A stretch of 54,062 nucleotides of DNA from positions 1-54,062 of the IMG/VR virus record IMGVR_UViG_3300037193_000656. One strand, given 5' to 3'. Both the position numbers and the translations under genes were made by a program. Positions 1-54,062 of the stretch are shown in pieces (positions within the stretch are counted from its first letter, which is position 1; every line of letters begins with the position of its first letter). This stretch comes from a virus. The notes below the pieces were generated by a model. That model was not told the DNA's origin, ran no database searches, and saw only the letters and a program-made list of their open reading frames with translations.

Positions 1-141
1 ACTCTGAAAGACCGTTTAATATTTGGATCCGGTATTTATCATAAAGCTCGTTGTGGCTTACGTTCCAATCATTATATGTAACTGTTGAAATCAACGGCGT
101 ACCCCCTACACCTGATTTCATTATGTAGCAATTCTTTTTCG
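1..141. repeat. Terminal direct repeat, left copy
   Basis: Bases 1-141 are identical to 53922-54062. The coding frame of the esterase gene continues through the join without a break. This fits an assembler overlap on a circular or circularly permuted molecule better than a true short terminal repeat: 141 is the largest default k-mer of the MEGAHIT assembler. It should be counted once, giving about 53,921 unique bases. Confidence 0.95.
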
Positions 142-1480
142 CGTCGTGCATCATCTTGCCAAATCTGGCATCCATGCCGTGTTGCGTAGCGACGTTTTCG
201 GTAGTTTGATTTCTGCCTAACTCCCATTTTTCCCAATAGCTTTCTGAATCAACCGCCCCGCTACCATTTGTCTGTGTCGGCGGGGTTGGTTTTATAACAT
301 AAGTGTAAGCCCCTGTTTGTCCGTTTAGATCCGAACTTATCCCGGAGTTTAAAGCACGTCCGGCCATATTCGATTGACCTGCAAATAGGTATACAAATGC
401 CGGCTCTTCAAAGACGCTTTCCCCAACGTCCGCCGCCCAGGATTGTAGTAACGTTTCTGTGGCACCCGTTACATGGGTGTTTGTCATGTAAACATGGGAC
501 AAATAAAAATTGCCACCCGCTAAACTTGTAAGTGCTGGAACGTGGCCAACGTACATTGCATTTGTGGCGTTACCAGATCCAAAAGCAATGGCGGGAACAG
601 ACGTTGAAGAGGTACCATTTACATTCATTGTAAACGTAGTCCCATCAAACTTAACTTCCGCCCAATTCCATGCGTTTGGCGTAATTAGATTATTGGCTGA
701 AAAATGATTGATAGGAACCTGCCCCACAACCGCTTTTGAAACAACACAGTTAAGCGCATAAGCTCTACTACTGGAAGCTCTATTGTCTACAAATAAACTG
801 AATCCCTGGGATGCGCTGGATCCACCGTTGTTTGATATTATCGGGCCAAAATGTGTGGTACCTACGGGTAATTGATACCATACAACAAATACACTCCAAT
901 TGGTATCAGTGTGCCATGTATTAAAAGATGTTGTATTGCCCCAAACTAGGGCGCTCTGAGTATTGAAATAAACCCCCTCCACGTTTCCAGAAGGTCTATT
1001 AATTAATAAAGCTGTTGGTGTTTGTGTAGCGCTTGATCCATTCTTACCAGTAATCGCAGTAACGAGCGCGTCAATGTTGTCAATGCCGTGGGTGTGAAGT
1101 GTGTTATCTCTAAGGTCTAACCAATTTGTAGCAGCTGGTAATACCCATACCGTTACGGATGCCGCGGTCGGTGATCCCCTGACTGCTCCAGTTATTACAT
1201 AGCTTCCGTTTACCGCTGAATTATACCCTGAACTTGACCAGACCACAGGTATATTATCGTACTCGCCTGTATTCATTTCACAACGTACATAGGCAGGGAG
1301 TGGTAGGCTACCGAATGCTGTGCCATTAACTACTGAAACAGGAATCGGATTTTTAACACTTACCGGATACTTTAAAACATTGGGATTAACAGCCATCCCC
1401 CCTTGACCAATAACATCAAGGTTACAAGCGCATAAAGAAAGCGCAAAACACAAAAAAAGGAATAGTCTTCTTATTGCCAT
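1..1480 (-). CDS. Exported SGNH / sialate O-acetylesterase-like protein, N-terminal part (cut by contig break)
   Basis: First 493 codons of a 666-residue protein that continues at 54062 and ends at 53401; the joined length of 2001 nt is exactly in frame. The start ATG at 1480 overlaps the end of the upstream fibre gene. Residues 1-20 are a hydrophobic signal with a possible lipobox (LCAC). Residues of roughly 40-110 look Ig-like. Roughly 180-345 look like a LamG/concanavalin-type lectin domain ([17 protein letters not shown]). From about 360 an SGNH esterase begins with the block I motif FAGQSNMAG, placing the nucleophile at Ser370. This family removes acetyl groups from sugars, so a role in trimming surface glycans during adsorption is likely (inference). 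The export signal is unusual for a virion protein. Confidence 0.85.
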
Positions 1481-2514
1481 GTAAATGTTATTTTGAGTCC
1501 TGCCGCCGCTGTTGCTGCATCTACTTGATCGAAATCAATTGTTATTATCGCATCACTTGCCAGTGATGAATCGGATATAACCGCAGCGGTTGCCGCTGTT
1601 ACTGTAGTGGTCTCGTTGTTGTCGAATGTGAGCTTGGTTGAAAGGATTGAACTACCCGCTTCATTAACATCGATGGTTACAATACTGCCTGATGTCTGCG
1701 GCGCGTTAAGGCTAGCTTTTATAGAGAGAAGCGTTCTTGCTCGTGGCATCCTAAAAGTCAGTTTACCCGTGCCAGCAATCAGTGGCGAGAACTCATCACT
1801 AGCGGCGACCATAAAATCTTCGCTTGCAACGGTGATAGTCGACCATGTACCGTCGCCCCTCCAAAATGTTGAAGAGCTGGCGCCTGTTCCGCTGTTTAGA
1901 TTTGAGACCGGGAGGTTTCCTGTTACCCCTGTTGAAAGTGGAAGGCCCGTTAAATTAGTTGCTGTCCCTGATGCGGGTGTTCCTAAAGCACCCCCAACGA
2001 AATACGCCGCACCCGTTCCCACCTCATCACTTAGCGCCGTTCTTAATTCCGCTGATGTAGTGGCCCCTAACTTGGCACCGGTTACCGCCCCGTTGTCTAT
2101 GGTCATTGTTGTGCCCGTGCCCCCAACAGTTATATCGCCATAGTCTCCATCAACAAGCCCCGCACCGCTTCCGCCTTGGGCTCCAATCATTCGTAAAACC
2201 GTTCCATTGAATTTAAATCCATACGTTCCGCCGGCTTTTATATCACCTACCGCAAGGTCGTTTCCGTCGGTTCCTTTAATAGATATGGCCGCACCCGATC
2301 CACCGCCATCCGGATCAACTGTTACCGTCCCTGATGTATTGGCGTTTGTGAATGGGATTACATAGATGGTTGTCTGATTAAAGGTTGAAACCGTTGGATT
2401 AAAGGTTGTAGAATACGTATTAGTACCCGTAGCAACCGCGGACATTCTTACCGTAGTTTGTCCAAAAGCAACAACGGAAAGAAGAGATAATAAAAGGATC
2501 GATAATTTTCTCAT
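1471..2514 (-). CDS. Signal-peptide-bearing fibre-like protein (347 aa)
   Basis: I chose ATG at 2514, which overlaps the previous stop as ATGA. This puts a clear signal peptide first ([19 protein letters not shown]). The body is rich in Gly, Thr, Ala and Ser with short collagen- and fibre-like repeats ([33 protein letters not shown]), typical of trimeric phage tail fibres and Bacteroidota adhesins. The C-terminus is beta-rich. It overlaps the start of the esterase gene by 10 nt, so the two are probably translated together. A distal fibre or host-surface protein is the best guess; the family cannot be named. Confidence 0.75.
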
Positions 2515-2945
2515 ACTGCAGGAATTGGAGGAATTTGTAAAAACCAATCTGTACCATCAAAAACAGCGGTACCGTAAAACGTCCCGATTTCTTCCGGGGT
2601 CCATACATTGGATGCAAATCTACTATCCGACATTTTCACTGATGCTGGAAAAGTCAATGGCGCCGGAAGTGCTGTTATTGGTAATTTGATGGCAAATTCT
2701 TTGGCGTTGTTGTTTGAGATTGTAAACGTTTTGGCCCCGCCGACACTATCCAAAACGAAAATCATTTTTTGATTCGTCATGGCTAAGTCAATCACCCCGC
2801 CGGACGCATCAATATCCACCGTCTCGGTAGCATTTTCATTGATGACGTTTTTAAGCTCATTGGCATTTAAATGCGTGAACTTTTTCGCCTCGGGCAGTTG
2901 GTTTACCGTTGCCTGTTCTTTGTCGGCGTAATTTACTTTTGCCAT
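2511..2945 (-). CDS. Virion-associated protein, beta-rich (144 aa)
   Basis: Not recognised as a named family. Starts [11 protein letters not shown] with a charged N-terminal third, then a beta-rich C-terminal half with aromatic residues ([16 protein letters not shown]). It lies between a tail-terminator-like gene and a fibre-like gene and overlaps the latter by 4 nt. Position suggests a small structural or fibre-linking protein. Confidence 0.65.
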
Positions 2946-2949
2946 GGCT

Positions 2950-3588
2950 TTAAAAACTTGTGTCTAATGTTAAGTCGAATCCTTCCCCAGGCTGCCCGAT
3001 CCACTTGTACCCCGCTTCGCTCTCATGCAATTTAATTACCGTTGTCCATTGTGCAATGTTTAACGGGGTAAAAACTCCAATCCTTTCCGGGGCCCTTACT
3101 GAAAATAATATTCGTCCACTCGCTACGCTGTGGGCATCCTTTGTTTCTGCGGTGTTAAACCGGATCCCCGTTACGTGCTTGTTCATGATGAACGGCGGGG
3201 CAAACGCCAATGTCTTGTAGTTGCTGTGCTCTAAGATATGCCGGCAAATTCCTAAAAGCTTTTGCATTTTGGTTTGGGCGATATATCCCCCATCGTTGTC
3301 GTCGGTCGCCTGGGCCTTGCAATGAAAATCTATCCAGTAAATTCCCGTCCCGTCCGCCCCCAACTGGGAATGGTTATCCAAATCCACTTGGGCAACCTGG
3401 ACGTTTATAACGGGCATTTCCGACACGTTAAAAGCTACCATCCTTTCGATAAATACCCGCGGTATATTTACATCCTCATCCGCGGTATAGTCGTACTGGT
3501 TTTGCAATTCCGTGTAAAGGATTTCCGCTATCCGTTCCCGGATTAACTCATAACTCGACGTACTTATGATTTCGTTAATTAGCGGCAT
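2950..3588 (-). CDS. Tail-terminator-like / head-tail joining protein (212 aa)
   Basis: The N-terminus is helical (LIRERIAEILYTELQ) and is followed by beta-rich sequence with a pattern seen in small tail-terminator proteins (lambda gpU class, Mu gp37): a nominal values segment (MPVINVQVAQVD), a central segment (IYWIDFHCKAQA) and a helix (TKMQKLLGICRHILE). It overlaps the upstream 126-aa connector by 14 nt. It probably caps the tail tube where it meets the neck; the assignment rests on fold-like pattern and position. Confidence 0.6.
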   Translation of the reverse strand: MPLINEIISTSSYELIRERIAEILYTELQNQYDYTADEDVNIPRVFIERMVAFNVSEMPVINVQVAQVDLDNHSQLGADGTGIYWIDFHCKAQATDDNDGGYIAQTKMQKLLGICRHILEHSNYKTLAFAPPFIMNKHVTGIRFNTAETKDAHSVASGRILFSVRAPERIGVFTPLNIAQWTTVIKLHESEAGYKWIGQPGEGFDLTLDTSF

Positions 3589-3955
3589 GTTCCTGCAAGA
3601 TTAAACGAATGATCCCCAACACTTCGTCCGGATGCCATTTGATCACCACATACATTTTTTCAATACCTGTGCTATCCGCGCCCCTTACTTTGTGATTCCT
3701 AAAATCAACCAATCCTAGTGCATTTCTGGTTGGGTAATATTGCTCGATTAAATCTAATTCCGATATGGTGCAATGTGCATGGGTTGAATCCAGGGAAGTA
3801 CCATCTAATGGATCCACATTCAAATGAACCCGGAAAAACGTTGCGTTTATTATCGCTTCCTCAGTTGTTGGCGCTGTAAACATTAAAACCGTGGACCAAT
3901 CCGGCCCACTTAATATTCGTCTCGCGTCTGCCCTGGCTCGATTTAATAAACTCAT
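3575..3955 (-). CDS. Head-completion / neck protein candidate (126 aa)
   Basis: A 126-residue protein starting MSLLNRARADARRIL and including an acidic beta-rich middle. Its size and position, between the capsid genes and the tail-terminator-like gene, resemble lambda gpFII-type head completion proteins. The start codon lies directly after an intrinsic terminator, so expression depends on read-through or a hidden promoter. Confidence 0.6.
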   Translation of the reverse strand: MSLLNRARADARRILSGPDWSTVLMFTAPTTEEAIINATFFRVHLNVDPLDGTSLDSTHAHCTISELDLIEQYYPTRNALGLVDFRNHKVRGADSTGIEKMYVVIKWHPDEVLGIIRLILQEHAAN

Positions 3956-3956
3956 A

Positions 3957-3990
3957 AAATAAAATACCCCACACCTGTTGGCATGGGGTA
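3957..3990 (-). terminator. Intrinsic terminator after the capsid genes
   Basis: On the minus strand a stem TACCCCA / TGGGGTA (3984-3990 with 3965-3971), extended by a few inner pairs, is followed by TTTTATTTTATG. The U-rich tract runs into the ATG of the next gene at 3955. Confidence 0.75.
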
Positions 3991-4019
3991 AACCTAAATT
4001 ATTATCAACTGACCCAAAA

Positions 4020-4433
4020 TTACCCCTGTGCTAAAAGCTTAATAAGGTCTTCTTTTTTCGCGTTCGCTGGGTACGTTATCCCCCGATCCTTCAAAGCTTT
4101 TCGTAAATCACCCATTGTTGGGCCTTTATCACTTCCGGATTCTTCCGGCTCTTCCTGTGATTCTGGGGCGGGCTGCACCAATCCGGCTTTCACCGAATCT
4201 TCCAAGGGTGCTTCAACCTTGGTTGGTGATATCGGCCATTCCTCTTTGATTGGGTCCGGCTCAAATTCCGGTTGCTCTTCCTGGTCTACTTCTTCAACTT
4301 GGTTTAAATGCCCTGATTGTATAAGCCTGTCGAATTCACCTTCAGGGAACATGTTTTCGGTGACGGTTGCCCCTGTGTAGAATTTCTTCCTACGGGCAAC
4401 AACGACAAGGCATTTAACTGTAGTTGATCTCAT
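4020..4433 (-). CDS. Acidic head-associated protein with C-terminal HeH/SAP-like motif (137 aa)
   Basis: The N-terminal 30 residues are basic (MRSTTVKCLVVVARRKKFY) and the middle is very acidic and rich in Pro and Glu. The last 30 residues (GDLRKALKDRGITYPANAKK) look like the HeH/SAP helix-extended-helix seen at the end of lambda gpFI-type proteins. It sits directly downstream of the major capsid gene, where lambda-like phages carry FI. A role in DNA packaging or head assembly is likely. Confidence 0.6.
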   Translation of the reverse strand: MRSTTVKCLVVVARRKKFYTGATVTENMFPEGEFDRLIQSGHLNQVEEVDQEEQPEFEPDPIKEEWPISPTKVEAPLEDSVKAGLVQPAPESQEEPEESGSDKGPTMGDLRKALKDRGITYPANAKKEDLIKLLAQG

Positions 4434-4436
4434 TTT

Positions 4437-5495
4437 TTACGCTGCCTTAGCTCTGAATGTATAAATCTGGTCAATGGCTGTTGGAATTGGCATGCCTGCG
4501 CTTTCCACGTGGTATTCCCTGGTACGTCTCTTTTCATCCACGTATTCAGTAAACACATAGTCGCCCGTAATAGGTGGTTGTCCAGGTTCCAACAATTGAG
4601 GAACTGCGGCATAAGCCATTTTGAATTGTGGCCGTTCTGGCATCACCCGCACCAACTTGGGATCCAAGTAAGGTGTCAACGCGTTGCCATTGTCTGGGTC
4701 TTCGTAATAGTCTGTATATGTGAACAGATCCACCGTGAATTCATCCGCTGTCACTGTTCCGATATAGTTACCGCCTTGGGCTGTTCTCTGTGGCGGATTG
4801 ATCGAATCCAATTTCATATTGAAATTATTCTGACGGGCTAAGAATACCGTATTTGCAAACAAGTCGCTGGCCGCTTCCTGGCCCAATATCGCTTGTAAAC
4901 GGTAGGTGCTAACCTTCCCGTTTTGCCGTAACCACCGGCCCGCTGCCGTTAACTGTGCAAACAAATCAACGTTATTCGCCCAGTAGTTGCCCGCGCCTGG
5001 GTCAACAATGGATCCCGCTTTACGCTTGAAATCAATTTGACCCGTGCCATCCTTGAATGTCATCACACCAGTATCCAGGATTTCGCCGCGTTGCTTTTCG
5101 TAACTACGGCGGATCTTGTCAACAAGCATTTGCATTTTCTCAGATGACGACAACACAATTTGGCTAAACATCCGATCGCTAATCGATACCGCACCAAAAA
5201 GGATATCGTAAAAATCCAACGACGTGTGGTCGAAATATTCCCGGTAATATGGCGGAATGAATATTTTTTCAGTCGATTTGCTGAACGTGTTGCGGTTACC
5301 ATCGGTCCCCCGGGTAACATCTACGGCGATTTTTTCGCTTCCACGGACGACCCCAATTGCCAATTCAAGCGTTGGCGAAGGTGGCACTGCAGGGAAGAAA
5401 GATTCCAAAAACAAAACTGGTTTGGTGCTCTCTTTGTAAACGTCAACGACCATTTTTGTATAAAGGCCTAATGCGTCCGAGGTTGCAATATTCAT
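4437..5495 (-). CDS. Major capsid protein, lambda gpE family (352 aa)
   Basis: Length and composition fit the lambda gpE-type HK97-fold capsid protein: an N-terminal region with a hydrophobic proline-rich segment (PVLFLESFFPAVPP), the conserved patch with TEKIFIPPYYREYFD, a spine helix around SEKMQMLVDKIRRSYEKQRG, and a C-terminal beta domain. It follows the decoration protein and the ClpP-like protease, the order of genes in lambda. It forms the icosahedral head shell. Confidence 0.88.
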   Translation of the reverse strand: MNIATSDALGLYTKMVVDVYKESTKPVLFLESFFPAVPPSPTLELAIGVVRGSEKIAVDVTRGTDGNRNTFSKSTEKIFIPPYYREYFDHTSLDFYDILFGAVSISDRMFSQIVLSSSEKMQMLVDKIRRSYEKQRGEILDTGVMTFKDGTGQIDFKRKAGSIVDPGAGNYWANNVDLFAQLTAAGRWLRQNGKVSTYRLQAILGQEAASDLFANTVFLARQNNFNMKLDSINPPQRTAQGGNYIGTVTADEFTVDLFTYTDYYEDPDNGNALTPYLDPKLVRVMPERPQFKMAYAAVPQLLEPGQPPITGDYVFTEYVDEKRRTREYHVESAGMPIPTAIDQIYTFRAKAA

Positions 5496-5544
5496 TTTAT
5501 TAAAAGTTTAAGGCTGTGTTATAAAAAAGTTTTTTACTGTCCGG

Positions 5545-5985
5545 TTATTGGTTGTCTGTGTTCAGCATTTCGGTGGCTGCAATCAACTTCACCCCTATTA
5601 CCTTTAGCTGGTCGCGTAACCTGCGGCCATCCACAACGGTATCCAATGTATCAGCACCCTGCAAAATTACTTTCTCTTCCGCCACGTCGCCATCATCACA
5701 AACAAATACATCTTGCGTTGTACCCTCTTCTATGGTCCTGTCCCCAATCAGAATTCCGACCGGGTATTGGCTACCATCTACCGCCGCTGATGCCAATGGC
5801 GTAAGAAGCCCCGTTGCTGATATGCGCCCCATTACGGTACCTTCCGGAATTGTTACCGGGTCGTAAAGATCACTGTTTTGAATCTGCCCCGGCATGCTTC
5901 TGCGATTCCACAAAAACACCTTTGACGTGTCCCGATGAATGATTGCTTGGGTTCCGTTGTTTAGGGCTACCGTTTGACTGCTCAT
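5545..5985 (-). CDS. Head decoration protein, lambda gpD-like (146 aa)
   Basis: A small beta-rich protein with the gpD-like sequence GTVMGRISATGLLTP followed by YPVGILIGDRTI. It sits between protease and capsid genes as in lambda. It would bind the threefold sites of the expanded head and stabilise it. Confidence 0.8.
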   Translation of the reverse strand: MSSQTVALNNGTQAIIHRDTSKVFLWNRRSMPGQIQNSDLYDPVTIPEGTVMGRISATGLLTPLASAAVDGSQYPVGILIGDRTIEEGTTQDVFVCDDGDVAEEKVILQGADTLDTVVDGRRLRDQLKVIGVKLIAATEMLNTDNQ

Positions 5986-6027
5986 GGCTGTATGGGTATT
6001 AAATTAAAAACTTATTTCAAATTCAAT

Positions 6028-7089
6028 TTACGCGGATATTTTTAATCCAGCGTGTGCGCGGGCGCTTTTTTCAAACGCTTCGAGTTTTTTTTGCTCTTCC
6101 GTTTTTTCGGGATCAACCTTGTCGGTTTCAACTTTGCCGGCTGAATCCTTTTTGATCGTTTCCAACTTGGTGTTACTGATCGCTTTCAATTGGAATTCGG
6201 CCATCTGTTTTGCTGACAACGGCTTACCTTCTTCGATTGCTTTTTTACATGCCTCAGGATCCAAATGGTTGAAAACCATAATAGATTCCACGCGGTCTTT
6301 TTCCTGCGATATCCCGGCCGCAAGACCTTCCGCATGGCCTTCCGCCTTTACTTGTGCGTATAGGGCGGGATATTTTGTTTTCAATTCATTTAAGTCCATA
6401 TAATCATTTGGTTTTGTCTCTGCTGCTAATTTTGGTTTCGCCTGTATGGTCTGGGCCGCCAACCTGAATTGTTCAATTGTCTTGCAATCCTTAAAGGCTT
6501 CCGCTGTTGTTTTGATTGCTGCAATTCTGCTCGGTGTCACCTTTATTATGTCGTTAACCAATCCCAGTTTTTTCATATCCTGGGCCGTTAATAAAACTTC
6601 TTCGCGACTTTCCAGGGAAAAAATATCCCTCAACTTCAAATTTCTTTCGGTGAATTGTGGTAACGCTTCCAATACTGCCACGTCTACGCGCGCGCGGAAA
6701 GCTTTTTCCAAATCCTTATTGGTTTTTACCAAAATCTTTTCCTCAATGCTTCCTTTAAATGCCGTGGACTGCTCGTACCATTCCCCGTATGACGCCCGAT
6801 GTAAAACAAATTGTGCCGTATCTATCGCGGAAACTCTTTCCACTGGAACATAAGCCAAAAGAAACAAGGCCATTGAATGGGCCATGCCTTCAACAATAAG
6901 TGGGGCCGCTTCTAATTCCTGGGCCTTGCGGATCAATGACATTCCATAACCCGGATTTCCGCCAACGCAATTAATTAAGATTTCCAATTCAGCTTCCGGG
7001 TCGTCTTCCTGAGCTTCTTTGATTTGCTCATAAAAATATTCCACCTGATATTCCCAAATCTGCCCGTATAAGAGAATTGCTTTTGCCAT
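6028..7089 (-). CDS. ClpP-like head maturation protease with scaffold-like tail (353 aa)
   Basis: Residues 1-110 match the ClpP/S49 phage prohead protease fold: ILINCVGGNPGYGMSL is the glycine-rich loop, GMAHSMALFL holds the candidate nucleophile Ser72 and FVLHRAS the candidate His97. The C-terminal 120 residues are charged and helical like a scaffold. An internal ATG at 6399 (residue 231, MDLNELKTKYP) could yield a separate 123-aa scaffold as lambda C/Nu3 does; that is inference. It lies directly downstream of the portal gene. Confidence 0.82.
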   Translation of the reverse strand: MAKAILLYGQIWEYQVEYFYEQIKEAQEDDPEAELEILINCVGGNPGYGMSLIRKAQELEAAPLIVEGMAHSMALFLLAYVPVERVSAIDTAQFVLHRASYGEWYEQSTAFKGSIEEKILVKTNKDLEKAFRARVDVAVLEALPQFTERNLKLRDIFSLESREEVLLTAQDMKKLGLVNDIIKVTPSRIAAIKTTAEAFKDCKTIEQFRLAAQTIQAKPKLAAETKPNDYMDLNELKTKYPALYAQVKAEGHAEGLAAGISQEKDRVESIMVFNHLDPEACKKAIEEGKPLSAKQMAEFQLKAISNTKLETIKKDSAGKVETDKVDPEKTEEQKKLEAFEKSARAHAGLKISA

Positions 7090-7147
7090 TATGGTTGCGA
7101 ATATTCTGATTAATTAGAATTAATGCAACAACGTGCGTTAAATTTTT

Positions 7148-8749
7148 TTATTCCCCTTGGCCTTTCCCTGGCAATGCCGGTGGTTCTGGCTTCGGATCTT
7201 CCACCCCTAGTTGCTTGCTTTTCTTTAATTCCGTTGCGTATTGGGCTAAATTTTCCATCGATCCGCCGCCGTCCAACTCTTCGGTTGCCGCTTCCAACGT
7301 CGTCAATGGTAACGCTGCCCCTGTGCTTCCAAGTTTTTCCCGTACCGCCTGGACTTCCTTCAATGGATCGATATGCGGAACGCTTGCCCCTACAAATCTT
7401 GCTCTTACATAGGCTTCCATTACCATCCAATTGCCGTCCACCCACGCGCGTAAGTATTCCGCGGCCCTGATTAAATTTTTTAATATCTGGACTTGTAGCC
7501 AAAACGTATAAACCGGCTTTTCAAATTGGTTGGCGTGTTTCTTCCTGCCTACCCTTAAAGAATATTCCCAATCTTTAATCGCTGCCCTGGATGCTGAATA
7601 ATTATTATCATACTTTGACAAAGCCACATTTGGCGGGATGCCTATGCATGCGCAAACAATATCAAAGTTGACGGTGTAAAAATCTTTAAAGTGTATTTCC
7701 GCGTCTGTTGCCAGTGTTTCCAACTTTGAATCCCTTCCCATGTTGAAGGTCTGTTTGTTGGTGGTCGCTGCGATCTTATCGGCTAATTGTTGACCTACCA
7801 CATCGGTGGGGAAACTTTCGGTTTCATCCCATCCGGATACTTTGGCTATCTGTTGTACCAATGGATTGATTTCATTGGACGTTGGGCCATGGGTAATATA
7901 ATACGCTATCTTTTGGCGCTCTTCCGCGCTTCCCACTGTGGCTTCCTTGTACCGCTCCAATTTTTTTATCGTTTCCAGCACCACGGAAATAAGTGGCAAC
8001 CCCCTATGATTGTCGATCCTGTACCGACTTCCGTAAACCATGAATGCCATCAATGTCCCCGCATCTGATCGCGCCACTATTCGTTCAAATTCCATTGGGG
8101 TCCCGGCTTTCTTCACATAGTAGGCAATATGCTCGTTGCTGGGGGAAAGTTCGATTCCGTTTTCAATACGGTTTCCATTGGCCAATACTGTCGGGAATGT
8201 CTCGCTGCCTGAACCAATCGGGTTGCTAATATGCGCACCATCCACAACCTGGATGGTAGGTGTTAAATTCTCGAGCCTCATTACCACAAGGCAATCCCCG
8301 CCAATTACCGCGTTTTTCAATACTTCCGCGGAAAGTTCTTGCTTGGTTTGCATTCTCGAGTGGTCCGCTTCCCGTGAATCACAATAAACCGAATACAAAG
8401 CTTCTACGTCCTCGGTAAACTTGTTTATATCCAGGTCTATCCCGTAAATCTTCAACACTTTCACCGCGGGTTCTGATTGCAATTTCAATCCTTCGCCGAT
8501 CATCCAGGTTATCCAGCGCCCCATGATGATTTGGGTTATTTCACTTTCCAAATAGCTTTGCCAGCTACGCGCGCGTAAGGCTGCATAGTCCGGAAGATAT
8601 TGCCGGATGGGTCCGATTTCCCCTAAATTCTTTTCACCGTTAAACGTATGGGTAAAAATTAACCGGGAAGTACCTGTGGAAACTTGCCCAACCTTAGCCT
8701 TTAATTGTGGCCGTGGGCGTGGTTTAACCTTACAATTAAAATCCGCCAT
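7148..8749 (-). CDS. Portal protein, lambda gpB family (533 aa)
   Basis: The length fits lambda-type portals. Recognisable patches are the stem/clip region with VLKNAVIGGDCLVVMRLE, the conserved NYSASRAAIKDWEYSLR segment, and a charged Pro-rich C-terminus. It is the dodecameric ring at the packaging vertex that binds terminase and the neck. It overlaps the upstream 107-aa gene by 14 nt. Confidence 0.88.
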   Translation of the reverse strand: MADFNCKVKPRPRPQLKAKVGQVSTGTSRLIFTHTFNGEKNLGEIGPIRQYLPDYAALRARSWQSYLESEITQIIMGRWITWMIGEGLKLQSEPAVKVLKIYGIDLDINKFTEDVEALYSVYCDSREADHSRMQTKQELSAEVLKNAVIGGDCLVVMRLENLTPTIQVVDGAHISNPIGSGSETFPTVLANGNRIENGIELSPSNEHIAYYVKKAGTPMEFERIVARSDAGTLMAFMVYGSRYRIDNHRGLPLISVVLETIKKLERYKEATVGSAEERQKIAYYITHGPTSNEINPLVQQIAKVSGWDETESFPTDVVGQQLADKIAATTNKQTFNMGRDSKLETLATDAEIHFKDFYTVNFDIVCACIGIPPNVALSKYDNNYSASRAAIKDWEYSLRVGRKKHANQFEKPVYTFWLQVQILKNLIRAAEYLRAWVDGNWMVMEAYVRARFVGASVPHIDPLKEVQAVREKLGSTGAALPLTTLEAATEELDGGGSMENLAQYATELKKSKQLGVEDPKPEPPALPGKGQGE

Positions 8750-9059
8750 GGTAGAAAGATTTATGATCCACTAGCCTAACCATGCGCCCTGATTTGTTAT
8801 TCCTGAGCATGTTTTTCAAATACTCGTAATTTTCGTAGTCCCGCTTAATTTCACTGGCACTTCTGTAAGATGCTGATATAATCGTTTGCCCGTCATTCAA
8901 CGAATATTGGGAAATGCTTTCACCATTGGCCACGCTCGTTTCTATGCTGGTCAAAGCCTGCGTAAGCAATGCCATTTGGATTTGTTCAATCGCTGCTATT
9001 TGTTGGTCGATCGTTGTGCATGACCCTATGTAATCTTTCGCACATTTATAGATTGCCAT
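8736..9059 (-). CDS. gpW-like head-tail joining protein (107 aa)
   Basis: A helical protein with the pattern of lambda gpW/phage head-tail joining proteins at its end (TIISASYRSASEIKRDYENY). It is directly upstream of the portal gene, as in lambda. It is longer than lambda gpW (68 aa), with an extra N-terminal helix. Confidence 0.6.
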   Translation of the reverse strand: MAIYKCAKDYIGSCTTIDQQIAAIEQIQMALLTQALTSIETSVANGESISQYSLNDGQTIISASYRSASEIKRDYENYEYLKNMLRNNKSGRMVRLVDHKSFYHGGF

Positions 9060-9084
9060 AATTCAAAGCTAAAAATTTTTTGTT

Positions 9085-9339
9085 TCAATGGTCGGTAAAT
9101 TCTCCATTTTTCAACCACCCATGCCAACCGCATCCCCCTAAATTCTGGCTGTGTATAATGCTGGGGTGATAACTTAATGTTTCCCCGTCCCATGTATGCT
9201 TCCCCGCGGGCCCCGAAATTTCCCCACAACCTGGACAACAAATAACAAGCTGCCAGCGGTGTAACCGGCTGTTGTAAATTGGGTATGCATCGCCCTTGTT
9301 TACTACTTTTTCGATGCTATCCACCAAATTTAATTTCAT
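9085..9339 (-). CDS. Small zinc-binding protein, DUF6527-like (84 aa)
   Basis: Contains ICCPGCGEISGP, HTWDGETLSYHPSI and CGWHGWLKNGEF. The Cys-X2-Cys, the conserved Trp/Pro-Ser-Ile and the final Cys/His-Gly pattern match what I know of the DUF6527 zinc-binding family found in phages and bacteria. Its job is unknown. It overlaps the baseplate spike gene by 4 nt. Confidence 0.6.
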   Translation of the reverse strand: MKLNLVDSIEKVVNKGDAYPIYNSRLHRWQLVICCPGCGEISGPAGKHTWDGETLSYHPSIIHSQNLGGCGWHGWLKNGEFTDH

Positions 9340-9887
9340 GCGGTTTTGATGTTGTCAATTTTTGCCCCGGATATATTGGCCGTTGCTGGCTGTGCTGGGA
9401 TCCCTGCCCCGGGCGTTGGTGGAGATGGTGCCCCGGTTCCAGCTGTCGGGTGCATGTGCGCATTAAACGCGCTTACCAAATCATTGTGGGATTGTTTGAG
9501 ACTATTAAACGCCGTTTCAAGTTCCTGGAATTTCACTAGGTTTTTTGCATCCCCGCCAATCTCCCACGATGTCCCGGTCATTTGGGTTACCCCTGTGTTT
9601 TTTAAATGGATTGTTGCTTTTACTTCCCCGTTCGCGTCGGTTGAAAATATCCGATTTTCCCCCACGTCGGCAATAGCGTTTTTATTGATATACCCAATTA
9701 TAACCGCTTCCCCTTTCGTTCCCGTCAACGTATAAACCGCCACCATGTCTTTAATCGGGTTTGAGTCCACACCATAGGGCCCGATCTGTTCCGCGGTCCT
9801 GGTATCTTTTAAACCGTACCTAAGAAACTTTATTACCCGCCGGGTTAAACTGTCGATTTCTGTGGATATAATTTTGGTAAGCTGCAT
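9336..9887 (-). CDS. Baseplate spike / assembly protein V, Mu gp45-like (183 aa)
   Basis: The middle has an OB-fold-like start (GPYGVDSNPIKDMVAVY) followed by GEAVIIGYIN and NRIFSTDANGEVKATIHLK, typical of Mu gp45/P2 gpV baseplate spikes. The C-terminus has a helix and a Gly/Pro/Ala-rich His-containing segment (AHMHPTAGTGAPSPPTPG). It follows the gp44-like gene directly, as in Mu. It should form the membrane-piercing tip under the tail tube. Confidence 0.75.
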   Translation of the reverse strand: MQLTKIISTEIDSLTRRVIKFLRYGLKDTRTAEQIGPYGVDSNPIKDMVAVYTLTGTKGEAVIIGYINKNAIADVGENRIFSTDANGEVKATIHLKNTGVTQMTGTSWEIGGDAKNLVKFQELETAFNSLKQSHNDLVSAFNAHMHPTAGTGAPSPPTPGAGIPAQPATANISGAKIDNIKTA

Positions 9888-10954
9888 TAATGCAAGTTAA
9901 TTCCCTGGTAAAGATACTTTGGAGTTTTGCCGTTATAAACTTCCGGAAGACAACACGTTAACGTGGCCACTGTCTTTTGTTCGTCCCCATCCAATTGCAC
10001 TTCCTCTATAAACCAATCACTTTTCCGGAACAAATAGGCACTTGGATTTAGGACGCTAATTATCTGGTTGGGCTTAATCACTTTCCCGTCAATCTCCCAT
10101 CGATCGGTAACAATCTTTAATTTTAACCCCTTTAGTTCTGCGGCCAATGCCATCCGTGCCACCTTTTCGGTGTCAACATCGCTTCCAGAATCTTGAATGA
10201 TCACCGTAGGACGATATACAAACGGAACGTAGGGGTTTCTTATTTCCGCTTCCCCTGCATTACCCCCGTCCTTCCCTGCCTGTTTAATCACGTGTATATG
10301 CGAGTGCATCCCCTGGCCGTCATAACTTAAATCCATCTTATCGAAAGGGATGGTGTTTTTTTTCTCTGAATTGAATTCCAAAATAGGCTTTTGTCCCGTT
10401 GCTGCCCGGGTAAAAACTACGTTGCCACTGGAATTATGGGATATGATTATATTTTTTTGGGTAGCCAATTCGGTTAAATAATCCTTGATTGACTGCCCAG
10501 GTTCCGCGGTCGTCTTTTCGTAGGGCTCATCCATGGCCGCCGACACCGACCCGCCAACAACCATTCCGATCCCAAAAGGTGGCAATAACTTTTGGGCTAT
10601 TTCTCTAAGCGTTAAACCGTCGTACTGCAAGGGGTATAAACTGGGTGGTATCTTGCAATCTTCCAGGATCCCAGGTAAAGAGTAGCCCGCCATCTGGGCC
10701 ATTTCAGGCACTTTAGAATCTGAAAAGCTTTCATTGATAATATTGCCGGTCAATATTACTTCCCCGTTGTGCTTTAAATACGCTATGTGGTAATGTCCGA
10801 CGCAATACAATTCCACATGTTCCTTGTTCTTTGGGTTAAAGTAACCATTGAAAGCGAAAGAACTGGCCATGCTATCGAATCGCAAATTGATCCGGTATTG
10901 ATTGAAGAAATCAACACGCCGGTTTCTAATTCTATCGTTTATATAGAGTTCCAA
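9887..10954 (-). CDS. Baseplate hub protein, Mu gp44 / gpD-like (355 aa)
   Basis: Begins with a TTG codon immediately after the stop of the upstream gene. The sequence includes a beta-rich N-terminal half (YCVGHYHIAYLKHNGEVILTG), PYEKTTAEPGQSIKDYLTEL followed by NIIISHNSSGNVVFTR, and a C-terminal WFIEEVQLDGDEQKTVATLT, matching baseplate hub proteins of the Mu gp44 (late control D) class. It links tail tube and spike. Confidence 0.75.
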   Translation of the reverse strand: MELYINDRIRNRRVDFFNQYRINLRFDSMASSFAFNGYFNPKNKEHVELYCVGHYHIAYLKHNGEVILTGNIINESFSDSKVPEMAQMAGYSLPGILEDCKIPPSLYPLQYDGLTLREIAQKLLPPFGIGMVVGGSVSAAMDEPYEKTTAEPGQSIKDYLTELATQKNIIISHNSSGNVVFTRAATGQKPILEFNSEKKNTIPFDKMDLSYDGQGMHSHIHVIKQAGKDGGNAGEAEIRNPYVPFVYRPTVIIQDSGSDVDTEKVARMALAAELKGLKLKIVTDRWEIDGKVIKPNQIISVLNPSAYLFRKSDWFIEEVQLDGDEQKTVATLTCCLPEVYNGKTPKYLYQGINLH

Positions 10955-12181
10955 TCAAACGTAATATTTTACCGGCCTGCCTTTTTTGATGTGTAGCGTT
11001 TCATTGATCCCGATTTCGTTTTGGGATATAAACGCGTCGATTGTCGAGTCATCGGGTAACAATCCGTAAAACCTATGGGCCAATAAAATAGCGTTCGAAT
11101 CATCTTCTAGGATTACGGTTCTTTCTTGCTTACTGTCTAACGCAATGTTAAATAAATTCGATAATGTGAAGTTCAACAATTGGTTTAACTGCGTCATGCT
11201 TGCCGCGTCTGGAATGTAACTTTCTGGATCCCCACCGTTGTCCGTCTGCATGTCGTCCAGGTCTTCAACGTACGTATTGTACGCCCCCAAAACGCTGTCT
11301 ATTGTGCTATAAACTTCGTTCCGGTTTCCGTAATCGCCTTCCTGGGGATTCGCTACCGCCACCAACATAGATGAAACTATGGACCCTTGATTGGATTCAA
11401 ATAGTAACTTTTTATGACGCTCGGTTATTCCTTCCAGTGTATCCCGCAATAAATTAAACTGATCCAAAAGGACCTTTAACCGGTTTTGCACGCTGTCTTC
11501 AAATAATGCCGGCATGTTCAACATTACTTGCATTTGCCGAATGGCTGCCAGTGGTTCCGCGGTGGCCTCTACAATTTGCGCGTTGGCTGTATTGAAGGCA
11601 TTAAAATAACGTTCTGAATCAACGGTCAATTTTACTTTTTTCTTACCTACCGCGTAAACCAATGCATTGTTTTCGGTCATCTGGTTGATGTCCGTTACAC
11701 TTGGTTCCACGTTGTTGGCAAAGGCTACCGCCGCGGTTTCATCAAATACCGCCTTATCCCTGGTAATCTTATCCTTTGGATCCGCGGATGTTTTTGGATG
11801 ATCATCAATAATGGTTTCAATAACAGTCCCGGTAACCCGCGTAATATTTAACGCCGTGTTGTCATACTTTAAACTTGTCGGCTGAACGTTCAGCCTTCCG
11901 TAAAATGGATGGATTAAAACCCAATAGCGTTTGTCATCCGCCGACCGCCTGAAATCTTCCGCGTCATCCAAATTGTTTTCCCCTTGGAAATAAAATTCCA
12001 CTTCGTATTGCATGCCCTTCGGCTCTCTACGCTTTACCAATGTTCCGGATATCTGGGGGAAGTCAAATGATGCCACGTTATATTCCTGGGTCCGGCTTGC
12101 ATTTCTCCAAAGAACATTAAATTCCCTGCCGTCACCTGTACGAATTATTAAATTGTTTTTAACCTTTTCAATCCAGCTCAT
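10955..12181 (-). CDS. DNA circularisation / Mu gp43-like baseplate protein (408 aa)
   Basis: The N-terminal 120 residues have the pattern of Mu gpN/DNA circularisation N-domain proteins: REFNVLWRNASRTQEYNV, QYEVEFYFQGENNLDDAEDF, and WVLIHPFYGRLNVQP. The rest is helical. In Mu this gene precedes gp44 and gp45, as here. It is a tail-baseplate junction protein. Confidence 0.75.
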   Translation of the reverse strand: MSWIEKVKNNLIIRTGDGREFNVLWRNASRTQEYNVASFDFPQISGTLVKRREPKGMQYEVEFYFQGENNLDDAEDFRRSADDKRYWVLIHPFYGRLNVQPTSLKYDNTALNITRVTGTVIETIIDDHPKTSADPKDKITRDKAVFDETAAVAFANNVEPSVTDINQMTENNALVYAVGKKKVKLTVDSERYFNAFNTANAQIVEATAEPLAAIRQMQVMLNMPALFEDSVQNRLKVLLDQFNLLRDTLEGITERHKKLLFESNQGSIVSSMLVAVANPQEGDYGNRNEVYSTIDSVLGAYNTYVEDLDDMQTDNGGDPESYIPDAASMTQLNQLLNFTLSNLFNIALDSKQERTVILEDDSNAILLAHRFYGLLPDDSTIDAFISQNEIGINETLHIKKGRPVKYYV

Positions 12182-12879
12182 TTATTCAATCGTTCAATTT
12201 GCTTTTGGGCTTCCCTGGCAAATATCATATCCATCTTTTCCGCGCTTTCTATGCTTGCCGATCGCATAAATCCCGTACCTGATACGCTAACATCTCGGGA
12301 TTTTTCGAATGAAAATAAAGCTTTCTTTTTGATTTTACGCCCGTCGAATCCTTCAATTTTCCACAGCGTTTTTTTTGGAAGATTCCCCAGCACGTACCCA
12401 CCCTTTCCCGCTTTCCTGACCGCGGCCATAAACTTTGCCTGAACCGTAGCCCCCGGCATGTCCGCAGCGTTGACAATATTTTTTATTCGGCTTATACGAT
12501 TGGATGGCCTAACCTTAGACGCGGGCCCGCCCGTGCGCGCGGGATCCAACGGGATGAATGAACGGCCTTCAATGACGCCACCGTATTCCTGTTGTTCTAA
12601 ATCTTCCACCGCCTGACTATTCCCCACAAACCCCACTACCGATTGCATGGCTTCCGCGTTCCATCCTTTTGCCATCTCTACCCGGCTTGTGGCTTTAAAG
12701 AAATTTGGATTCCGTTGGGTAAACGTCCTGGCCGCTTCTTGTGGCATTGTGGTTTTCTTAACATCAAATGCAACTGAATTTAAAGTATTGCGAATAGCCA
12801 ACGGTAACGCTGATCTATGCAATTTTTCCAGCGTGTTCGTATGCTTTACCGCCGCTTTGTTGTTGATGTTAAATCGCAT
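12178..12879 (-). CDS. Tail completion/minor tail protein candidate (233 aa)
   Basis: A basic protein beginning MRFNINNKAAVKHTNTLEKL, with a central segment EYGGVIEGRSFIPLDPARTG and a basic C-terminal helix. The pattern 'tube-associated basic protein with RSFIPL near the middle' resembles tail completion proteins of Mu-like phages. It overlaps the gp43-like gene by 4 nt. The assignment is tentative. Confidence 0.55.
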   Translation of the reverse strand: MRFNINNKAAVKHTNTLEKLHRSALPLAIRNTLNSVAFDVKKTTMPQEAARTFTQRNPNFFKATSRVEMAKGWNAEAMQSVVGFVGNSQAVEDLEQQEYGGVIEGRSFIPLDPARTGGPASKVRPSNRISRIKNIVNAADMPGATVQAKFMAAVRKAGKGGYVLGNLPKKTLWKIEGFDGRKIKKKALFSFEKSRDVSVSGTGFMRSASIESAEKMDMIFAREAQKQIERLNK

Positions 12880-12897
12880 TCTTGTGTCAATCTTGTG

Positions 12898-13560
12898 TCA
12901 ATGATCCGGGATAAATGAATATCCTGTTGGCGTAAAGGTTGACGCATGCAATGTGGCCCATCCGCCCGTATCGCCGCCCGTGGATGTTACCGCCCCGTCT
13001 GCCCCTGTATTTTCCTTTGTGAAAAGATATAACGCCGAATCCGAAGCCGCGGACACATACCCGGTTGGAACCCCCGGCAATCCTGCAGGCGATCCGCAAA
13101 ATGCTAATAAAGTTCGTGCGTTTCCCCCTAAAGATAATGCAGCATATTGGATTGTAGCCGCCCCATCACCATTGCCAACCGTGGCCGTATCTTCTACCAA
13201 TATCTGTTTGTCCGCCCTGAATTGATACATCTGGGCATGAACGGTAAAATTTACATCGGATAAACCTTGAACTGTTACGGATCCGGATTCCGTTCCATCC
13301 GCTGTTTTCTTAAATCCCTGAATGACCCCCGCAAATGCTGGATTGTTATCATTAAAAGAAGTTCCCCCCATCGCTTCCCATCCCGCGGGTCCTGTTACAC
13401 TACCCGTTGCGGCCCCTGGGCAATCCGTCATCGCGAAAATATACAATTCATCCCCAGCTAAAATGGACCCCATGTAATTCAATGAAGCGTTTTCAACAAC
13501 CCCGCCGGTTCCTGGGGCTGTTACTTTAACTGATTTGGCAATAAAGGTTGGTGCGGACAT
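12898..13560 (-). CDS. Fibre-associated structural protein (220 aa)
   Basis: A Gly/Ala/Thr-rich beta protein with a segment like small tail proteins of Bacteroidota phages (LAGDELYIFAMTDCPGAA, FTVHAQMYQFRADKQILVED). It shares the phrase LAGDE with the neighbouring 210-aa gene (ILAGDEMTI), hinting at duplicated surface domains. A tail fibre or baseplate decoration is likely from its position. Confidence 0.6.
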   Translation of the reverse strand: MSAPTFIAKSVKVTAPGTGGVVENASLNYMGSILAGDELYIFAMTDCPGAATGSVTGPAGWEAMGGTSFNDNNPAFAGVIQGFKKTADGTESGSVTVQGLSDVNFTVHAQMYQFRADKQILVEDTATVGNGDGAATIQYAALSLGGNARTLLAFCGSPAGLPGVPTGYVSAASDSALYLFTKENTGADGAVTSTGGDTGGWATLHASTFTPTGYSFIPDH

Positions 13561-13563
13561 TTT

Positions 13564-14196
13564 TTAAAGTGGATCAAAAACACGGTCAACGATAAAGGCC
13601 ATTGATAGTTCTGTGGCCACATCGTTAGAATCTAAATTATAATACAACCAGTCGCCCTCATTTAATACAATTGGGGTTAATGCAAGATTCTGGCCTTTGA
13701 TTCCTGCAGTTATCGTCATTTCATCCCCAGCTAAAATGGATTCCGCGTTGGTCGCCGGTAAGGATCCGTAAGTTTGGCGCCACACATCAACAACGGCCGT
13801 GCATGAAACATCGGAAACAATTTCCCATCCCGTTATTTTACACTTGAATGGCACCCGCCTGCGTCCTTTTAACCCCGCCGCAATACTAGTACCGCCACCA
13901 CTGACAATAAAGGATATTTGATCCCTCTTAACTAACCGATTAATTACCCGTTCCAGTGATTCAAAAAACTGAAATCCAGAATAGTCATTTTCGGGAAGGT
14001 CATTTGGCACAACGTCGGCCATGGCGCTACCTGCTTGTTTGTCCAACAGACGTGCAAAAAACTGGTGCATATCCCCGTAAACCAATTCATTAATTGGTGT
14101 TCCCGTCTGGTTGCCTGGGTTGTCCCTTATTTTACCATAGGGATAATCGCTATCCGGTGGGTCAACGTTTGTTTTGTTTTCTAATATTCTGGCCAT
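13564..14196 (-). CDS. Tail fibre-like protein (210 aa)
   Basis: I prefer ATG at 14196 (MARILENKTNVDPPD) over the upstream TTG. The N-terminal half (PYGKIRDNPGNQTGTPINEL, GDMHQFFARLLDKQAG) is the kind of attachment domain found in Mu-like tail fibre genes and is followed by a beta-rich C-terminal domain (RVPFKCKITGWEIVSDVSC). It lies after the gp48-like gene, the Mu fibre position. A TATATTTG box just upstream could be an internal promoter element. Confidence 0.65.
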   Translation of the reverse strand: MARILENKTNVDPPDSDYPYGKIRDNPGNQTGTPINELVYGDMHQFFARLLDKQAGSAMADVVPNDLPENDYSGFQFFESLERVINRLVKRDQISFIVSGGGTSIAAGLKGRRRVPFKCKITGWEIVSDVSCTAVVDVWRQTYGSLPATNAESILAGDEMTITAGIKGQNLALTPIVLNEGDWLYYNLDSNDVATELSMAFIVDRVFDPL

Positions 14197-14198
14197 AA

Positions 14199-14909
14199 TC
14201 AAATATAGTTAATGAAGAGAAAGCCAACCGTTTGAACCGGTTTAATCTTCAAGATCATTTGCCGAAATTCCAATTTTCGGTTTGCGTCCACGTCCGCATA
14301 ATCCCCTACGTAAGGACCCCCGATAAAGAAGGTACTTTTTAAATTACTACCAATGTTAAATGTGCTGTCCAAATCTTCGTCCAGGTTATTAACCACCAAA
14401 TTCCAACTTCCGTCACCGTGCTGCCCGTCACCGTGCTGCGGTGGGTTACCGTGTTGTAATTGTTTTGGAGCGCTGCCGCCCGTTACCTCTTCTGGGGTTT
14501 TGGTTTCGTATGCTCCACCACCTAATGGGAAACGGTTTTCGTGTACATAAACATCGAATCCAACCGCCTGCAATTGACCTTGCAAATACAAATAATGTTG
14601 CCGGGCTGATATAGTCCCCGGGTGGTTCATCTTTCGTTCAATCGCGGCCTTTCGATTATCCAGGGAAACAAGTTCATTGGTTATTAATCCCAACCTGTGT
14701 TCCCACTGCCGTGCATCTTCAACGGTAAAGTTTGCATTGTCTGGCAATACGCTATCTAAAATCGATTTTGCGTCATCGATCGCCTGGGCCATACTTAGAT
14801 CCAATGCCCTGTGCAATCTGAATTTAAATGATCCTTCCTTAACGTTGAAAGCCCGCCCAGTTGGAAAAAACTGACGGGTTAACTTCATTAATTGATCTGC
14901 TAAAATCAT
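14199..14909 (-). CDS. Baseplate protein, Mu gp48 / DUF2313-like (236 aa)
   Basis: The start resembles the Mu gp48 family: LMKLTRQFFPTGRAFNVKEG, then a helical segment ending DSVLPDNANFTVEDARQWEH. It directly follows baseplate J, as in Mu. An insert with repeated QHG(N/D) units (QHGNPPQHGDGQHGDG) is encoded by a short tandem DNA repeat at about 14410-14455. It closes the baseplate and anchors fibres. Confidence 0.78.
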   Translation of the reverse strand: MILADQLMKLTRQFFPTGRAFNVKEGSFKFRLHRALDLSMAQAIDDAKSILDSVLPDNANFTVEDARQWEHRLGLITNELVSLDNRKAAIERKMNHPGTISARQHYLYLQGQLQAVGFDVYVHENRFPLGGGAYETKTPEEVTGGSAPKQLQHGNPPQHGDGQHGDGSWNLVVNNLDEDLDSTFNIGSNLKSTFFIGGPYVGDYADVDANRKLEFRQMILKIKPVQTVGFLFINYI

Positions 14910-16084
14910 GTAAATGTCACCGAATTTAAATGCGGAATATCGCCGTTTATAAATGTATGGGTTGGCTCTTCCACCCCATCAACTTCCATTGTTACCGTCC
15001 CAAATATACTTCCCGGGCTCACTGCCAGAATGATTGAAACAATCCGGTTCACATCGAAAATATCGTTTTTATTTTCCAGCACATCCGCCCCCGCAACAAA
15101 CGGTCTAACCTTTGCCAATTCCGATGTTAATGCGTTTTCAATCGCTGCCTCTTTTGCTGGGGTTAAACCTTCAAATCCATCTATAAAGATGTCTATTTCA
15201 CGAACCGTTATTGGTAATACGTTCAAATCAAAAACCCCCAACGGCCTGCGTCCCCGATCGTTTAACGGTTGGGTTATATCTGGATCCATTTCAAAAACAT
15301 CCTCCAAATCTTCCAACATACTGGCCGATGGTGTGCCCTTATTGTCGGTACTATCTGCCACCGTAGCTTCTGCATAAACATCAACCACCCCTGATTCCCC
15401 CGGCTTCGCGTACGGGTACACGCGCGTAATACCCGGAACATCTTGCGCCCAAATACGATAATCACTAGCTGCCCCGCCCTGTGGTTCCAGCTGATACGCT
15501 TCTACTGTCTTCCGTCTATACTCTTCCGTTGTTTCTGCGTTGATCGGAGTCACTGATTCTGCGGTAACGGTAACAATTTTATTCACATTTGGGATTGGGC
15601 TGGTTGACGTCAATTGGTCCCCAATTTCAAGTTTACTATCTGATCCCGCTTCCAATGCTCTTAACGTCATGGTGTCCCCGCTTCCAGTCAATGTGTATTC
15701 AATGTCCAATACAAACAACTTTTGGGGACTTGCTGAATCGTCGTTACTCTTAAAGGTTGTCGACGCTGGAATTGTCGCCCCTGCGGATCCTGTCACGCTT
15801 ACGGTATACTGTCCAGCTTCCGCCGGATAAGGATTACGCCCCAACTTCACCCGTCCAAATCTTTCCAACGTTCCCCCGCTGGCCTCGGGGTCCGCTGTAT
15901 CTGCAAATATGTTTTTTTGAAGCCCCCCCGTTAGGTAATAAATCAGTTTAATTTTTGCCGCCTGTACCGCCGCCTGTGCCCTTAAATAATTCTTTCCAAA
16001 TGCCGGAACGTTATGCCCGAATTCGGTTTCCAAATCATTCAAGATGCTGGTATACAATTCCTGTAAGGTGGGAATGGTTATCAT
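14906..16084 (-). CDS. Baseplate J-like protein, Mu gp47 (392 aa)
   Basis: Recognisable as baseplate J: N-terminal helices (ELYTSILNDLETEFG), the conserved segment TTEEYRRKTVEAYQLEPQGG, then AQDVPGITRVYPY, and a C-terminal domain with VREIDIFIDGFEGLTP. It forms the baseplate wedge in contractile tails. It overlaps gp48-like by 4 nt. Confidence 0.88.
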   Translation of the reverse strand: MITIPTLQELYTSILNDLETEFGHNVPAFGKNYLRAQAAVQAAKIKLIYYLTGGLQKNIFADTADPEASGGTLERFGRVKLGRNPYPAEAGQYTVSVTGSAGATIPASTTFKSNDDSASPQKLFVLDIEYTLTGSGDTMTLRALEAGSDSKLEIGDQLTSTSPIPNVNKIVTVTAESVTPINAETTEEYRRKTVEAYQLEPQGGAASDYRIWAQDVPGITRVYPYAKPGESGVVDVYAEATVADSTDNKGTPSASMLEDLEDVFEMDPDITQPLNDRGRRPLGVFDLNVLPITVREIDIFIDGFEGLTPAKEAAIENALTSELAKVRPFVAGADVLENKNDIFDVNRIVSIILAVSPGSIFGTVTMEVDGVEEPTHTFINGDIPHLNSVTFT

Positions 16085-16086
16085 AA

Positions 16087-16620
16087 TTAAAATGAAAAGT
16101 CAAACGTGTAATCGAATCCCTCCGAACTAATGTCCCCGCTCCTAATCAAACGTGAAGGTAAATCATCTGTCAATTCGTTGCGTGTTGCATCCCAAATAAA
16201 AATAAAATCCCGTTGCTGCAAATTGTCCGGCTCTTCTACTCTAATTCCGATCCTTACAACGTCCGTTGCTATGATCGCCACCGATACCCCCACCCTTGCA
16301 AAATCTTTCATGTGGCGAAGGTCCTGGAATACCGCTTGTTGAATGATTTCCCTTCCTGCACTTGTTAATGGCGTGTTAATCAATGCCCGTTCTGTCTCGG
16401 AATTAAATTGCATTCCCGGATCATCCGGCATTAATAGTTCATTGCCCCAAAAATCAAAATTTTGTTCTGATGGTATCCGCTCGTTTGGTGTATTGGCCCT
16501 TACATTACCCCCAAAAAGTGCTAAATATGGCATATTCCCCAGACCATAAATAACCTGGAAATCTTTTGCAGTCTTCACCAATTCCCCGCCGTCGTAAGAT
16601 TCTGCCAATTTTAAATCCAT
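16087..16620 (-). CDS. Baseplate wedge protein, Mu gp46 / gp25-like (177 aa)
   Basis: Beginning MDLKLAESYDGGELV, with a nominal gp25/gpW-like core (LINTPLTSAGREIIQQAVFQ, VGVSVAIIATDVVRIGIRVE). It immediately precedes baseplate J, the Mu order gp46-gp47. The IINTPLT-GE pattern is typical of wedge proteins. Confidence 0.72.
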   Translation of the reverse strand: MDLKLAESYDGGELVKTAKDFQVIYGLGNMPYLALFGGNVRANTPNERIPSEQNFDFWGNELLMPDDPGMQFNSETERALINTPLTSAGREIIQQAVFQDLRHMKDFARVGVSVAIIATDVVRIGIRVEEPDNLQQRDFIFIWDATRNELTDDLPSRLIRSGDISSEGFDYTFDFSF

Positions 16621-16621
16621 A

Positions 16622-18520
16622 CTATTGGCCCCACGTGGTTGATAGTTTCACATTTGCAAAACCTTTGGATGATTGCACTTCCGCTTTTCCGGTTTCATCC
16701 TTGATGTTAATACCTACTTGCTGTTTCTGGATGTTTTCAATTGTGCTGTTGGTGGCTTCCTGTTGGGTCTGTTTTGGATTAATCACTGGTTCCACATTTA
16801 CCCCCATCCCTTTCCGGAAAGCTTCAATAGAAGCGGATGCATCCTTAGCCCACTGAGCCCCAGTAATCTTACCGATTAACGAAACGATTTGTTGAACAGG
16901 TTGTAAGATTGCATCAAATAGAACCTTGCCTATTGCTTTAATACCACCCAATATTCCACCTTCCTGAAAGCTGCTTACGATCATGTCCCAATTTCTTCGG
17001 ATGGACATTATCGCCGACAATACCAATCCGATAGGTCCAAGGAATACCGATAACGCCGCACCCCAGTCGTTCCACTTTCTTACAATGATCGTTATCAGTC
17101 CGATTAACGCCGCCACGCCTATTATGATCAATCCAATTGGGTTGGCACTCATGGCAATATTCCACGCCCACTGGGCTGCTGTTACTACCCTGGCCGCTAT
17201 CGCCTGGGCGTTCATGGCAATTGTTTGTGCGTTGGTGTATACCGCCGCGGTTCCTGTCACTGCGTTGTAAATTCCTAACGCTACGTTATACGCCACCAGT
17301 CCCGCGCGAGTAAGCAAAAGAATCGCTTTCCATGCTGCAAAAAATGCCAACACTTTTACACCCACTGAAATGATCGTGGAAAGATTATCCGTTACAAATC
17401 CTATCGCTTTTTTCGCCTGCGTTAACCCGTCCGTTGCACCTTCATTTGATACCAAAAGGTTTATCCAGGTATTCCGCAATTCGTCCAACCGATTCCGTAA
17501 GGTATCAGAGTTTATGGCCGCTTGATCCATGGCCGCCGTTGTGTTGCCTCCTATGGCTGTGGAAAATTCATTGAACAGTCCAATACTTCCCACTAAGCTT
17601 TTACCCGCGCTGATGTTTTCCGCTCCGAATAACTTAATTAACATCCGGTCTTTTTGCAGCGGTGTTTTAAGTTTGTCCAACCTCTTTTGGGTTTCCAATA
17701 ATGCATCATTGATGTTAAACTGACCTGATGCATACCCCACCCCAGCTTTTTGCAATCTCAGGATTACCCCTTTTAGTTTGTTACCGGCCTCGCTTCCAAA
17801 AATGGAAAACTTACCCATGGTCTGGATCAAACCTACCGATTGTTCCAAGGTAATGTTTGCGCTCGAAGCTACTGCACCAAAGTTTACAAAGGCTTCCGCT
17901 GTCTGTTTGATCGATGAGGCACCAACCGCCGTTCCGGCTGCCAGCGCATTTACTGTTCTGTTTGCTTGATCTGCCCCGAAATTAAATTGGTTCATGATCC
18001 CCACAAGACTTTCGGCCGATGTCCCCAGCTCATCCCGGGAAGCTTTTGAAAGCGTTATTGCGGCCTTTGTCACCGCGGAAATACCATCCGATGTTTCAGC
18101 AAATTTTGCGTTTAACCCCGCAATCTTTTCCGCTGCCATCGCTGTATCAATGGCGCTTTTTCTGGTGTCTAGTGCAACTTGATTTAGTGCTGATTGATAT
18201 TTGGCAAAGTCCTTATCCGAAAGGTCCGAGACAATTGTTCTAAATGAATTCAATTGCGTTTCGTAATCCATCAACGCCCCCGTTGAGAATGTTATACCCC
18301 CAACAACCGCCCCCGCTATTGCTGCCGATCGTGCCCATGCAAACATTTGGCGGGTGGATTCTGAGATAGCGGGCGTCAACTTCCTAAACATCCTTTCGCC
18401 CCTGGCTGCCCCCGTCTCGATACTTGAAGCAAATCCAGCACTTGCCCCCGCCATCTTACGAATCGGTGCCGTGAACTTATCGACAACGGTATAGATGGAC
18501 GGAATTTGGAATGGCCTCAT
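16622..18520 (-). CDS. Tail tape measure protein (632 aa)
   Basis: Helical and Ala-rich, with the 'IPSIYTVVDKFTAPIRKM' start typical of Mu-like tape measures, a TP901-type core (residues ~70-340) and several hydrophobic stretches at ~380-500. It follows the chaperone frameshift pair. Length sets the tail length: about 632 residues suggests a tail near 95 nm by the usual 0.15 nm per residue rule. Confidence 0.9.
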   Translation of the reverse strand: MRPFQIPSIYTVVDKFTAPIRKMAGASAGFASSIETGAARGERMFRKLTPAISESTRQMFAWARSAAIAGAVVGGITFSTGALMDYETQLNSFRTIVSDLSDKDFAKYQSALNQVALDTRKSAIDTAMAAEKIAGLNAKFAETSDGISAVTKAAITLSKASRDELGTSAESLVGIMNQFNFGADQANRTVNALAAGTAVGASSIKQTAEAFVNFGAVASSANITLEQSVGLIQTMGKFSIFGSEAGNKLKGVILRLQKAGVGYASGQFNINDALLETQKRLDKLKTPLQKDRMLIKLFGAENISAGKSLVGSIGLFNEFSTAIGGNTTAAMDQAAINSDTLRNRLDELRNTWINLLVSNEGATDGLTQAKKAIGFVTDNLSTIISVGVKVLAFFAAWKAILLLTRAGLVAYNVALGIYNAVTGTAAVYTNAQTIAMNAQAIAARVVTAAQWAWNIAMSANPIGLIIIGVAALIGLITIIVRKWNDWGAALSVFLGPIGLVLSAIMSIRRNWDMIVSSFQEGGILGGIKAIGKVLFDAILQPVQQIVSLIGKITGAQWAKDASASIEAFRKGMGVNVEPVINPKQTQQEATNSTIENIQKQQVGINIKDETGKAEVQSSKGFANVKLSTTWGQ

Positions 18521-18722
18521 TTAATTTTGTTTTTTAATTTGTTCCTTTCGATATCTGCCTTCATCTCTTTGTCCATTTCCTTAACATCGTCGTACCAATA
18601 TAACAAACCTTTATAATCCAATCTATCAAAAAAAAGACGCCCAATGATATCGGGCGTCCAATGATGTTCTCGAACAACACTTTTAACCATGTTGTTGAAA
18701 TTTTCAATATTCAGAAAAAAAA
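18517..18722 (-). CDS. Minus-one frameshift extension of tail assembly chaperone
   Basis: Frame -1 relative to the 132-aa gene is open from the T8 run at 18715-18722 to TGA at 18517, where it overlaps the tape measure ATG. The extension reads LNIENFNNMVKSV, then TPDIIGRLFFDRLDYKGLLY and a Lys-rich tail. A slip on T8 would give a 197-aa fusion, as gpG-gpGT does in lambda and as Mu gp41/gp42 do. It could also start alone at ATG 18690 (57 aa). Confidence 0.75.
18628..18658 (-). terminator. Terminator-like hairpin inside the chaperone extension
   Basis: The minus strand has GACGCCC, a 9-nt loop, GGGCGTC (18652-18658 with 18636-18642) followed at once by T8. It has the form of an intrinsic terminator within coding sequence, about 110-140 nt before the tape measure start. 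It lies 56 nt past the slip site, too far to be a usual frameshift stimulator. Confidence 0.55.
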
Positions 18723-19109
18723 GGCACCTATTGCATTCGCTACCTTTTTATCCACAAAGTCGAGCCCTGAAATTATGCCCCGTCCGGTTTCTGTCATGGC
18801 TGCTAGATATCCATTTACGCGCGCGTCCGCATCATTCTGGGGCGCTCCCTTCATGTACTTTTGTACAAAATTATCGTTGATCCTGGAACGGTAACGAAGT
18901 TCCTTAATATCACCAACAGGGAAAGCCAGCGTTTGAGTTAATGAATTGTCTTCGGAATTGTACTTTAAACGCCCGTACATCATCGCGGAAATCAAAACCT
19001 TTTTGGATGCCTCGTTGTCTTCGATGGTGTCCGGTAAAATCTTTTTGCTTTCCAGCCAGTCGTTAATTTCTTGTTCTGCTACTTCGTGGGCTATTGTGGG
19101 TTGGGTCAT
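18711..19109 (-). CDS. Tail assembly chaperone, frame-0 product (132 aa)
   Basis: An acidic helical protein between the tail tube and tape measure, the position of lambda G and Mu gp41. It ends with GAFFF followed by TGA inside a run of eight T residues, the slip site for the -1 product described separately. It overlaps the tail tube stop by 4 nt. Confidence 0.72.
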   Translation of the reverse strand: MTQPTIAHEVAEQEINDWLESKKILPDTIEDNEASKKVLISAMMYGRLKYNSEDNSLTQTLAFPVGDIKELRYRSRINDNFVQKYMKGAPQNDADARVNGYLAAMTETGRGIISGLDFVDKKVANAIGAFFF

Positions 19110-19516
19110 CCGACGATCTTTTTAAATTGTCCACCGCCTTGTAATAAAAGGTCAAAGGTTGCGGTGTTCCCATTGCCTTCGTAATCGCCTACCGGGCGAC
19201 CTTTACCGCCATGAACGACGCCGTTAATGTGGGTCACCGTCCAATCTGCGTCAACTGGATGCCTAGCCAATAGCGCTATTTTCCCCAAATCGTCGCGGTT
19301 GTTCATGTCCCACTCAACAACGCACCCGAATTGCCACCGGTTGTTGTTCATTTGATAAATCGCGGTTCCGGATCCGGTTACCCCTTGTTTGTCATCCGTG
19401 GCACGGACGCCACCCAAGTCATAGGAAGAATCTTCCGCGGCCTTTGCCTGGAAAATACCGTTCCCTAACACGGGGTGATTAAATGTTATTTCTACTAAAT
19501 CGCCACCTATTGCCAT
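19106..19516 (-). CDS. Tail tube protein (136 aa)
   Basis: A beta-rich 136-residue protein with many Gly residues directly downstream of the sheath. Size, position and composition (VEITFNHPVLGNGIFQAKA, WQFGCVVEWDMNNRDDLGKI) fit contractile-phage tube proteins (Mu gpM class). It forms the inner tube through which DNA passes. Confidence 0.78.
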   Translation of the reverse strand: MAIGGDLVEITFNHPVLGNGIFQAKAAEDSSYDLGGVRATDDKQGVTGSGTAIYQMNNNRWQFGCVVEWDMNNRDDLGKIALLARHPVDADWTVTHINGVVHGGKGRPVGDYEGNGNTATFDLLLQGGGQFKKIVG

Positions 19517-19523
19517 TGGTTTT

Positions 19524-21041
19524 TTAGTTTAAGGTTCCAAAATTAAAACCCGCTTCCGCATCCGTTGATGATATCCGCGCAACCCCGCTTCGCTTATAGC
19601 GGAAAAATGTTTCCAGTCTGTCTGAATTAACCGTGCTGATGTCGACCTGAATGGAATTTTTCATGAATGCTTTATCAACAATCAAGGCCCGTGCTTCCAA
19701 ATCATCCGCATACGCATCATTGATTTGTTTCCACTGCTTAGGTTTTATAACACCATCAACAACCACCGTGGCATCATCTGGGGCGATTACTTTGTCAACC
19801 ACGTGTATTTGTTCGTTCAGGTAATATCCGAAACGCACGTTCCAATCAACGTTCAAGTTTCGTGGGTAACGAAACTGGGGTGGCTCTTCACCTACCGGGT
19901 GGTAAGTGGTTACAAAGTCTTGCACTTGGTACCGGTCACCCATTAGCATTACCGTTGAACAGCCTTTTTTTACCATTGCATCCCGGTTGGTATAGTCTGC
20001 CATGGATCCAATAATGGTTGGTGTCGGCATGTCTGGATAAAGCTTTCCGCCCACATCCAAATGCGGGGTATTTTCACAGATGTTGGCAAACAATAGACAC
20101 ATATTTGCGGCCGCCTCGAATTGCAAACCGTCGCTTAATGGCGCTGGGGCAATTGCTATGGTCATATCGTTTAACCTGAGGTCCGTAATAGTGCTGGGAT
20201 CATCTGCCGTTGATCCTGTGTGTGCGATAAACGGTTTCATTACAATTGGATTGTAACGCCCTGTTGGATTGTCCGGGTGGGCAATTCCGTTGAATGCTTC
20301 CAGTGCATCCATAACGGATTCTACAGTGCCATACCCGTTAATAACCTGGGTATTCCAGGTATCGCCAAATAAATCCAACGCCGCTTGTATCGATGGGGTA
20401 CCGCTGCCAGCCTGTGTAGCTGCAACAACGTATGTTATACCCAAATCATCTTCGTTTGTGTCAACCTCCACGGTAACATCATTGGCAGTTAACCCAGCCC
20501 ACTTGGTTGTCAATGTCGCTTCGTAATCATCGGAGGTTCCAATAACTGGGGATCCCAAAACCGCATTTACCGCGTCTTGAATCTTCGCCGTTATTTCTGC
20601 AGTGCTGTCCCCCTCAACGATATTAATGTCATAAGCCACCCCATCCACTGATCCACGTCCCGCAATGATAATGGTATGAATACCGTTACCCGTGGCAACC
20701 CCGGAAGGTTCAATGGTCAATATTTTTTGCGTAGCCCCAACCGCTTTCGCCTGGGCCATTACAATTGTAGGGATTCCGCCCACGCCGTCACCTGAAATCG
20801 GCCTGAGTATCCGCATTATCATGTGGATAGGCGACCCGTAACCGTATTCTTCCCCTGCCTGCCTTGCGTTAAGTACTTCCAATGGGTTTGTTTCCAAACC
20901 TATTTGGTTGGCTTCGTTGGCTTCGGCTAGTATTACAATACGCTGTGGTAAATTTGGTGATGACTGTCTGAAATTCCCTTTCTTGATCTTGTATCCCACT
21001 ACTCGGGACACTCGGTTTAATGCAACTGCATCGGATGCCAT
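19524..21041 (-). CDS. Tail sheath protein, Mu gpL-like (505 aa)
   Basis: Starts with the conserved sheath N-terminus (MASDAVALNRVSRVVGYKI). The middle has an inserted Ig-like beta domain and the C-terminal half (TITDLRLNDMTIAIAPAP, MPTPTIIGSMADYTNRDA, YQVQDFVTTYHPVGEEPP) matches Mu-like sheath proteins. It identifies the phage as contractile-tailed. It has its own promoter-like sequence at 21073-21102 and follows a strong terminator. Confidence 0.9.
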   Translation of the reverse strand: MASDAVALNRVSRVVGYKIKKGNFRQSSPNLPQRIVILAEANEANQIGLETNPLEVLNARQAGEEYGYGSPIHMIMRILRPISGDGVGGIPTIVMAQAKAVGATQKILTIEPSGVATGNGIHTIIIAGRGSVDGVAYDINIVEGDSTAEITAKIQDAVNAVLGSPVIGTSDDYEATLTTKWAGLTANDVTVEVDTNEDDLGITYVVAATQAGSGTPSIQAALDLFGDTWNTQVINGYGTVESVMDALEAFNGIAHPDNPTGRYNPIVMKPFIAHTGSTADDPSTITDLRLNDMTIAIAPAPLSDGLQFEAAANMCLLFANICENTPHLDVGGKLYPDMPTPTIIGSMADYTNRDAMVKKGCSTVMLMGDRYQVQDFVTTYHPVGEEPPQFRYPRNLNVDWNVRFGYYLNEQIHVVDKVIAPDDATVVVDGVIKPKQWKQINDAYADDLEARALIVDKAFMKNSIQVDISTVNSDRLETFFRYKRSGVARISSTDAEAGFNFGTLN

Positions 21042-21072
21042 GGGGATTATTTAAGGGTTTGAATTTGATTTA

Positions 21073-21102
21073 CAAACCTAAAATATTTTCGAATTAATGC
21101 AA
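21073..21102 (-). promoter_or_regulatory. Bacteroidota-type promoter before the tail sheath operon
   Basis: On the minus strand, TTG (21100-21102) is followed by 19 nt and TAGGTTTG (21073-21080), an exact match to the Bacteroidota -7 pattern TAnnTTTG with usual spacing. It lies downstream of a terminator and 32 nt upstream of the sheath ATG, so it should start the tail operon. Confidence 0.7.
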
Positions 21103-21114
21103 GCGAAGTAGCGC

Positions 21115-21150
21115 AATAAAAAAAGCCCGGTTGACGAATCCCGAGCTTTT
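21115..21150 (-). terminator. Intrinsic terminator after the glycan cassette
   Basis: On the minus strand AAAAGCTCGG (21141-21150), a 10-nt loop and CCGGGCTTTT (21121-21130) pair over ten positions with one wobble, and a T-run follows. It separates the glycosyltransferase cassette from the tail operon. Confidence 0.8.
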
Positions 21151-21194
21151 CGACCCTGTTTAAGTTAAAATGCGACTGGCTAAAACGTTAATGG

Positions 21195-21965
21195 CTACAA
21201 TATAGTACCTAAGTTGAAATAATCATTGACCACTTTAATTTTTCTTCCCTGGAAATATTTAACCCCGGGATTTCCATTGATGTCATAACCGTTCCATTCC
21301 TGTGTGAATTCGGCTACCTGGGCTGGTCTCCATGGGCTTGCTGCGTTTTTAAACTTGCCTTCAATGTCTTTTCTGATCATCGAATAATGATGCAACATGA
21401 TTTCAAATTCCTTGAATAGGTAATATTTTATCCACGTGTTCATCTGTACCGACGGGTCCACCAATAACGGAAATCTCGGGATTCTCTCTATTCTGGTTTC
21501 AGGGTACAGCTTACAAATGAATGGCATAAAGTACGTTTCTATTGGGGTCAATTGCCATGTTGGATCCTTGTAATATGTGTACATCGCGGTAAATGTTGCG
21601 TCCCAATCCATAACCTCGCACAACCTTTTAGCAAATTCAAATTCGTAATCCAGGTAAAAATGATCACACGCGGCCATAAGAAAGTGCGTGGCGCCATACT
21701 CCCTGGCTACCTGAATCATTTTATTGTGCTTGTCCCGCTCCTTTTGTTTCGCGTTCCCAATGTTTGGTTCATACTGAACAATTATTATATTATCACCTCT
21801 CAACCTATGGACTTTCGCAAGGTCACTGGCTTTTATCCTGTTACCGTTATTGGATTTATGTTGCCAACAGATTACAAAAAAATCCACTTGTGACTCTATT
21901 GCCTTCATCGACGCTTCCAGTAATTCTGCCCCGTCGAATACCGTGTAACATGCTGCCAATTTCAT
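21195..21965 (-). CDS. Glycosyltransferase, GT-A/GT2-like (256 aa)
   Basis: The N-terminus LAACYTVFDGAELLEASMKA and later GNAKQKERDKHNKMIQVARE plus a DxD-like AACDHFYLDYEF are typical of GT2-type transferases. No membrane segment is seen, so it would act in the cytoplasm on activated sugar and an acceptor glycan. It is the last gene of the cassette, overlaps the 42-aa membrane protein by 4 nt, and is followed by a terminator. Confidence 0.72.
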   Translation of the reverse strand: MKLAACYTVFDGAELLEASMKAIESQVDFFVICWQHKSNNGNRIKASDLAKVHRLRGDNIIIVQYEPNIGNAKQKERDKHNKMIQVAREYGATHFLMAACDHFYLDYEFEFAKRLCEVMDWDATFTAMYTYYKDPTWQLTPIETYFMPFICKLYPETRIERIPRFPLLVDPSVQMNTWIKYYLFKEFEIMLHHYSMIRKDIEGKFKNAASPWRPAQVAEFTQEWNGYDINGNPGVKYFQGRKIKVVNDYFNLGTIL

Positions 21966-22090
21966 AAGTAAAGTAAAACTAATACGGTTAATAGGATGGC
22001 AATTATTATACTGATCATCGCGTTAAGGCATCCAAAATCTGACATTTCCTTGGTGTCCTGTAAATCATAGTCATCGTAGCTGTTGTTCAT
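21962..22090 (-). CDS. Small single-pass membrane protein of the glycan cassette (42 aa)
   Basis: A polar N-terminus (MNNSYDDYDLQDTKE) is followed by a clear membrane segment (MISIIIAILLTVLVLLYL). Codon coupling is tight at both sides: it overlaps the Asn-synthetase-like gene by 20 nt and the transferase by 4 nt. It might anchor or recruit cassette enzymes at the inner membrane (inference). Confidence 0.6.
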   Translation of the reverse strand: MNNSYDDYDLQDTKEMSDFGCLNAMISIIIAILLTVLVLLYL

Positions 22091-23471
22091 ATTTGCGTTT
22101 GTGGTTTAAAGCGTAGGTGGCCCATTGGAAATTGGTGCAATAAGGATTGGAAAACCCCCGCTTTTTACCTTCAATCACTGCTTTATCCAAACCGCTTATG
22201 TCCTTTAATATCCGTTTATTTTCTCTATATGCCTCAGGTAACGATAAAGCGAAATCTACAAAGTCATTATCTAACAACGGATAACGAGTTTCTATTGCAA
22301 ATTGTCCGGCCATCCGATCTTCTACCACCAACACGGATTTTAAAAACTTCCAATCGTATTGTTTGTGGGTAATCTCAGGGTAATGAATGTACGGCACAAA
22401 GTCATCGGTAACTAAGGTACGTTTGATGACTTCCCCTATCGGGCGCGCGTACCTGTGCGTATATCCGTTGAAAACCTCATCACCCCCGGCCCCGGAATAA
22501 AGGATGGTTACGTGCCTTCCCGCCAATTCTGTTAAAGCGTAATTGGTGTAACAACTGCCGGCCTTCAAATCGTCCAGCGCTTCTATGGCTGGATCCCGGA
22601 AAGTCCGGAACAATTTTTCATTACAAATCATTGTTAAGTGAATGCCGGATGAATTGCGTTTGATATTCTCTATCTCTGAATAGTTGTTATCCTGGTAATC
22701 CATACTAAAACAGTATTCAGGATTTAGCTTTTTGGATAAGATGCCACTATCAATTCCACCGGAAAGGAACACGCCATCCGCCAATGATTTATGTTTATTA
22801 CGATCCAATGACCTGGAAAGCAGAAATGATAAACGCTCCTTTGCGTCCGAATATGACACCTGTATCGTTCGGGGGATCCGAAATGGTAAGCATTCCACCC
22901 GCGTTACACCCTCGTAAATCGTGTGGGGATTCATTATCCCCAGTGAGTAAACCCAATCTTCTGCCCCTTCCTCGGAGATCTCCAAAGGCAAAACGGCTGC
23001 CAATGCTTTAACCTCGCTGGCAAAATAAATCTTGTTTGTCGATGCATCATAGTAGCGGTACAGCTGCTTTATACCGTACCGATCGGTAAATGCATAATGC
23101 TTTTTTTCTTTTGCGTCGTAAGCAAACACCGCGAAAAATCCATTTAACACCAACAACTTTTCGGGATCACAACCAAACTTTTCTATGAACTTTGCTAATA
23201 GTTCTGTGTCGCAATTGGTTTCCATCCGGATTTTAAAGATCTGGGCTAGTTCCTGATAATTGCTTATAAATCCATTCATCCATACAACCCACTTTCCCGC
23301 CATATACGGTTGGCTTGGGGCCATTGGATCGGTTATTGGAAGATGGGTAAACCATACGTGAATATTGTCAACCTCAGCCCCCACGCCGTTATATCCACGT
23401 CGGCCCTGGGCACGTCCCATTTTTTCAGCCTCTTCCCGGCTTCCGTTTATTACGGCTGCGATCCCGCACAT
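22071..23471 (-). CDS. Asparagine-synthetase-like amidotransferase (466 aa)
   Basis: Class II glutamine amidotransferase domain first: MCGIAAVINGS puts the catalytic Cys at position 2; RRGYNG and WMNGFISNYQEL follow. The synthetase domain has the PP-loop FLSGGIDSGILS (about residues 237-248) and LYSGAGGDEVFNGY. At 466 residues it is shorter than typical AsnB (about 550-630). In O-antigen clusters such enzymes amidate sugar acids (WbpS-type), which suits its neighbours; free asparagine production is the alternative. Confidence 0.85.
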   Translation of the reverse strand: MCGIAAVINGSREEAEKMGRAQGRRGYNGVGAEVDNIHVWFTHLPITDPMAPSQPYMAGKWVVWMNGFISNYQELAQIFKIRMETNCDTELLAKFIEKFGCDPEKLLVLNGFFAVFAYDAKEKKHYAFTDRYGIKQLYRYYDASTNKIYFASEVKALAAVLPLEISEEGAEDWVYSLGIMNPHTIYEGVTRVECLPFRIPRTIQVSYSDAKERLSFLLSRSLDRNKHKSLADGVFLSGGIDSGILSKKLNPEYCFSMDYQDNNYSEIENIKRNSSGIHLTMICNEKLFRTFRDPAIEALDDLKAGSCYTNYALTELAGRHVTILYSGAGGDEVFNGYTHRYARPIGEVIKRTLVTDDFVPYIHYPEITHKQYDWKFLKSVLVVEDRMAGQFAIETRYPLLDNDFVDFALSLPEAYRENKRILKDISGLDKAVIEGKKRGFSNPYCTNFQWATYALNHKRKYEQQLR

Positions 23472-23472
23472 A

Positions 23473-24030
23473 TTACTTTTTATTTTCGCCCATGTCGCGC
23501 GCGGGCGATCCTACATATTTCCGGTTGGGTTCTAAGTGGGTCTTTTTTGTTATCGTCGTGTTCATCCCCACCATGATATCCGACGGAATAACCAACCGTT
23601 GGTGGGCTACCGCTCCCAATCCAAAGTTTGTACGGTCGCCAACCTCAGTAAACCCACCAATACACACGTTACAACTAAGCGTTACACCGTCCTTTATCAC
23701 TGCATCATGGCCAACATGGGCGTTTTTCAAAAGAATAGTATTGTTTTTTATGATCGTCGGGCGCTCGGTACCTGCATCAATAGTGATTTGTTTTGTAAAT
23801 CGGTTCCCGCTTCCGATGATCACAAGCCCTGGTTTGTTAAAGAATCCTACCTTTTCCGCATTGTCACCGATGATACAATAGGGCCCAACGTGATTATTGT
23901 CACCGATCTGGACCCCTGCACGGATTATTACCCCCTCTTTGATGGTGTTTCCTGTCCCCAGGATGGCCCCGGCTTCTATTATTGCTGATGGGTGAACGTC
24001 GTTTTCCCCGTATTGATAGATGTTATCCAT
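23473..24030 (-). CDS. LpxA-like acyltransferase, left-handed beta-helix (185 aa)
   Basis: Hexapeptide repeats (IEAGAILGTGNTIKEGVIIR, AGVQIGDNNHVGPYCIIGDN) run through the protein. KNAHVGHDAVIKDG carries the His of LpxA-type acyltransferases. It is shorter than LpxA (about 260 aa) and lacks its C-terminal helical domain, so sugar N- or O-acylation, perhaps of a nucleotide sugar, is the safer call. It overlaps the upstream transferase by 8 nt. Confidence 0.78.
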   Translation of the reverse strand: MDNIYQYGENDVHPSAIIEAGAILGTGNTIKEGVIIRAGVQIGDNNHVGPYCIIGDNAEKVGFFNKPGLVIIGSGNRFTKQITIDAGTERPTIIKNNTILLKNAHVGHDAVIKDGVTLSCNVCIGGFTEVGDRTNFGLGAVAHQRLVIPSDIMVGMNTTITKKTHLEPNRKYVGSPARDMGENKK

Positions 24031-24748
24031 AAATTAAGGTTGCTAAATGATTTGGTAGATTGTCGAATAAAAGTTTTTTGCCGTCTATGTACTGGGAATT
24101 ATCCCACTGCGTAAACTTGGTCATGTTCACCGATGATTTTATATCCAGGCCAAAAACGTTTTCTCTCTTCATGTACAATTCCATTCGACTGCATCGCGTC
24201 CGCGCCATCTGTTTGTCAAAGGCTGTATCTAATATTTTGTCGTAACCTGGGGTCCACAAATTCCACATCAAAAGGTTTAATACCCTGGCTGATATCAGTC
24301 GCCCCATACCCAACGGAAGGCCTTTATTAAACGATTTAGTATATCCACCCCAGTAAAGGCCCTTCTTTGAAACTGTATCGAAAAAATAGCAGTCCATCAA
24401 ATACGTGTAATCGATACCCTGTTTCATGGCTGCATAGTACTTTTCCATCAATGACACTCCTATGATGTCATCGCTTCCCATCGCTAAACAGTAATTGGGA
24501 CTTAACCGACTGGCCAACCTTAGTGCTGCGTTCATCTTGGTTCCTAAAGGCTGGTTGGGTACCTCCACGTAAAAGAAGTTCGAATAAGCTGCAACCATGT
24601 TCCGGCTTTTGTAACTCTCACTTCCAGCCACGCAACAAACTATTTCGACCCTTCCCCGGAATGCATCTTGCAACATCTTAACACCTTCGGCAAACATTTT
24701 AAAAATCTCAGGCCTTTGCCAAATGCCCGTTACTATCGCTAACCTCAT
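24023..24748 (-). CDS. Glycosyltransferase, GT-A-like (241 aa)
   Basis: Starts MRLAIVTGIWQRPEIFKMFA and has LGTKMNAALRLASRLSPNY followed by LAMGSDDIIG, a typical GT-A nucleotide-sugar site with an acidic pair. No membrane segment. It overlaps the first transferase by 41 nt and the acyltransferase by 8 nt, so it is part of the same operon. Confidence 0.72.
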   Translation of the reverse strand: MRLAIVTGIWQRPEIFKMFAEGVKMLQDAFRGRVEIVCCVAGSESYKSRNMVAAYSNFFYVEVPNQPLGTKMNAALRLASRLSPNYCLAMGSDDIIGVSLMEKYYAAMKQGIDYTYLMDCYFFDTVSKKGLYWGGYTKSFNKGLPLGMGRLISARVLNLLMWNLWTPGYDKILDTAFDKQMARTRCSRMELYMKRENVFGLDIKSSVNMTKFTQWDNSQYIDGKKLLFDNLPNHLATLIYG

Positions 24749-25418
24749 CGAAGTATGTAGAATAAAAATTGAAACTTTCTGAATCCAATGTAGCTTTTAG
24801 AAATTTAAAATCCGCGTCATCTGTACCGCGCGGGGGATTGTACCGATCAAACCTATCCCGGTGGGACATTCCACCCGTTAATCCTACCCCGTGTTTTATT
24901 CCGATGCTTATATGCCGCTCGGGTTTGAAGGTTACCCCGTTTAATCTGTTCTTTACCCACAAGGCAAGGTCAGTAAATGGGTCGTCATCCCGCGGCCATG
25001 ATATCTTTAGGTTCGGTTTTATTAACGTATTCATGGCACTTGCCCGGGTAAAATGGGTCATGGTGTAGTATTTCCGCAATTGAATGTGGTAATATATCGT
25101 ATAATTCGTCCCAAAAATCTGAGGTTTGCCAGCCTTCACCCACTCTTTTATCATGATTTCCAGGTAATCTGGCAGATAGGCATCATCGTTTTCCACCAAA
25201 GCAACCACATCGATACTTTCATTGTGCTGAATCAGTTTATTAAAATACTCGTAGCCTTCCCTGTATCGCTGCGTAATGTCCCTGCTTTCTGATCGTGGGG
25301 GATAATTTACCACCTTAATCCACTTCGGTTGAACCGTCTGGGCCCTGATCATACGCAAACAATTTTCCATAAATCGGGGACGATCGCCGCGGTCGGGTAC
25401 TATTATGCCAATGTTCAT
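24708..25418 (-). CDS. Glycosyltransferase, GT2-like (236 aa)
   Basis: N-terminus MNIGIIVPDRGDRPRFMENC followed by VALVENDDAYLPDYLEIMIK, a DxD-like motif of GT-A enzymes. The C-terminal half (GIKHGVGLTGGMSHRDRFDR) is likely the acceptor side. First gene of the glycan cassette, starting only 36 nt after the large terminase stop, just after the repeated AT-rich element at 25430-25451. Confidence 0.72.
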   Translation of the reverse strand: MNIGIIVPDRGDRPRFMENCLRMIRAQTVQPKWIKVVNYPPRSESRDITQRYREGYEYFNKLIQHNESIDVVALVENDDAYLPDYLEIMIKEWVKAGKPQIFGTNYTIYYHIQLRKYYTMTHFTRASAMNTLIKPNLKISWPRDDDPFTDLALWVKNRLNGVTFKPERHISIGIKHGVGLTGGMSHRDRFDRYNPPRGTDDADFKFLKATLDSESFNFYSTYFDEVSDSNGHLAKA

Positions 25419-25429
25419 CCTGTTATCTG

Positions 25430-25451
25430 AAAGTTTTTAAAATAACAACAA
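25430..25451 (-). promoter_or_regulatory. Repeated AT-rich 22-bp element (site C)
   Basis: Identical over 22 bp to the elements at 35413-35434 and 47372-47393, with the core TTATTTTAAAAACTT on the minus strand. Here the place of the -7 box has TAACAGGA and overlaps the start codon at 25418, so it fits an operator or relic better than an intact promoter. Confidence 0.6.
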
Positions 25452-25454
25452 TAA

Positions 25455-27500
25455 TTACTTCTTTCCAAGAAACAATGAAACAAAATCCCCCCAACTGGGC
25501 TTGACCCCTTTAAATTCTTTCATCGACTTGCACACAAGATTTACCACTATGTCTTTTAATACCATGTTGTAAATACGAACATCCCAAAAGTGATTCTGTG
25601 ACTTTGTCGACCGCTTTACCCACCGGGTTCCTATACCTTCGTCGTTTTTTTTCTCCGTTATCTTGTGTTCAGCTTCGTAATGACTGAAAAAATTGTTGAA
25701 TCCATACAACCCCTGACCCGGTTGGGGGTAGTTTAGGTACCCTGGTGGCTGCTTTTCCTCGCTGAAATCGTCCCATTTTAGCCGCATATAGTCCGCTAAA
25801 TCGTCTTTTATGGCGTTAACCTCCACCAAATACAGGTTGGAACGTTCCCGCGCGGGCTTAAAATTAGGTAAATCTGCCCCTAATTTCATGGGTTTTGCCT
25901 CGTCTTTTCCCTTCAAAGCCACCCGAAAAACGTTTTTCATGCTGTCAATGAAGCTATATGCATAGGTGGTAAACCGTCCCGAGTCCACACCAGCCATTAA
26001 AATCCCCATGTTCCGGCCTGTATCTGTGGGGAATTTACGGTCCAAGATCTTTTTAAGCTCAGGCCATACGCTTAACGGGCGACCCCATTCGTATGTCCAC
26101 TTTTCCCGGGCCTCATCTCTACGCCGCTTTTGATTTTCCAATGGAATGAACGTTCCGATACTTCCATGCTCTACCGAATAGGACGAACCCGATTCACTCC
26201 ACGCGACCACCTCCCAGTCAACCCGGGCGTCTGTCTCTAATCCGTTCAAGTCTGCAGCACATGTGAGTAAAACAATACTTCCATTGCCGTCACTTTGGGA
26301 AAACCTTTCCGGAACCGTCCCGATTGGGTACGTCCGGATGTTATAACGCTGTAAATCGTTGGCCTTTATGTCTTCCGCTTCGGGTTTCCAGGGTAGTCCC
26401 TGCCCTAAATTCATGAAGGTTTTCTTCAAACTTTCCTTACCTGGGCCATCTTTGGGGTAGGCTTCCTTGTATTCTCGCACGTAATGGGCCCAATCATACA
26501 TCCCAGCGGGTGCGTAAAGGCTTGAAATATGGTAAGAATAGTACCCAATTTGGCTTGGTTCTACCGTTGGGATCCATTCGCCGGCCAACATTAGTTCCCC
26601 TTTCTGGCTATCATCGAAGAAATTACCGCATTCCTGGCATATATACCCCACTGAATCTGGTATCAATCGCCCCCTTTCGTCATCCTTCCAATACATTCCA
26701 GCCTTTTCCCGGCCTTCCGTCCCCTTGATCTCAACCGTCCAGTGCAATGCGATCATGGCGCCACAACACGGGCATGGTATATTGAAGTAACGCTGATCAC
26801 CTTTTAGAAAAACTGAATTGATGTTGGAGCTATCTTCTAACTCAGGGGAAGACGAATACATGATTTTCATTTTGTCCCCAAATGCCGCGCATCGCTGTTC
26901 AATTAGTTTCTCGTTACTACCCGCTTGCTCTGAACTTGCCTTAGCTGCGTCGAAATCGTCTACAAATGCATAACGAATTGATCTTTGCCTCATCAATTTG
27001 TAACTACCCGCGGCCCCAGCGATCAAAAAACCCCCCGGAAACTCTTTGCTTTTACGTGTGTCACCGCTTCGGGCGTTCTTTTTCTTAATGATATTGGGCC
27101 TTATTAGATGCCGGATCCCGCACGATTCTATCATTTGGTCTATCCGTAGGTCCATTGCTTCTTCCGAAAGTTCGGGCGCGCCACTCAAAAACATGATTGG
27201 GCCCGGACATTCTGAGATAATCCACCCGATTCCGTTCTCTATTACCCCCGCGCTGAACCCTATTTGCGCCCCTTTCATTACCGCTATCCGTCTGGCTGGG
27301 TGGGCTGGATCCAAACAATCCACGATTTCTTTAAGGTATGGCGTTCGATTGTAGGTGTATGGACCTGGGAATGGGGAAACCTCCGAAGACATTACCCGCC
27401 GTCCTTCCGCCCATGCTGATGGCTTAACGTCGGAAATTAATTGCCGGCAAGCTTCGAATAGCTCTAAAATCTGCCGCTCGTAGTTGATGTTAAGCTGCAT
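25455..27500 (-). CDS. terL: Terminase large subunit, GpA family (681 aa)
   Basis: I chose ATG at 27500. The ATPase domain has a Walker-A-like MKGAQIGFSAG and Walker B RYAFVDDFDAA; a zinc-ribbon-like CPCCGA and CQECG follow; the nuclease domain begins with MAGVDSGRFTTYAYSF. Length and motifs match the lambda gpA-type terminase. It cuts and packages DNA with the small subunit and portal. It overlaps the small subunit gene by 11 nt. Confidence 0.88.
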   Translation of the reverse strand: MQLNINYERQILELFEACRQLISDVKPSAWAEGRRVMSSEVSPFPGPYTYNRTPYLKEIVDCLDPAHPARRIAVMKGAQIGFSAGVIENGIGWIISECPGPIMFLSGAPELSEEAMDLRIDQMIESCGIRHLIRPNIIKKKNARSGDTRKSKEFPGGFLIAGAAGSYKLMRQRSIRYAFVDDFDAAKASSEQAGSNEKLIEQRCAAFGDKMKIMYSSSPELEDSSNINSVFLKGDQRYFNIPCPCCGAMIALHWTVEIKGTEGREKAGMYWKDDERGRLIPDSVGYICQECGNFFDDSQKGELMLAGEWIPTVEPSQIGYYSYHISSLYAPAGMYDWAHYVREYKEAYPKDGPGKESLKKTFMNLGQGLPWKPEAEDIKANDLQRYNIRTYPIGTVPERFSQSDGNGSIVLLTCAADLNGLETDARVDWEVVAWSESGSSYSVEHGSIGTFIPLENQKRRRDEAREKWTYEWGRPLSVWPELKKILDRKFPTDTGRNMGILMAGVDSGRFTTYAYSFIDSMKNVFRVALKGKDEAKPMKLGADLPNFKPARERSNLYLVEVNAIKDDLADYMRLKWDDFSEEKQPPGYLNYPQPGQGLYGFNNFFSHYEAEHKITEKKNDEGIGTRWVKRSTKSQNHFWDVRIYNMVLKDIVVNLVCKSMKEFKGVKPSWGDFVSLFLGKK

Positions 27501-28071
27501 TCTTTGTTCCGGCAAACTCTGAAACAATCTTTTGCACGTTCTTTTTGCTGTTATCGACGGCTCGATTCACTGATTCGTTCACCATTTTGGTAATCAAAGC
27601 CCGGAATTCCGTTACCTGATTGCCGTTTAACCGTGCTTTCTTCCCGATTTCAGATAGTAAACTGTCTATTCCTTGCTTTATTTCCATGGATAATTCCCGG
27701 AATTGCTGGGCTACTACCATCTTTGCCACGTCTGTTGGAATCAAAACGCCGTGCATTTTCTGTAATCTGGCATCTGTCAACGCCATTTCCCTACGCTTTG
27801 CCTCAATCGCTACGGTCTTTTGTTGCTTTTCCAGGTCGTAAAGATCTTCGCGGTCGTCGCGTTTTGGTTTTTCTGTGGGCTCGGTTACTTTTTCAGGATC
27901 TTTTTTCTTCCTGCCCGCCCGGGATTCCATAAATATTTTATTCACAGAATTTGTGTCATCAATCAAACCCGCTTCAGAAACAACCACCTTGTTTCGCTTG
28001 ATGTACACCGCCAATTCCCTGGTAACTATTCCGCATAGTTTCGCAAACTCCCTTTTCGTGTGAATCGACAT
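27490..28071 (-). CDS. Terminase small subunit-like DNA-binding protein (193 aa)
   Basis: Residues 1-30 have a helix-turn-helix-like start (KREFAKLCGIVTRELAVYIK) like Nu1. A charged linker, then a long helical region with EIKQGIDSLLSEIGKK follow. It directly precedes the large terminase and overlaps it, as in nearly all tailed phages. It would recognise the packaging site. Confidence 0.72.
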   Translation of the reverse strand: MSIHTKREFAKLCGIVTRELAVYIKRNKVVVSEAGLIDDTNSVNKIFMESRAGRKKKDPEKVTEPTEKPKRDDREDLYDLEKQQKTVAIEAKRREMALTDARLQKMHGVLIPTDVAKMVVAQQFRELSMEIKQGIDSLLSEIGKKARLNGNQVTEFRALITKMVNESVNRAVDNSKKNVQKIVSEFAGTKNAA

Positions 28072-28084
28072 ATCCGTTGAAATT

Positions 28085-28183
28085 TTAACCCTTTTCCATC
28101 ACGGCAACAAAGTACAAAAACAGCAACGCCCAGGCAACAAAATCCAAAAAATGGGCAAGAAATCGTTTTTCGCCGTGTCTCAT
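28085..28183 (-). CDS. Tiny membrane peptide (32 aa)
   Basis: MRHGEKRFLAHFLDFVAWAL followed by a hydrophobic stretch and ending VMEKG. One predicted membrane segment. It lies just upstream of the small terminase. Short, so a chance ORF cannot be excluded. Confidence 0.4.
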   Translation of the reverse strand: MRHGEKRFLAHFLDFVAWALLFLYFVAVMEKG

Positions 28184-28225
28184 GACATTGCGAAAAATTG
28201 CGGTTCGGCCGCCCAGGACCCAAAC

Positions 28226-28323
28226 TTTTTATTGTTGGCTCTCATGTTCTTTCTCTCTGAGGTAGTGGGAGTGATGGACTATTTTTTTTTATTGTGTGCT
28301 CTTATGTCTCTCTCTTCTCTGAG
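28226..28323. repeat. Imperfect direct repeat, two copies 60 bp apart
   Basis: 28226-28261 and 28286-28323 share TTTTTATTGT, a GCTCT(C/T)ATGT segment, and CTCTCT...CTGAG. On the minus strand copy one includes an ATG; copy two has ATA at that place and overlaps the end of the 73-aa gene. Suggests a local duplication in the leader before the terminase genes. Confidence 0.55.
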
Positions 28324-28510
28324 TGATTATAAGACGTTTTAAAGCAAAACAATTCTTGATGTGATCATGATAGGCTTTTGTGATATCGTCGTATCTGTAA
28401 TGCCCTGGTGGCTGTGTAGGTGCTGCAAATACTATTGCCCAACAGGCCTTGCAAAATAATATGTCCCCGTAGAATAGATTGTTTAATTCGCTGTCCTTAC
28501 GTGTGCGCAC
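28289..28510 (-). CDS. Small protein with Cys/His cluster (73 aa)
   Basis: Starts with GTG. FCKACWAIVFAAPTQP and HDHIKNC give a possible zinc site (Cys-X2-Cys, His and Cys). The C-terminus is basic. Overlaps the upstream 58-aa gene by 28 nt. No family recognised. Confidence 0.5.
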   Translation of the reverse strand: MRTRKDSELNNLFYGDILFCKACWAIVFAAPTQPPGHYRYDDITKAYHDHIKNCFALKRLIITQRRERHKSTQ

Positions 28511-28659
28511 CTGGGGGGTGGGGTCTTTTGATCTTTCTTACACCCGTATCCGGGCTTACATCTCCAAACGCTTGAATCGTAGCTGTCAATGTAAAGGCAT
28601 TGGGTTACTTTTCGCTTTTTATGACAACATACAGGCCTAACGGTTGCCCATTTAGCCAT
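28483..28659 (-). CDS. Small Cys-rich basic protein (58 aa)
   Basis: MAKWATVRPVCCHKKRKVTQ, then WRCKPGYGCKKDQKTPPP and a C-terminal RCAHVRTAN: six Cys in total (CC, C, C, C, C). A zinc-binding fold is plausible. The start overlaps the upstream stop by 8 nt. Confidence 0.55.
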   Translation of the reverse strand: MAKWATVRPVCCHKKRKVTQCLYIDSYDSSVWRCKPGYGCKKDQKTPPPRCAHVRTAN

Positions 28660-28888
28660 AACGTTCCGGTGGTGGTGGCATTGGATTTCGAGCTTTCGGC
28701 ACTTGTGAGCTTACCGGTTTATCGTCATCTGTTTTAAAATTCGTCTTCGTATAAATCCACGTTGCCCAAGCTGTTAACGGGATCGCTAATAACGGCCATG
28801 CTGTTCCCTTCGTTGTTCCGTACAAACAAAGTGCAATAGATGCCGCCACCATGGCAAAGGCAAGTGCAAATAGAATTCCTTTTTTCAT
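28652..28888 (-). CDS. Small membrane protein (78 aa)
   Basis: Two hydrophobic segments (ILFALAFAMVAASIALCLYG and AWPLLAIPLTAWATWIY) and a polar Pro-rich tail (MPPPPERYG). Overlaps the 88-aa gene by 4 nt. Function unknown. Confidence 0.6.
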   Translation of the reverse strand: MKKGILFALAFAMVAASIALCLYGTTKGTAWPLLAIPLTAWATWIYTKTNFKTDDDKPVSSQVPKARNPMPPPPERYG

Positions 28889-29151
28889 ATTGGTATTTTC
28901 TTTAAAGTGATTTCCCCCATGATGATTTCGGCCTTAATGTCGAAGGATGGGCGCCGTCCGCTATGCATTTTCTGTATGTGGACTAATTTGGTTTTGATAA
29001 ATGTATTTATTTTTTGTGCCCGATCTTCCGCGGTGGGTATCACCTTTGACGGCAAACTTTCCAAAACATCTTTCGCACCCTGGACATACTGCCAGAACAT
29101 TAAATCTAATTCCCTTTGTGGAAATGGTTCTATTTCTTGCTTTTTACCCAT
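28885..29151 (-). CDS. Hypothetical protein (88 aa)
   Basis: MGKKQEIEPFPQRELDLMFW followed by a helix and a beta-rich end. Start ATG lies 6 nt after a CCCCC/GGGGG hairpin, so expression may be affected by this leader. No family recognised. Confidence 0.5.
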   Translation of the reverse strand: MGKKQEIEPFPQRELDLMFWQYVQGAKDVLESLPSKVIPTAEDRAQKINTFIKTKLVHIQKMHSGRRPSFDIKAEIIMGEITLKKIPI

Positions 29152-29414
29152 TCATTCCCCCGTAAGGGGGTGTTTTATTTGATGGTTTACAAAATTGGCC
29201 CGCTGTAACTTACGGGCCTTTTTCTTTTACCATTGATCACGTCAATGGGTCGGGCCATTCAGATGATACGCCTTATGCCTTCAAATCCTGGTTACCGTTG
29301 GACTTATCCCATTGCTGGGGCCTTCGCAGGAAGTCTATATGCCCTGTTTCCGCGTATTCACAGGGCTGCAAACCTCAATCCTGGCCTACTCTTCTTCGTT
29401 TGTGTGGTATTTCT
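29152..29414. other. Structured gap, no convincing gene
   Basis: A 263-bp stretch between two genes. It holds a CCCCC-GTAA-GGGGG hairpin at 29157-29170, a plus-strand terminator-like hairpin at 29197-29228 and, in the minus direction, a GCCCTGT/ACAGGGC stem around 29340-29366. The rest has several short repeats but no tRNA-like fold or long reading frame on the minus strand. A regulatory RNA is possible. Confidence 0.4.
29197..29228 (+). terminator. Terminator-like hairpin, plus strand
   Basis: GGCCCG (29197-29202), a 10-nt loop, CGGGCC (29213-29218) and TTTTTCTTTT follow on the plus strand. No plus-strand gene is seen upstream of it. On the minus strand the trailing T-run is weaker. Confidence 0.5.
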
Positions 29415-29960
29415 TTAAACCGTTACCGCTTCGGGGTGTAATCTTGCGAAGATCACAAATTGCCCGTCCTCTTCCATATCACCGTTTAGGTAGTTCCAAA
29501 CCTTTTCAACTACCTTTTCAAATAGCTTGGTTAGTTCGTCGGCCTTATGATACTTCACTTTATCATCTGCCTTCGGGTACATGGTCACCTGACCAACTTT
29601 TACCGGAATGACTTTCCCGGTTAATTCACACGCAAGGGATAAGGTTATAACAATACGGCTCTTTTTGGTCACATAATCCCCCGCTATGGTAATGCGCTGG
29701 CATCCCCATTTTTTTATCTGCCTAGGCTCATCTGCAAGCTCAATTCCGGCTATTTCCAGCCCATGGCGTCTAAATGATTTAAAGTCATCCAATAGGCCTT
29801 TTGTGGGCCTTAATGGGGCTTCTACGGTATGATTGATTTTGATTGATCGGCTACCGTCTTCCTCGGTTTCATCTTCAATTTGGCGGATCTCGGTAAACTT
29901 GATTTCCACCTTTGATTGGTCGGGGTGGATGTATAGGCTTCTTAAAATTCTTTCGCTCAT
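29415..29960 (-). CDS. Hypothetical protein (181 aa)
   Basis: MSERILRSLYIHPDQSKVEI and SLACELTGKVIPVKVGQVTM show a mixed alpha/beta fold with an acidic patch (EDETEEDGSRS). No family is recognised. It is the downstream neighbour of a 45-aa ORF and of the RuvC-like resolvase. Confidence 0.6.
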   Translation of the reverse strand: MSERILRSLYIHPDQSKVEIKFTEIRQIEDETEEDGSRSIKINHTVEAPLRPTKGLLDDFKSFRRHGLEIAGIELADEPRQIKKWGCQRITIAGDYVTKKSRIVITLSLACELTGKVIPVKVGQVTMYPKADDKVKYHKADELTKLFEKVVEKVWNYLNGDMEEDGQFVIFARLHPEAVTV

Positions 29961-30019
29961 AGGGGGTTATTTTGTATAGTGAAGGAAAGGTAATGTTTTA
30001 TTTTAAAATGTTCTACTTA

Positions 30020-30157
30020 CTAATACAATTTTTCATCGAAAATTGCCATCGCCTCTTCAATCTGTTTTATCTCTTCCTCAGATAATAAAAACCATGCGCC
30101 CGTGTTGATGTCTTCGGCAAATTTGTCCAATATCTTTTGGGCTTCCTCGGTTGTCAT
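30020..30157 (-). CDS. Small acidic protein (45 aa)
   Basis: MTTEEAQKILDKFAEDINTG then a second helix (LLSEEEIKQIEEAMAIFDEK). A short two-helix acidic protein, regulatory or adaptor-like. It is preceded by the gap with the AATATTATTTGGTT direct repeat. Confidence 0.5.
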   Translation of the reverse strand: MTTEEAQKILDKFAEDINTGAWFLLSEEEIKQIEEAMAIFDEKLY

Positions 30158-30163
30158 AAACAA

Positions 30164-30241
30164 AATATTATTTGGTTGCCTAAATTATCAGTCCCGGAAT
30201 TTTCGAGACAACCATTATTCAAATCAGAATATTATTTGGTT
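30164..30241. repeat. 14-bp direct repeat AATATTATTTGGTT
   Basis: Copies at 30164-30177 and 30228-30241 flank the gap between the RuvC-like stop and the 45-aa gene. It could mark a promoter or operator, but no clear TAnnTTTG box lies nearby. Confidence 0.5.
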
Positions 30242-30843
30242 TATAGGTTCAAATCATGTACCGCCAATTGATATAATACGATCGCGTCGGCCTCGTTATC
30301 GTCTGTCACCCCAGGTTTATAGCGCTGCACAAAGGCCACCATTTCGTCTTTACCGGCATTTCCGTTCCCGGTCTGCATCTTTATGCTTTTAACCGGATAA
30401 GCCTTGTAATCAATGTTATTTTCTTCACAGAACAGTTTTAAAACGCCGACCATTTCCATGGCTACCGTGTTGGGGTATTTCCCATATACCGCTATTTGTT
30501 CAAAAACTATCATGTTGATCCCTTCCAGTCGGCAAACCTCTTTTACTTTGGCTATAAATCGGATTAATCGCATTCCTTTGCTTTCGTCCTTCTTAGGAAC
30601 TAAATGCCAAACACCCGATGCTGTGGAGGTACAAAACCCGGTATCTGTGGCAATATCCAGGGCCAACAGTCCTTTTACAAACTTTGGATTAGGTGGCAAT
30701 AATGGAAGACGGGCGGGCTTTTCCTTTTTAGGTTTTGACTTTTTTTCCTTTTTCGGCTTTCCGCCCTTAAATGGATCCATCATTGAAATTGAATCCGGGG
30801 TAGTCAATAACGTTTCATCAAATAAACCGCCCTGTTTGCTCAT
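30241..30843 (-). CDS. RuvC-like Holliday junction resolvase (200 aa)
   Basis: A basic Pro/Lys-rich N-terminus (about residues 25-50) precedes an RNase H-like core: LLALDIATDTGFC has the first acidic residue, MIVFEQIAVY a second, and DNEADAIVLYQLA the C-terminal acidic pair. It would resolve branched replicating DNA before packaging. It overlaps the 36-aa lipoprotein by 1-3 nt (TAATG). Confidence 0.8.
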   Translation of the reverse strand: MSKQGGLFDETLLTTPDSISMMDPFKGGKPKKEKKSKPKKEKPARLPLLPPNPKFVKGLLALDIATDTGFCTSTASGVWHLVPKKDESKGMRLIRFIAKVKEVCRLEGINMIVFEQIAVYGKYPNTVAMEMVGVLKLFCEENNIDYKAYPVKSIKMQTGNGNAGKDEMVAFVQRYKPGVTDDNEADAIVLYQLAVHDLNL

Positions 30844-30953
30844 TAGTTACTCGTTTTTGGTTGTCTGGTCTTCGCGTGTTGGTGGCTTATGCATGCTCCT
30901 AAAATGAGCAATGAAAGCAACATGAACACGATAGCTAAAATGCTTTTTTTCAT
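30843..30953 (-). CDS. Tiny lipoprotein (36 aa)
   Basis: Lys-rich start, hydrophobic core and lipobox LGAC (MKKSILAIVF, then LLSLLILGAC). The mature part is only 16 residues. Tiny phage lipoproteins can block a receptor or exclude superinfecting phages (T5 Llp is an example); this role is inference. Confidence 0.55.
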   Translation of the reverse strand: MKKSILAIVFMLLSLLILGACISHQHAKTRQPKTSN

Positions 30954-30977
30954 TTCCTTTCCCCCTTTTTCGTCAAT

Positions 30978-31064
30978 CTACAAAAACAACAAAATTAGAA
31001 TGATCGCTATAATACACACCGTATTAAATATTGCTATGCCTGTTTTAAAATTATCCTCACTCAT
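30978..31064 (-). CDS. Tiny membrane peptide (28 aa)
   Basis: MSEDNFKTGIAIFNTVCIIA and a hydrophobic run to the end. One membrane segment with a short polar head. Lies between the exonuclease and the lipoprotein in the same direction. Short, so moderate confidence. Confidence 0.45.
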   Translation of the reverse strand: MSEDNFKTGIAIFNTVCIIAIILILLFL

Positions 31065-31069
31065 AAAAA

Positions 31070-31804
31070 TTACCCTTTCAAATAAACTATGTCTTCATCC
31101 TTGATATCCTTAAATCCCCTCATCCTGGCAAAAATACGGGCATTACAAACCACGTCCTTTGCGTTGTATTCACCGATCAACCGTAGGCCTTCTGCCATAT
31201 CCTGTTCCGCTAGTTCTGCATCCGCTTCCAGTCCATCGGAGTAATACAATTTTGCAATCTTGGATCCATCCATATCGTCTTTTGACGATGGGATGCCCAA
31301 CAACGTGGCCAAATGATGTTGACTTATTTTGTACTTCCATGCGCTTCCGGAATACATGGCCATGGTGTCCAGGAATGGAATATCCCATGGCTTTCGATTC
31401 ATGTTATCCAGGATCAAAGGAATAGGTAATCCGTTGATTAAATATCGCCTGAGCAACAACGGCCCGTCGAATTCCATGATATTATGGCCGCACAACTTTG
31501 TCATGTTTTCCACCGACGGGGCAAAGTCCTGCAATATTTTCTTTTCGTCCCGCCCAACAAATGTCTTTACAAAAAACATCGGACTTGAATAGCCTTTGGG
31601 CTGGTGTAGTGTACCGATCGATATGGAAACAATCTTCCCAAATTCCGCGGTAAATGCTGCCTCTTTATCGTAAAGATCTTCCCATGAATCGTTTCCCTGT
31701 TCGAATTGATATTTGAACCGCTTTTGAAAAAAACTGAAACTATCAACCGGTAATACTAAATCCTGTTTAACTGTTTCAATGTCAATAAACCCTATTCCTT
31801 GCAT
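31070..31804 (-). CDS. PolB-type 3'-5' exonuclease (244 aa)
   Basis: I prefer ATG at 31804. The DEDDy motifs are FIDIET (motif I), CGHNIMEFDGPLL (motif II) and GEYNAKDVVCNARIF with Tyr-X3-Asp (motif III). This is the stand-alone polymerase-B-like exonuclease family; no polymerase was recognised in this genome. A role in end processing or repair is likely. Confidence 0.78.
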   Translation of the reverse strand: MQGIGFIDIETVKQDLVLPVDSFSFFQKRFKYQFEQGNDSWEDLYDKEAAFTAEFGKIVSISIGTLHQPKGYSSPMFFVKTFVGRDEKKILQDFAPSVENMTKLCGHNIMEFDGPLLLRRYLINGLPIPLILDNMNRKPWDIPFLDTMAMYSGSAWKYKISQHHLATLLGIPSSKDDMDGSKIAKLYYSDGLEADAELAEQDMAEGLRLIGEYNAKDVVCNARIFARMRGFKDIKDEDIVYLKG

Positions 31805-31808
31805 AATT

Positions 31809-32087
31809 TTATTGTTTATAGCCAAACCATGAAACCGTGCAAAAAAATTGGTCGGGGGGATCTGGCATGTATTTGGTTTTAATTACTACAAACTGCCCAA
31901 TCTGTTTAGACTGCATTTTACAATTGATCACATCGCCTTTCTTTGGCTTTTCCTGTAAATGTCCGTGCATTCGCCCCGCTTCATAATCCGCCCAATATAT
32001 TGCATCGCCCCATCCGGTATGGTCCCACATGTTGATCTCCCTACCTGTAAGCGGTGGTTTATCTTCAATGTTGTTATATATTATCAT
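31809..32087 (-). CDS. Hypothetical protein (92 aa)
   Basis: Start chosen at 32087 (ATGA overlap with the upstream stop). MIIYNNIEDKPPLTGREINM, then WGDAIYWADYEAGRMHGHLQ and a beta-rich end. No family recognised. Confidence 0.55.
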   Translation of the reverse strand: MIIYNNIEDKPPLTGREINMWDHTGWGDAIYWADYEAGRMHGHLQEKPKKGDVINCKMQSKQIGQFVVIKTKYMPDPPDQFFCTVSWFGYKQ

Positions 32088-32506
32088 CGTTTTATAGCGT
32101 AGATGGCCACGCATCCTGCAAAAACTATTATCCTGATCACTAGCCGTAATTTAGGGCTCATGTTGCGCCAAAACTTAATGCTATCGACTGGTCCACTTCC
32201 CAGATATGAAAACCAATGGTAGGGATTCCCCCGCGGTTGCTCAACTGTTCCGTTGCTTAAATGTACGTACGCTATTAAGTAGTCGAATATCATGAAATGC
32301 ATCCCCCAGGAAAGCACAACAGAATCAAATACCGCTTTCCCTGTTATCCACAAAAAGTTCACTACACCCCCAGCAATTGCGAATAAAGACCAAATTAATA
32401 CGTCCATCGACTTATTGTAATCTCCTTTCCAGTCGTTAGCGATCTGCCACCCGGTAGGGATCAATAAAATCAGTATTGCGATAAATTCAATCAACACCCT
32501 TTCCAT
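32084..32506 (-). CDS. Polytopic membrane protein (140 aa)
   Basis: About four hydrophobic segments (LIEFIAILILLIPTGW; LIWSLFAIAGGVVNFLW; SWGMHFMIFDYLIAYV; VIRIIVFAGCVAIYAI). Unusually large for a phage accessory membrane protein. Function unknown. Confidence 0.6.
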   Translation of the reverse strand: MERVLIEFIAILILLIPTGWQIANDWKGDYNKSMDVLIWSLFAIAGGVVNFLWITGKAVFDSVVLSWGMHFMIFDYLIAYVHLSNGTVEQPRGNPYHWFSYLGSGPVDSIKFWRNMSPKLRLVIRIIVFAGCVAIYAIKR

Positions 32507-32697
32507 ACGTGTAATACTTCAAGAAATTGAGAATAAATTTCTTCGTCTGTGTGGGGCTTTCTAACGCCCGCTGAAACCTTCTTTTTGTCGTTCGACAACA
32601 TCAAAATGGTATTTGGTATTTTGGGTATAGTGCCATCTGAAATGGTCAACTTTACCCCGGGTGGCAATGCTGCTACCATGCTTTCAATCAGATTCAT
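32491..32697 (-). CDS. Hypothetical protein (68 aa)
   Basis: MNLIESMVAALPPGVKLTIS then LSNDKKKVSAGVRKPHTDEE. Not recognised. It overlaps both neighbours by 14-16 nt, which supports its place in the operon. Confidence 0.5.
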   Translation of the reverse strand: MNLIESMVAALPPGVKLTISDGTIPKIPNTILMLSNDKKKVSAGVRKPHTDEEIYSQFLEVLHVWKGC

Positions 32698-32857
32698 TTC
32701 TTTTTTTGATTACTCTACGCTCGATATATAGCACAATTACAAAAAAGATGATAACCCCAGGCAAGACGTATATTAAACCATCACCCCACCCGAAAAAATA
32801 GCCGCTTGCAACGATCACAGCAACTACGCCGACAATAAGCCAATATTTTAGTTTCAT
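32684..32857 (-). CDS. Two-pass membrane protein (57 aa)
   Basis: Start taken at 32857 (ATGA overlap). MKLKYWLIVGVVAVIVASGY is the first segment, IYVLPGVIIFFVIVLYI the second, followed by a basic tail. No family recognised. Confidence 0.55.
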   Translation of the reverse strand: MKLKYWLIVGVVAVIVASGYFFGWGDGLIYVLPGVIIFFVIVLYIERRVIKKRNESD

Positions 32858-33087
32858 TTCTTTTCTGTTTGTGGAAATCGGGGCCACTTGATTGTATCCG
32901 CTTTCACAGAATCAACCTCGTCGGGCGCCTCTTTTCCTGTGTAACCTTTTTCAAAGCTTTCTTTAAATTCCCGGTATTCCTTACCTAAAATTTCACCAAT
33001 TGGCCTATCGTTTCCGCAATTCTTTAAAAATATTAGCAATAGGACAATAGCAAAAATGGTAGTAATGAATTCGATTAATGATTTCAT
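32854..33087 (-). CDS. Single-pass membrane protein (77 aa)
   Basis: MKSLIEFITTIFAIVLLLIF is a membrane anchor; the rest is charged (EYREFKESFEKGYTGKEAPD). Overlaps both neighbours by 4 nt. Function unknown. Confidence 0.55.
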   Translation of the reverse strand: MKSLIEFITTIFAIVLLLIFLKNCGNDRPIGEILGKEYREFKESFEKGYTGKEAPDEVDSVKADTIKWPRFPQTEKK

Positions 33088-33299
33088 AACTTGAATGTTA
33101 TTATCGGGGCATCATCTCTTAAACTGGGGACGATCAACATGGTAATTTCCATTAGCGTGGCCCACCACATTAGCTTCCATAAATCAAAACTCCAAAAAGG
33201 AATTTCATACATCTCGACCTTATAACCTTTCGCTTCTGGAAGTTCTTTTTTGACCTTTTGGGTTAACTCTTCGTCCGGGATTTCGATGGTCACTATCAT
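33084..33299 (-). CDS. Hypothetical protein (71 aa)
   Basis: MIVTIEIPDEELTQKVKKEL then a hydrophobic region (FWSFDLWKLMWWATLMEITM) that may cross the membrane. Overlaps the coiled-coil gene by 4 nt. Confidence 0.5.
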   Translation of the reverse strand: MIVTIEIPDEELTQKVKKELPEAKGYKVEMYEIPFWSFDLWKLMWWATLMEITMLIVPSLRDDAPIITFKL

Positions 33300-34441
33300 A
33301 ACTTTTCAGATTCTTGTGTTAACCATTCTTTGGTTTTATTCAGCATTCCACAAGCTACGCGGTAAATTCTGTTTGCCTCATCGTCTTTTAATCCTTCAAT
33401 ACCTTCAATGTTGGTAATCCGATCGACAAATGCCAGTAATTTAACCTTATCGGGTTGACGGGCCAACTTCCTTTTTTCAGCTGCAGCCCTTTTACGTTCG
33501 GCCTCTTCTTTGGCTTCGCGTTCCTTCTTTTCCTGTTCAAGCTTCTGTAAGGCCTGCCGGTTGCGCTCCAATTCGGCTTTTTCGTCTTCCAGTTTTTTGC
33601 GTTCAGCTTCTTTTTTCTCTTTGACCATTGGGGTTAATGCCGTTACTAATTCCTGGAATTCCTGGGTGGTCAAATCATTGATGTCCTGCATTGTTATTAC
33701 AATATCATCGTAACGGTAATGCTTAAACTCTTCATCCCAGGTAAGGCCCATTTTCGAAAGAATGTAATTTATCCGATTGTTCCGGACCTGGATTTTTTCA
33801 GCTTCCTTCCTATTACGTTCGCGCTCTTCTTTGGTCTTTTGCTTGTTTTCCAACCGGATCCGTTCAGCTTCTTTGGCTGCGGCCTCTTTTGCTGTTTTAG
33901 CCGCCTGCAGACCTCCTAAAATGCTTATAAACGTTTCTTCCGGAATATCCCCCAGGGGTAAATTATTCATTCCATCCCCTGGGGTCCTATAGGGCTCCAA
34001 TTGCTTTAATCTGTCGTCTATAAGCGCTTGTTTTTGTTTTGCGGCCTGGACTTCCGCGTAATCTTCCTGTTCCTGTAAGTGGGCTTCCAATGGCTCAATT
34101 AAGCTCGTTAAAGTCCGGTTGATCAAATCCAACATTTGACCTTTACGCCGGCTTTCTTCCTTCAGTTCGTTGTACTTGTCCTTAACACTCAAACGGACCT
34201 GACGTAATGCTAACCGTGCCGCCCTGGCTTCCTGCATGCCTTGTTTGTCGTTAACATCGGTCACCACCATGGCCATGGCTTTTTCCTTCCACTCGTTGGC
34301 CTGCTTTTCAAATGGTTCGAATTGCTGTTGAATACTTAATGCAACATCTGCAGGGTAATTAAACTTTGCTATGGCCGTGCTGATGGATGATTCATTATCC
34401 TTCAATTTTGGATGGTTGGGGTCAATTTCTATTCGCTCCAT
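33296..34441 (-). CDS. Long coiled-coil protein, DUF1351-like (381 aa)
   Basis: I prefer ATG at 34441, 5 nt after the upstream stop. Helical throughout with a dense Lys/Glu coiled coil at roughly 175-340 and an N-terminal segment (ARAARLALRQVRLSVKDKYN) that resembles the phage DUF1351 family found next to recombination genes. Its job is unknown; a DNA-maintenance role is inference. Confidence 0.6.
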   Translation of the reverse strand: MERIEIDPNHPKLKDNESSISTAIAKFNYPADVALSIQQQFEPFEKQANEWKEKAMAMVVTDVNDKQGMQEARAARLALRQVRLSVKDKYNELKEESRRKGQMLDLINRTLTSLIEPLEAHLQEQEDYAEVQAAKQKQALIDDRLKQLEPYRTPGDGMNNLPLGDIPEETFISILGGLQAAKTAKEAAAKEAERIRLENKQKTKEERERNRKEAEKIQVRNNRINYILSKMGLTWDEEFKHYRYDDIVITMQDINDLTTQEFQELVTALTPMVKEKKEAERKKLEDEKAELERNRQALQKLEQEKKEREAKEEAERKRAAAEKRKLARQPDKVKLLAFVDRITNIEGIEGLKDDEANRIYRVACGMLNKTKEWLTQESEKL

Positions 34442-34445
34442 TTGG

Positions 34446-34685
34446 TTAGTAGGCTTTAAAGTAATATTTGTTGTATCCCATGGCACCTTCCCCGTAAATG
34501 TAATGGCCCGCTAAAACCTTCTGCATGCAATCTTTGCAAATGTCAATTTTACGAATGGATAGGTATGGATCTATCGACCGCCCCTCGTTTTCTTCGGTTG
34601 TAAAGATTACCTGGATGTCTTTTCCTGTCGCAATGGATTTTGTATCACTGCCACACACGTCGCATTTATAAATAATTTTTTGCAT
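34446..34685 (-). CDS. Zinc-ribbon protein (79 aa)
   Basis: Start at ATG 34685. YKCDVCGSD and IDICKDCMQK give two Cys-X2-Cys pairs. A small DNA-, RNA- or protein-binding factor. Confidence 0.6.
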   Translation of the reverse strand: MQKIIYKCDVCGSDTKSIATGKDIQVIFTTEENEGRSIDPYLSIRKIDICKDCMQKVLAGHYIYGEGAMGYNKYYFKAY

Positions 34686-34689
34686 ATAA

Positions 34690-34797
34690 CTATCCAATTA
34701 TTTTACCGACAATGAAAGCCCCAAAGGCAACCAATATATATGCTGTACAAAGGCCTATTAATAGGCATTTGAGTAAATCACGCTGATGGATGGTCAT
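34690..34797 (-). CDS. Tiny membrane peptide (35 aa)
   Basis: MTIHQRDLLKCLLIGLCTAY then ILVAFGAFIVGKIIG. One long membrane segment. It overlaps the 71-aa gene by 4 nt, which supports it as a real gene. Confidence 0.5.
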   Translation of the reverse strand: MTIHQRDLLKCLLIGLCTAYILVAFGAFIVGKIIG

Positions 34798-35009
34798 GAC
34801 GGGTAACCTTGAATTTCACGAATCTTTTTATTGTCTGGGGCGCTGATTACCCTGGCTTTTACCTTAAACTCATGAGCATACGCATACGGGATAAGGTGTT
34901 CAATTGATTCCTGAATGTCGTCCAGGCGTTCTTTTGCATCAAAGCCGTCTTCCACCCAAGTGTCGGCCACTTCAAGGGTAATTTCTAATTTCCATTTAAA
35001 CTTTTTCAT
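34794..35009 (-). CDS. Hypothetical protein (71 aa)
   Basis: MKKFKWKLEITLEVADTWVE with a beta-strand pattern and a helix (RLDDIQESIEHLIPYAYAH). No family recognised. Confidence 0.55.
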   Translation of the reverse strand: MKKFKWKLEITLEVADTWVEDGFDAKERLDDIQESIEHLIPYAYAHEFKVKARVISAPDNKKIREIQGYPS

Positions 35010-35039
35010 AACCTGCGAAAGTTTTAGTTTATGATGTCC

Positions 35040-35085
35040 CAGCGAAAACCCCGGTTATGATCCTATCGCCCCGGGGACCTTCGCA
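35040..35085 (-). terminator. Nested hairpin between small genes
   Basis: CCCCGG/CCGGGG (35071-35076 with 35049-35054) inside GCGAA/TTCGC (35080-35084 with 35042-35046) on the minus strand, followed by a short TTTT. Terminator-like but the U-tract is weak; it may also be an mRNA stability hairpin. Confidence 0.4.
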
Positions 35086-35090
35086 TGGTT

Positions 35091-35369
35091 TTATTTTGCG
35101 AACCACTCAGTATAAGCCTTTTTAAAATATTGCTCGGTTACCGTTTGCGGTTCTCTGTTGATTCCTTTGATGATGGATTCGATTAATGAATCAAATGTGG
35201 TATTTAAGGCATTTTCTTTTGCCCTTTCTTCACATTTTTGTAACGCTTGGTGTGTATAGCCTTGTAATCCGCCATTCATCCAAACTAAATAATTTACATA
35301 AATGCATCCCATGAACGTGGCCGCCTTTTGGTGCCCTAATGCCTGGATTTTTTCTTTGATTGTTTCCAT
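35091..35369 (-). CDS. Hypothetical protein, first gene after element B (92 aa)
   Basis: Helical (METIKEKIQALGHQKAATFM, GYTHQALQKCEERAKENALN). Start lies about 30 nt downstream of the -7 box at 35401. No family recognised. Confidence 0.6.
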   Translation of the reverse strand: METIKEKIQALGHQKAATFMGCIYVNYLVWMNGGLQGYTHQALQKCEERAKENALNTTFDSLIESIIKGINREPQTVTEQYFKKAYTEWFAK

Positions 35370-35400
35370 AAACCTGCGAAGTTTTTTGTTGTTGGTGAAT

Positions 35401-35434
35401 CAAAGCTATATTAAAGTTTTTAAAATAACAACAA
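35401..35434 (-). promoter_or_regulatory. Candidate promoter with repeated 22-bp element (site B)
   Basis: Minus strand: TTG (35429-35431), 20 nt, TAGCTTTG (35401-35408), an exact Bacteroidota -7 match. The 22-bp repeated element (35413-35434) covers the -33 box and most of the spacer. It should drive the 35369 operon, possibly under repression at the spacer. Confidence 0.72.
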
Positions 35435-35441
35435 TAATATT

Positions 35442-35861
35442 TTATTTTTCTTCATTCCTCGGTAAAGTAAATCCCTGTTCCATCGCCCAGGCTTGTAAAT
35501 CCCCGATCTTAATATGCCCTTCCCTCGATACCGGCAACCAAAAACGGGTGTCAATCAATAACGGTATGTTGTTATCCCGGGCCCACTTGTCCGCAAATCC
35601 TATACGGCCTTTTTTGTGGTGTACGTCCGTAGCCCACTTTTCTGGAAATACAGCGCATCGCTTGCCCTTAATCCAATTCTTTTTGATTTGGGAGTATTCC
35701 GATAGCCTGGATTTCATCTTATCGCTAACGGGGTTTATTCTAGGCCTATGGGCCTGTTTGGGGTTCCTCGCTGCCTTCCTGGCTTGAAAAGCATGGGTGG
35801 CGCAAAGTCCGGTTTGTTCGTTTTCCGCTGGGCGGGAACAGCCTTCAATTTTGCATATCAT
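35442..35861 (-). CDS. HNH-like endonuclease / NinG-type protein (139 aa)
   Basis: N-terminal Cys/His cluster (ICKIEGCSRPAENEQTGLCA) and a C-terminal stretch DVHHKKGRIGFADKWARDNN followed by FWLPVSREGH, which has the His-His start and the later His expected for an HNH-like nuclease. In lambda-type phages such proteins act in recombination. The terminator/promoter pair at 35401-35440 lies downstream. Confidence 0.6.
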   Translation of the reverse strand: MICKIEGCSRPAENEQTGLCATHAFQARKAARNPKQAHRPRINPVSDKMKSRLSEYSQIKKNWIKGKRCAVFPEKWATDVHHKKGRIGFADKWARDNNIPLLIDTRFWLPVSREGHIKIGDLQAWAMEQGFTLPRNEEK

Positions 35862-35864
35862 ATT

Positions 35865-36302
35865 TCATCCGTGAAAATGTTCGTCGTAACTGTTTTCAAT
35901 TTCCATCCAGCGCTTATAATCAATATCTTTTGGCTCAGGTATAATGATATTAAATTCTTCGAGCGCCCATTGTTTAACGCGGTTCAAATAGGCTGTAAAT
36001 TCTGCGCTATCTAAATCAGATGTGCTTTTGCCTAAATACTCATCCCCACTCGGGAAATGTACCCAATGGCCGTTGAATTTCTTTTTGCACGTATCATGCA
36101 AAGTATCTTTGTCGTATTCCCCGGTTGAAATAGCAATAATTTGCAGGATTACCCAATAGTACTTGTTTTGGCTCAGGGATCGAATAGCCCTATTTTTTTT
36201 TACTTCAATGATGTATTCTTTGCCGGATTCAAGTTCCTGCAACTTCCTTCCCAATTCCTTGTGGCTGTTCGGGTCCCCAGCTGTGTATAAAAAGACTTTC
36301 AT
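35865..36302 (-). CDS. NinB-like recombination protein (145 aa)
   Basis: The segment KKNRAIRSLSQNKYYWVILQ matches the NinB family signature (Arg, Ser, Gln-Asn then Trp). A role in recombination with annealing protein is likely. It overlaps the 75-aa gene by 4 nt. Confidence 0.68.
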   Translation of the reverse strand: MKVFLYTAGDPNSHKELGRKLQELESGKEYIIEVKKNRAIRSLSQNKYYWVILQIIAISTGEYDKDTLHDTCKKKFNGHWVHFPSGDEYLGKSTSDLDSAEFTAYLNRVKQWALEEFNIIIPEPKDIDYKRWMEIENSYDEHFHG

Positions 36303-36526
36303 AGTTTAGTGTATGGTTTCCATGGTCTGTTCCTGACTAAAAACAATTCGCCTTTTTTTTCTTCCAGCCAACACCAAATCAAAGCCCGGGCGTGTGGACC
36401 TTCAAAGTCCGATTTATCAAACTTCACCCGCTCGTAATCCCCAGGGCTTCGTAAATGGTAAAAGGTTCCCCCCGCCTGGAAGTCGTTTAGGTTTATGGGG
36501 ATTAAGTCTTTTGGATCAATGTGCAT
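36299..36526 (-). CDS. Hypothetical protein (75 aa)
   Basis: Start at ATG 36526 (MHIDPKDLIPINLNDFQAGG). The C-terminal half has ARALIWCWLEEKKGELFLVR. No family recognised. Confidence 0.55.
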   Translation of the reverse strand: MHIDPKDLIPINLNDFQAGGTFYHLRSPGDYERVKFDKSDFEGPHARALIWCWLEEKKGELFLVRNRPWKPYTKL

Positions 36527-36728
36527 CAATTTCCATTTTAACGTTTAGGATGCTTGTGGTATCAATCCATTTAACACCCCCCGGCGTCATTTCCATGGTT
36601 GCCTTTTCAGCTACCCGCTGGATCCACTGTTTAGCGTATTGCTTTGCGGCCCAATCATTGATTTTTTTATACGTATCCAAAGGCGATTTTCTGGCCGCTT
36701 CGTCCTGTAGTTGTCGAAATGTTTTCAT
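36516..36728 (-). CDS. Hypothetical helical protein (70 aa)
   Basis: I prefer ATG at 36728 (MKTFRQLQDEAARKSPLDTY), which starts 11 nt after the helicase gene instead of overlapping it by 44 nt. No family recognised. Confidence 0.55.
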   Translation of the reverse strand: MKTFRQLQDEAARKSPLDTYKKINDWAAKQYAKQWIQRVAEKATMEMTPGGVKWIDTTSILNVKMEIDAH

Positions 36729-36738
36729 TATTTCTTGA

Positions 36739-37803
36739 TTAAAATGGTAAATCGTTATCATTAACCGGCTGGGGCGCTTCAAACTTTGGTGCCGTATAAT
36801 CTACCGCCGTTTGTTGTCCATGTCCCCTGGCAAAACTTCCATCCAATGGACACACGCCATCAAAATAATACCTATGTGTCAACCGATCGAATTTTATTCC
36901 CCTTACTATACCCCGCTGGGCCCCTACTTCCTCGCTGTTACGCTGTTTAAGGTTGTGAAACTCTACCGACGGATCCCGGGGGTTTAAATGTCTTTCGGGC
37001 CTGTAAATTGAATATTGGGCGTCCATATTATTGTCCCATGCTGCACCCCCTGCGATATGGAATTGAGTTACAACCTTGAATGGTGAATCCGGTTGTTTAC
37101 CCACGCGAACATCCTGCAGGCTTTTTGGGTGTGCTATAATGTCCAGTGTTGTATTTGTCTTTACCGCGAATTCCTTTCCCTCGATAAACATGTCATCCAA
37201 TTGATGGTCCGCCCGCCTGTCGTCTGTCCCCATTTTGATGGATTTCCAGGGATCTATTTCAAAATGATCAATACCGTATTTTTCGTACATAAATTGAAAC
37301 AGTCCCATTACTGCCGGCCATGACCTATCCTTTGGGTTGACGATGTAAAAATGCTCTTCCAGCCATAGTAAGGCCTCCATGTATTCATTTCTATCAATCT
37401 GCGGTATTTTGTTCTTTTCAGCAAACCCCTTGTAAGGACACTTACCGGTCAACATCCATGCAAGACTTTTGAAGATCCGGTTTGATGTTATTTTGGGCGC
37501 TTCGCCTTTGTACTTGGTGGATGATATATCTTCCTGCCGCATCATGCAAAACTTTTTGTTGTCCAGCTTTGCCCGCATTACTGCAAGAAATTCATAAAAC
37601 GTTCCCTTGCCATCATTGGCCCATCCGTAAAAGGCATTGAGCGTTCCGGGAAACCATTTAAAGACGTCATCTAGTTTATCAACCCGGGACGTCTGCCCCA
37701 CTTGTTCCCCTTCGGAATGCTCGTTTATTAAACTGGCTATATCCGGGGCTAATACCGCGGATTCAAATTGTTTATTGTCCGGTGGCTGTGTCTTTTTCTT
37801 CAC
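36739..37803 (-). CDS. DnaB-like helicase, ATPase half (354 aa)
   Basis: Starts with GTG overlapping the upstream stop (GTGA). RecA-like ATPase: a P-loop YGWANDGKGTFYEF at residues 59-72 (GxxxxGKGT), a Walker B-like HFEIDPWKS, and sensor-like DIIAHPK. There is no N-terminal DnaB domain; that sits on the 241-aa gene. Together the two are likely to form the replicative helicase. The 138-aa gene between them may be part of it. Confidence 0.72.
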   Translation of the reverse strand: MKKKTQPPDNKQFESAVLAPDIASLINEHSEGEQVGQTSRVDKLDDVFKWFPGTLNAFYGWANDGKGTFYEFLAVMRAKLDNKKFCMMRQEDISSTKYKGEAPKITSNRIFKSLAWMLTGKCPYKGFAEKNKIPQIDRNEYMEALLWLEEHFYIVNPKDRSWPAVMGLFQFMYEKYGIDHFEIDPWKSIKMGTDDRRADHQLDDMFIEGKEFAVKTNTTLDIIAHPKSLQDVRVGKQPDSPFKVVTQFHIAGGAAWDNNMDAQYSIYRPERHLNPRDPSVEFHNLKQRNSEEVGAQRGIVRGIKFDRLTHRYYFDGVCPLDGSFARGHGQQTAVDYTAPKFEAPQPVNDNDLPF

Positions 37804-38216
37804 TTCAAAAGGTTTTTGGCTTTGTCGATTACTGATTTATCAAGGCAACGAAGACACTTATTCCCATCTCCATTTCTGAAGTAGCAAAATTTAACCTCAT
37901 CAAATCCGGCAACACAATCTTCTTGTAATGGGGAGTTTTCAATTATTGTTAACAGCTTTTTAATAATTTCATTCGCCGCATATATCTTTCGGTCCTGTTC
38001 ATTAAGGACATTCGGATAATTTCCGGCGATGAATTGTAAATCGATTAGCTCTTTTTCCTTTGCTGCAAGTTGATCACGGATGGATTGAAGTTCTTTTGCT
38101 ATTTCTTTAGCAATATCCCACGCTATACGTGAATCCGGCATATCAATCATGCGGCCAGCCCAGTATGCCGATGAATAATAAATTTCGTCACTCCAATTTT
38201 TTGCCATAAAATTCAT
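37800..38216 (-). CDS. Coiled-coil protein with C-terminal Cys cluster (138 aa)
   Basis: Start at ATG 38216 (ATGA overlap). The middle is a coiled coil (LQSIRDQLAAKEKELIDLQF) and the end has EVKFCYFRNGDGNKCLRCLD, a likely zinc site. It lies between the two helicase halves, so a helicase partner or loader is a reasonable guess. Confidence 0.6.
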   Translation of the reverse strand: MNFMAKNWSDEIYYSSAYWAGRMIDMPDSRIAWDIAKEIAKELQSIRDQLAAKEKELIDLQFIAGNYPNVLNEQDRKIYAANEIIKKLLTIIENSPLQEDCVAGFDEVKFCYFRNGDGNKCLRCLDKSVIDKAKNLLK

Positions 38217-38938
38217 TTTTTCTTCCAACCTTCTACTTTTTCAAATGCTTCCTTGATCCCATCGATGATATTAAACACATCTTCCGTATCGTCGAAAAGC
38301 TTGTTTAAACTGTCCGAACATACCATTATCAATTCCCGCTTCATAGCGAATTCTACCAACACCCTACCCCAATAATCCATCGAAGCGGATGAACTTACCT
38401 TACTGGTTAAATCTGCCAGCTTGTAGGCCCCGCCAATCACTTCTAATTGCCCTTTCTTCCTTAGCCTATCTTTTACCGCCCGCATGTCGATCGGCTGCCC
38501 TGCGTCGAATAATTCAAGGATGGTGGTATAAATTATTTCATGGGCTGCCATGTAAAAATGTTCAGGCTTTAAAAAGCTTCTTATTGACTTTATCGGGGCT
38601 GGGCCTACTCCTTTCCCTAAGGCTGAATCCTGGCCATCTATGGAATGAAGCATTAACGCCCCTAATATTGCTTCCTCATAATCCAGGTCACATGGGGGAA
38701 GTTTACCCAAACTGGCATGGAATGTTCGTTTGAATGCTTTGATTAAATGCTCGACGTTTTTGATAAAGTCGTATTCCGCCCCAATCTTAATTTTTTCGTT
38801 TTCTGTTAGCTCGGTTTTACGCTCCATTTTGGTAAGCACGTTCCTTTTGCGCTTTACCATGTATTCGCAAGCTATTATGGCGTTCTCCGTGTCCTTTGGT
38901 AGTGGTCCGAAAACCTCAGATTCAACGCTATGCATCAT
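38213..38938 (-). CDS. DnaB-type N-terminal domain protein (241 aa)
   Basis: Residues ~85-215 match the DnaB N-terminal domain: DLDYEEAILGALMLHSIDGQ, FLKPEHFYMAAHEIIYTTIL, DMRAVKDRLRKKGQLEVIGG and YKLADLTSKV. It lacks the ATPase half. The N-terminal 80 residues are an added charged helical region. It overlaps the upstream gene and the 138-aa gene by 4 nt each. Confidence 0.75.
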   Translation of the reverse strand: MMHSVESEVFGPLPKDTENAIIACEYMVKRKRNVLTKMERKTELTENEKIKIGAEYDFIKNVEHLIKAFKRTFHASLGKLPPCDLDYEEAILGALMLHSIDGQDSALGKGVGPAPIKSIRSFLKPEHFYMAAHEIIYTTILELFDAGQPIDMRAVKDRLRKKGQLEVIGGAYKLADLTSKVSSSASMDYWGRVLVEFAMKRELIMVCSDSLNKLFDDTEDVFNIIDGIKEAFEKVEGWKKK

Positions 38939-39336
38939 ACCAATACGGGGGTTTGTAATAATTCAGGGTGATATAATGGGAACAAATGCAATTGCATTGG
39001 GTCCGGTGGATCAGGTGGCCTATTTGGATTGTCGGGGTCGTCTGGATCGCCATTGCCCCAATCCCACTTTACAAACTTGGTGCATTTTGGCCCGTCTGCC
39101 GTTTTAATCCATTCCATGGGATATTCTTTATCGCTGGGATAAAAGCACATCGTAGCGGTCAATATTTCGCATTTATTGGATGATTCCGGATCTGGATTAT
39201 CATGTATACATTGATTGCAAAAATCATCCATAAAACCTTCACCCTCGCTTCCATTGGATGGCCTATAAAGCTTTTCCGCAAAACAGGTTGCCCCGCATCC
39301 CCTTTTGCATTCAGCTGCCCAGGATTTACAGCGCAT
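38935..39336 (-). CDS. Cys-rich zinc-binding protein (133 aa)
   Basis: Nine Cys in the first 90 residues (CKSWAAECKRGCGATCF, FCNQCIH, CEIL, MCFY), then a Pro/Asp-rich tail (DPDDPDNPNRPPDPPDP). A multi-zinc protein is likely. In the replication cluster, so maybe a DNA-binding or helicase partner. Confidence 0.6.
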   Translation of the reverse strand: MRCKSWAAECKRGCGATCFAEKLYRPSNGSEGEGFMDDFCNQCIHDNPDPESSNKCEILTATMCFYPSDKEYPMEWIKTADGPKCTKFVKWDWGNGDPDDPDNPNRPPDPPDPMQLHLFPLYHPELLQTPVLV

Positions 39337-39749
39337 TAAATATTGTTTTTAATGATTTCCGTGGCCTCGTTGATGTATGCCGTTTTATGCATCCTGGCTT
39401 TAAACGACGATGGGTGTAATAACTTAATTAGCTTCGGGCTTTCTGTCGCTGGGCATTCAGCCTTTCGGTAGTAAGAAAACACCCCGTAAACCAAATCCCC
39501 CAGGCAAATAATGGCGTCCCCCGGCTTATAGTCCGCCCGCCTGATCCAATCCTCCACATGGCCCATGTGATGGCCAAAAGTTCGCCTGTTGATTTCTGGG
39601 TGGGTTGTTTGGTCCCATAGATTGGTTTTAATGATTTCGCAGCCTATCCCCATGGCGATGGATTCAACCACCTTCCCGGTATATGTCGACGAATCCAATG
39701 GGGTTTTACCTGGGGCATTGTGGATGCCTACAAAAATGATTTTTGCCAT
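39336..39749 (-). CDS. Uracil-DNA-glycosylase-like protein (137 aa)
   Basis: Start at ATG 39749. IIFVGIHNAPGKTPLDSSTY (motif near the active site), IIKTNLWDQ, AIICLGDLVYGVF and LIKLLHPSSFKARM (HPS) are in the order seen in the UDG superfamily. The protein is short (UDG about 200 aa), so it may be a minimal family or act as a scaffold rather than a glycosylase. Confidence 0.62.
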   Translation of the reverse strand: MAKIIFVGIHNAPGKTPLDSSTYTGKVVESIAMGIGCEIIKTNLWDQTTHPEINRRTFGHHMGHVEDWIRRADYKPGDAIICLGDLVYGVFSYYRKAECPATESPKLIKLLHPSSFKARMHKTAYINEATEIIKNNI

Positions 39750-39751
39750 AT

Positions 39752-40066
39752 TCAATAAATCGTTAGTATTTCCAATTTCCCGTCGTCGTTCCGGTAAATC
39801 CGTTTCACCGCTATTATTATGTTCCGAATCCCTAAGTTTTGATCGTATGGGATCTTACCTGATATAAGCGCATCCACGGCCATCCTGAGCACCTCCACAT
39901 CAATATCCGGCATCACCCGTAATAATGTGTCCTTCCAGCCTAAAACCTCCACAACGTCCAGTTTAAAGGCCCGTAGCTGGTTAAAAACTATAAGTGCTTT
40001 TACTACCCCCCTTTCCTTTTGGGATAGCTCTAAAAGCTTACCGTTAAACTTTTCTATTTCGCTCAT
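39752..40066 (-). CDS. Hypothetical helical protein (104 aa)
   Basis: MSEIEKFNGKLLELSQKERG, then IDVEVLRMAVDALISGKI and GIRNIIIAVKRIYRND. Pattern resembles helicase loader or primosome subunits, but I cannot name it. Confidence 0.55.
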   Translation of the reverse strand: MSEIEKFNGKLLELSQKERGVVKALIVFNQLRAFKLDVVEVLGWKDTLLRVMPDIDVEVLRMAVDALISGKIPYDQNLGIRNIIIAVKRIYRNDDGKLEILTIY

Positions 40067-40256
40067 ATAGTGGACTTGTAACTAATATCAAATTGATCTT
40101 TTCCAGAAATGTAAGATTGCGTTTTATCAACCTTTCCCGTTCCATTATCGCATACATTTGCTTATGGGCTTCGCTTCCAAAAATCGTATCTCCTACACCG
40201 TCTGGCCGGATGTGATAATAACTACCATCTGAAAAATGAAAAACGGCTTCTTTCAT
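40044..40256 (-). CDS. Hypothetical protein (70 aa)
   Basis: MKEAVFHFSDGSYYHIRPDG then a helix (AHKQMYAIMERERLIKRNLT). Overlaps both neighbours. Unrecognised. Confidence 0.5.
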   Translation of the reverse strand: MKEAVFHFSDGSYYHIRPDGVGDTIFGSEAHKQMYAIMERERLIKRNLTFLEKINLILVTSPLYERNRKV

Positions 40257-40798
40257 AGATCAAAAAACATCCGTTCCGCGCTATTCATCTGATTCCAGGA
40301 CTTTTTTACCGGACCCTGTTTTATTTCTGTCACGATCTCGTTAAACTTTGCATCGATCACCGGTAAATCCTTCTGTTTATACCATTCTGGCAACATCTGG
40401 CAAAGTTTTTGAAAGGTCGCGACCACGGTGGCATCGGTTGAACCCGCTGAAATTGTACGAATCTTGTTGATAAGACTTTTTAGCGCCTTCCCCTGGGTAC
40501 CTCCGAATGTCCACCCGGGATGAAAGTTTTTAAGCCAAAAATCAACGCATTGGGTATACACAACGTCTTTTGGCTTTTCTACTTTCGAATCTTCCTTAGG
40601 TTGATTCTGTTCCCATGCCAGTTGGCCAATGCTTGTTAATTCCAAATATGATCCACTGCCGTATTTGAGCAATGCCGGAAACCCTGAAATTAACTTTTCC
40701 GCAGTCTTCAATTCTTTACCCTGAAAACCAAAAATTTTTGATTGTATGCGATTCAGGATATCAAATTCTTTCGATGTTAGCTTAATCTTGATTTTCAT
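40253..40798 (-). CDS. Replication-associated protein, unnamed (181 aa)
   Basis: The N-terminal third looks like a short DNA-binding domain (KIKIKLTSKEFDILNRIQSK). Then a conserved-looking segment VYTQCVDFWLKNFHPGWTFG, followed by KALKSLINKI and TVVATFQKLCQMLPEWYKQK. It resembles phage replication-initiation/helicase-loader proteins by position next to the putative origin and the split helicase. Confidence 0.55.
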   Translation of the reverse strand: MKIKIKLTSKEFDILNRIQSKIFGFQGKELKTAEKLISGFPALLKYGSGSYLELTSIGQLAWEQNQPKEDSKVEKPKDVVYTQCVDFWLKNFHPGWTFGGTQGKALKSLINKIRTISAGSTDATVVATFQKLCQMLPEWYKQKDLPVIDAKFNEIVTEIKQGPVKKSWNQMNSAERMFFDL

Positions 40799-40950
40799 TA
40801 TTCCTGGTTTAATTGTGCGAATAATCTGTTATAAAAAACCCGCTGTTGTCCTTGTGCTATCTTGTGTTTTAATTCTTGCTTGATAAGCTTGTCCAGCTTC
40901 TTCGCCTTTTTCTTGCTGGGATATTTGGAATAGGCTTCGAGCGGATTCAT
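40798..40950 (-). CDS. Small basic helical protein (50 aa)
   Basis: MNPLEAYSKYPSKKKAKKLD, then LIKQELKHKIAQGQQRVFYN. Start ATG at 40950 overlaps the upstream stop; the stop overlaps the 181-aa start (TAATG). A DNA-binding helper is plausible. Confidence 0.6.
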   Translation of the reverse strand: MNPLEAYSKYPSKKKAKKLDKLIKQELKHKIAQGQQRVFYNRLFAQLNQE

Positions 40951-41168
40951 ACTTTAACCCCAAGTTTTCTAATGTGATCCTCAACGCCTTTAATCGCTTT
41001 AGAAAAATCATTTTCGTCGCCCATCACCCACCGGAAAGCGTCAAGTTGCAATTGCATTCCAACCATTGCGTCTTCGGTCGGTGGGTTGCCGTGCTGGTCT
41101 GGAATATCCCCGCGTTTCACTTTTTCCAAAACCTTAATGGCTTGTTTAATTTCCCGTTCTGATCTCAT
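40947..41168 (-). CDS. Hypothetical helical protein (73 aa)
   Basis: MRSEREIKQAIKVLEKVKRG and AMVGMQLQLDAFRWVMGDEN. First gene after the candidate origin region. No family recognised. Confidence 0.55.
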   Translation of the reverse strand: MRSEREIKQAIKVLEKVKRGDIPDQHGNPPTEDAMVGMQLQLDAFRWVMGDENDFSKAIKGVEDHIRKLGVKV

Positions 41169-41585
41169 AAACTATATTTTATTGTTGACGATTTTAAACT
41201 AGTGTTGCTACGGCTTTGTCATGACCGTGCGCATCCTATAGAAAATTTGTAGTTGACAAAGGCAAAAAAGAAAAAAACGACCCCCTAACCCCCTAAAAAA
41301 AGAAAATGAATGCTGCCCCTCGGTACGCTCTTTTAATCGTTGGTTGTTGAGGTGAAGACTTTTACTCCTTTGCTCGGAAAATGCGGACCCCGTAGGGCTG
41401 GACCACTTGACGCGAAATGCCACCTCGATACGGTGGACTGTTATGGTGAATTCATGTAGAGCCTGTAAAATCAAAATGCCTCGGACGCTTTCGGGGGCTC
41501 TACTTCCCAATTGCATCAAAGGCATTTCTAATGTCTTTTGACTGACTTTAACAAAGGTAGAGCCGTAAAGTCTTTTTTCAAACAT
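41169..41585. other. Structured non-coding region beside the candidate origin
   Basis: No convincing gene. A 125-codon open frame (minus, 41208-41585) is open throughout but reads like structured RNA. Repeats: GTAGAGCC at 41456-41463 and 41557-41564 with GGCTCTAC at 41496-41503; a CCACC-N7-GGTGG hairpin at 41420-41436; two C5 runs (41281-41293). The translated frame (EQRSKSLHLNNQRLKERTEG) recalls short multi-copy ORFs I associate with Bacteroidota genomes; this is memory and unverified. Confidence 0.4.
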
Positions 41586-41674
41586 ACTGCATTGATTTAT
41601 CTTTTTTCAAATCCTGGTGTAGAAAGTTATCAACAATCTTTTGTGGATAACTTTTGATTTTGTGGATAACTTCT
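41586..41674. other. Candidate replication origin with DnaA boxes
   Basis: Two exact DnaA boxes in reverse form (TGTGGATAA at 41642-41650 and 41661-41669) are part of a 13-bp direct repeat TTGTGGATAACTT (41641-41653, 41660-41672) with a 19-bp period. A third site TTATCAACA (41627-41635) has one mismatch. The flank 41590-41611 is AT-rich. The replication genes lie next to it. A bound host DnaA could load the helicase here. Confidence 0.6.
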
Positions 41675-42043
41675 TCAAACCTCCCATGCTCGATACTTTG
41701 CCGCTATCGCCCCCATAGCAATAAAACACACCGCCGCCACCAATGCCCGCCAATTAGACGCCCCGGATTCCATAAGCAGGAACAGCCCAATAAAAGCCAA
41801 TGAAGACAAAGTGAAGTAAAGCCAAAATCCCCTTTTCATTTTATTATTTTTTGATGGTTTCAATTTCGCCCTTTCTGACTGCCAATACGGGCAATGGATA
41901 ACCCCAGGTATAGCCGTTCCCCTGGCCTTTACCGCTTTTTCGTTCTTACACCACAAATTAACATACCCGACCAAAAATTTACAGTCATGGCAGGATCTAA
42001 GCACTTCCGGGGGTTCTTTATCAACCTCTGATTTTGTTATCAT
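41675..42043 (-). CDS. Membrane protein with N-terminal zinc site (122 aa)
   Basis: N-terminal half: RSCHDCKFLVGYVNLWCKNE and IHCPYW give four Cys (a likely zinc site). C-terminal half: two membrane segments (LYFTLSSLAFIGLFLLM and ALVAAVCFIAMGAIAA). The stop codon borders the DnaA-box region. Overlaps the ASCH-like gene by 4 nt. Confidence 0.6.
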   Translation of the reverse strand: MITKSEVDKEPPEVLRSCHDCKFLVGYVNLWCKNEKAVKARGTAIPGVIHCPYWQSERAKLKPSKNNKMKRGFWLYFTLSSLAFIGLFLLMESGASNWRALVAAVCFIAMGAIAAKYRAWEV

Positions 42044-42486
42044 AAATATTCGATTTTCTTTTTGTCTTCCTCAGACAGAAACCCAACCCCCTGTTTGCCT
42101 TTGAATGGAAAAGGCTTTATCCGCCGCACGTTCTCGAAGATGAGCCCCACCATAACTTTCGCCAACGGTGGCCGATACCTTACAAAGGTCTGATCTTCCA
42201 TCCCTGGAACAATGTAAATATGTTTCACAAGGTCCCCAACTGCCAGCGCTGTCCCCCGTAGCAAAGTAAGCCCGTTTATTATCTCGTTAATTCGCTCGTA
42301 TTGATCGCCCGCAATAATGCTCAATTGTGTTAAGGTGTATTCCTTTTTAGTTGCATAAAGCAAATACCGGCCTTTTGGAAACGGTGGTTTACTACCCTTC
42401 CGGATCCATCGCGTTTCAATCTTCCCGTGCATCATCAATTCCGCGTATGGCTGATAAAGGCCTAAGGTTCTGATTTTTTCGCTCAT
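42040..42486 (-). CDS. ASCH-domain-like protein (148 aa)
   Basis: The start TLGLYQPYAELMMHGKIETR is the typical ASCH opening (QPYA...G.KT.E.R), followed by GRYLLYATK and a later ALAVGDLVKHIYIV. ASCH proteins bind RNA or modified nucleotides and are common in phages. Overlaps the 175-aa gene by 4 nt. Confidence 0.65.
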   Translation of the reverse strand: MSEKIRTLGLYQPYAELMMHGKIETRWIRKGSKPPFPKGRYLLYATKKEYTLTQLSIIAGDQYERINEIINGLTLLRGTALAVGDLVKHIYIVPGMEDQTFVRYRPPLAKVMVGLIFENVRRIKPFPFKGKQGVGFLSEEDKKKIEYL

Positions 42487-43010
42487 GACTTTTTGATGGC
42501 TAAACCCCTTTCTATAAGATGAAAAACATCAAGCCCCATAGACATTAAAATTGCCCAATCATAGGCATTTAACAAATGAAACTCCAATGCCCAGTCCATC
42601 ACCTGTTCCCCCTCATCCGTAAGAATCGAAAAATTTATATCGATTCCAACCAACTTATCGTTTACTATTTTCCGCGAAAAAGAAACGGTGGCATACTCGT
42701 TTACAATTTTGTCCCAGTGAATCAACCGCCTAATTTCTTCATCTGTGATTTCTGACAATGGGCGTAAAACCAACCTTATTTCGTCTTCACCCATGAAGAA
42801 CGAATGGGAATTACTTGTGTGCTCATCAAAGGTGTTATATGTGACTTTGTGGCAATCATCAAACCACACCCGAATCCAATCACCGTGGTTTGACTTTCTT
42901 GTAACCTCACAAATCCTACCCACCAAATAATCCCGGTCGCTGTCGTTTTTCTTTCTTACCTGTACATCATGACCTAAATACAAGTGCAAATAATCGTTGA
43001 TTCTGTCCAT
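42483..43010 (-). CDS. Hypothetical protein (175 aa)
   Basis: I chose ATG at 43010, because the region upstream is a terminator hairpin; an upstream frame to 43055 would run through it. Beta-rich first half (YLVGRICEVTRKSNHGDWIR) and a mixed second half. No family recognised. Confidence 0.55.
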   Translation of the reverse strand: MDRINDYLHLYLGHDVQVRKKNDSDRDYLVGRICEVTRKSNHGDWIRVWFDDCHKVTYNTFDEHTSNSHSFFMGEDEIRLVLRPLSEITDEEIRRLIHWDKIVNEYATVSFSRKIVNDKLVGIDINFSILTDEGEQVMDWALEFHLLNAYDWAILMSMGLDVFHLIERGLAIKKS

Positions 43011-43052
43011 AAAAAAAGGAAGGCCCGGGAATACATGACGGTACACCGGGCC
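43011..43052 (-). terminator. Intrinsic terminator after the repressor-like gene
   Basis: On the minus strand GGCCCGG (43046-43052) pairs with CCGGGCC (43022-43028) and is followed by TTCCTTTTTTT directly before the ATG at 43010. A second inverted pair CCCAAC/GTTGGG lies just upstream (43075-43080 with 43101-43106). Confidence 0.7.
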
Positions 43053-43134
43053 CATTGGTTATTGCTAACCAACCCCCAACCGCCTGCCGTCATTCAGACA
43101 GTTGGGAGTTTAACTATTAGATGATCAAAATTAA

Positions 43135-43503
43135 CTAAATCTTAAAATGATCGAACAGCGATTGCACCAACTTGGAATGCCTTTTTCTGGTACCGTTCAA
43201 AATCAAATAAATACTTTCTGTTGGAAACTGTGGGTTATCCTTACCAAACCTATAAACACCCCCAGCCGCTTCAATATGGCCCCGTAGCGCTTCTACTTTC
43301 TCATGGTCGACCAAATTGCCCGTTTCCCGGTATTCGGTGGTTTTACATTGATCCGCTAATGCCTGTATTTCCTCTTTAGTCGGTCGGGTATCCCTGGCAA
43401 ATATTACCTGCAACCTTGTTCGATCAATCCCAGCACAACGGGCAAAGTTCGATAAGGTTTTAAACTTTTTTTTGATTTGCTTCTTTACTTGCTCCTTAGT
43501 CAT
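43135..43503 (-). CDS. Repressor-like DNA-binding protein with two HTH-like halves (122 aa)
   Basis: Basic N-terminus (MTKEQVKKQIKKKFKTLSNF) leads into an HTH-like stretch (ARCAGIDRTRLQVIFARDTR). A second, similar stretch lies near the C-terminus (YLILNGTRKRHSKLVQSLFD). No catalytic domain. It has its own promoter (43508-43539) carrying the repeated AT-rich core, so autoregulation is likely. It may control the operons that carry this core; this is inference. Confidence 0.65.
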   Translation of the reverse strand: MTKEQVKKQIKKKFKTLSNFARCAGIDRTRLQVIFARDTRPTKEEIQALADQCKTTEYRETGNLVDHEKVEALRGHIEAAGGVYRFGKDNPQFPTESIYLILNGTRKRHSKLVQSLFDHFKI

Positions 43504-43507
43504 AATT

Positions 43508-43539
43508 CAAATATATGACTTATTTTAAAAACTTAACAA
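43508..43539 (-). promoter_or_regulatory. Repressor promoter with inverted copy of the AT-rich core (site D)
   Basis: Minus strand: TTG (43537-43539), 21 nt, TATATTTG (43508-43515), an exact TAnnTTTG. Only 4 nt separate it from the ATG at 43503, so the mRNA may be leaderless. The plus strand reads TTATTTTAAAAACTT (43520-43534) across the spacer, inverted relative to sites A-C. Confidence 0.72.
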
Positions 43540-43571
43540 TAAAAAGGGGGATGTAACCCCCAATTAAGTTT

Positions 43572-43736
43572 TTAGCACTTCCAACAATATCCAGCCGTAC
43601 CGGTGAACACGCAACAAATTTTGGGTTCGTCCTTTTTGCTAAAAGACTTGTTTTTGCAATTCGCATAGGTGGTGCTCTGATCGGAAACCGACAAGCAAAC
43701 AGCCAATAAGGCAAATACTAAAAGAAACTTTTTCAT
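43572..43736 (-). CDS. Exported small Cys-rich peptide (54 aa)
   Basis: Lys-containing start and hydrophobic core (MKKFLLVFALLAVCLSVSDQ), then a short mature part with five Cys (CKNKSF, CCVF, CWKC). Cysteines and export suggest disulfide bonds. It reads in a different frame from a 64-codon alternative that lacks these traits. Role unknown: toxin-like, receptor-binding or exclusion peptide are options. Confidence 0.6.
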   Translation of the reverse strand: MKKFLLVFALLAVCLSVSDQSTTYANCKNKSFSKKDEPKICCVFTGTAGYCWKC

Positions 43737-43776
43737 AGTTATTGGTGAACCGCTAGGCCGGTTCCTGCCTTTTAGT

Positions 43777-44001
43777 TTACAGGTTTTGTACGTCTATGTC
43801 TGAATACCAACTATTGGCGATAAATCGAACGTAGCTACCATCCTGGGGAATGATCACCGTCCCTTCCTTTGCCGCTACGTGTATATTCCCATTGATCATT
43901 GTTACCCCGCATTCAGACCCCATAATGGAACGGTAATACACCTGGAAGTCATATTGCAACTTTATCGTAAACCGTGAATTGGGCGTTCTAAAGGTCCTCA
44001 T
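43777..44001 (-). CDS. Hypothetical protein (74 aa)
   Basis: MRTFRTPNSRFTIKLQYDFQ with beta-rich end (VIIPQDGSYVRFIANSWYSD). Overlaps the nuclease stop region by 14 nt. Unrecognised. Confidence 0.5.
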   Translation of the reverse strand: MRTFRTPNSRFTIKLQYDFQVYYRSIMGSECGVTMINGNIHVAAKEGTVIIPQDGSYVRFIANSWYSDIDVQNL

Positions 44002-44827
44002 TTAACAAGATTGTTTCAGGATGGGGGTAAACATGCTTAACCGTACACTCTTCCCGTAATGGGCACTTGCTACACCTTTTTAGCGAAGGCCTCGGAGTAA
44101 AACCAACCTGGGCCATAACCTCGAACTTTTCGAAATACTCGTTGGCTTCGTTGATGTGTCGGGCCACGTCAGTTTGATCAATTTTCACGTGGAAAAACTT
44201 CATGTCCGATACCGTCCCTTCCTTGTTGTTGGACTGGGTAACCAAAAAGTAAAATGGCGTTTCGTCGGTAATAAAATAATATTGCTTTGCCTGGATCCCG
44301 TGGTACCGCCTTTGAACCGGTGAAAACTTCCAACCATGCTTGTTATAGGATGGCGTCGTATCCCCAACCAATCCGGAATATTTCAAATCTATCACAATGT
44401 ATTGCCCAGGTTCCCAGCTTTCCCCATTATCGAAGGTCACAAAGTCCGTTGCCTTACATAACATGTCAATGGTGCCCGAAAATCTGCCCTTAGTAACGTG
44501 CCATCCGACCTTTACTATTTCCAGTTTCCAAGTAACAGTAATCAATTCCCGGACCCGTTTAGCGTTAATGGTGGCCAATCTGTATTCCGCCATCATGTCT
44601 TTACCGCTGGCCATCATCTTAGCTTTGGGGACAATACCACTTTTTGGTAAAGCTCCAAAGGCTAAAAACTCGAAATATGCCCCTAGCTCTTTAGCCCCTG
44701 GGTCCGCGTCCGGATCATCCAATATACGATCGTCAACATACTTAGCGTTTATGATAAGTCCGCACTCTTCCCCCTCTAAGTAGCTGGAAAAGTCCTTAAT
44801 GAAGCTTTGCGATATTCTTTGAATCAT
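43988..44827 (-). CDS. Cas4/RecB-like PD-(D/E)XK nuclease with Fe-S-type Cys (279 aa)
   Basis: RecB-family core: RFSGTIDMLCKATD, the catalytic YIVIDLKYSG, and GIQAKQYYFI with the QxxxY motif. Cys22 plus C252, C255 and C261 (RCSKCPLREECT) have the one-plus-three pattern that holds a 4Fe-4S cluster in Cas4 and AddB. No CRISPR genes are near, so a phage exonuclease paired with the ERF-type annealing protein is likely. Confidence 0.78.
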   Translation of the reverse strand: MIQRISQSFIKDFSSYLEGEECGLIINAKYVDDRILDDPDADPGAKELGAYFEFLAFGALPKSGIVPKAKMMASGKDMMAEYRLATINAKRVRELITVTWKLEIVKVGWHVTKGRFSGTIDMLCKATDFVTFDNGESWEPGQYIVIDLKYSGLVGDTTPSYNKHGWKFSPVQRRYHGIQAKQYYFITDETPFYFLVTQSNNKEGTVSDMKFFHVKIDQTDVARHINEANEYFEKFEVMAQVGFTPRPSLKRCSKCPLREECTVKHVYPHPETILLNEDL

Positions 44828-45141
44828 TGTTGTGCCGCGTTTTCGTTTTCCTTGATCATTTTAATCCACTCTTCCGCCCGTTGTCTGGCTTCCCCGGCTG
44901 TGCTATCTGATTCGATATGATCATACCAACTTTTTACAATCGACTCATTGTGCCAAATGTGTGTGTTTACCCTGGGGAATTCAGCTAAGTTGACATAATC
45001 CCCACTAGCCTGCACATCCTGTTCGATTACATATTTACCAAATTGGCTTTCAACCATTGGGATTTTATTTGTATACATCGAAAACCCCGCAATGATCATA
45101 AATATGCCGGTTACAATTAAAACAATGCCCATAGCTTTCAT
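44824..45141 (-). CDS. Membrane-anchored protein (105 aa)
   Basis: MKAMGIVLIVTGIFMIIAGF is a signal anchor; the rest is soluble and charged with a C-terminal helix (GEARQRAEEWIKMIKENENA). Overlaps both neighbours by 4 nt. Confidence 0.6.
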   Translation of the reverse strand: MKAMGIVLIVTGIFMIIAGFSMYTNKIPMVESQFGKYVIEQDVQASGDYVNLAEFPRVNTHIWHNESIVKSWYDHIESDSTAGEARQRAEEWIKMIKENENAAQQ

Positions 45142-45308
45142 TCAATTTCAACTTTAACGGTAGTTGTAATCTTCCCTTTCTGGACGGCCTCACATCCCCC
45201 ACGCGGGCACGGGATCATCCGGCCCTTAGTCCTGGATGTTATGTTACATCGCTCACATACGTAAAAAGGCACTATGGTTGTGCTGATGCTGTTGGATGGT
45301 AGTTTCAT
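45138..45308 (-). CDS. Small zinc-ribbon protein (56 aa)
   Basis: FYVCERCNITSRTKGR followed by CPRGGCEA: two Cys pairs in a zinc ribbon. Begins with ATG at 45308, overlapping the upstream stop by 4 nt. A DNA- or RNA-binding partner is plausible. Confidence 0.6.
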   Translation of the reverse strand: MKLPSNSISTTIVPFYVCERCNITSRTKGRMIPCPRGGCEAVQKGKITTTVKVEIE

Positions 45309-45511
45309 TCCGTTAACTTAAAATATTTCAATAGTCCAATTGCTAAAACTCCTGTCCCGACGCCCATATAGAAAATACAGGACGTAAGGGTCCTTTGATA
45401 AGTACACCATATTTCGGCCTCTTCTTTCCCGGGATTAGATACAATAACAAACACAATGAATCCAAAGTCAATAAAGATCAAAAGCGCACCTATTAAAATA
45501 ACCCATTTCAT
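45305..45511 (-). CDS. Small two-pass membrane protein (68 aa)
   Basis: MKWVILIGALLIFIDFGFIV is the first segment and YMGVGTGVLAIGLLKYF the second. Overlaps both neighbours by 4 nt. Unrecognised. Confidence 0.6.
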   Translation of the reverse strand: MKWVILIGALLIFIDFGFIVFVIVSNPGKEEAEIWCTYQRTLTSCIFYMGVGTGVLAIGLLKYFKLTE

Positions 45512-46305
45512 CGCTTTAACCCCTCTTTCAACCCTTCCAGGGTCGTTTCCTGTTCCGCTGATAACGAATAAGTCTTACGGACATTCTCAACCGTAAGCGT
45601 TCCACCCATAATGGACCGAACAACTTGGTTAAACTGTTCCGCGTTCAATTTCTCCAATCCTTTTTCGTCCCGTTGGGCTGCGTGTCCGTCGTCATCTTCC
45701 CCGCCTTGTGGAAGCCCTAAAACACTTTCCAGGGTAGCCCGCCGTAAATAGCTTATTGTTGATTTCATCGCCTGGATACCGTTCTTACCCCCCGATGTAT
45801 CCAGCCCAAATGAAAGCGTAGTGCTTTTAGAATGACCACCCACGTGGGATAAAATGCAAGTCACTTCTATTTCACCTTTTTCGTTTTTGCCATCCTTCCA
45901 GTCATGAGAAAGCCCCGCATTACCTTCCGCCTCTTTTACGGTATTGATTAAATTGTCGAGGTCGGAATATTTGTAAGATGCTCCACGTTTCCCGGAATTG
46001 GTTTCCTTAAAATCTGCCTCCCTGTTCTTTTTGATCGCTGGAACAGTCTTCAAAAATTCGGCCTTTGCTTCATTGAATTCCAATTCCGCTATACGCTTGA
46101 TTTCAGCATTCCGCAAATCAATTAATGATTTGATTTCTTCCATGGACCTGTTTGCCTGCAGGGCCATTACGATCATGTTGTCCGGGGTCGGTTTAACTTG
46201 CGCCGGAACGGTAGAGCGCTTCGGGGTAATACCTTTCTTTTTCGGTCCCGGGGATACTAATTTGGGTTCCTCTTTTCCTTCGGGCCTTGCGTTTGCTGCA
46301 TCCAT
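45508..46305 (-). CDS. ERF-family single-strand annealing protein (265 aa)
   Basis: The segment ASYKYSDLDNLINTVKEAEG plus LSHDWKDGKNEKGEIEVTC is the ERF signature, and RRATLESVLGLPQGGEDDDG follows. It anneals single strands in phage recombination. The N-terminal Pro/Lys region is disordered. It lies next to the Cas4-like nuclease, the standard annealase-exonuclease pairing. Confidence 0.82.
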   Translation of the reverse strand: MDAANARPEGKEEPKLVSPGPKKKGITPKRSTVPAQVKPTPDNMIVMALQANRSMEEIKSLIDLRNAEIKRIAELEFNEAKAEFLKTVPAIKKNREADFKETNSGKRGASYKYSDLDNLINTVKEAEGNAGLSHDWKDGKNEKGEIEVTCILSHVGGHSKSTTLSFGLDTSGGKNGIQAMKSTISYLRRATLESVLGLPQGGEDDDGHAAQRDEKGLEKLNAEQFNQVVRSIMGGTLTVENVRKTYSLSAEQETTLEGLKEGLKR

Positions 46306-46417
46306 TTATCCTTGTGTTTAATTTTTTAATAATCAATGAAGTCTTTTGCGGGCTGCTTACCAATTGCTGGTAATGAAAGGAACGGATAGCCCGTAATAAT
46401 TTTTCCCGTTTAGTCAT
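46193..46417 (-). CDS. Possible small basic protein, overlaps ERF gene (74 aa)
   Basis: MTKREKLLRAIRSFHYQQLV reads well for about 37 codons, then the frame overlaps the ERF gene start by 113 nt with basic, low-complexity sequence. The first part could be a short real gene; the overlapped part looks like a shadow. Confidence 0.3.
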   Translation of the reverse strand: MTKREKLLRAIRSFHYQQLVSSPQKTSLIIKKLNTRINGCSKRKARRKRGTQISIPGTEKERYYPEALYRSGAS

Positions 46418-46421
46418 AGAA

Positions 46422-46649
46422 CTAAAAAAATATCATCATCACTATTGAATGTAATGTGTCTTCCATAAATTCCCCTATCAATTCCCCAAGAAAGACCACG
46501 GCTAAATCGTAAAATAACCACCACAATAATAGGATAATGACTTTCCGCCACATCTTCTTCCGGTAACCATTCCACATTGCCTTCGTGGCTTCTTTTGAAA
46601 TGGCCCGGCCTTCCTTGTTAATGGCCTGCAATTCTTCAAAGCTTTCCAT
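46422..46649 (-). CDS. Small membrane protein (75 aa)
   Basis: Polar N-terminus (MESFEELQAINKEGRAISKE), then hydrophobic region KVIILLLWWLFYDLAVVFLG and a hydrophobic end (MMIFF). Unrecognised. Confidence 0.55.
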   Translation of the reverse strand: MESFEELQAINKEGRAISKEATKAMWNGYRKKMWRKVIILLLWWLFYDLAVVFLGELIGEFMEDTLHSIVMMIFF

Positions 46650-46658
46650 TGCAATAAT

Positions 46659-46946
46659 TTACTTTAACCCAAAAACCTGAAGAATTAACCTTAAATGAAT
46701 GGCCGCATTAATCCCCATTATAACATGCATCCCTGTTTTATTATTAAATGGGAGGAAAAGCCAATAAATTACAAATCCAATAACTACCCCGATCGCCAAA
46801 AACATTATAGCCGCGAAAATACATTGCGCTTTGTCAATACTCCACATTTTCTTCCGGGCGCATCGTGCCACCAATTCTGCGTCTGATTCTAAATCCAATA
46901 GCTCTTTAATGCTATTGAAATTTTTTAAGTCCTGGTATTCTTTCAT
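46659..46946 (-). CDS. Small two-pass membrane protein (95 aa)
   Basis: Charged N-terminus, then AAIMFLAIGVVIGFVIYWLF and MGINAAIHLRLILQVFG. Unrecognised. Confidence 0.55.
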   Translation of the reverse strand: MKEYQDLKNFNSIKELLDLESDAELVARCARKKMWSIDKAQCIFAAIMFLAIGVVIGFVIYWLFLPFNNKTGMHVIMGINAAIHLRLILQVFGLK

Positions 46947-46957
46947 TTTTTATGCAA

Positions 46958-47188
46958 TCAATCTGTGAACATGTCTACGATCTTACCCAAAACCAAAAAC
47001 ATTGCCCCCATCCCAAACAATACCCAAACCGGCCATGACATTGCCAATTGTTGCCGTGGTGTCAACTGGGCTGTTATGATATCGCCATACTTAAAATATT
47101 GCAAATAGATAGAAATCCCTAAGGCCCCGAACATGCATAATGCCCCTATGCTAACAAGGCCCAAAACAATGTAATCGCGCCCTTTCAT
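46958..47188 (-). CDS. Small two-pass membrane protein (76 aa)
   Basis: MKGRDYIVLGLVSIGALCMF and MSWPVWVLFGMGAMFLVLG are the two membrane parts. Overlaps the 50-aa gene by 4 nt. Confidence 0.55.
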   Translation of the reverse strand: MKGRDYIVLGLVSIGALCMFGALGISIYLQYFKYGDIITAQLTPRQQLAMSWPVWVLFGMGAMFLVLGKIVDMFTD

Positions 47189-47337
47189 TTGGTGATGCTG
47201 AAAATCTGATACCTGTTACGTTCCGGCAACTGCTCAAAGGCTTCTTCTATACTGTTGGCCTTTATGGGATCCGAAAATAATTGAATGATTCCGCCTTTCC
47301 TGACTTCTAATCGGGAAACAAAAATATACTTTTTCAT
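47185..47337 (-). CDS. Hypothetical protein, first gene after element A (50 aa)
   Basis: MKKYIFVSRLEVRKGGIIQL, then a short helix and a beta end. Its ATG lies 23 nt after the -7-like box at 47360. Unrecognised. Confidence 0.55.
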   Translation of the reverse strand: MKKYIFVSRLEVRKGGIIQLFSDPIKANSIEEAFEQLPERNRYQIFSITK

Positions 47338-47359
47338 ACCGTCATGTTGTTTGATGACC

Positions 47360-47393
47360 TAAATGTATGTTAAAGTTTTTAAAATAACAACAA
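47360..47393 (-). promoter_or_regulatory. Candidate promoter with repeated 22-bp element (site A)
   Basis: The identical 22-bp element (47372-47393) with TTG at 47388-47390, 20 nt and a -7-like TACATTTA (47360-47367), one base off TAnnTTTG. It lies just after the strong terminator and would drive the first early operon. Confidence 0.65.
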
Positions 47394-47401
47394 CACAAAA
47401 T

Positions 47402-47430
47402 AAAAAACCCCAAACTTTTTGGTCTGGGGT
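47402..47430 (-). terminator. Strong terminator at the end of the late genes
   Basis: Minus strand: ACCCCAGAC (47422-47430), a six-base loop, GTTTGGGGT (47407-47415), then TTTTTT. It closes the lysis module and isolates it from promoter A. Confidence 0.85.
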
Positions 47431-47461
47431 CTTTCGAGATAAGAGAGAAAGGAAAATCTTA

Positions 47462-47809
47462 CTACGCTTCTGGTGTGCTAGGATTTGGGTTTTCCGGTTC
47501 CGGAAGATTCGGTATCGTCGATTTTGTATCGTCGATGATAGCCTGAATTTTATCTACTTCGGCCTGCAATTGTTCCGGGGTCGCTCCCTGGGCAATTTGG
47601 TCCTTTAGCGCTTGTACTTCCGCCTGCAGCGCTCCCAACGCGTTTGCTACTTCCTGTTGTTCGGTGTCTACCGTGTTTTGAAGCTCGGTAACCTTGTTTT
47701 GGAGATCTTGAATTGATGCCATTGCTTTTTTTATTAAAGTTTTTAATTGTTTAAGTAAATCAACCGTCGTTTGGTCCGGATGGTTATGTACGTGGACGTG
47801 AATTTGCAT
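47462..47809 (-). CDS. Coiled-coil protein with His-rich start (115 aa)
   Basis: Starts [20 protein letters not shown] and continues as a heptad coiled coil ([20 protein letters not shown]) with a Pro/Asn-rich end. It is the last gene before the terminator. Structural or lysis-related; no family recognised. Confidence 0.6.
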
Positions 47810-47813
47810 AAAA

Positions 47814-48434
47814 TTAATCTTTTAGCGCCAAATAAGCCGTTTCAATCCCCAGTGCAATCAACAGGCCCGTTATGATTTTGTTTTTTTCCTTCCGCTTTTC
47901 TTCCAACCGGTCCCGCTCTCTTTTTAATCGATCCCCCCGGGCTTCGCTTTCCCGTAACATTTTGGCATCAATAGCCTCTTCGTTTACGTCCGCCTGCACA
48001 AAGGCTTTAAATTCCTTGTCCTGGATAAATATGTGGTGTTTCAAGCTGTCATTCTGTTGGGTCAACAAATCAATTGCATCATTCTTTGCCCGCAAAACCA
48101 CCTGCACTATTGGATCCTGTGGAGGTAGTGCCGCTTCCAAACTATCTGCCCTTGCCCTGGCTGCCCTGATTTCTTTATCCTGTCGCTTCGTTTGGGCGAT
48201 CTGTCGTTGGGCCCTACGTTCCCACTCAGAAGAAACGCTATCCTTATAGGCCCTTTCCCGGGCTTTTGCAGCCCTCCAAACCTTCATGGTGTCTTGATAT
48301 ACAATTTCTTTCTTGTCGTCCTGTGGTTTATAGCTCGATAGCAACCACAACAGTATAATAACCGCAATGGACAAAACCGCAATTGCCCAGTTTTTCCAAT
48401 TTCTTACACGGGATGGTTTAACCTCGCTTTCCAA
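47814..48434 (-). CDS. Spanin-like coiled-coil membrane protein (206 aa)
   Basis: Starts with TTG. Membrane segment [20 protein letters not shown] at about residues 14-33, a long Lys/Glu coiled coil and a second hydrophobic stretch at the end ([18 protein letters not shown]). The layout fits a unimolecular spanin-like protein that spans the cell wall gap, though a lipoprotein signal is not seen. Confidence 0.55.
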
Positions 48435-48435
48435 A

Positions 48436-48465
48436 TTTATGATCGATTACCCATAGCTACCTTTG
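48436..48465 (+). promoter_or_regulatory. Candidate plus-strand promoter
   Basis: TTTAT at 48436-48440, then about 19 nt, and TACCTTTG at 48458-48465 (exact TAnnTTTG). It lies about 100 nt upstream of the plus-strand 59-aa gene. The leader between them has a CCGGGGA/TCCCCGG stem (48480-48486 with 48526-48532) followed by T-rich sequence, a possible attenuator. Confidence 0.45.
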
Positions 48466-48565
48466 AAGTATAAAAAGTACCGGGGACAAGAGACGTTTTT
48501 GAGCCCGTCCCTACAACAGACAAAATCCCCGGCCTTTTCTAAACACCTTTTAACACGCACAATTT

Positions 48566-48745
48566 ATGAAAACAGCATGGCAAAATGAAATCGATAAACT
48601 TTCTGAAATGGAATTTAACAACCTCGATACTATCATCAATCTAAAAAAAGAACAATTGGCCGCTTATGACCGGTTCTTAAAAAGAGCTATCAACATCGCC
48701 ACGGCCGTTGTTACCCTGGGCGTTGGATTGCTTATATTTTTATAG
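48566..48745 (+). CDS. Plus-strand membrane-anchored peptide (59 aa)
   Basis: The only convincing plus-strand gene: MKTAWQNEIDKLSEMEFNNL, a helix, then IATAVVTLGVGLLIFL as a C-terminal membrane segment. Its 3' end overlaps the 56-aa holin-like gene by 14 nt on the opposite strand. It sits between spanin-like and holin-like genes, so a lysis antagonist is possible (inference). Confidence 0.6.
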   Translation: MKTAWQNEIDKLSEMEFNNLDTIINLKKEQLAAYDRFLKRAINIATAVVTLGVGLLIFL

Positions 48746-48902
48746 CCCCCATCAATCCCGCTATTCGAAGCAAGACCACTATTAAGTCGGCTATCAATAG
48801 AATGTTTACAATGTTCCTGGTCACCTGATCGGTTGGCCGGTTGTTCACATAAAACGCTATTCCTATGGTAATCAGGAAAAGCGCTATCATTAATGTTGTC
48901 AT
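48732..48902 (-). CDS. Two-pass holin candidate (56 aa)
   Basis: MTTLMIALFLITIGIAFYVN and NIVNILLIADLIVVLLRIAG form two membrane segments joined by a short loop. Start overlaps the amidase stop by 4 nt (ATGA). Size and position fit a class II-type holin. Confidence 0.6.
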   Translation of the reverse strand: MTTLMIALFLITIGIAFYVNNRPTDQVTRNIVNILLIADLIVVLLRIAGLMGAIKI

Positions 48903-49378
48903 GCCATAGGTAACGCTGGGGTCTTATAAATGTTCTTTTCCTCCACGCCGATCGATCGCAACCACGTGGGGACATCAAACGACGGACAGGCTTTATTGGG
49001 GTCAAATTGCCTATGCCCTGCCACCAAAATATCCGGATAACGGGCAATCTTATCGAGCACGTATTTACGCATGGTTTCTTCCTGGGCCTTAGTGCGGGTA
49101 TCTTTAGCAGGTTTCCCACCGACGTACACAACATGCCGCGAAACCCCATTTATCCCCTTTACGCCGTTGGTGATTTCCCAGGGGTCCACCTCGTTATCAT
49201 CATCGTAAGGGACTAAGTTGATCAATACCCCGTTTAGTAATATCATATCCGAATAACCCACCTGTTTCCATCCGCGTCCTTTTGGTGGTGGTGCGGTATG
49301 CCAAAATCTGATGTCCTCAGGAAGTACACGCATGCCCGCGGGCGTGTCCGTGCAATGGATGACCAAATACTTTATCAT
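48899..49378 (-). CDS. N-acetylmuramoyl-L-alanine amidase, endolysin (159 aa)
   Basis: Amidase_2/T7 lysozyme-like: VIHCTDTP with Zn ligand His8, GWKQVGYSDMI with the Tyr42, and AGHRQFDPNKACPSFDVPTW with His122, Lys129 and Cys131 in the positions of the T7 lysozyme ligands. No signal peptide, so it needs a holin. It overlaps the 136-aa gene and the 56-aa holin-like gene by 4 nt each. Confidence 0.88.
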   Translation of the reverse strand: MIKYLVIHCTDTPAGMRVLPEDIRFWHTAPPPKGRGWKQVGYSDMILLNGVLINLVPYDDDNEVDPWEITNGVKGINGVSRHVVYVGGKPAKDTRTKAQEETMRKYVLDKIARYPDILVAGHRQFDPNKACPSFDVPTWLRSIGVEEKNIYKTPALPMA

Positions 49379-49785
49379 TTGCTTAATAATTCTTTGATGG
49401 CTACCGAAATGGTTAATAGTGTGCTGATGGCTAACATTACCCCCACAATCTTAGTCCTGATATCATCCCATGTAAAAGTCTTCCCCTTCTCAATCTTTCC
49501 CAATCGACTATCAAAAGATTTGATTGAATCTTTCATGGATTCAACATCCTTTTTTATGTCCCGGTTGTTTTCCGTTGTCGTCCGTAAATCCATTTGCATA
49601 GTATCCACAACCGAACGCATTCCCGGGGTACGGTGAACCGAACTACCTTGCAAAATTTCAAGGATTATTTGCAGTTTTTCATCTGTGTGATGTTGTACGC
49701 GTTGCTGTTCCATTAATATTTCGTCCTGCTTATTTAGACGGCTTATTAAATCTTCATTCGTGGTATGATGGGGTCTTTTACTCAT
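49375..49785 (-). CDS. Coiled-coil membrane protein, lysis module (136 aa)
   Basis: Long coiled coil (NKQDEILMEQQRVQHHTDEK) followed by a C-terminal membrane segment (KIVGVMLAISTLLTISVAIK). XhlA-like holin partners have this layout. It lies directly upstream of the amidase. Confidence 0.55.
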   Translation of the reverse strand: MSKRPHHTTNEDLISRLNKQDEILMEQQRVQHHTDEKLQIILEILQGSSVHRTPGMRSVVDTMQMDLRTTTENNRDIKKDVESMKDSIKSFDSRLGKIEKGKTFTWDDIRTKIVGVMLAISTLLTISVAIKELLSK

Positions 49786-49942
49786 GGCTGGTGTGAAACA
49801 ATTGCATGATTAAAGTCACAATTGTAATAAGCAGGCATAAGAAAATAATAAACCCGGTCTTTCGTTCGTGGCGATCCCGCGCGTCGACCTTCTTTTCCAA
49901 CGTGCTTACCCGGTCTTCAATGTTTTTCTTTGGATACTGCAT
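49778..49942 (-). CDS. Small coiled-coil membrane protein (54 aa)
   Basis: Start at ATG 49942 (MQYPKKNIEDRVSTLEKKVD). After a short helix there is a membrane segment (FIIFLCLLITIVTLIMQLF). Overlaps both neighbours. A second holin or holin partner is possible. Confidence 0.5.
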   Translation of the reverse strand: MQYPKKNIEDRVSTLEKKVDARDRHERKTGFIIFLCLLITIVTLIMQLFHTSHE

Positions 49943-50369
49943 AAGCAAAAATAATAATCTTCGCAATGTTCCAAGTCATTTTTATGCTATTAAAAGGTTC
50001 ACCATAGGAAAGGAAGTAAAAAACCGTGTCTACTGCATGGATCCATAAAAATACTGTAGCCGATAAAACGTAGGCTTTCTGATAAATCGATAACTCCCTT
50101 TCCGCCATCACCATCCCCAGCGCCATTAACACATGGATAACGTGGACACCACCCAAAAAAATGTATGTGTCTGGGAACAGCGTTTTATCTGCTAACGGGA
50201 AAAAATCTATGCGCTCTGAGTCATCGGGGAAAGTCCAGGTATCAACCTTTATTTCGTGACTACAATGCGGGCATTTGTAAGGTTTATACCGGTCTGGGCC
50301 CACGTCTGGGGCAAATAAAAAGAAAGTGCTAACCGTTAAGGAAAGCAACATCAATGCCGGCCGGATCAT
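49917..50369 (-). CDS. Membrane protein with zinc-ribbon-like loop (150 aa)
   Basis: Signal-like start, then YKCPHCSHEIKVDTW and several membrane segments (LGGVHVIHVLMALGMVM, AYVLSATVFLWIHAVDTVFY, IAKIIIFAYAV). Unrecognised; lies at the start of the lysis-type membrane genes. Confidence 0.55.
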   Translation of the reverse strand: MIRPALMLLSLTVSTFFLFAPDVGPDRYKPYKCPHCSHEIKVDTWTFPDDSERIDFFPLADKTLFPDTYIFLGGVHVIHVLMALGMVMAERELSIYQKAYVLSATVFLWIHAVDTVFYFLSYGEPFNSIKMTWNIAKIIIFAYAVSKEKH

Positions 50370-50372
50370 GCC

Positions 50373-50531
50373 TTATGGCCTGGGCTCGTTCTTCGGTTCC
50401 CCGGATTGCATCTTTCGAATGACGATCTTTCCACCGTTATACACATTGAAAGTCATGTTTTTAATGATGTAGTTTAACGGGTAGGTTTCTACTTCCTGGG
50501 CTTCGTGGGCTACTTTGTTCTTTTTGGCCAT
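50373..50531 (-). CDS. Small basic protein, overlapping gene (52 aa)
   Basis: MAKKNKVAHEAQEVETYPLN, then YIIKNMTFNVYNGGKIVIRK and a charged end. It overlaps the 3' end of the 179-aa gene by 71 nt in another frame, so it is less certain, but fills the gap to the 150-aa gene and ends just upstream of its start. Confidence 0.45.
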   Translation of the reverse strand: MAKKNKVAHEAQEVETYPLNYIIKNMTFNVYNGGKIVIRKMQSGEPKNEPRP

Positions 50532-51000
50532 GGTTTTTGGTTTTGTTTTTCTTCTTATGGTACCGTGCTTTTAATCTGGTGCGATTGTATTCGCGGTATT
50601 CCTCGGTTTTAAAATAGCCATTATCCTTTCTCCATTGTGCCCTACGCTCGTAATAATTCCCCTCGTATTCTGGATATGCCCTACCTTTTTGCCTCTTTGT
50701 TTTTCCCTTCACAGGGATCCGCCGACTTCTTTTTTTGGTTATGATTGGATCCTCTATCCCATCCGCTCGATCTAATAACCTTTCAAAAGTGTGTTCAATT
50801 AAAGTTAATTTTTTGTTCCGGTAATCCTGTCGGTGGGCTTCTAAAATTTTTTCCTGGTTGGCATAGTAATACGCCGAATCAATACCATTTTCTTTTTTAT
50901 ACGCCCGGTTGTGGCTCTTTACTTTTTCTCGATACTCGATATCGTCCGCATAGCGTTGGCGGGCCCGTGCCCGCCTGTCAACCTTATGCTTGTATGGCAT
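50461..51000 (-). CDS. Very basic hypothetical protein (179 aa)
   Basis: Rich in Arg, Lys, Tyr and Glu throughout (MPYKHKVDRRARARQRYADD; YERRAQWRKDNGYFKTEEYR), with a strongly basic end. It follows the beta-helix spike gene by overlap of one base. Nucleic acid binding is likely from charge; no family. Confidence 0.5.
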   Translation of the reverse strand: MPYKHKVDRRARARQRYADDIEYREKVKSHNRAYKKENGIDSAYYYANQEKILEAHRQDYRNKKLTLIEHTFERLLDRADGIEDPIITKKRSRRIPVKGKTKRQKGRAYPEYEGNYYERRAQWRKDNGYFKTEEYREYNRTRLKARYHKKKNKTKNHGQKEQSSPRSPGSRNLPVKLHH

Positions 51001-52232
51001 TAAACCGTCGGTATGATCGTATTATTAGCCTTGATCGTGCTATCGTTTACCGCTGAATTTACAATGCCCATATATTTGATCAACGGGGCATTATTGCGCT
51101 GGGTGATTCTATTACCTGCTATATACAAGTTGTCCACACCGGCGCCACCAATAAGGAATAGTCCACCCCATGTCGGGCAAGTCGCTGGGCTACTAAATTC
51201 ATTCCGTTCAACCCTCCAATTTTTCCACTTCTTATTCACTTGGAAGTTCGCAAAGATCATTTGCGTGTTTAGTATTTTGTTATCGTAAAATTCGAGGTTA
51301 TCCAAAAGCGTTTCCAGCGCATAGGTATCGCCCGCGGTATCAAACAAATTATTCCTAACAATCACTTTTCCCTGATCTTGCCAGCCTACCGCCAAACTAA
51401 CTTGATTTCCAAAAACGCAATCGTAAATTTCAACGGTCCCCAATATTTTCGTGTCGTGGATTTCGAACCCTATGTTCTTACTCTTCCCGCCTGCCCAGAT
51501 TGAACTATGGTTCATTGCAGTTTTAATGTGATGGAATTTAACATTTGCCAGCGTCGACCCTGGATATAATGCTTTGAATCCATACCCGCGCTGTGAAGAA
51601 TCGCTACTAACTTCACCAAAGGCAATTTCGTAATTGGTTAAACCCGAAAACGCCAAGTCCCCACTTGCCCAGGATTCCACCGCCCCGGATGTGTTGTGTA
51701 ACTTGAAATTTTTAATAGATCCGTTCTTACACCCGCGCGCCCATATACCTGTAAATTTTGTGTCCTGGCCTTTGATGCCATCAACGTGGACGCCATCGCA
51801 GTTGGTCAACATAACAAGCCCAGAAACAATATTACCCCCCAACAACGTCCCGTTTTTTATTGTCTGATTCAATCCGCCGTCAATCTCAAACATCGCGTTT
51901 TGATCATTGAACGCACCCGCGGTTTTCCCTTTGATAGTGGATCCGCCTAAATCAACACTAACCCCTTTAGGGATTACTATATTCGGAAGCTCATACGTCC
52001 CCCGCGCAAACACTACCGTCTTTCCGGCTGCCGCCGTTCTTATCGCTTCTTCAAATCCTGATGAAATACCACCTATTGGAATTTCCGGTTCCGGCTGTGG
52101 TTCGGGTTCCGGTTCCGGCTGCGGTACCGCTGGCAACACCAATTCGTCAATTACCAAACTTACCGCAAAGGCTGCATCCACTAAGGTTGCTTTATGGCGA
52201 CCATCCGCCAATTTTTCGATTTGTAGTTTCAT
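51000..52232 (-). CDS. Right-handed beta-helix tailspike-like protein (410 aa)
   Basis: Short N-terminal domain (MKLQIEKLADGRHKATLVDA), a PEPEPEPQPEPE linker at about 38-50 and then pectate-lyase-type coils from about residue 55 (GVHVDGIKGQDTKFTGIWAR, KNGSIKNFKLHNTSG, KVIVRNNLFDTAGDTY). This fold is typical of glycan-cleaving or glycan-binding tail spikes. The linker is coded by short tandem DNA repeats and may vary in length. Confidence 0.75.
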   Translation of the reverse strand: MKLQIEKLADGRHKATLVDAAFAVSLVIDELVLPAVPQPEPEPEPQPEPEIPIGGISSGFEEAIRTAAAGKTVVFARGTYELPNIVIPKGVSVDLGGSTIKGKTAGAFNDQNAMFEIDGGLNQTIKNGTLLGGNIVSGLVMLTNCDGVHVDGIKGQDTKFTGIWARGCKNGSIKNFKLHNTSGAVESWASGDLAFSGLTNYEIAFGEVSSDSSQRGYGFKALYPGSTLANVKFHHIKTAMNHSSIWAGGKSKNIGFEIHDTKILGTVEIYDCVFGNQVSLAVGWQDQGKVIVRNNLFDTAGDTYALETLLDNLEFYDNKILNTQMIFANFQVNKKWKNWRVERNEFSSPATCPTWGGLFLIGGAGVDNLYIAGNRITQRNNAPLIKYMGIVNSAVNDSTIKANNTIIPTV

Positions 52233-52238
52233 AGGTGT

Positions 52239-53084
52239 TTAGTTTGATCCTTTTGAATAAACTTTGACGTAATCGTGAATGATGTTTTTTTCTGTCGCCG
52301 CATCATTCTTAGTATCTGTTACCCGGATCCGTAAAGTATGTGGGGCATTGGTTGTTCCTGTCCACGTGTAAACTAATTCACTTGAATTAACCGTGGTGTT
52401 CTTATAAAGATCCACATTTGTTTCCGGTCCCCCGTCGATGCTAACCCCAGCAATCCCGTGATTATTACGCTTTTCGGTATACCATTCAATTTTGTAGCCC
52501 GTCCACCTGATTTCCAAATACGCGTCTTTCAGGTAACAAAATGATATCGAGTTATTTTGATGGTTCACGTTCCATGGTTGGTTGTTCCAATGGTTCCAGT
52601 CTGTATAACTACCGGTATTATTCGGATGAGTCGAAACACGTGGCGCCCCGCCGGCGGTCAATGGTGGCAACATGTATTGATTTGCTGGGCCTACCGCATC
52701 ATCGATGATGGTAACCACATCCGGAACCGTCAATGGTTCCAGCAAGTTTTTAATATACGCCGTTATCTTGTCCAACTGTTCTTGTGTAACCTGGACACTA
52801 ACCGGGGATTGGTACATGATCACCGTAGCTTTTGAACCCCTCGCATTGCCCCCCTGCACGTCGCTTTCTGGATAATAAAGCGCATCCATACCCATGGATA
52901 AATCTTGTTTTGTGGCCTTTCTTAAACTGATTGGTAAAATTTTAAATACAGATACCCCGCGTTCTTCTAGTTTATTTGCGAAAACCAATGTTTGGCCATT
53001 CAGGCTATATAAAAATAAACTGTCTGTCTGGCTTATGGCTGGAAATCCAATAAGGATTCCCAGAAATAGGATTAATATTTTCAT
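52239..53084 (-). CDS. Exported virion-region protein (281 aa)
   Basis: Signal peptide (MKILILFLGILIGFPAISQ), then a mixed N-terminal half and a C-terminal beta-sandwich-like half (DAYLEIRWTGYKIEWYTEKR, TWTGTTNAPHTLRIRVTDTK). The C-terminal pattern resembles a carbohydrate-binding sandwich domain. It lies between fibre genes. Role in surface binding is inference. Confidence 0.65.
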   Translation of the reverse strand: MKILILFLGILIGFPAISQTDSLFLYSLNGQTLVFANKLEERGVSVFKILPISLRKATKQDLSMGMDALYYPESDVQGGNARGSKATVIMYQSPVSVQVTQEQLDKITAYIKNLLEPLTVPDVVTIIDDAVGPANQYMLPPLTAGGAPRVSTHPNNTGSYTDWNHWNNQPWNVNHQNNSISFCYLKDAYLEIRWTGYKIEWYTEKRNNHGIAGVSIDGGPETNVDLYKNTTVNSSELVYTWTGTTNAPHTLRIRVTDTKNDAATEKNIIHDYVKVYSKGSN

Positions 53085-53383
53085 GTCGTTGGGGGTTCTT
53101 CCTTTTGCTTCACTTCCGTTTCAGAATCGATAACCGGACCCGCTGTTTTAATCTTCGTTATAATTTCAGTTTCCGTCTGGGCCACATCAATAACACCGTC
53201 GTTATTCCTGTCCTCAGTCCAGAAAGCTATGATATTTCCGAATAACTGAATGAACATTAAAAGATAATGCCAATTGTTATTGGCCTCCATCGATGTTGCA
53301 TATCCTTGTAGCGAGGTAAAAAGCACGTTAAACGTTAATACGATCTTTTTCCAAATGGAAGCCCTAACCCAGAAAGTTGCCAT
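53081..53383 (-). CDS. Small membrane protein with EF-hand-like loop (100 aa)
   Basis: Hydrophobic N-terminal half (VLTFNVLFTSLQGY, LLMFIQLFGNIIAFW), then EDRNNDGVIDV, which has the DxNxDGxxD spacing of a calcium-binding EF-hand or dockerin loop, and a charged tail. Position after the esterase gene; holin-like or fibre-related. Confidence 0.5.
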   Translation of the reverse strand: MATFWVRASIWKKIVLTFNVLFTSLQGYATSMEANNNWHYLLMFIQLFGNIIAFWTEDRNNDGVIDVAQTETEIITKIKTAGPVIDSETEVKQKEEPPTT

Positions 53384-53400
53384 AAAAGAGATGTTAAAAA

Positions 53401-54062
53401 TTATGCTGCAATTTTATCGAAATAGTCATCAAAGTAATCATCATCATCCTTTTTACGCTTGGAAACCCACATTAAACCTGGAAGCACAAAAATAAGGTTG
53501 GCGAATGGGAACAGGTAATAAAAACACTCCTTACCCATTTCGTCCAATGCTGCACCGTCATAATGTTGTGCATCTAAAAAGGTTCTTGTGTCGGTATCCC
53601 TCCAAGTGGACCCGTCAACCTTTGTTGAATAGGAGGGATTATCTGTCAGGTAATTGTCGCCGATTTCTTCCTGGGCTGTTCTGACTAATGGATATTCCGT
53701 TACATCATAAGAAAACCCACCCGCGTCGGTGATCCTAAATACAAGTAGCCTAACTTCATCAACCGTCCACCCCGCCGTCGTCATTGCATCCAGCAATGCA
53801 TTAAACATCCCGTAAAAATTAGTTTTGTATTGAGTGCCTGCCCCAGTTTCGATGGCATCGGTTTCGCCCTGCATCCATACAAATCCTTTTATCTTGGGAT
53901 CTTTTCTAAGGACGTGTTTTAACTCTGAAAGACCGTTTAATATTTGGATCCGGTATTTATCATAAAGCTCGTTGTGGCTTACGTTCCAATCATTATATGT
54001 AACTGTTGAAATCAACGGCGTACCCCCTACACCTGATTTCATTATGTAGCAATTCTTTTTCG
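53401..54062 (-). CDS. Exported SGNH / sialate O-acetylesterase-like protein, C-terminal part
   Basis: Last part of the 666-residue protein that begins at 1480 and passes through the contig break. It holds the esterase block KGFVWMQGETDAIE (residues about 504-517) and the catalytic FLDAQH, putting Asp610 and His613 in the DxxH motif. Near the end FPFANLIFVLPGLMW is a hydrophobic stretch followed by basic residues and Asp-rich sequence (VSKRKKDDDDYF), so the C-terminus may anchor in a membrane. The stop is at 53401. Confidence 0.82.
   Translation of the reverse strand, partial: KKNCYIMKSGVGGTPLISTVTYNDWNVSHNELYDKYRIQILNGLSELKHVLRKDPKIKGFVWMQGETDAIETGAGTQYKTNFYGMFNALLDAMTTAGWTVDEVRLLVFRITDAGGFSYDVTEYPLVRTAQEEIGDNYLTDNPSYSTKVDGSTWRDTDTRTFLDAQHYDGAALDEMGKECFYYLFPFANLIFVLPGLMWVSKRKKDDDDYFDDYFDKIAA
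53922..54062. repeat. Terminal direct repeat, right copy
   Basis: Identical to 1-141. See the left copy. Confidence 0.95.

Follow-up and report, generated by a model that had tools for sequence, protein, structure and literature searches.

Glycosylation of tailed-phage virions has been documented mainly in mycobacteriophages, which, according to PMC12363180, citing Freeman 2023, use glycosyltransferases of their own to modify the capsid and the tail tube; the examples for which PMC12363180 and PMC11256854 cite that work are Che8 gp110, Corndog gp38 and Myrna. The phage cassette described here resembles these systems in that a tailed phage encodes its own glycosyltransferases and that capsid and tail proteins are put forward as acceptors. 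It differs in that it is part of a multi-enzyme island of variable content, located in the structural block and providing amidation, acylation or O-methylation, in that several of the island glycosyltransferases carry head-module domains, and in that the acceptors here are candidates only. No mycobacteriophage record was found in tblastn searches of 50,697 phage records with the three glycosyltransferases of the cassette, GT1, GT2 and GT3.

Wzx/Wzy clusters for O-antigen or capsule also combine serial glycosyltransferases with an AsnB-like amidotransferase, an LbH acyltransferase or O-methyltransferases, and they too show modular gene swapping around a conserved anchor gene; by contrast, no initiating transferase, no flippase- or polymerase-like multi-pass protein and no epimerase-type sugar-nucleotide gene were found here. 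Gtr serotype conversion (GtrA/GtrB/Gtr) is likewise a phage-encoded glycan modification, with GtrB as a weaker fold match of GT2, but here there is no GtrA flippase (PF04138) in eight genomes, no integrase in the window and no large multi-TM glycosyltransferase. DNA hypermodification by virus glycosyltransferases, as reported by Pyle 2024 according to PMC12619734, shares the use of viral GT-A enzymes, whereas searches here detected no thymidylate synthase family member that would hydroxylate bases. Finally, Cellulophaga phages phiSM and phi3:1 and Flavobacterium phage FCV-1 have homologous large terminase (TerL), portal, major capsid, sheath and tube proteins and the same domain gene after the capsid gene, but in these phages TerL is followed by the portal and head genes, not by the sheath, and the stretches read contain no glycan island. 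Altogether, our analysis favors a model whereby the cassette is this phage's form of a glycan island that is carried by phages and serves to glycosylate their own virions, a reading that we hold to be probable.

Layout and enzymes of the cassette

The window, i.e. the whole 54,062-nucleotide stretch of viral DNA analyzed, is probably a complete genome because its ends share a 141-bp terminal direct repeat. The cassette comprises six ORFs, all on the minus strand and at the positions reported in an earlier note on this DNA. In order of transcription, they encode the GT-A (Glycos_transf_2) glycosyltransferase GT1 (24708..25418, 236 aa), the GT-A glycosyltransferase GT2 with a GSDD motif (24023..24748, 241 aa), an LpxA-like left-handed beta-helix acyltransferase (23473..24030, 185 aa), an AsnB-like glutamine amidotransferase (22071..23471, 466 aa), a 42-aa single-TM peptide with one hydrophobic segment (21962..22090) and the GT-A fold glycosyltransferase GT3 (21195..21965, 256 aa). 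In the same order, neighboring genes overlap by 41, 8, -1, 20 and 4 nt, and exactly 36 nt separate the GT1 ATG from the stop codon of TerL on the upstream flank (25455..27527, minus strand; Pfam GpA, E 3e-54; PHROG 15, E 6e-139). The downstream flank is the tail sheath gene (19524..21041, minus strand; PHROG 165, E 3e-81). An intrinsic terminator on the minus strand (approximate limits 21117..21151) with an 11-bp stem, a U7 tail and -16.1 kcal/mol closes the cassette; it is absent from the automatic scan because its loop is 10 nt long. At 21073..21102, on the minus strand and 32 nt upstream of the sheath ATG, lies a Bacteroidota-type promoter, TTG-N19-TAGGTTTG, which is assigned by consensus, as the window holds nine matches of this type where about five are expected. 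The earlier note had described six genes (three GT-A glycosyltransferases, the LpxA-like and AsnB-like enzymes and a 42-aa membrane peptide), tightly overlapping, starting 36 nt after the large terminase and ending in a strong terminator; ORFs, families, folds and coordinates agree with all of this, and the separate promoter it proposed for the tail genes is recovered as a consensus match.

Pfam family PF00535 was detected in 14 of 16 GT1 homologs, the PxRxDR and E-x-DDxY motifs are invariant in the 16-sequence alignment, and GT1 matches PDB 3bcv (E 5.5e-5). Pfam searches with GT2 and GT3 returned no glycosyltransferase match. For a GT2 homolog (from locus L010, 41% identical), the AF2 model has a pLDDT of 91 and its Foldseek matches are GT-A enzymes, with GtrB among the weaker ones, while GT3 was modeled with a pLDDT of 93.3 and matches SpsA, SunS and WrtF in Foldseek. 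The GT2 homolog and GT3 itself are predicted with high confidence to adopt GT-A folds, and GT2 and GT3 are assigned as GT-A glycosyltransferases by predicted fold; in alignments with homologs (A4/A12 for GT2, A3 for GT3) and predicted folds, the cassette glycosyltransferases display the GT-A fold together with an acidic DxD-like motif. The LpxA-like protein matches hexapeptide/LpxA families (E 1.8e-13 in Pfam, 4e-28 in NCBIfam) and PDB 8e62 (E 5e-33), and it combines a hexapeptide beta-helix with a catalytic His motif, the His pair of AHxGHD being conserved and H105 and H108 being invariant in alignment A6; because it scores far below the LpxA equivalog cut-off, it is not the lipid A LpxA itself. 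The AsnB-like protein matches AsnB (E 6.5e-27) and GATase_7 (E 1e-20) in Pfam as well as PDB 1ct9, and has the intact catalytic Cys2 and SGGxDS ATP-pyrophosphatase loop of an amidotransferase (alignment A5), but true asparagine synthesis is not implied because the score lies below the NCBIfam asparagine synthase cut-off. In L118, the closest of the relatives that share the gene order, the 42-aa peptide is not conserved. The Pfam and structure comparisons that the earlier note called for place the families and folds within glycan biology and, judged from sequence, the enzymes are typical of those making a decorated short glycan.

The island in related phages

About a hundred relatives, all uncultured, carry a swappable set of glycan enzymes among their particle-building genes. 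IMG/VR scans with single AsnB and TerL sequences found nothing, and alignment queries were needed. A GT1 scan yielded 76 uncultured loci, with GT1 beside terminase or sheath genes in 57, at the baseplate/head junction in 7 and elsewhere in 12. GT1 is present in nine of the ten genomes read, and was not found in G005, a 29-kb fragment. The other island genes, among which GT3 makes the second most frequent gene of the islands, are swapped, moved and inverted while GT1 stays, giving a very variable content of glycosyltransferases, sugar-type O-methyltransferases, acyltransferases and amidotransferases. Two genomes (G003 and G004) have no GT1 between terminase and sheath and carry it between baseplate and head genes instead; that the cassette is missing where TerL adjoins the sheath is ruled out, as these two genomes have the island at the baseplate/head junction. 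In unrelated lineages, GT1 is again a neighbor of packaging or head genes, namely a terminase in L180 and a head protease in L185. An insertion between terminase and sheath, as first proposed, is too narrow a description of the island, which is also found inverted or at the baseplate/head junction.

On the TerL tree, island orientation switches at least four times. A search for strong inverted repeats at the flanks of the island found none, and eight genomes yielded no resolvase/invertase, which argues against active phase-variable inversion, and we prefer repeated evolutionary inversion. The codon-position pattern indicates purifying selection on the cassette, its GC is close to that of the flanks, and relatives keep the genes intact rather than degraded. 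Conservation, codon-position pattern and flank-like GC rule out a stray or recent insertion; on this sequence evidence the island is long-standing and variable.

The variable gene content counts for the idea that the target is a host protein or small molecule, e.g. in counter-defense, and that the place in the structural block is a tolerated cargo site; in FCV-1, the slot after TerL indeed holds unrelated cargo (ParB-like and PAPS-reductase genes). We consider this quite unlikely, given that GT1 is retained though the island moves or inverts and that the head-module domain is common only to island glycosyltransferases and post-capsid genes.

Virion, host surface or DNA as possible target

Glycan modification as such, proposed in the earlier note with host surface, virion or phage DNA as possible targets, is borne out, and neither of the two outcomes that would have spoken against the earlier note applies; among the three targets, the virion is favored and the other two are weakened. 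We favor the virion because of the constant place of the island in the structural block and the head-module domain on many island glycosyltransferases, and mycobacteriophage virion glycosylation provides a precedent. The phage glycosyltransferase genes are intact and under selection, and the cassette genes are conserved as a set within the virion-building block.

Surface-polysaccharide loci typically encode AsnB-like amidotransferases, LpxA/NeuD-like acyltransferases and O-methyltransferases, and such a set fits an alternative in which a host glycan linked to lipid, either O-antigen or capsule, is altered by the enzymes at the cytosolic face during infection, with the host flippase and polymerase exporting the product such that superinfection is blocked or receptors are changed. 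Cytosolic enzymes could also act on such a glycan before export, small peptides with a TM segment turn up in a few of the islands, and a SASA-type carbohydrate esterase is encoded near a beta-helix protein, from which it follows that the phage meets acylated glycans. Yet the initiating polyprenyl-phosphate transferase PF02397 was found in 0/8 genomes (control positive in 9), and, judged by hydropathy, none of 17 islands encodes a polytopic membrane protein and none of ten genomes a protein with >6 TM, the tape measure being the largest. Integrase PF00589 occurs in one of eight genomes (G007) and is absent from the window and six of seven relatives, making lysogen conversion unlikely. Together, the lack of a flippase-like protein, GtrA and an initiating transferase in the genomes tested and of an integrase in the window argues against host serotype conversion. 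Host-surface modification would also leave the head-module domain on island glycosyltransferases unexplained, and it sits poorly with the island's place in the structural block and with the practical absence of GT1 from bacterial genomes: a search of 84,980 prokaryote genomes found GT1 relatives in no more than five, four of them on phage contigs. We therefore regard this alternative as unlikely.

The cassette adjoins the terminase in the window and in L180, and together with the reported viral DNA-hypermodifying enzymes this speaks for glycosyltransferases that act on modified bases, with the AsnB and acyl enzymes decorating the sugar for restriction protection. No thymidylate synthase-type dCMP/dUMP hydroxymethylase was found in seven genomes (control positive), which argues against base glycosylation; the window encodes no C5-cytosine methylase, and head-module fusions are not expected under DNA hypermodification. 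A Tet/JBP dioxygenase search gave no match, but its control matched nowhere either. We judge base modification very unlikely.

In our model of virion glycosylation, the cassette would be expressed late, and its enzymes would act on a virion protein in the cytosol, some of them docked to the assembling head. GT1, the near-constant gene product, would put the first sugar on a phage protein in the cytosol, and GT2 and GT3 would lengthen the glycan. The AsnB-like enzyme would amidate the carboxylate of a sugar, acylation of a sugar would fall to the LpxA-like enzyme, and the host would supply sugar nucleotides. Swapping of the middle genes would generate different particle glycans in different phages, a diversity that might plausibly act against particle-binding host molecules, change adsorption or serve stability. 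If so, a broad group of Bacteroidota phages would have virion glycosylation as a core, diversifying trait, carried out by pathways of several steps that include amidation, acylation and methylation; the islands would be a source of soluble glycosyltransferases, and the question would arise of what particle glycans do where antibodies are absent from the environment.

A head-module domain beside the capsid gene

The gene that immediately follows that of the major capsid protein (4020..4433, minus strand) encodes an N-terminal domain (HMM E 5.5e-5) common to island glycosyltransferases of relatives, and a C-terminal HeH/LEM domain (HeH E 6.5e-9). The head-module HMM was built only from 12 post-capsid domains, and its matches among 14,251 ORFs were confined to 23 post-capsid genes and 17 glycosyltransferases of the islands. 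The post-capsid and glycosyltransferase domains align with an hhalign probability of 99.6 (E 1.2e-23) and, by direct BLASTP, with 50% identity over 46 aa; a comparison of the domain with solved structures gave no significant match. GT2 of the window is without the N-terminal head-module domain that many GT2 homologs carry, as are its closest homologs (L118 and L148), and we therefore infer docking from relatives. The 4020..4433 product is a candidate docking partner or acceptor, and the major capsid protein (4437..5495, minus strand; PHROG 29, E 3e-27) is a candidate acceptor. No length change that would mark an acceptor was found in the homologs of the major capsid protein, tube, sheath or gpD.

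In many relatives, the head-module domain would let a glycan-extending enzyme dock on the head during its assembly. It is tempting to speculate, although we hold this to be rather less than probable, that capsid-docked enzymes cover the phage head with a glycan coat, variable in the manner of serotypes, in a large group of uncultured Bacteroidota myophages. Island glycosyltransferases would then recognize the assembling head via the small domain of the post-capsid gene. With the first transferase kept constant, exchange of the enzymes that act after it would diversify the surface of the particle, much as O-antigen loci do for bacteria. The head-module fusions offer a direct way to approach the acceptor and the means by which glycosylation is aimed at the assembling particle.

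The post-capsid domain homolog of phiSM, gp18, is annotated as hypothetical, and its neighbors have been detected by MS/MS. Mu gp35 may be a homolog of the post-capsid domain protein, agreement between the two being limited to gene position and the HeH domain. Mu gp35 is listed in PMC11915804 as a probable structural, connector-related protein.

Recurrence and turnover of the island

The window, a virus record of 54,062 bases, has a 141-bp terminal direct repeat and is therefore probably a complete genome. As the earlier note had described, six ORFs (21195-25418, minus strand) are tightly packed between the genes for the large terminase (TerL; 25455-27527, minus) and the tail sheath (19524-21041, minus). 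The cassette ends at a terminator, and the sheath gene has a Bacteroidota-type promoter consensus upstream. The imperfect (77%) 30-nt inverted repeat that brackets the cassette, with arms in the sheath (20930-20959) and terminase (25533-25562) genes, is probably due to chance.

The cassette is an island rather than a stray insertion, a reading we rejected on its conservation, its codon-position pattern and a GC content near that of the flanks. Our searches were seeded with motifs and favored conserved sequences, which makes all locus counts lower bounds. An alignment of TerL retrieved at least 80 related viral loci, many with the same cassette proteins between TerL and sheath, while an alignment of the first glycosyltransferase, GT1, retrieved at least 79, of which 76, near-duplicates included, were new. 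GT1 lies beside terminase/sheath genes in 57 of these 76, at the baseplate/head gene junction in 7 and in other contexts in 12, among them contigs of 374 kb and 482 kb; it is present in nine of ten genomes read. Among loci with both flanks read, 28 have GT1 on the strand opposite to TerL and sheath and 11 have it on their strand; the orientation switches at least four times on the TerL tree.

GT1, GT2, GT3 and the AsnB-like and LpxA-like genes occur together in 11 loci, two of which (L118 and L148) share the window's order. The middle genes vary widely, and pooled Pfam matches comprise several glycosyltransferase families along with O-methyltransferases, TylF among them. Turnover is quicker in the islands than in the flanks: between loci L142 and L145, TerL and sheath are 76% identical while GT2 is 28% and the LpxA-like protein 36%, and gene order differs. 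Against L118 and L148, third codon positions of the cassette genes differ about twice as often as first and second positions, as in TerL and sheath, an excess indicating that the cassette genes are maintained.

Several relatives show further arrangements. In a 482-kb phage contig (L182, 5384-10654), GT1 is preceded by genes for a RimK-like glutamate ligase and a ribonucleotide reductase, with a GT3 homolog nearby. One island (L165) has two GT1-type genes (3235-4650 and 9846-10484). In Lak megaphages (Prevotella Lak-B4; L004, 7935-9986) the GT3 family is found, at about 26% identity, as the N-terminal domain within a protein of 683 aa, one TAG being read as Q. The cultured Flavobacterium phage FCV-1 (L003, 5352-7021) carries other cargo after TerL, a ParB-like and PAPS-reductase pair. 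Nine relatives conserve an opposite-strand ORF of 55-86 aa between portal and head protease (for example L110, 8173-8358; L113, 4292-4477; L116, 2731-2940; L103, 5111-5290), which was not found in the window.

Enzymes of the cassette

Family searches assign the AsnB-like and hexapeptide proteins unambiguously. The window's GT1 alone is a weak Pfam match; 14 of 16 homologs match Glycos_transf_2, and the GT1 profile reaches family-2 glycosyltransferases of solved structure. The GT2 homolog of locus L010 (41% identical) was modeled at pLDDT 91 and retrieved GT-A folds. GT3 had no match in the family search; its AlphaFold2 model from ten homologs (pLDDT 93) led Foldseek to SpsA, SunS and WrtF. In alignments, the catalytic residues are preserved: Cys2 and SGGxDS in the AsnB-like protein, the AHxGHD histidines in the LpxA-like protein and acidic motifs in all three glycosyltransferases. 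The AsnB-like and LpxA-like proteins are fused in L010 (664 aa, 3605-5599), suggesting that they take consecutive steps on one sugar.

Target of the enzymes

Altogether, these family and fold matches uphold the glycan-modification part of the earlier interpretation, and a domain shared with the head module sharpens it: the cassette is most likely a variable virion-glycosylation island. The gene that follows GT1 in relatives often encodes a domain of some 50 residues at its N-terminus, and the small gene that follows the major capsid gene starts with this same domain. A profile trained on twelve post-capsid domains only was run against 187 loci, which hold 14,251 distinct ORFs. Its matches are 23 ORFs adjoining the capsid gene and 17 lying in glycan islands, with none elsewhere. 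It recovers the window's own post-capsid gene (4020-4433, E 5.5e-5), although that gene had no part in training; the gene additionally encodes a HeH/LEM domain. Profile-profile comparison of post-capsid and island domains gave E 1.2e-23, and plain BLASTP found one pair 50% identical. Several different transferases carry the domain as a fusion, which would be expected of a docking module; it is absent from the window's GT2 and nearest GT2 homologs. This restriction to post-capsid genes and relatives' island transferases favors the virion among the three targets originally proposed. The longer GT1-type protein of L165 (471 aa) also has the domain. In the cultured phage phiSM, a distant homolog of the post-capsid protein, gp18, has no MS/MS-detected annotation, unlike its neighbors.

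Alternatively, the enzymes may modify a lipid-linked host glycan before export to the host surface. This proposal is weakened because no initiating transferase, GtrA or resolvase was found in eight genomes and no protein with more than six hydrophobic segments in ten, and because only one of eight genomes (G007), not the window, has an integrase. DNA as target loses ground likewise, a thymidylate-synthase-family enzyme being found in none of seven genomes. C5-methyltransferase matches in G007 (the contig of L032; 6275-7070) are split into two separate pieces that differ in reading frame and may represent a broken gene.

Virion glycosylation has precedent in mycobacteriophages, for which two papers citing Freeman 2023 report capsid and tail tube proteins glycosylated by the phage's own transferases (PMC12363180, PMC11256854); the likeness lies in phage-encoded transferases. 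Glycosyltransferases are also listed among the core genes of other uncultured phages, their function being left open there (PMC12619734). In the mostly open-access literature searched, we found neither the glycan island nor glycosyltransferases with head-module domains described.

Elsewhere in the window, a SASA-type carbohydrate esterase (53401-54042; PF03629, E 3e-6) lies near a beta-helix protein (51000-52232, weak Pfam match). Together they probably form a receptor-deacetylating tail-fibre module, and the phage may thus both meet and make acylated glycans.
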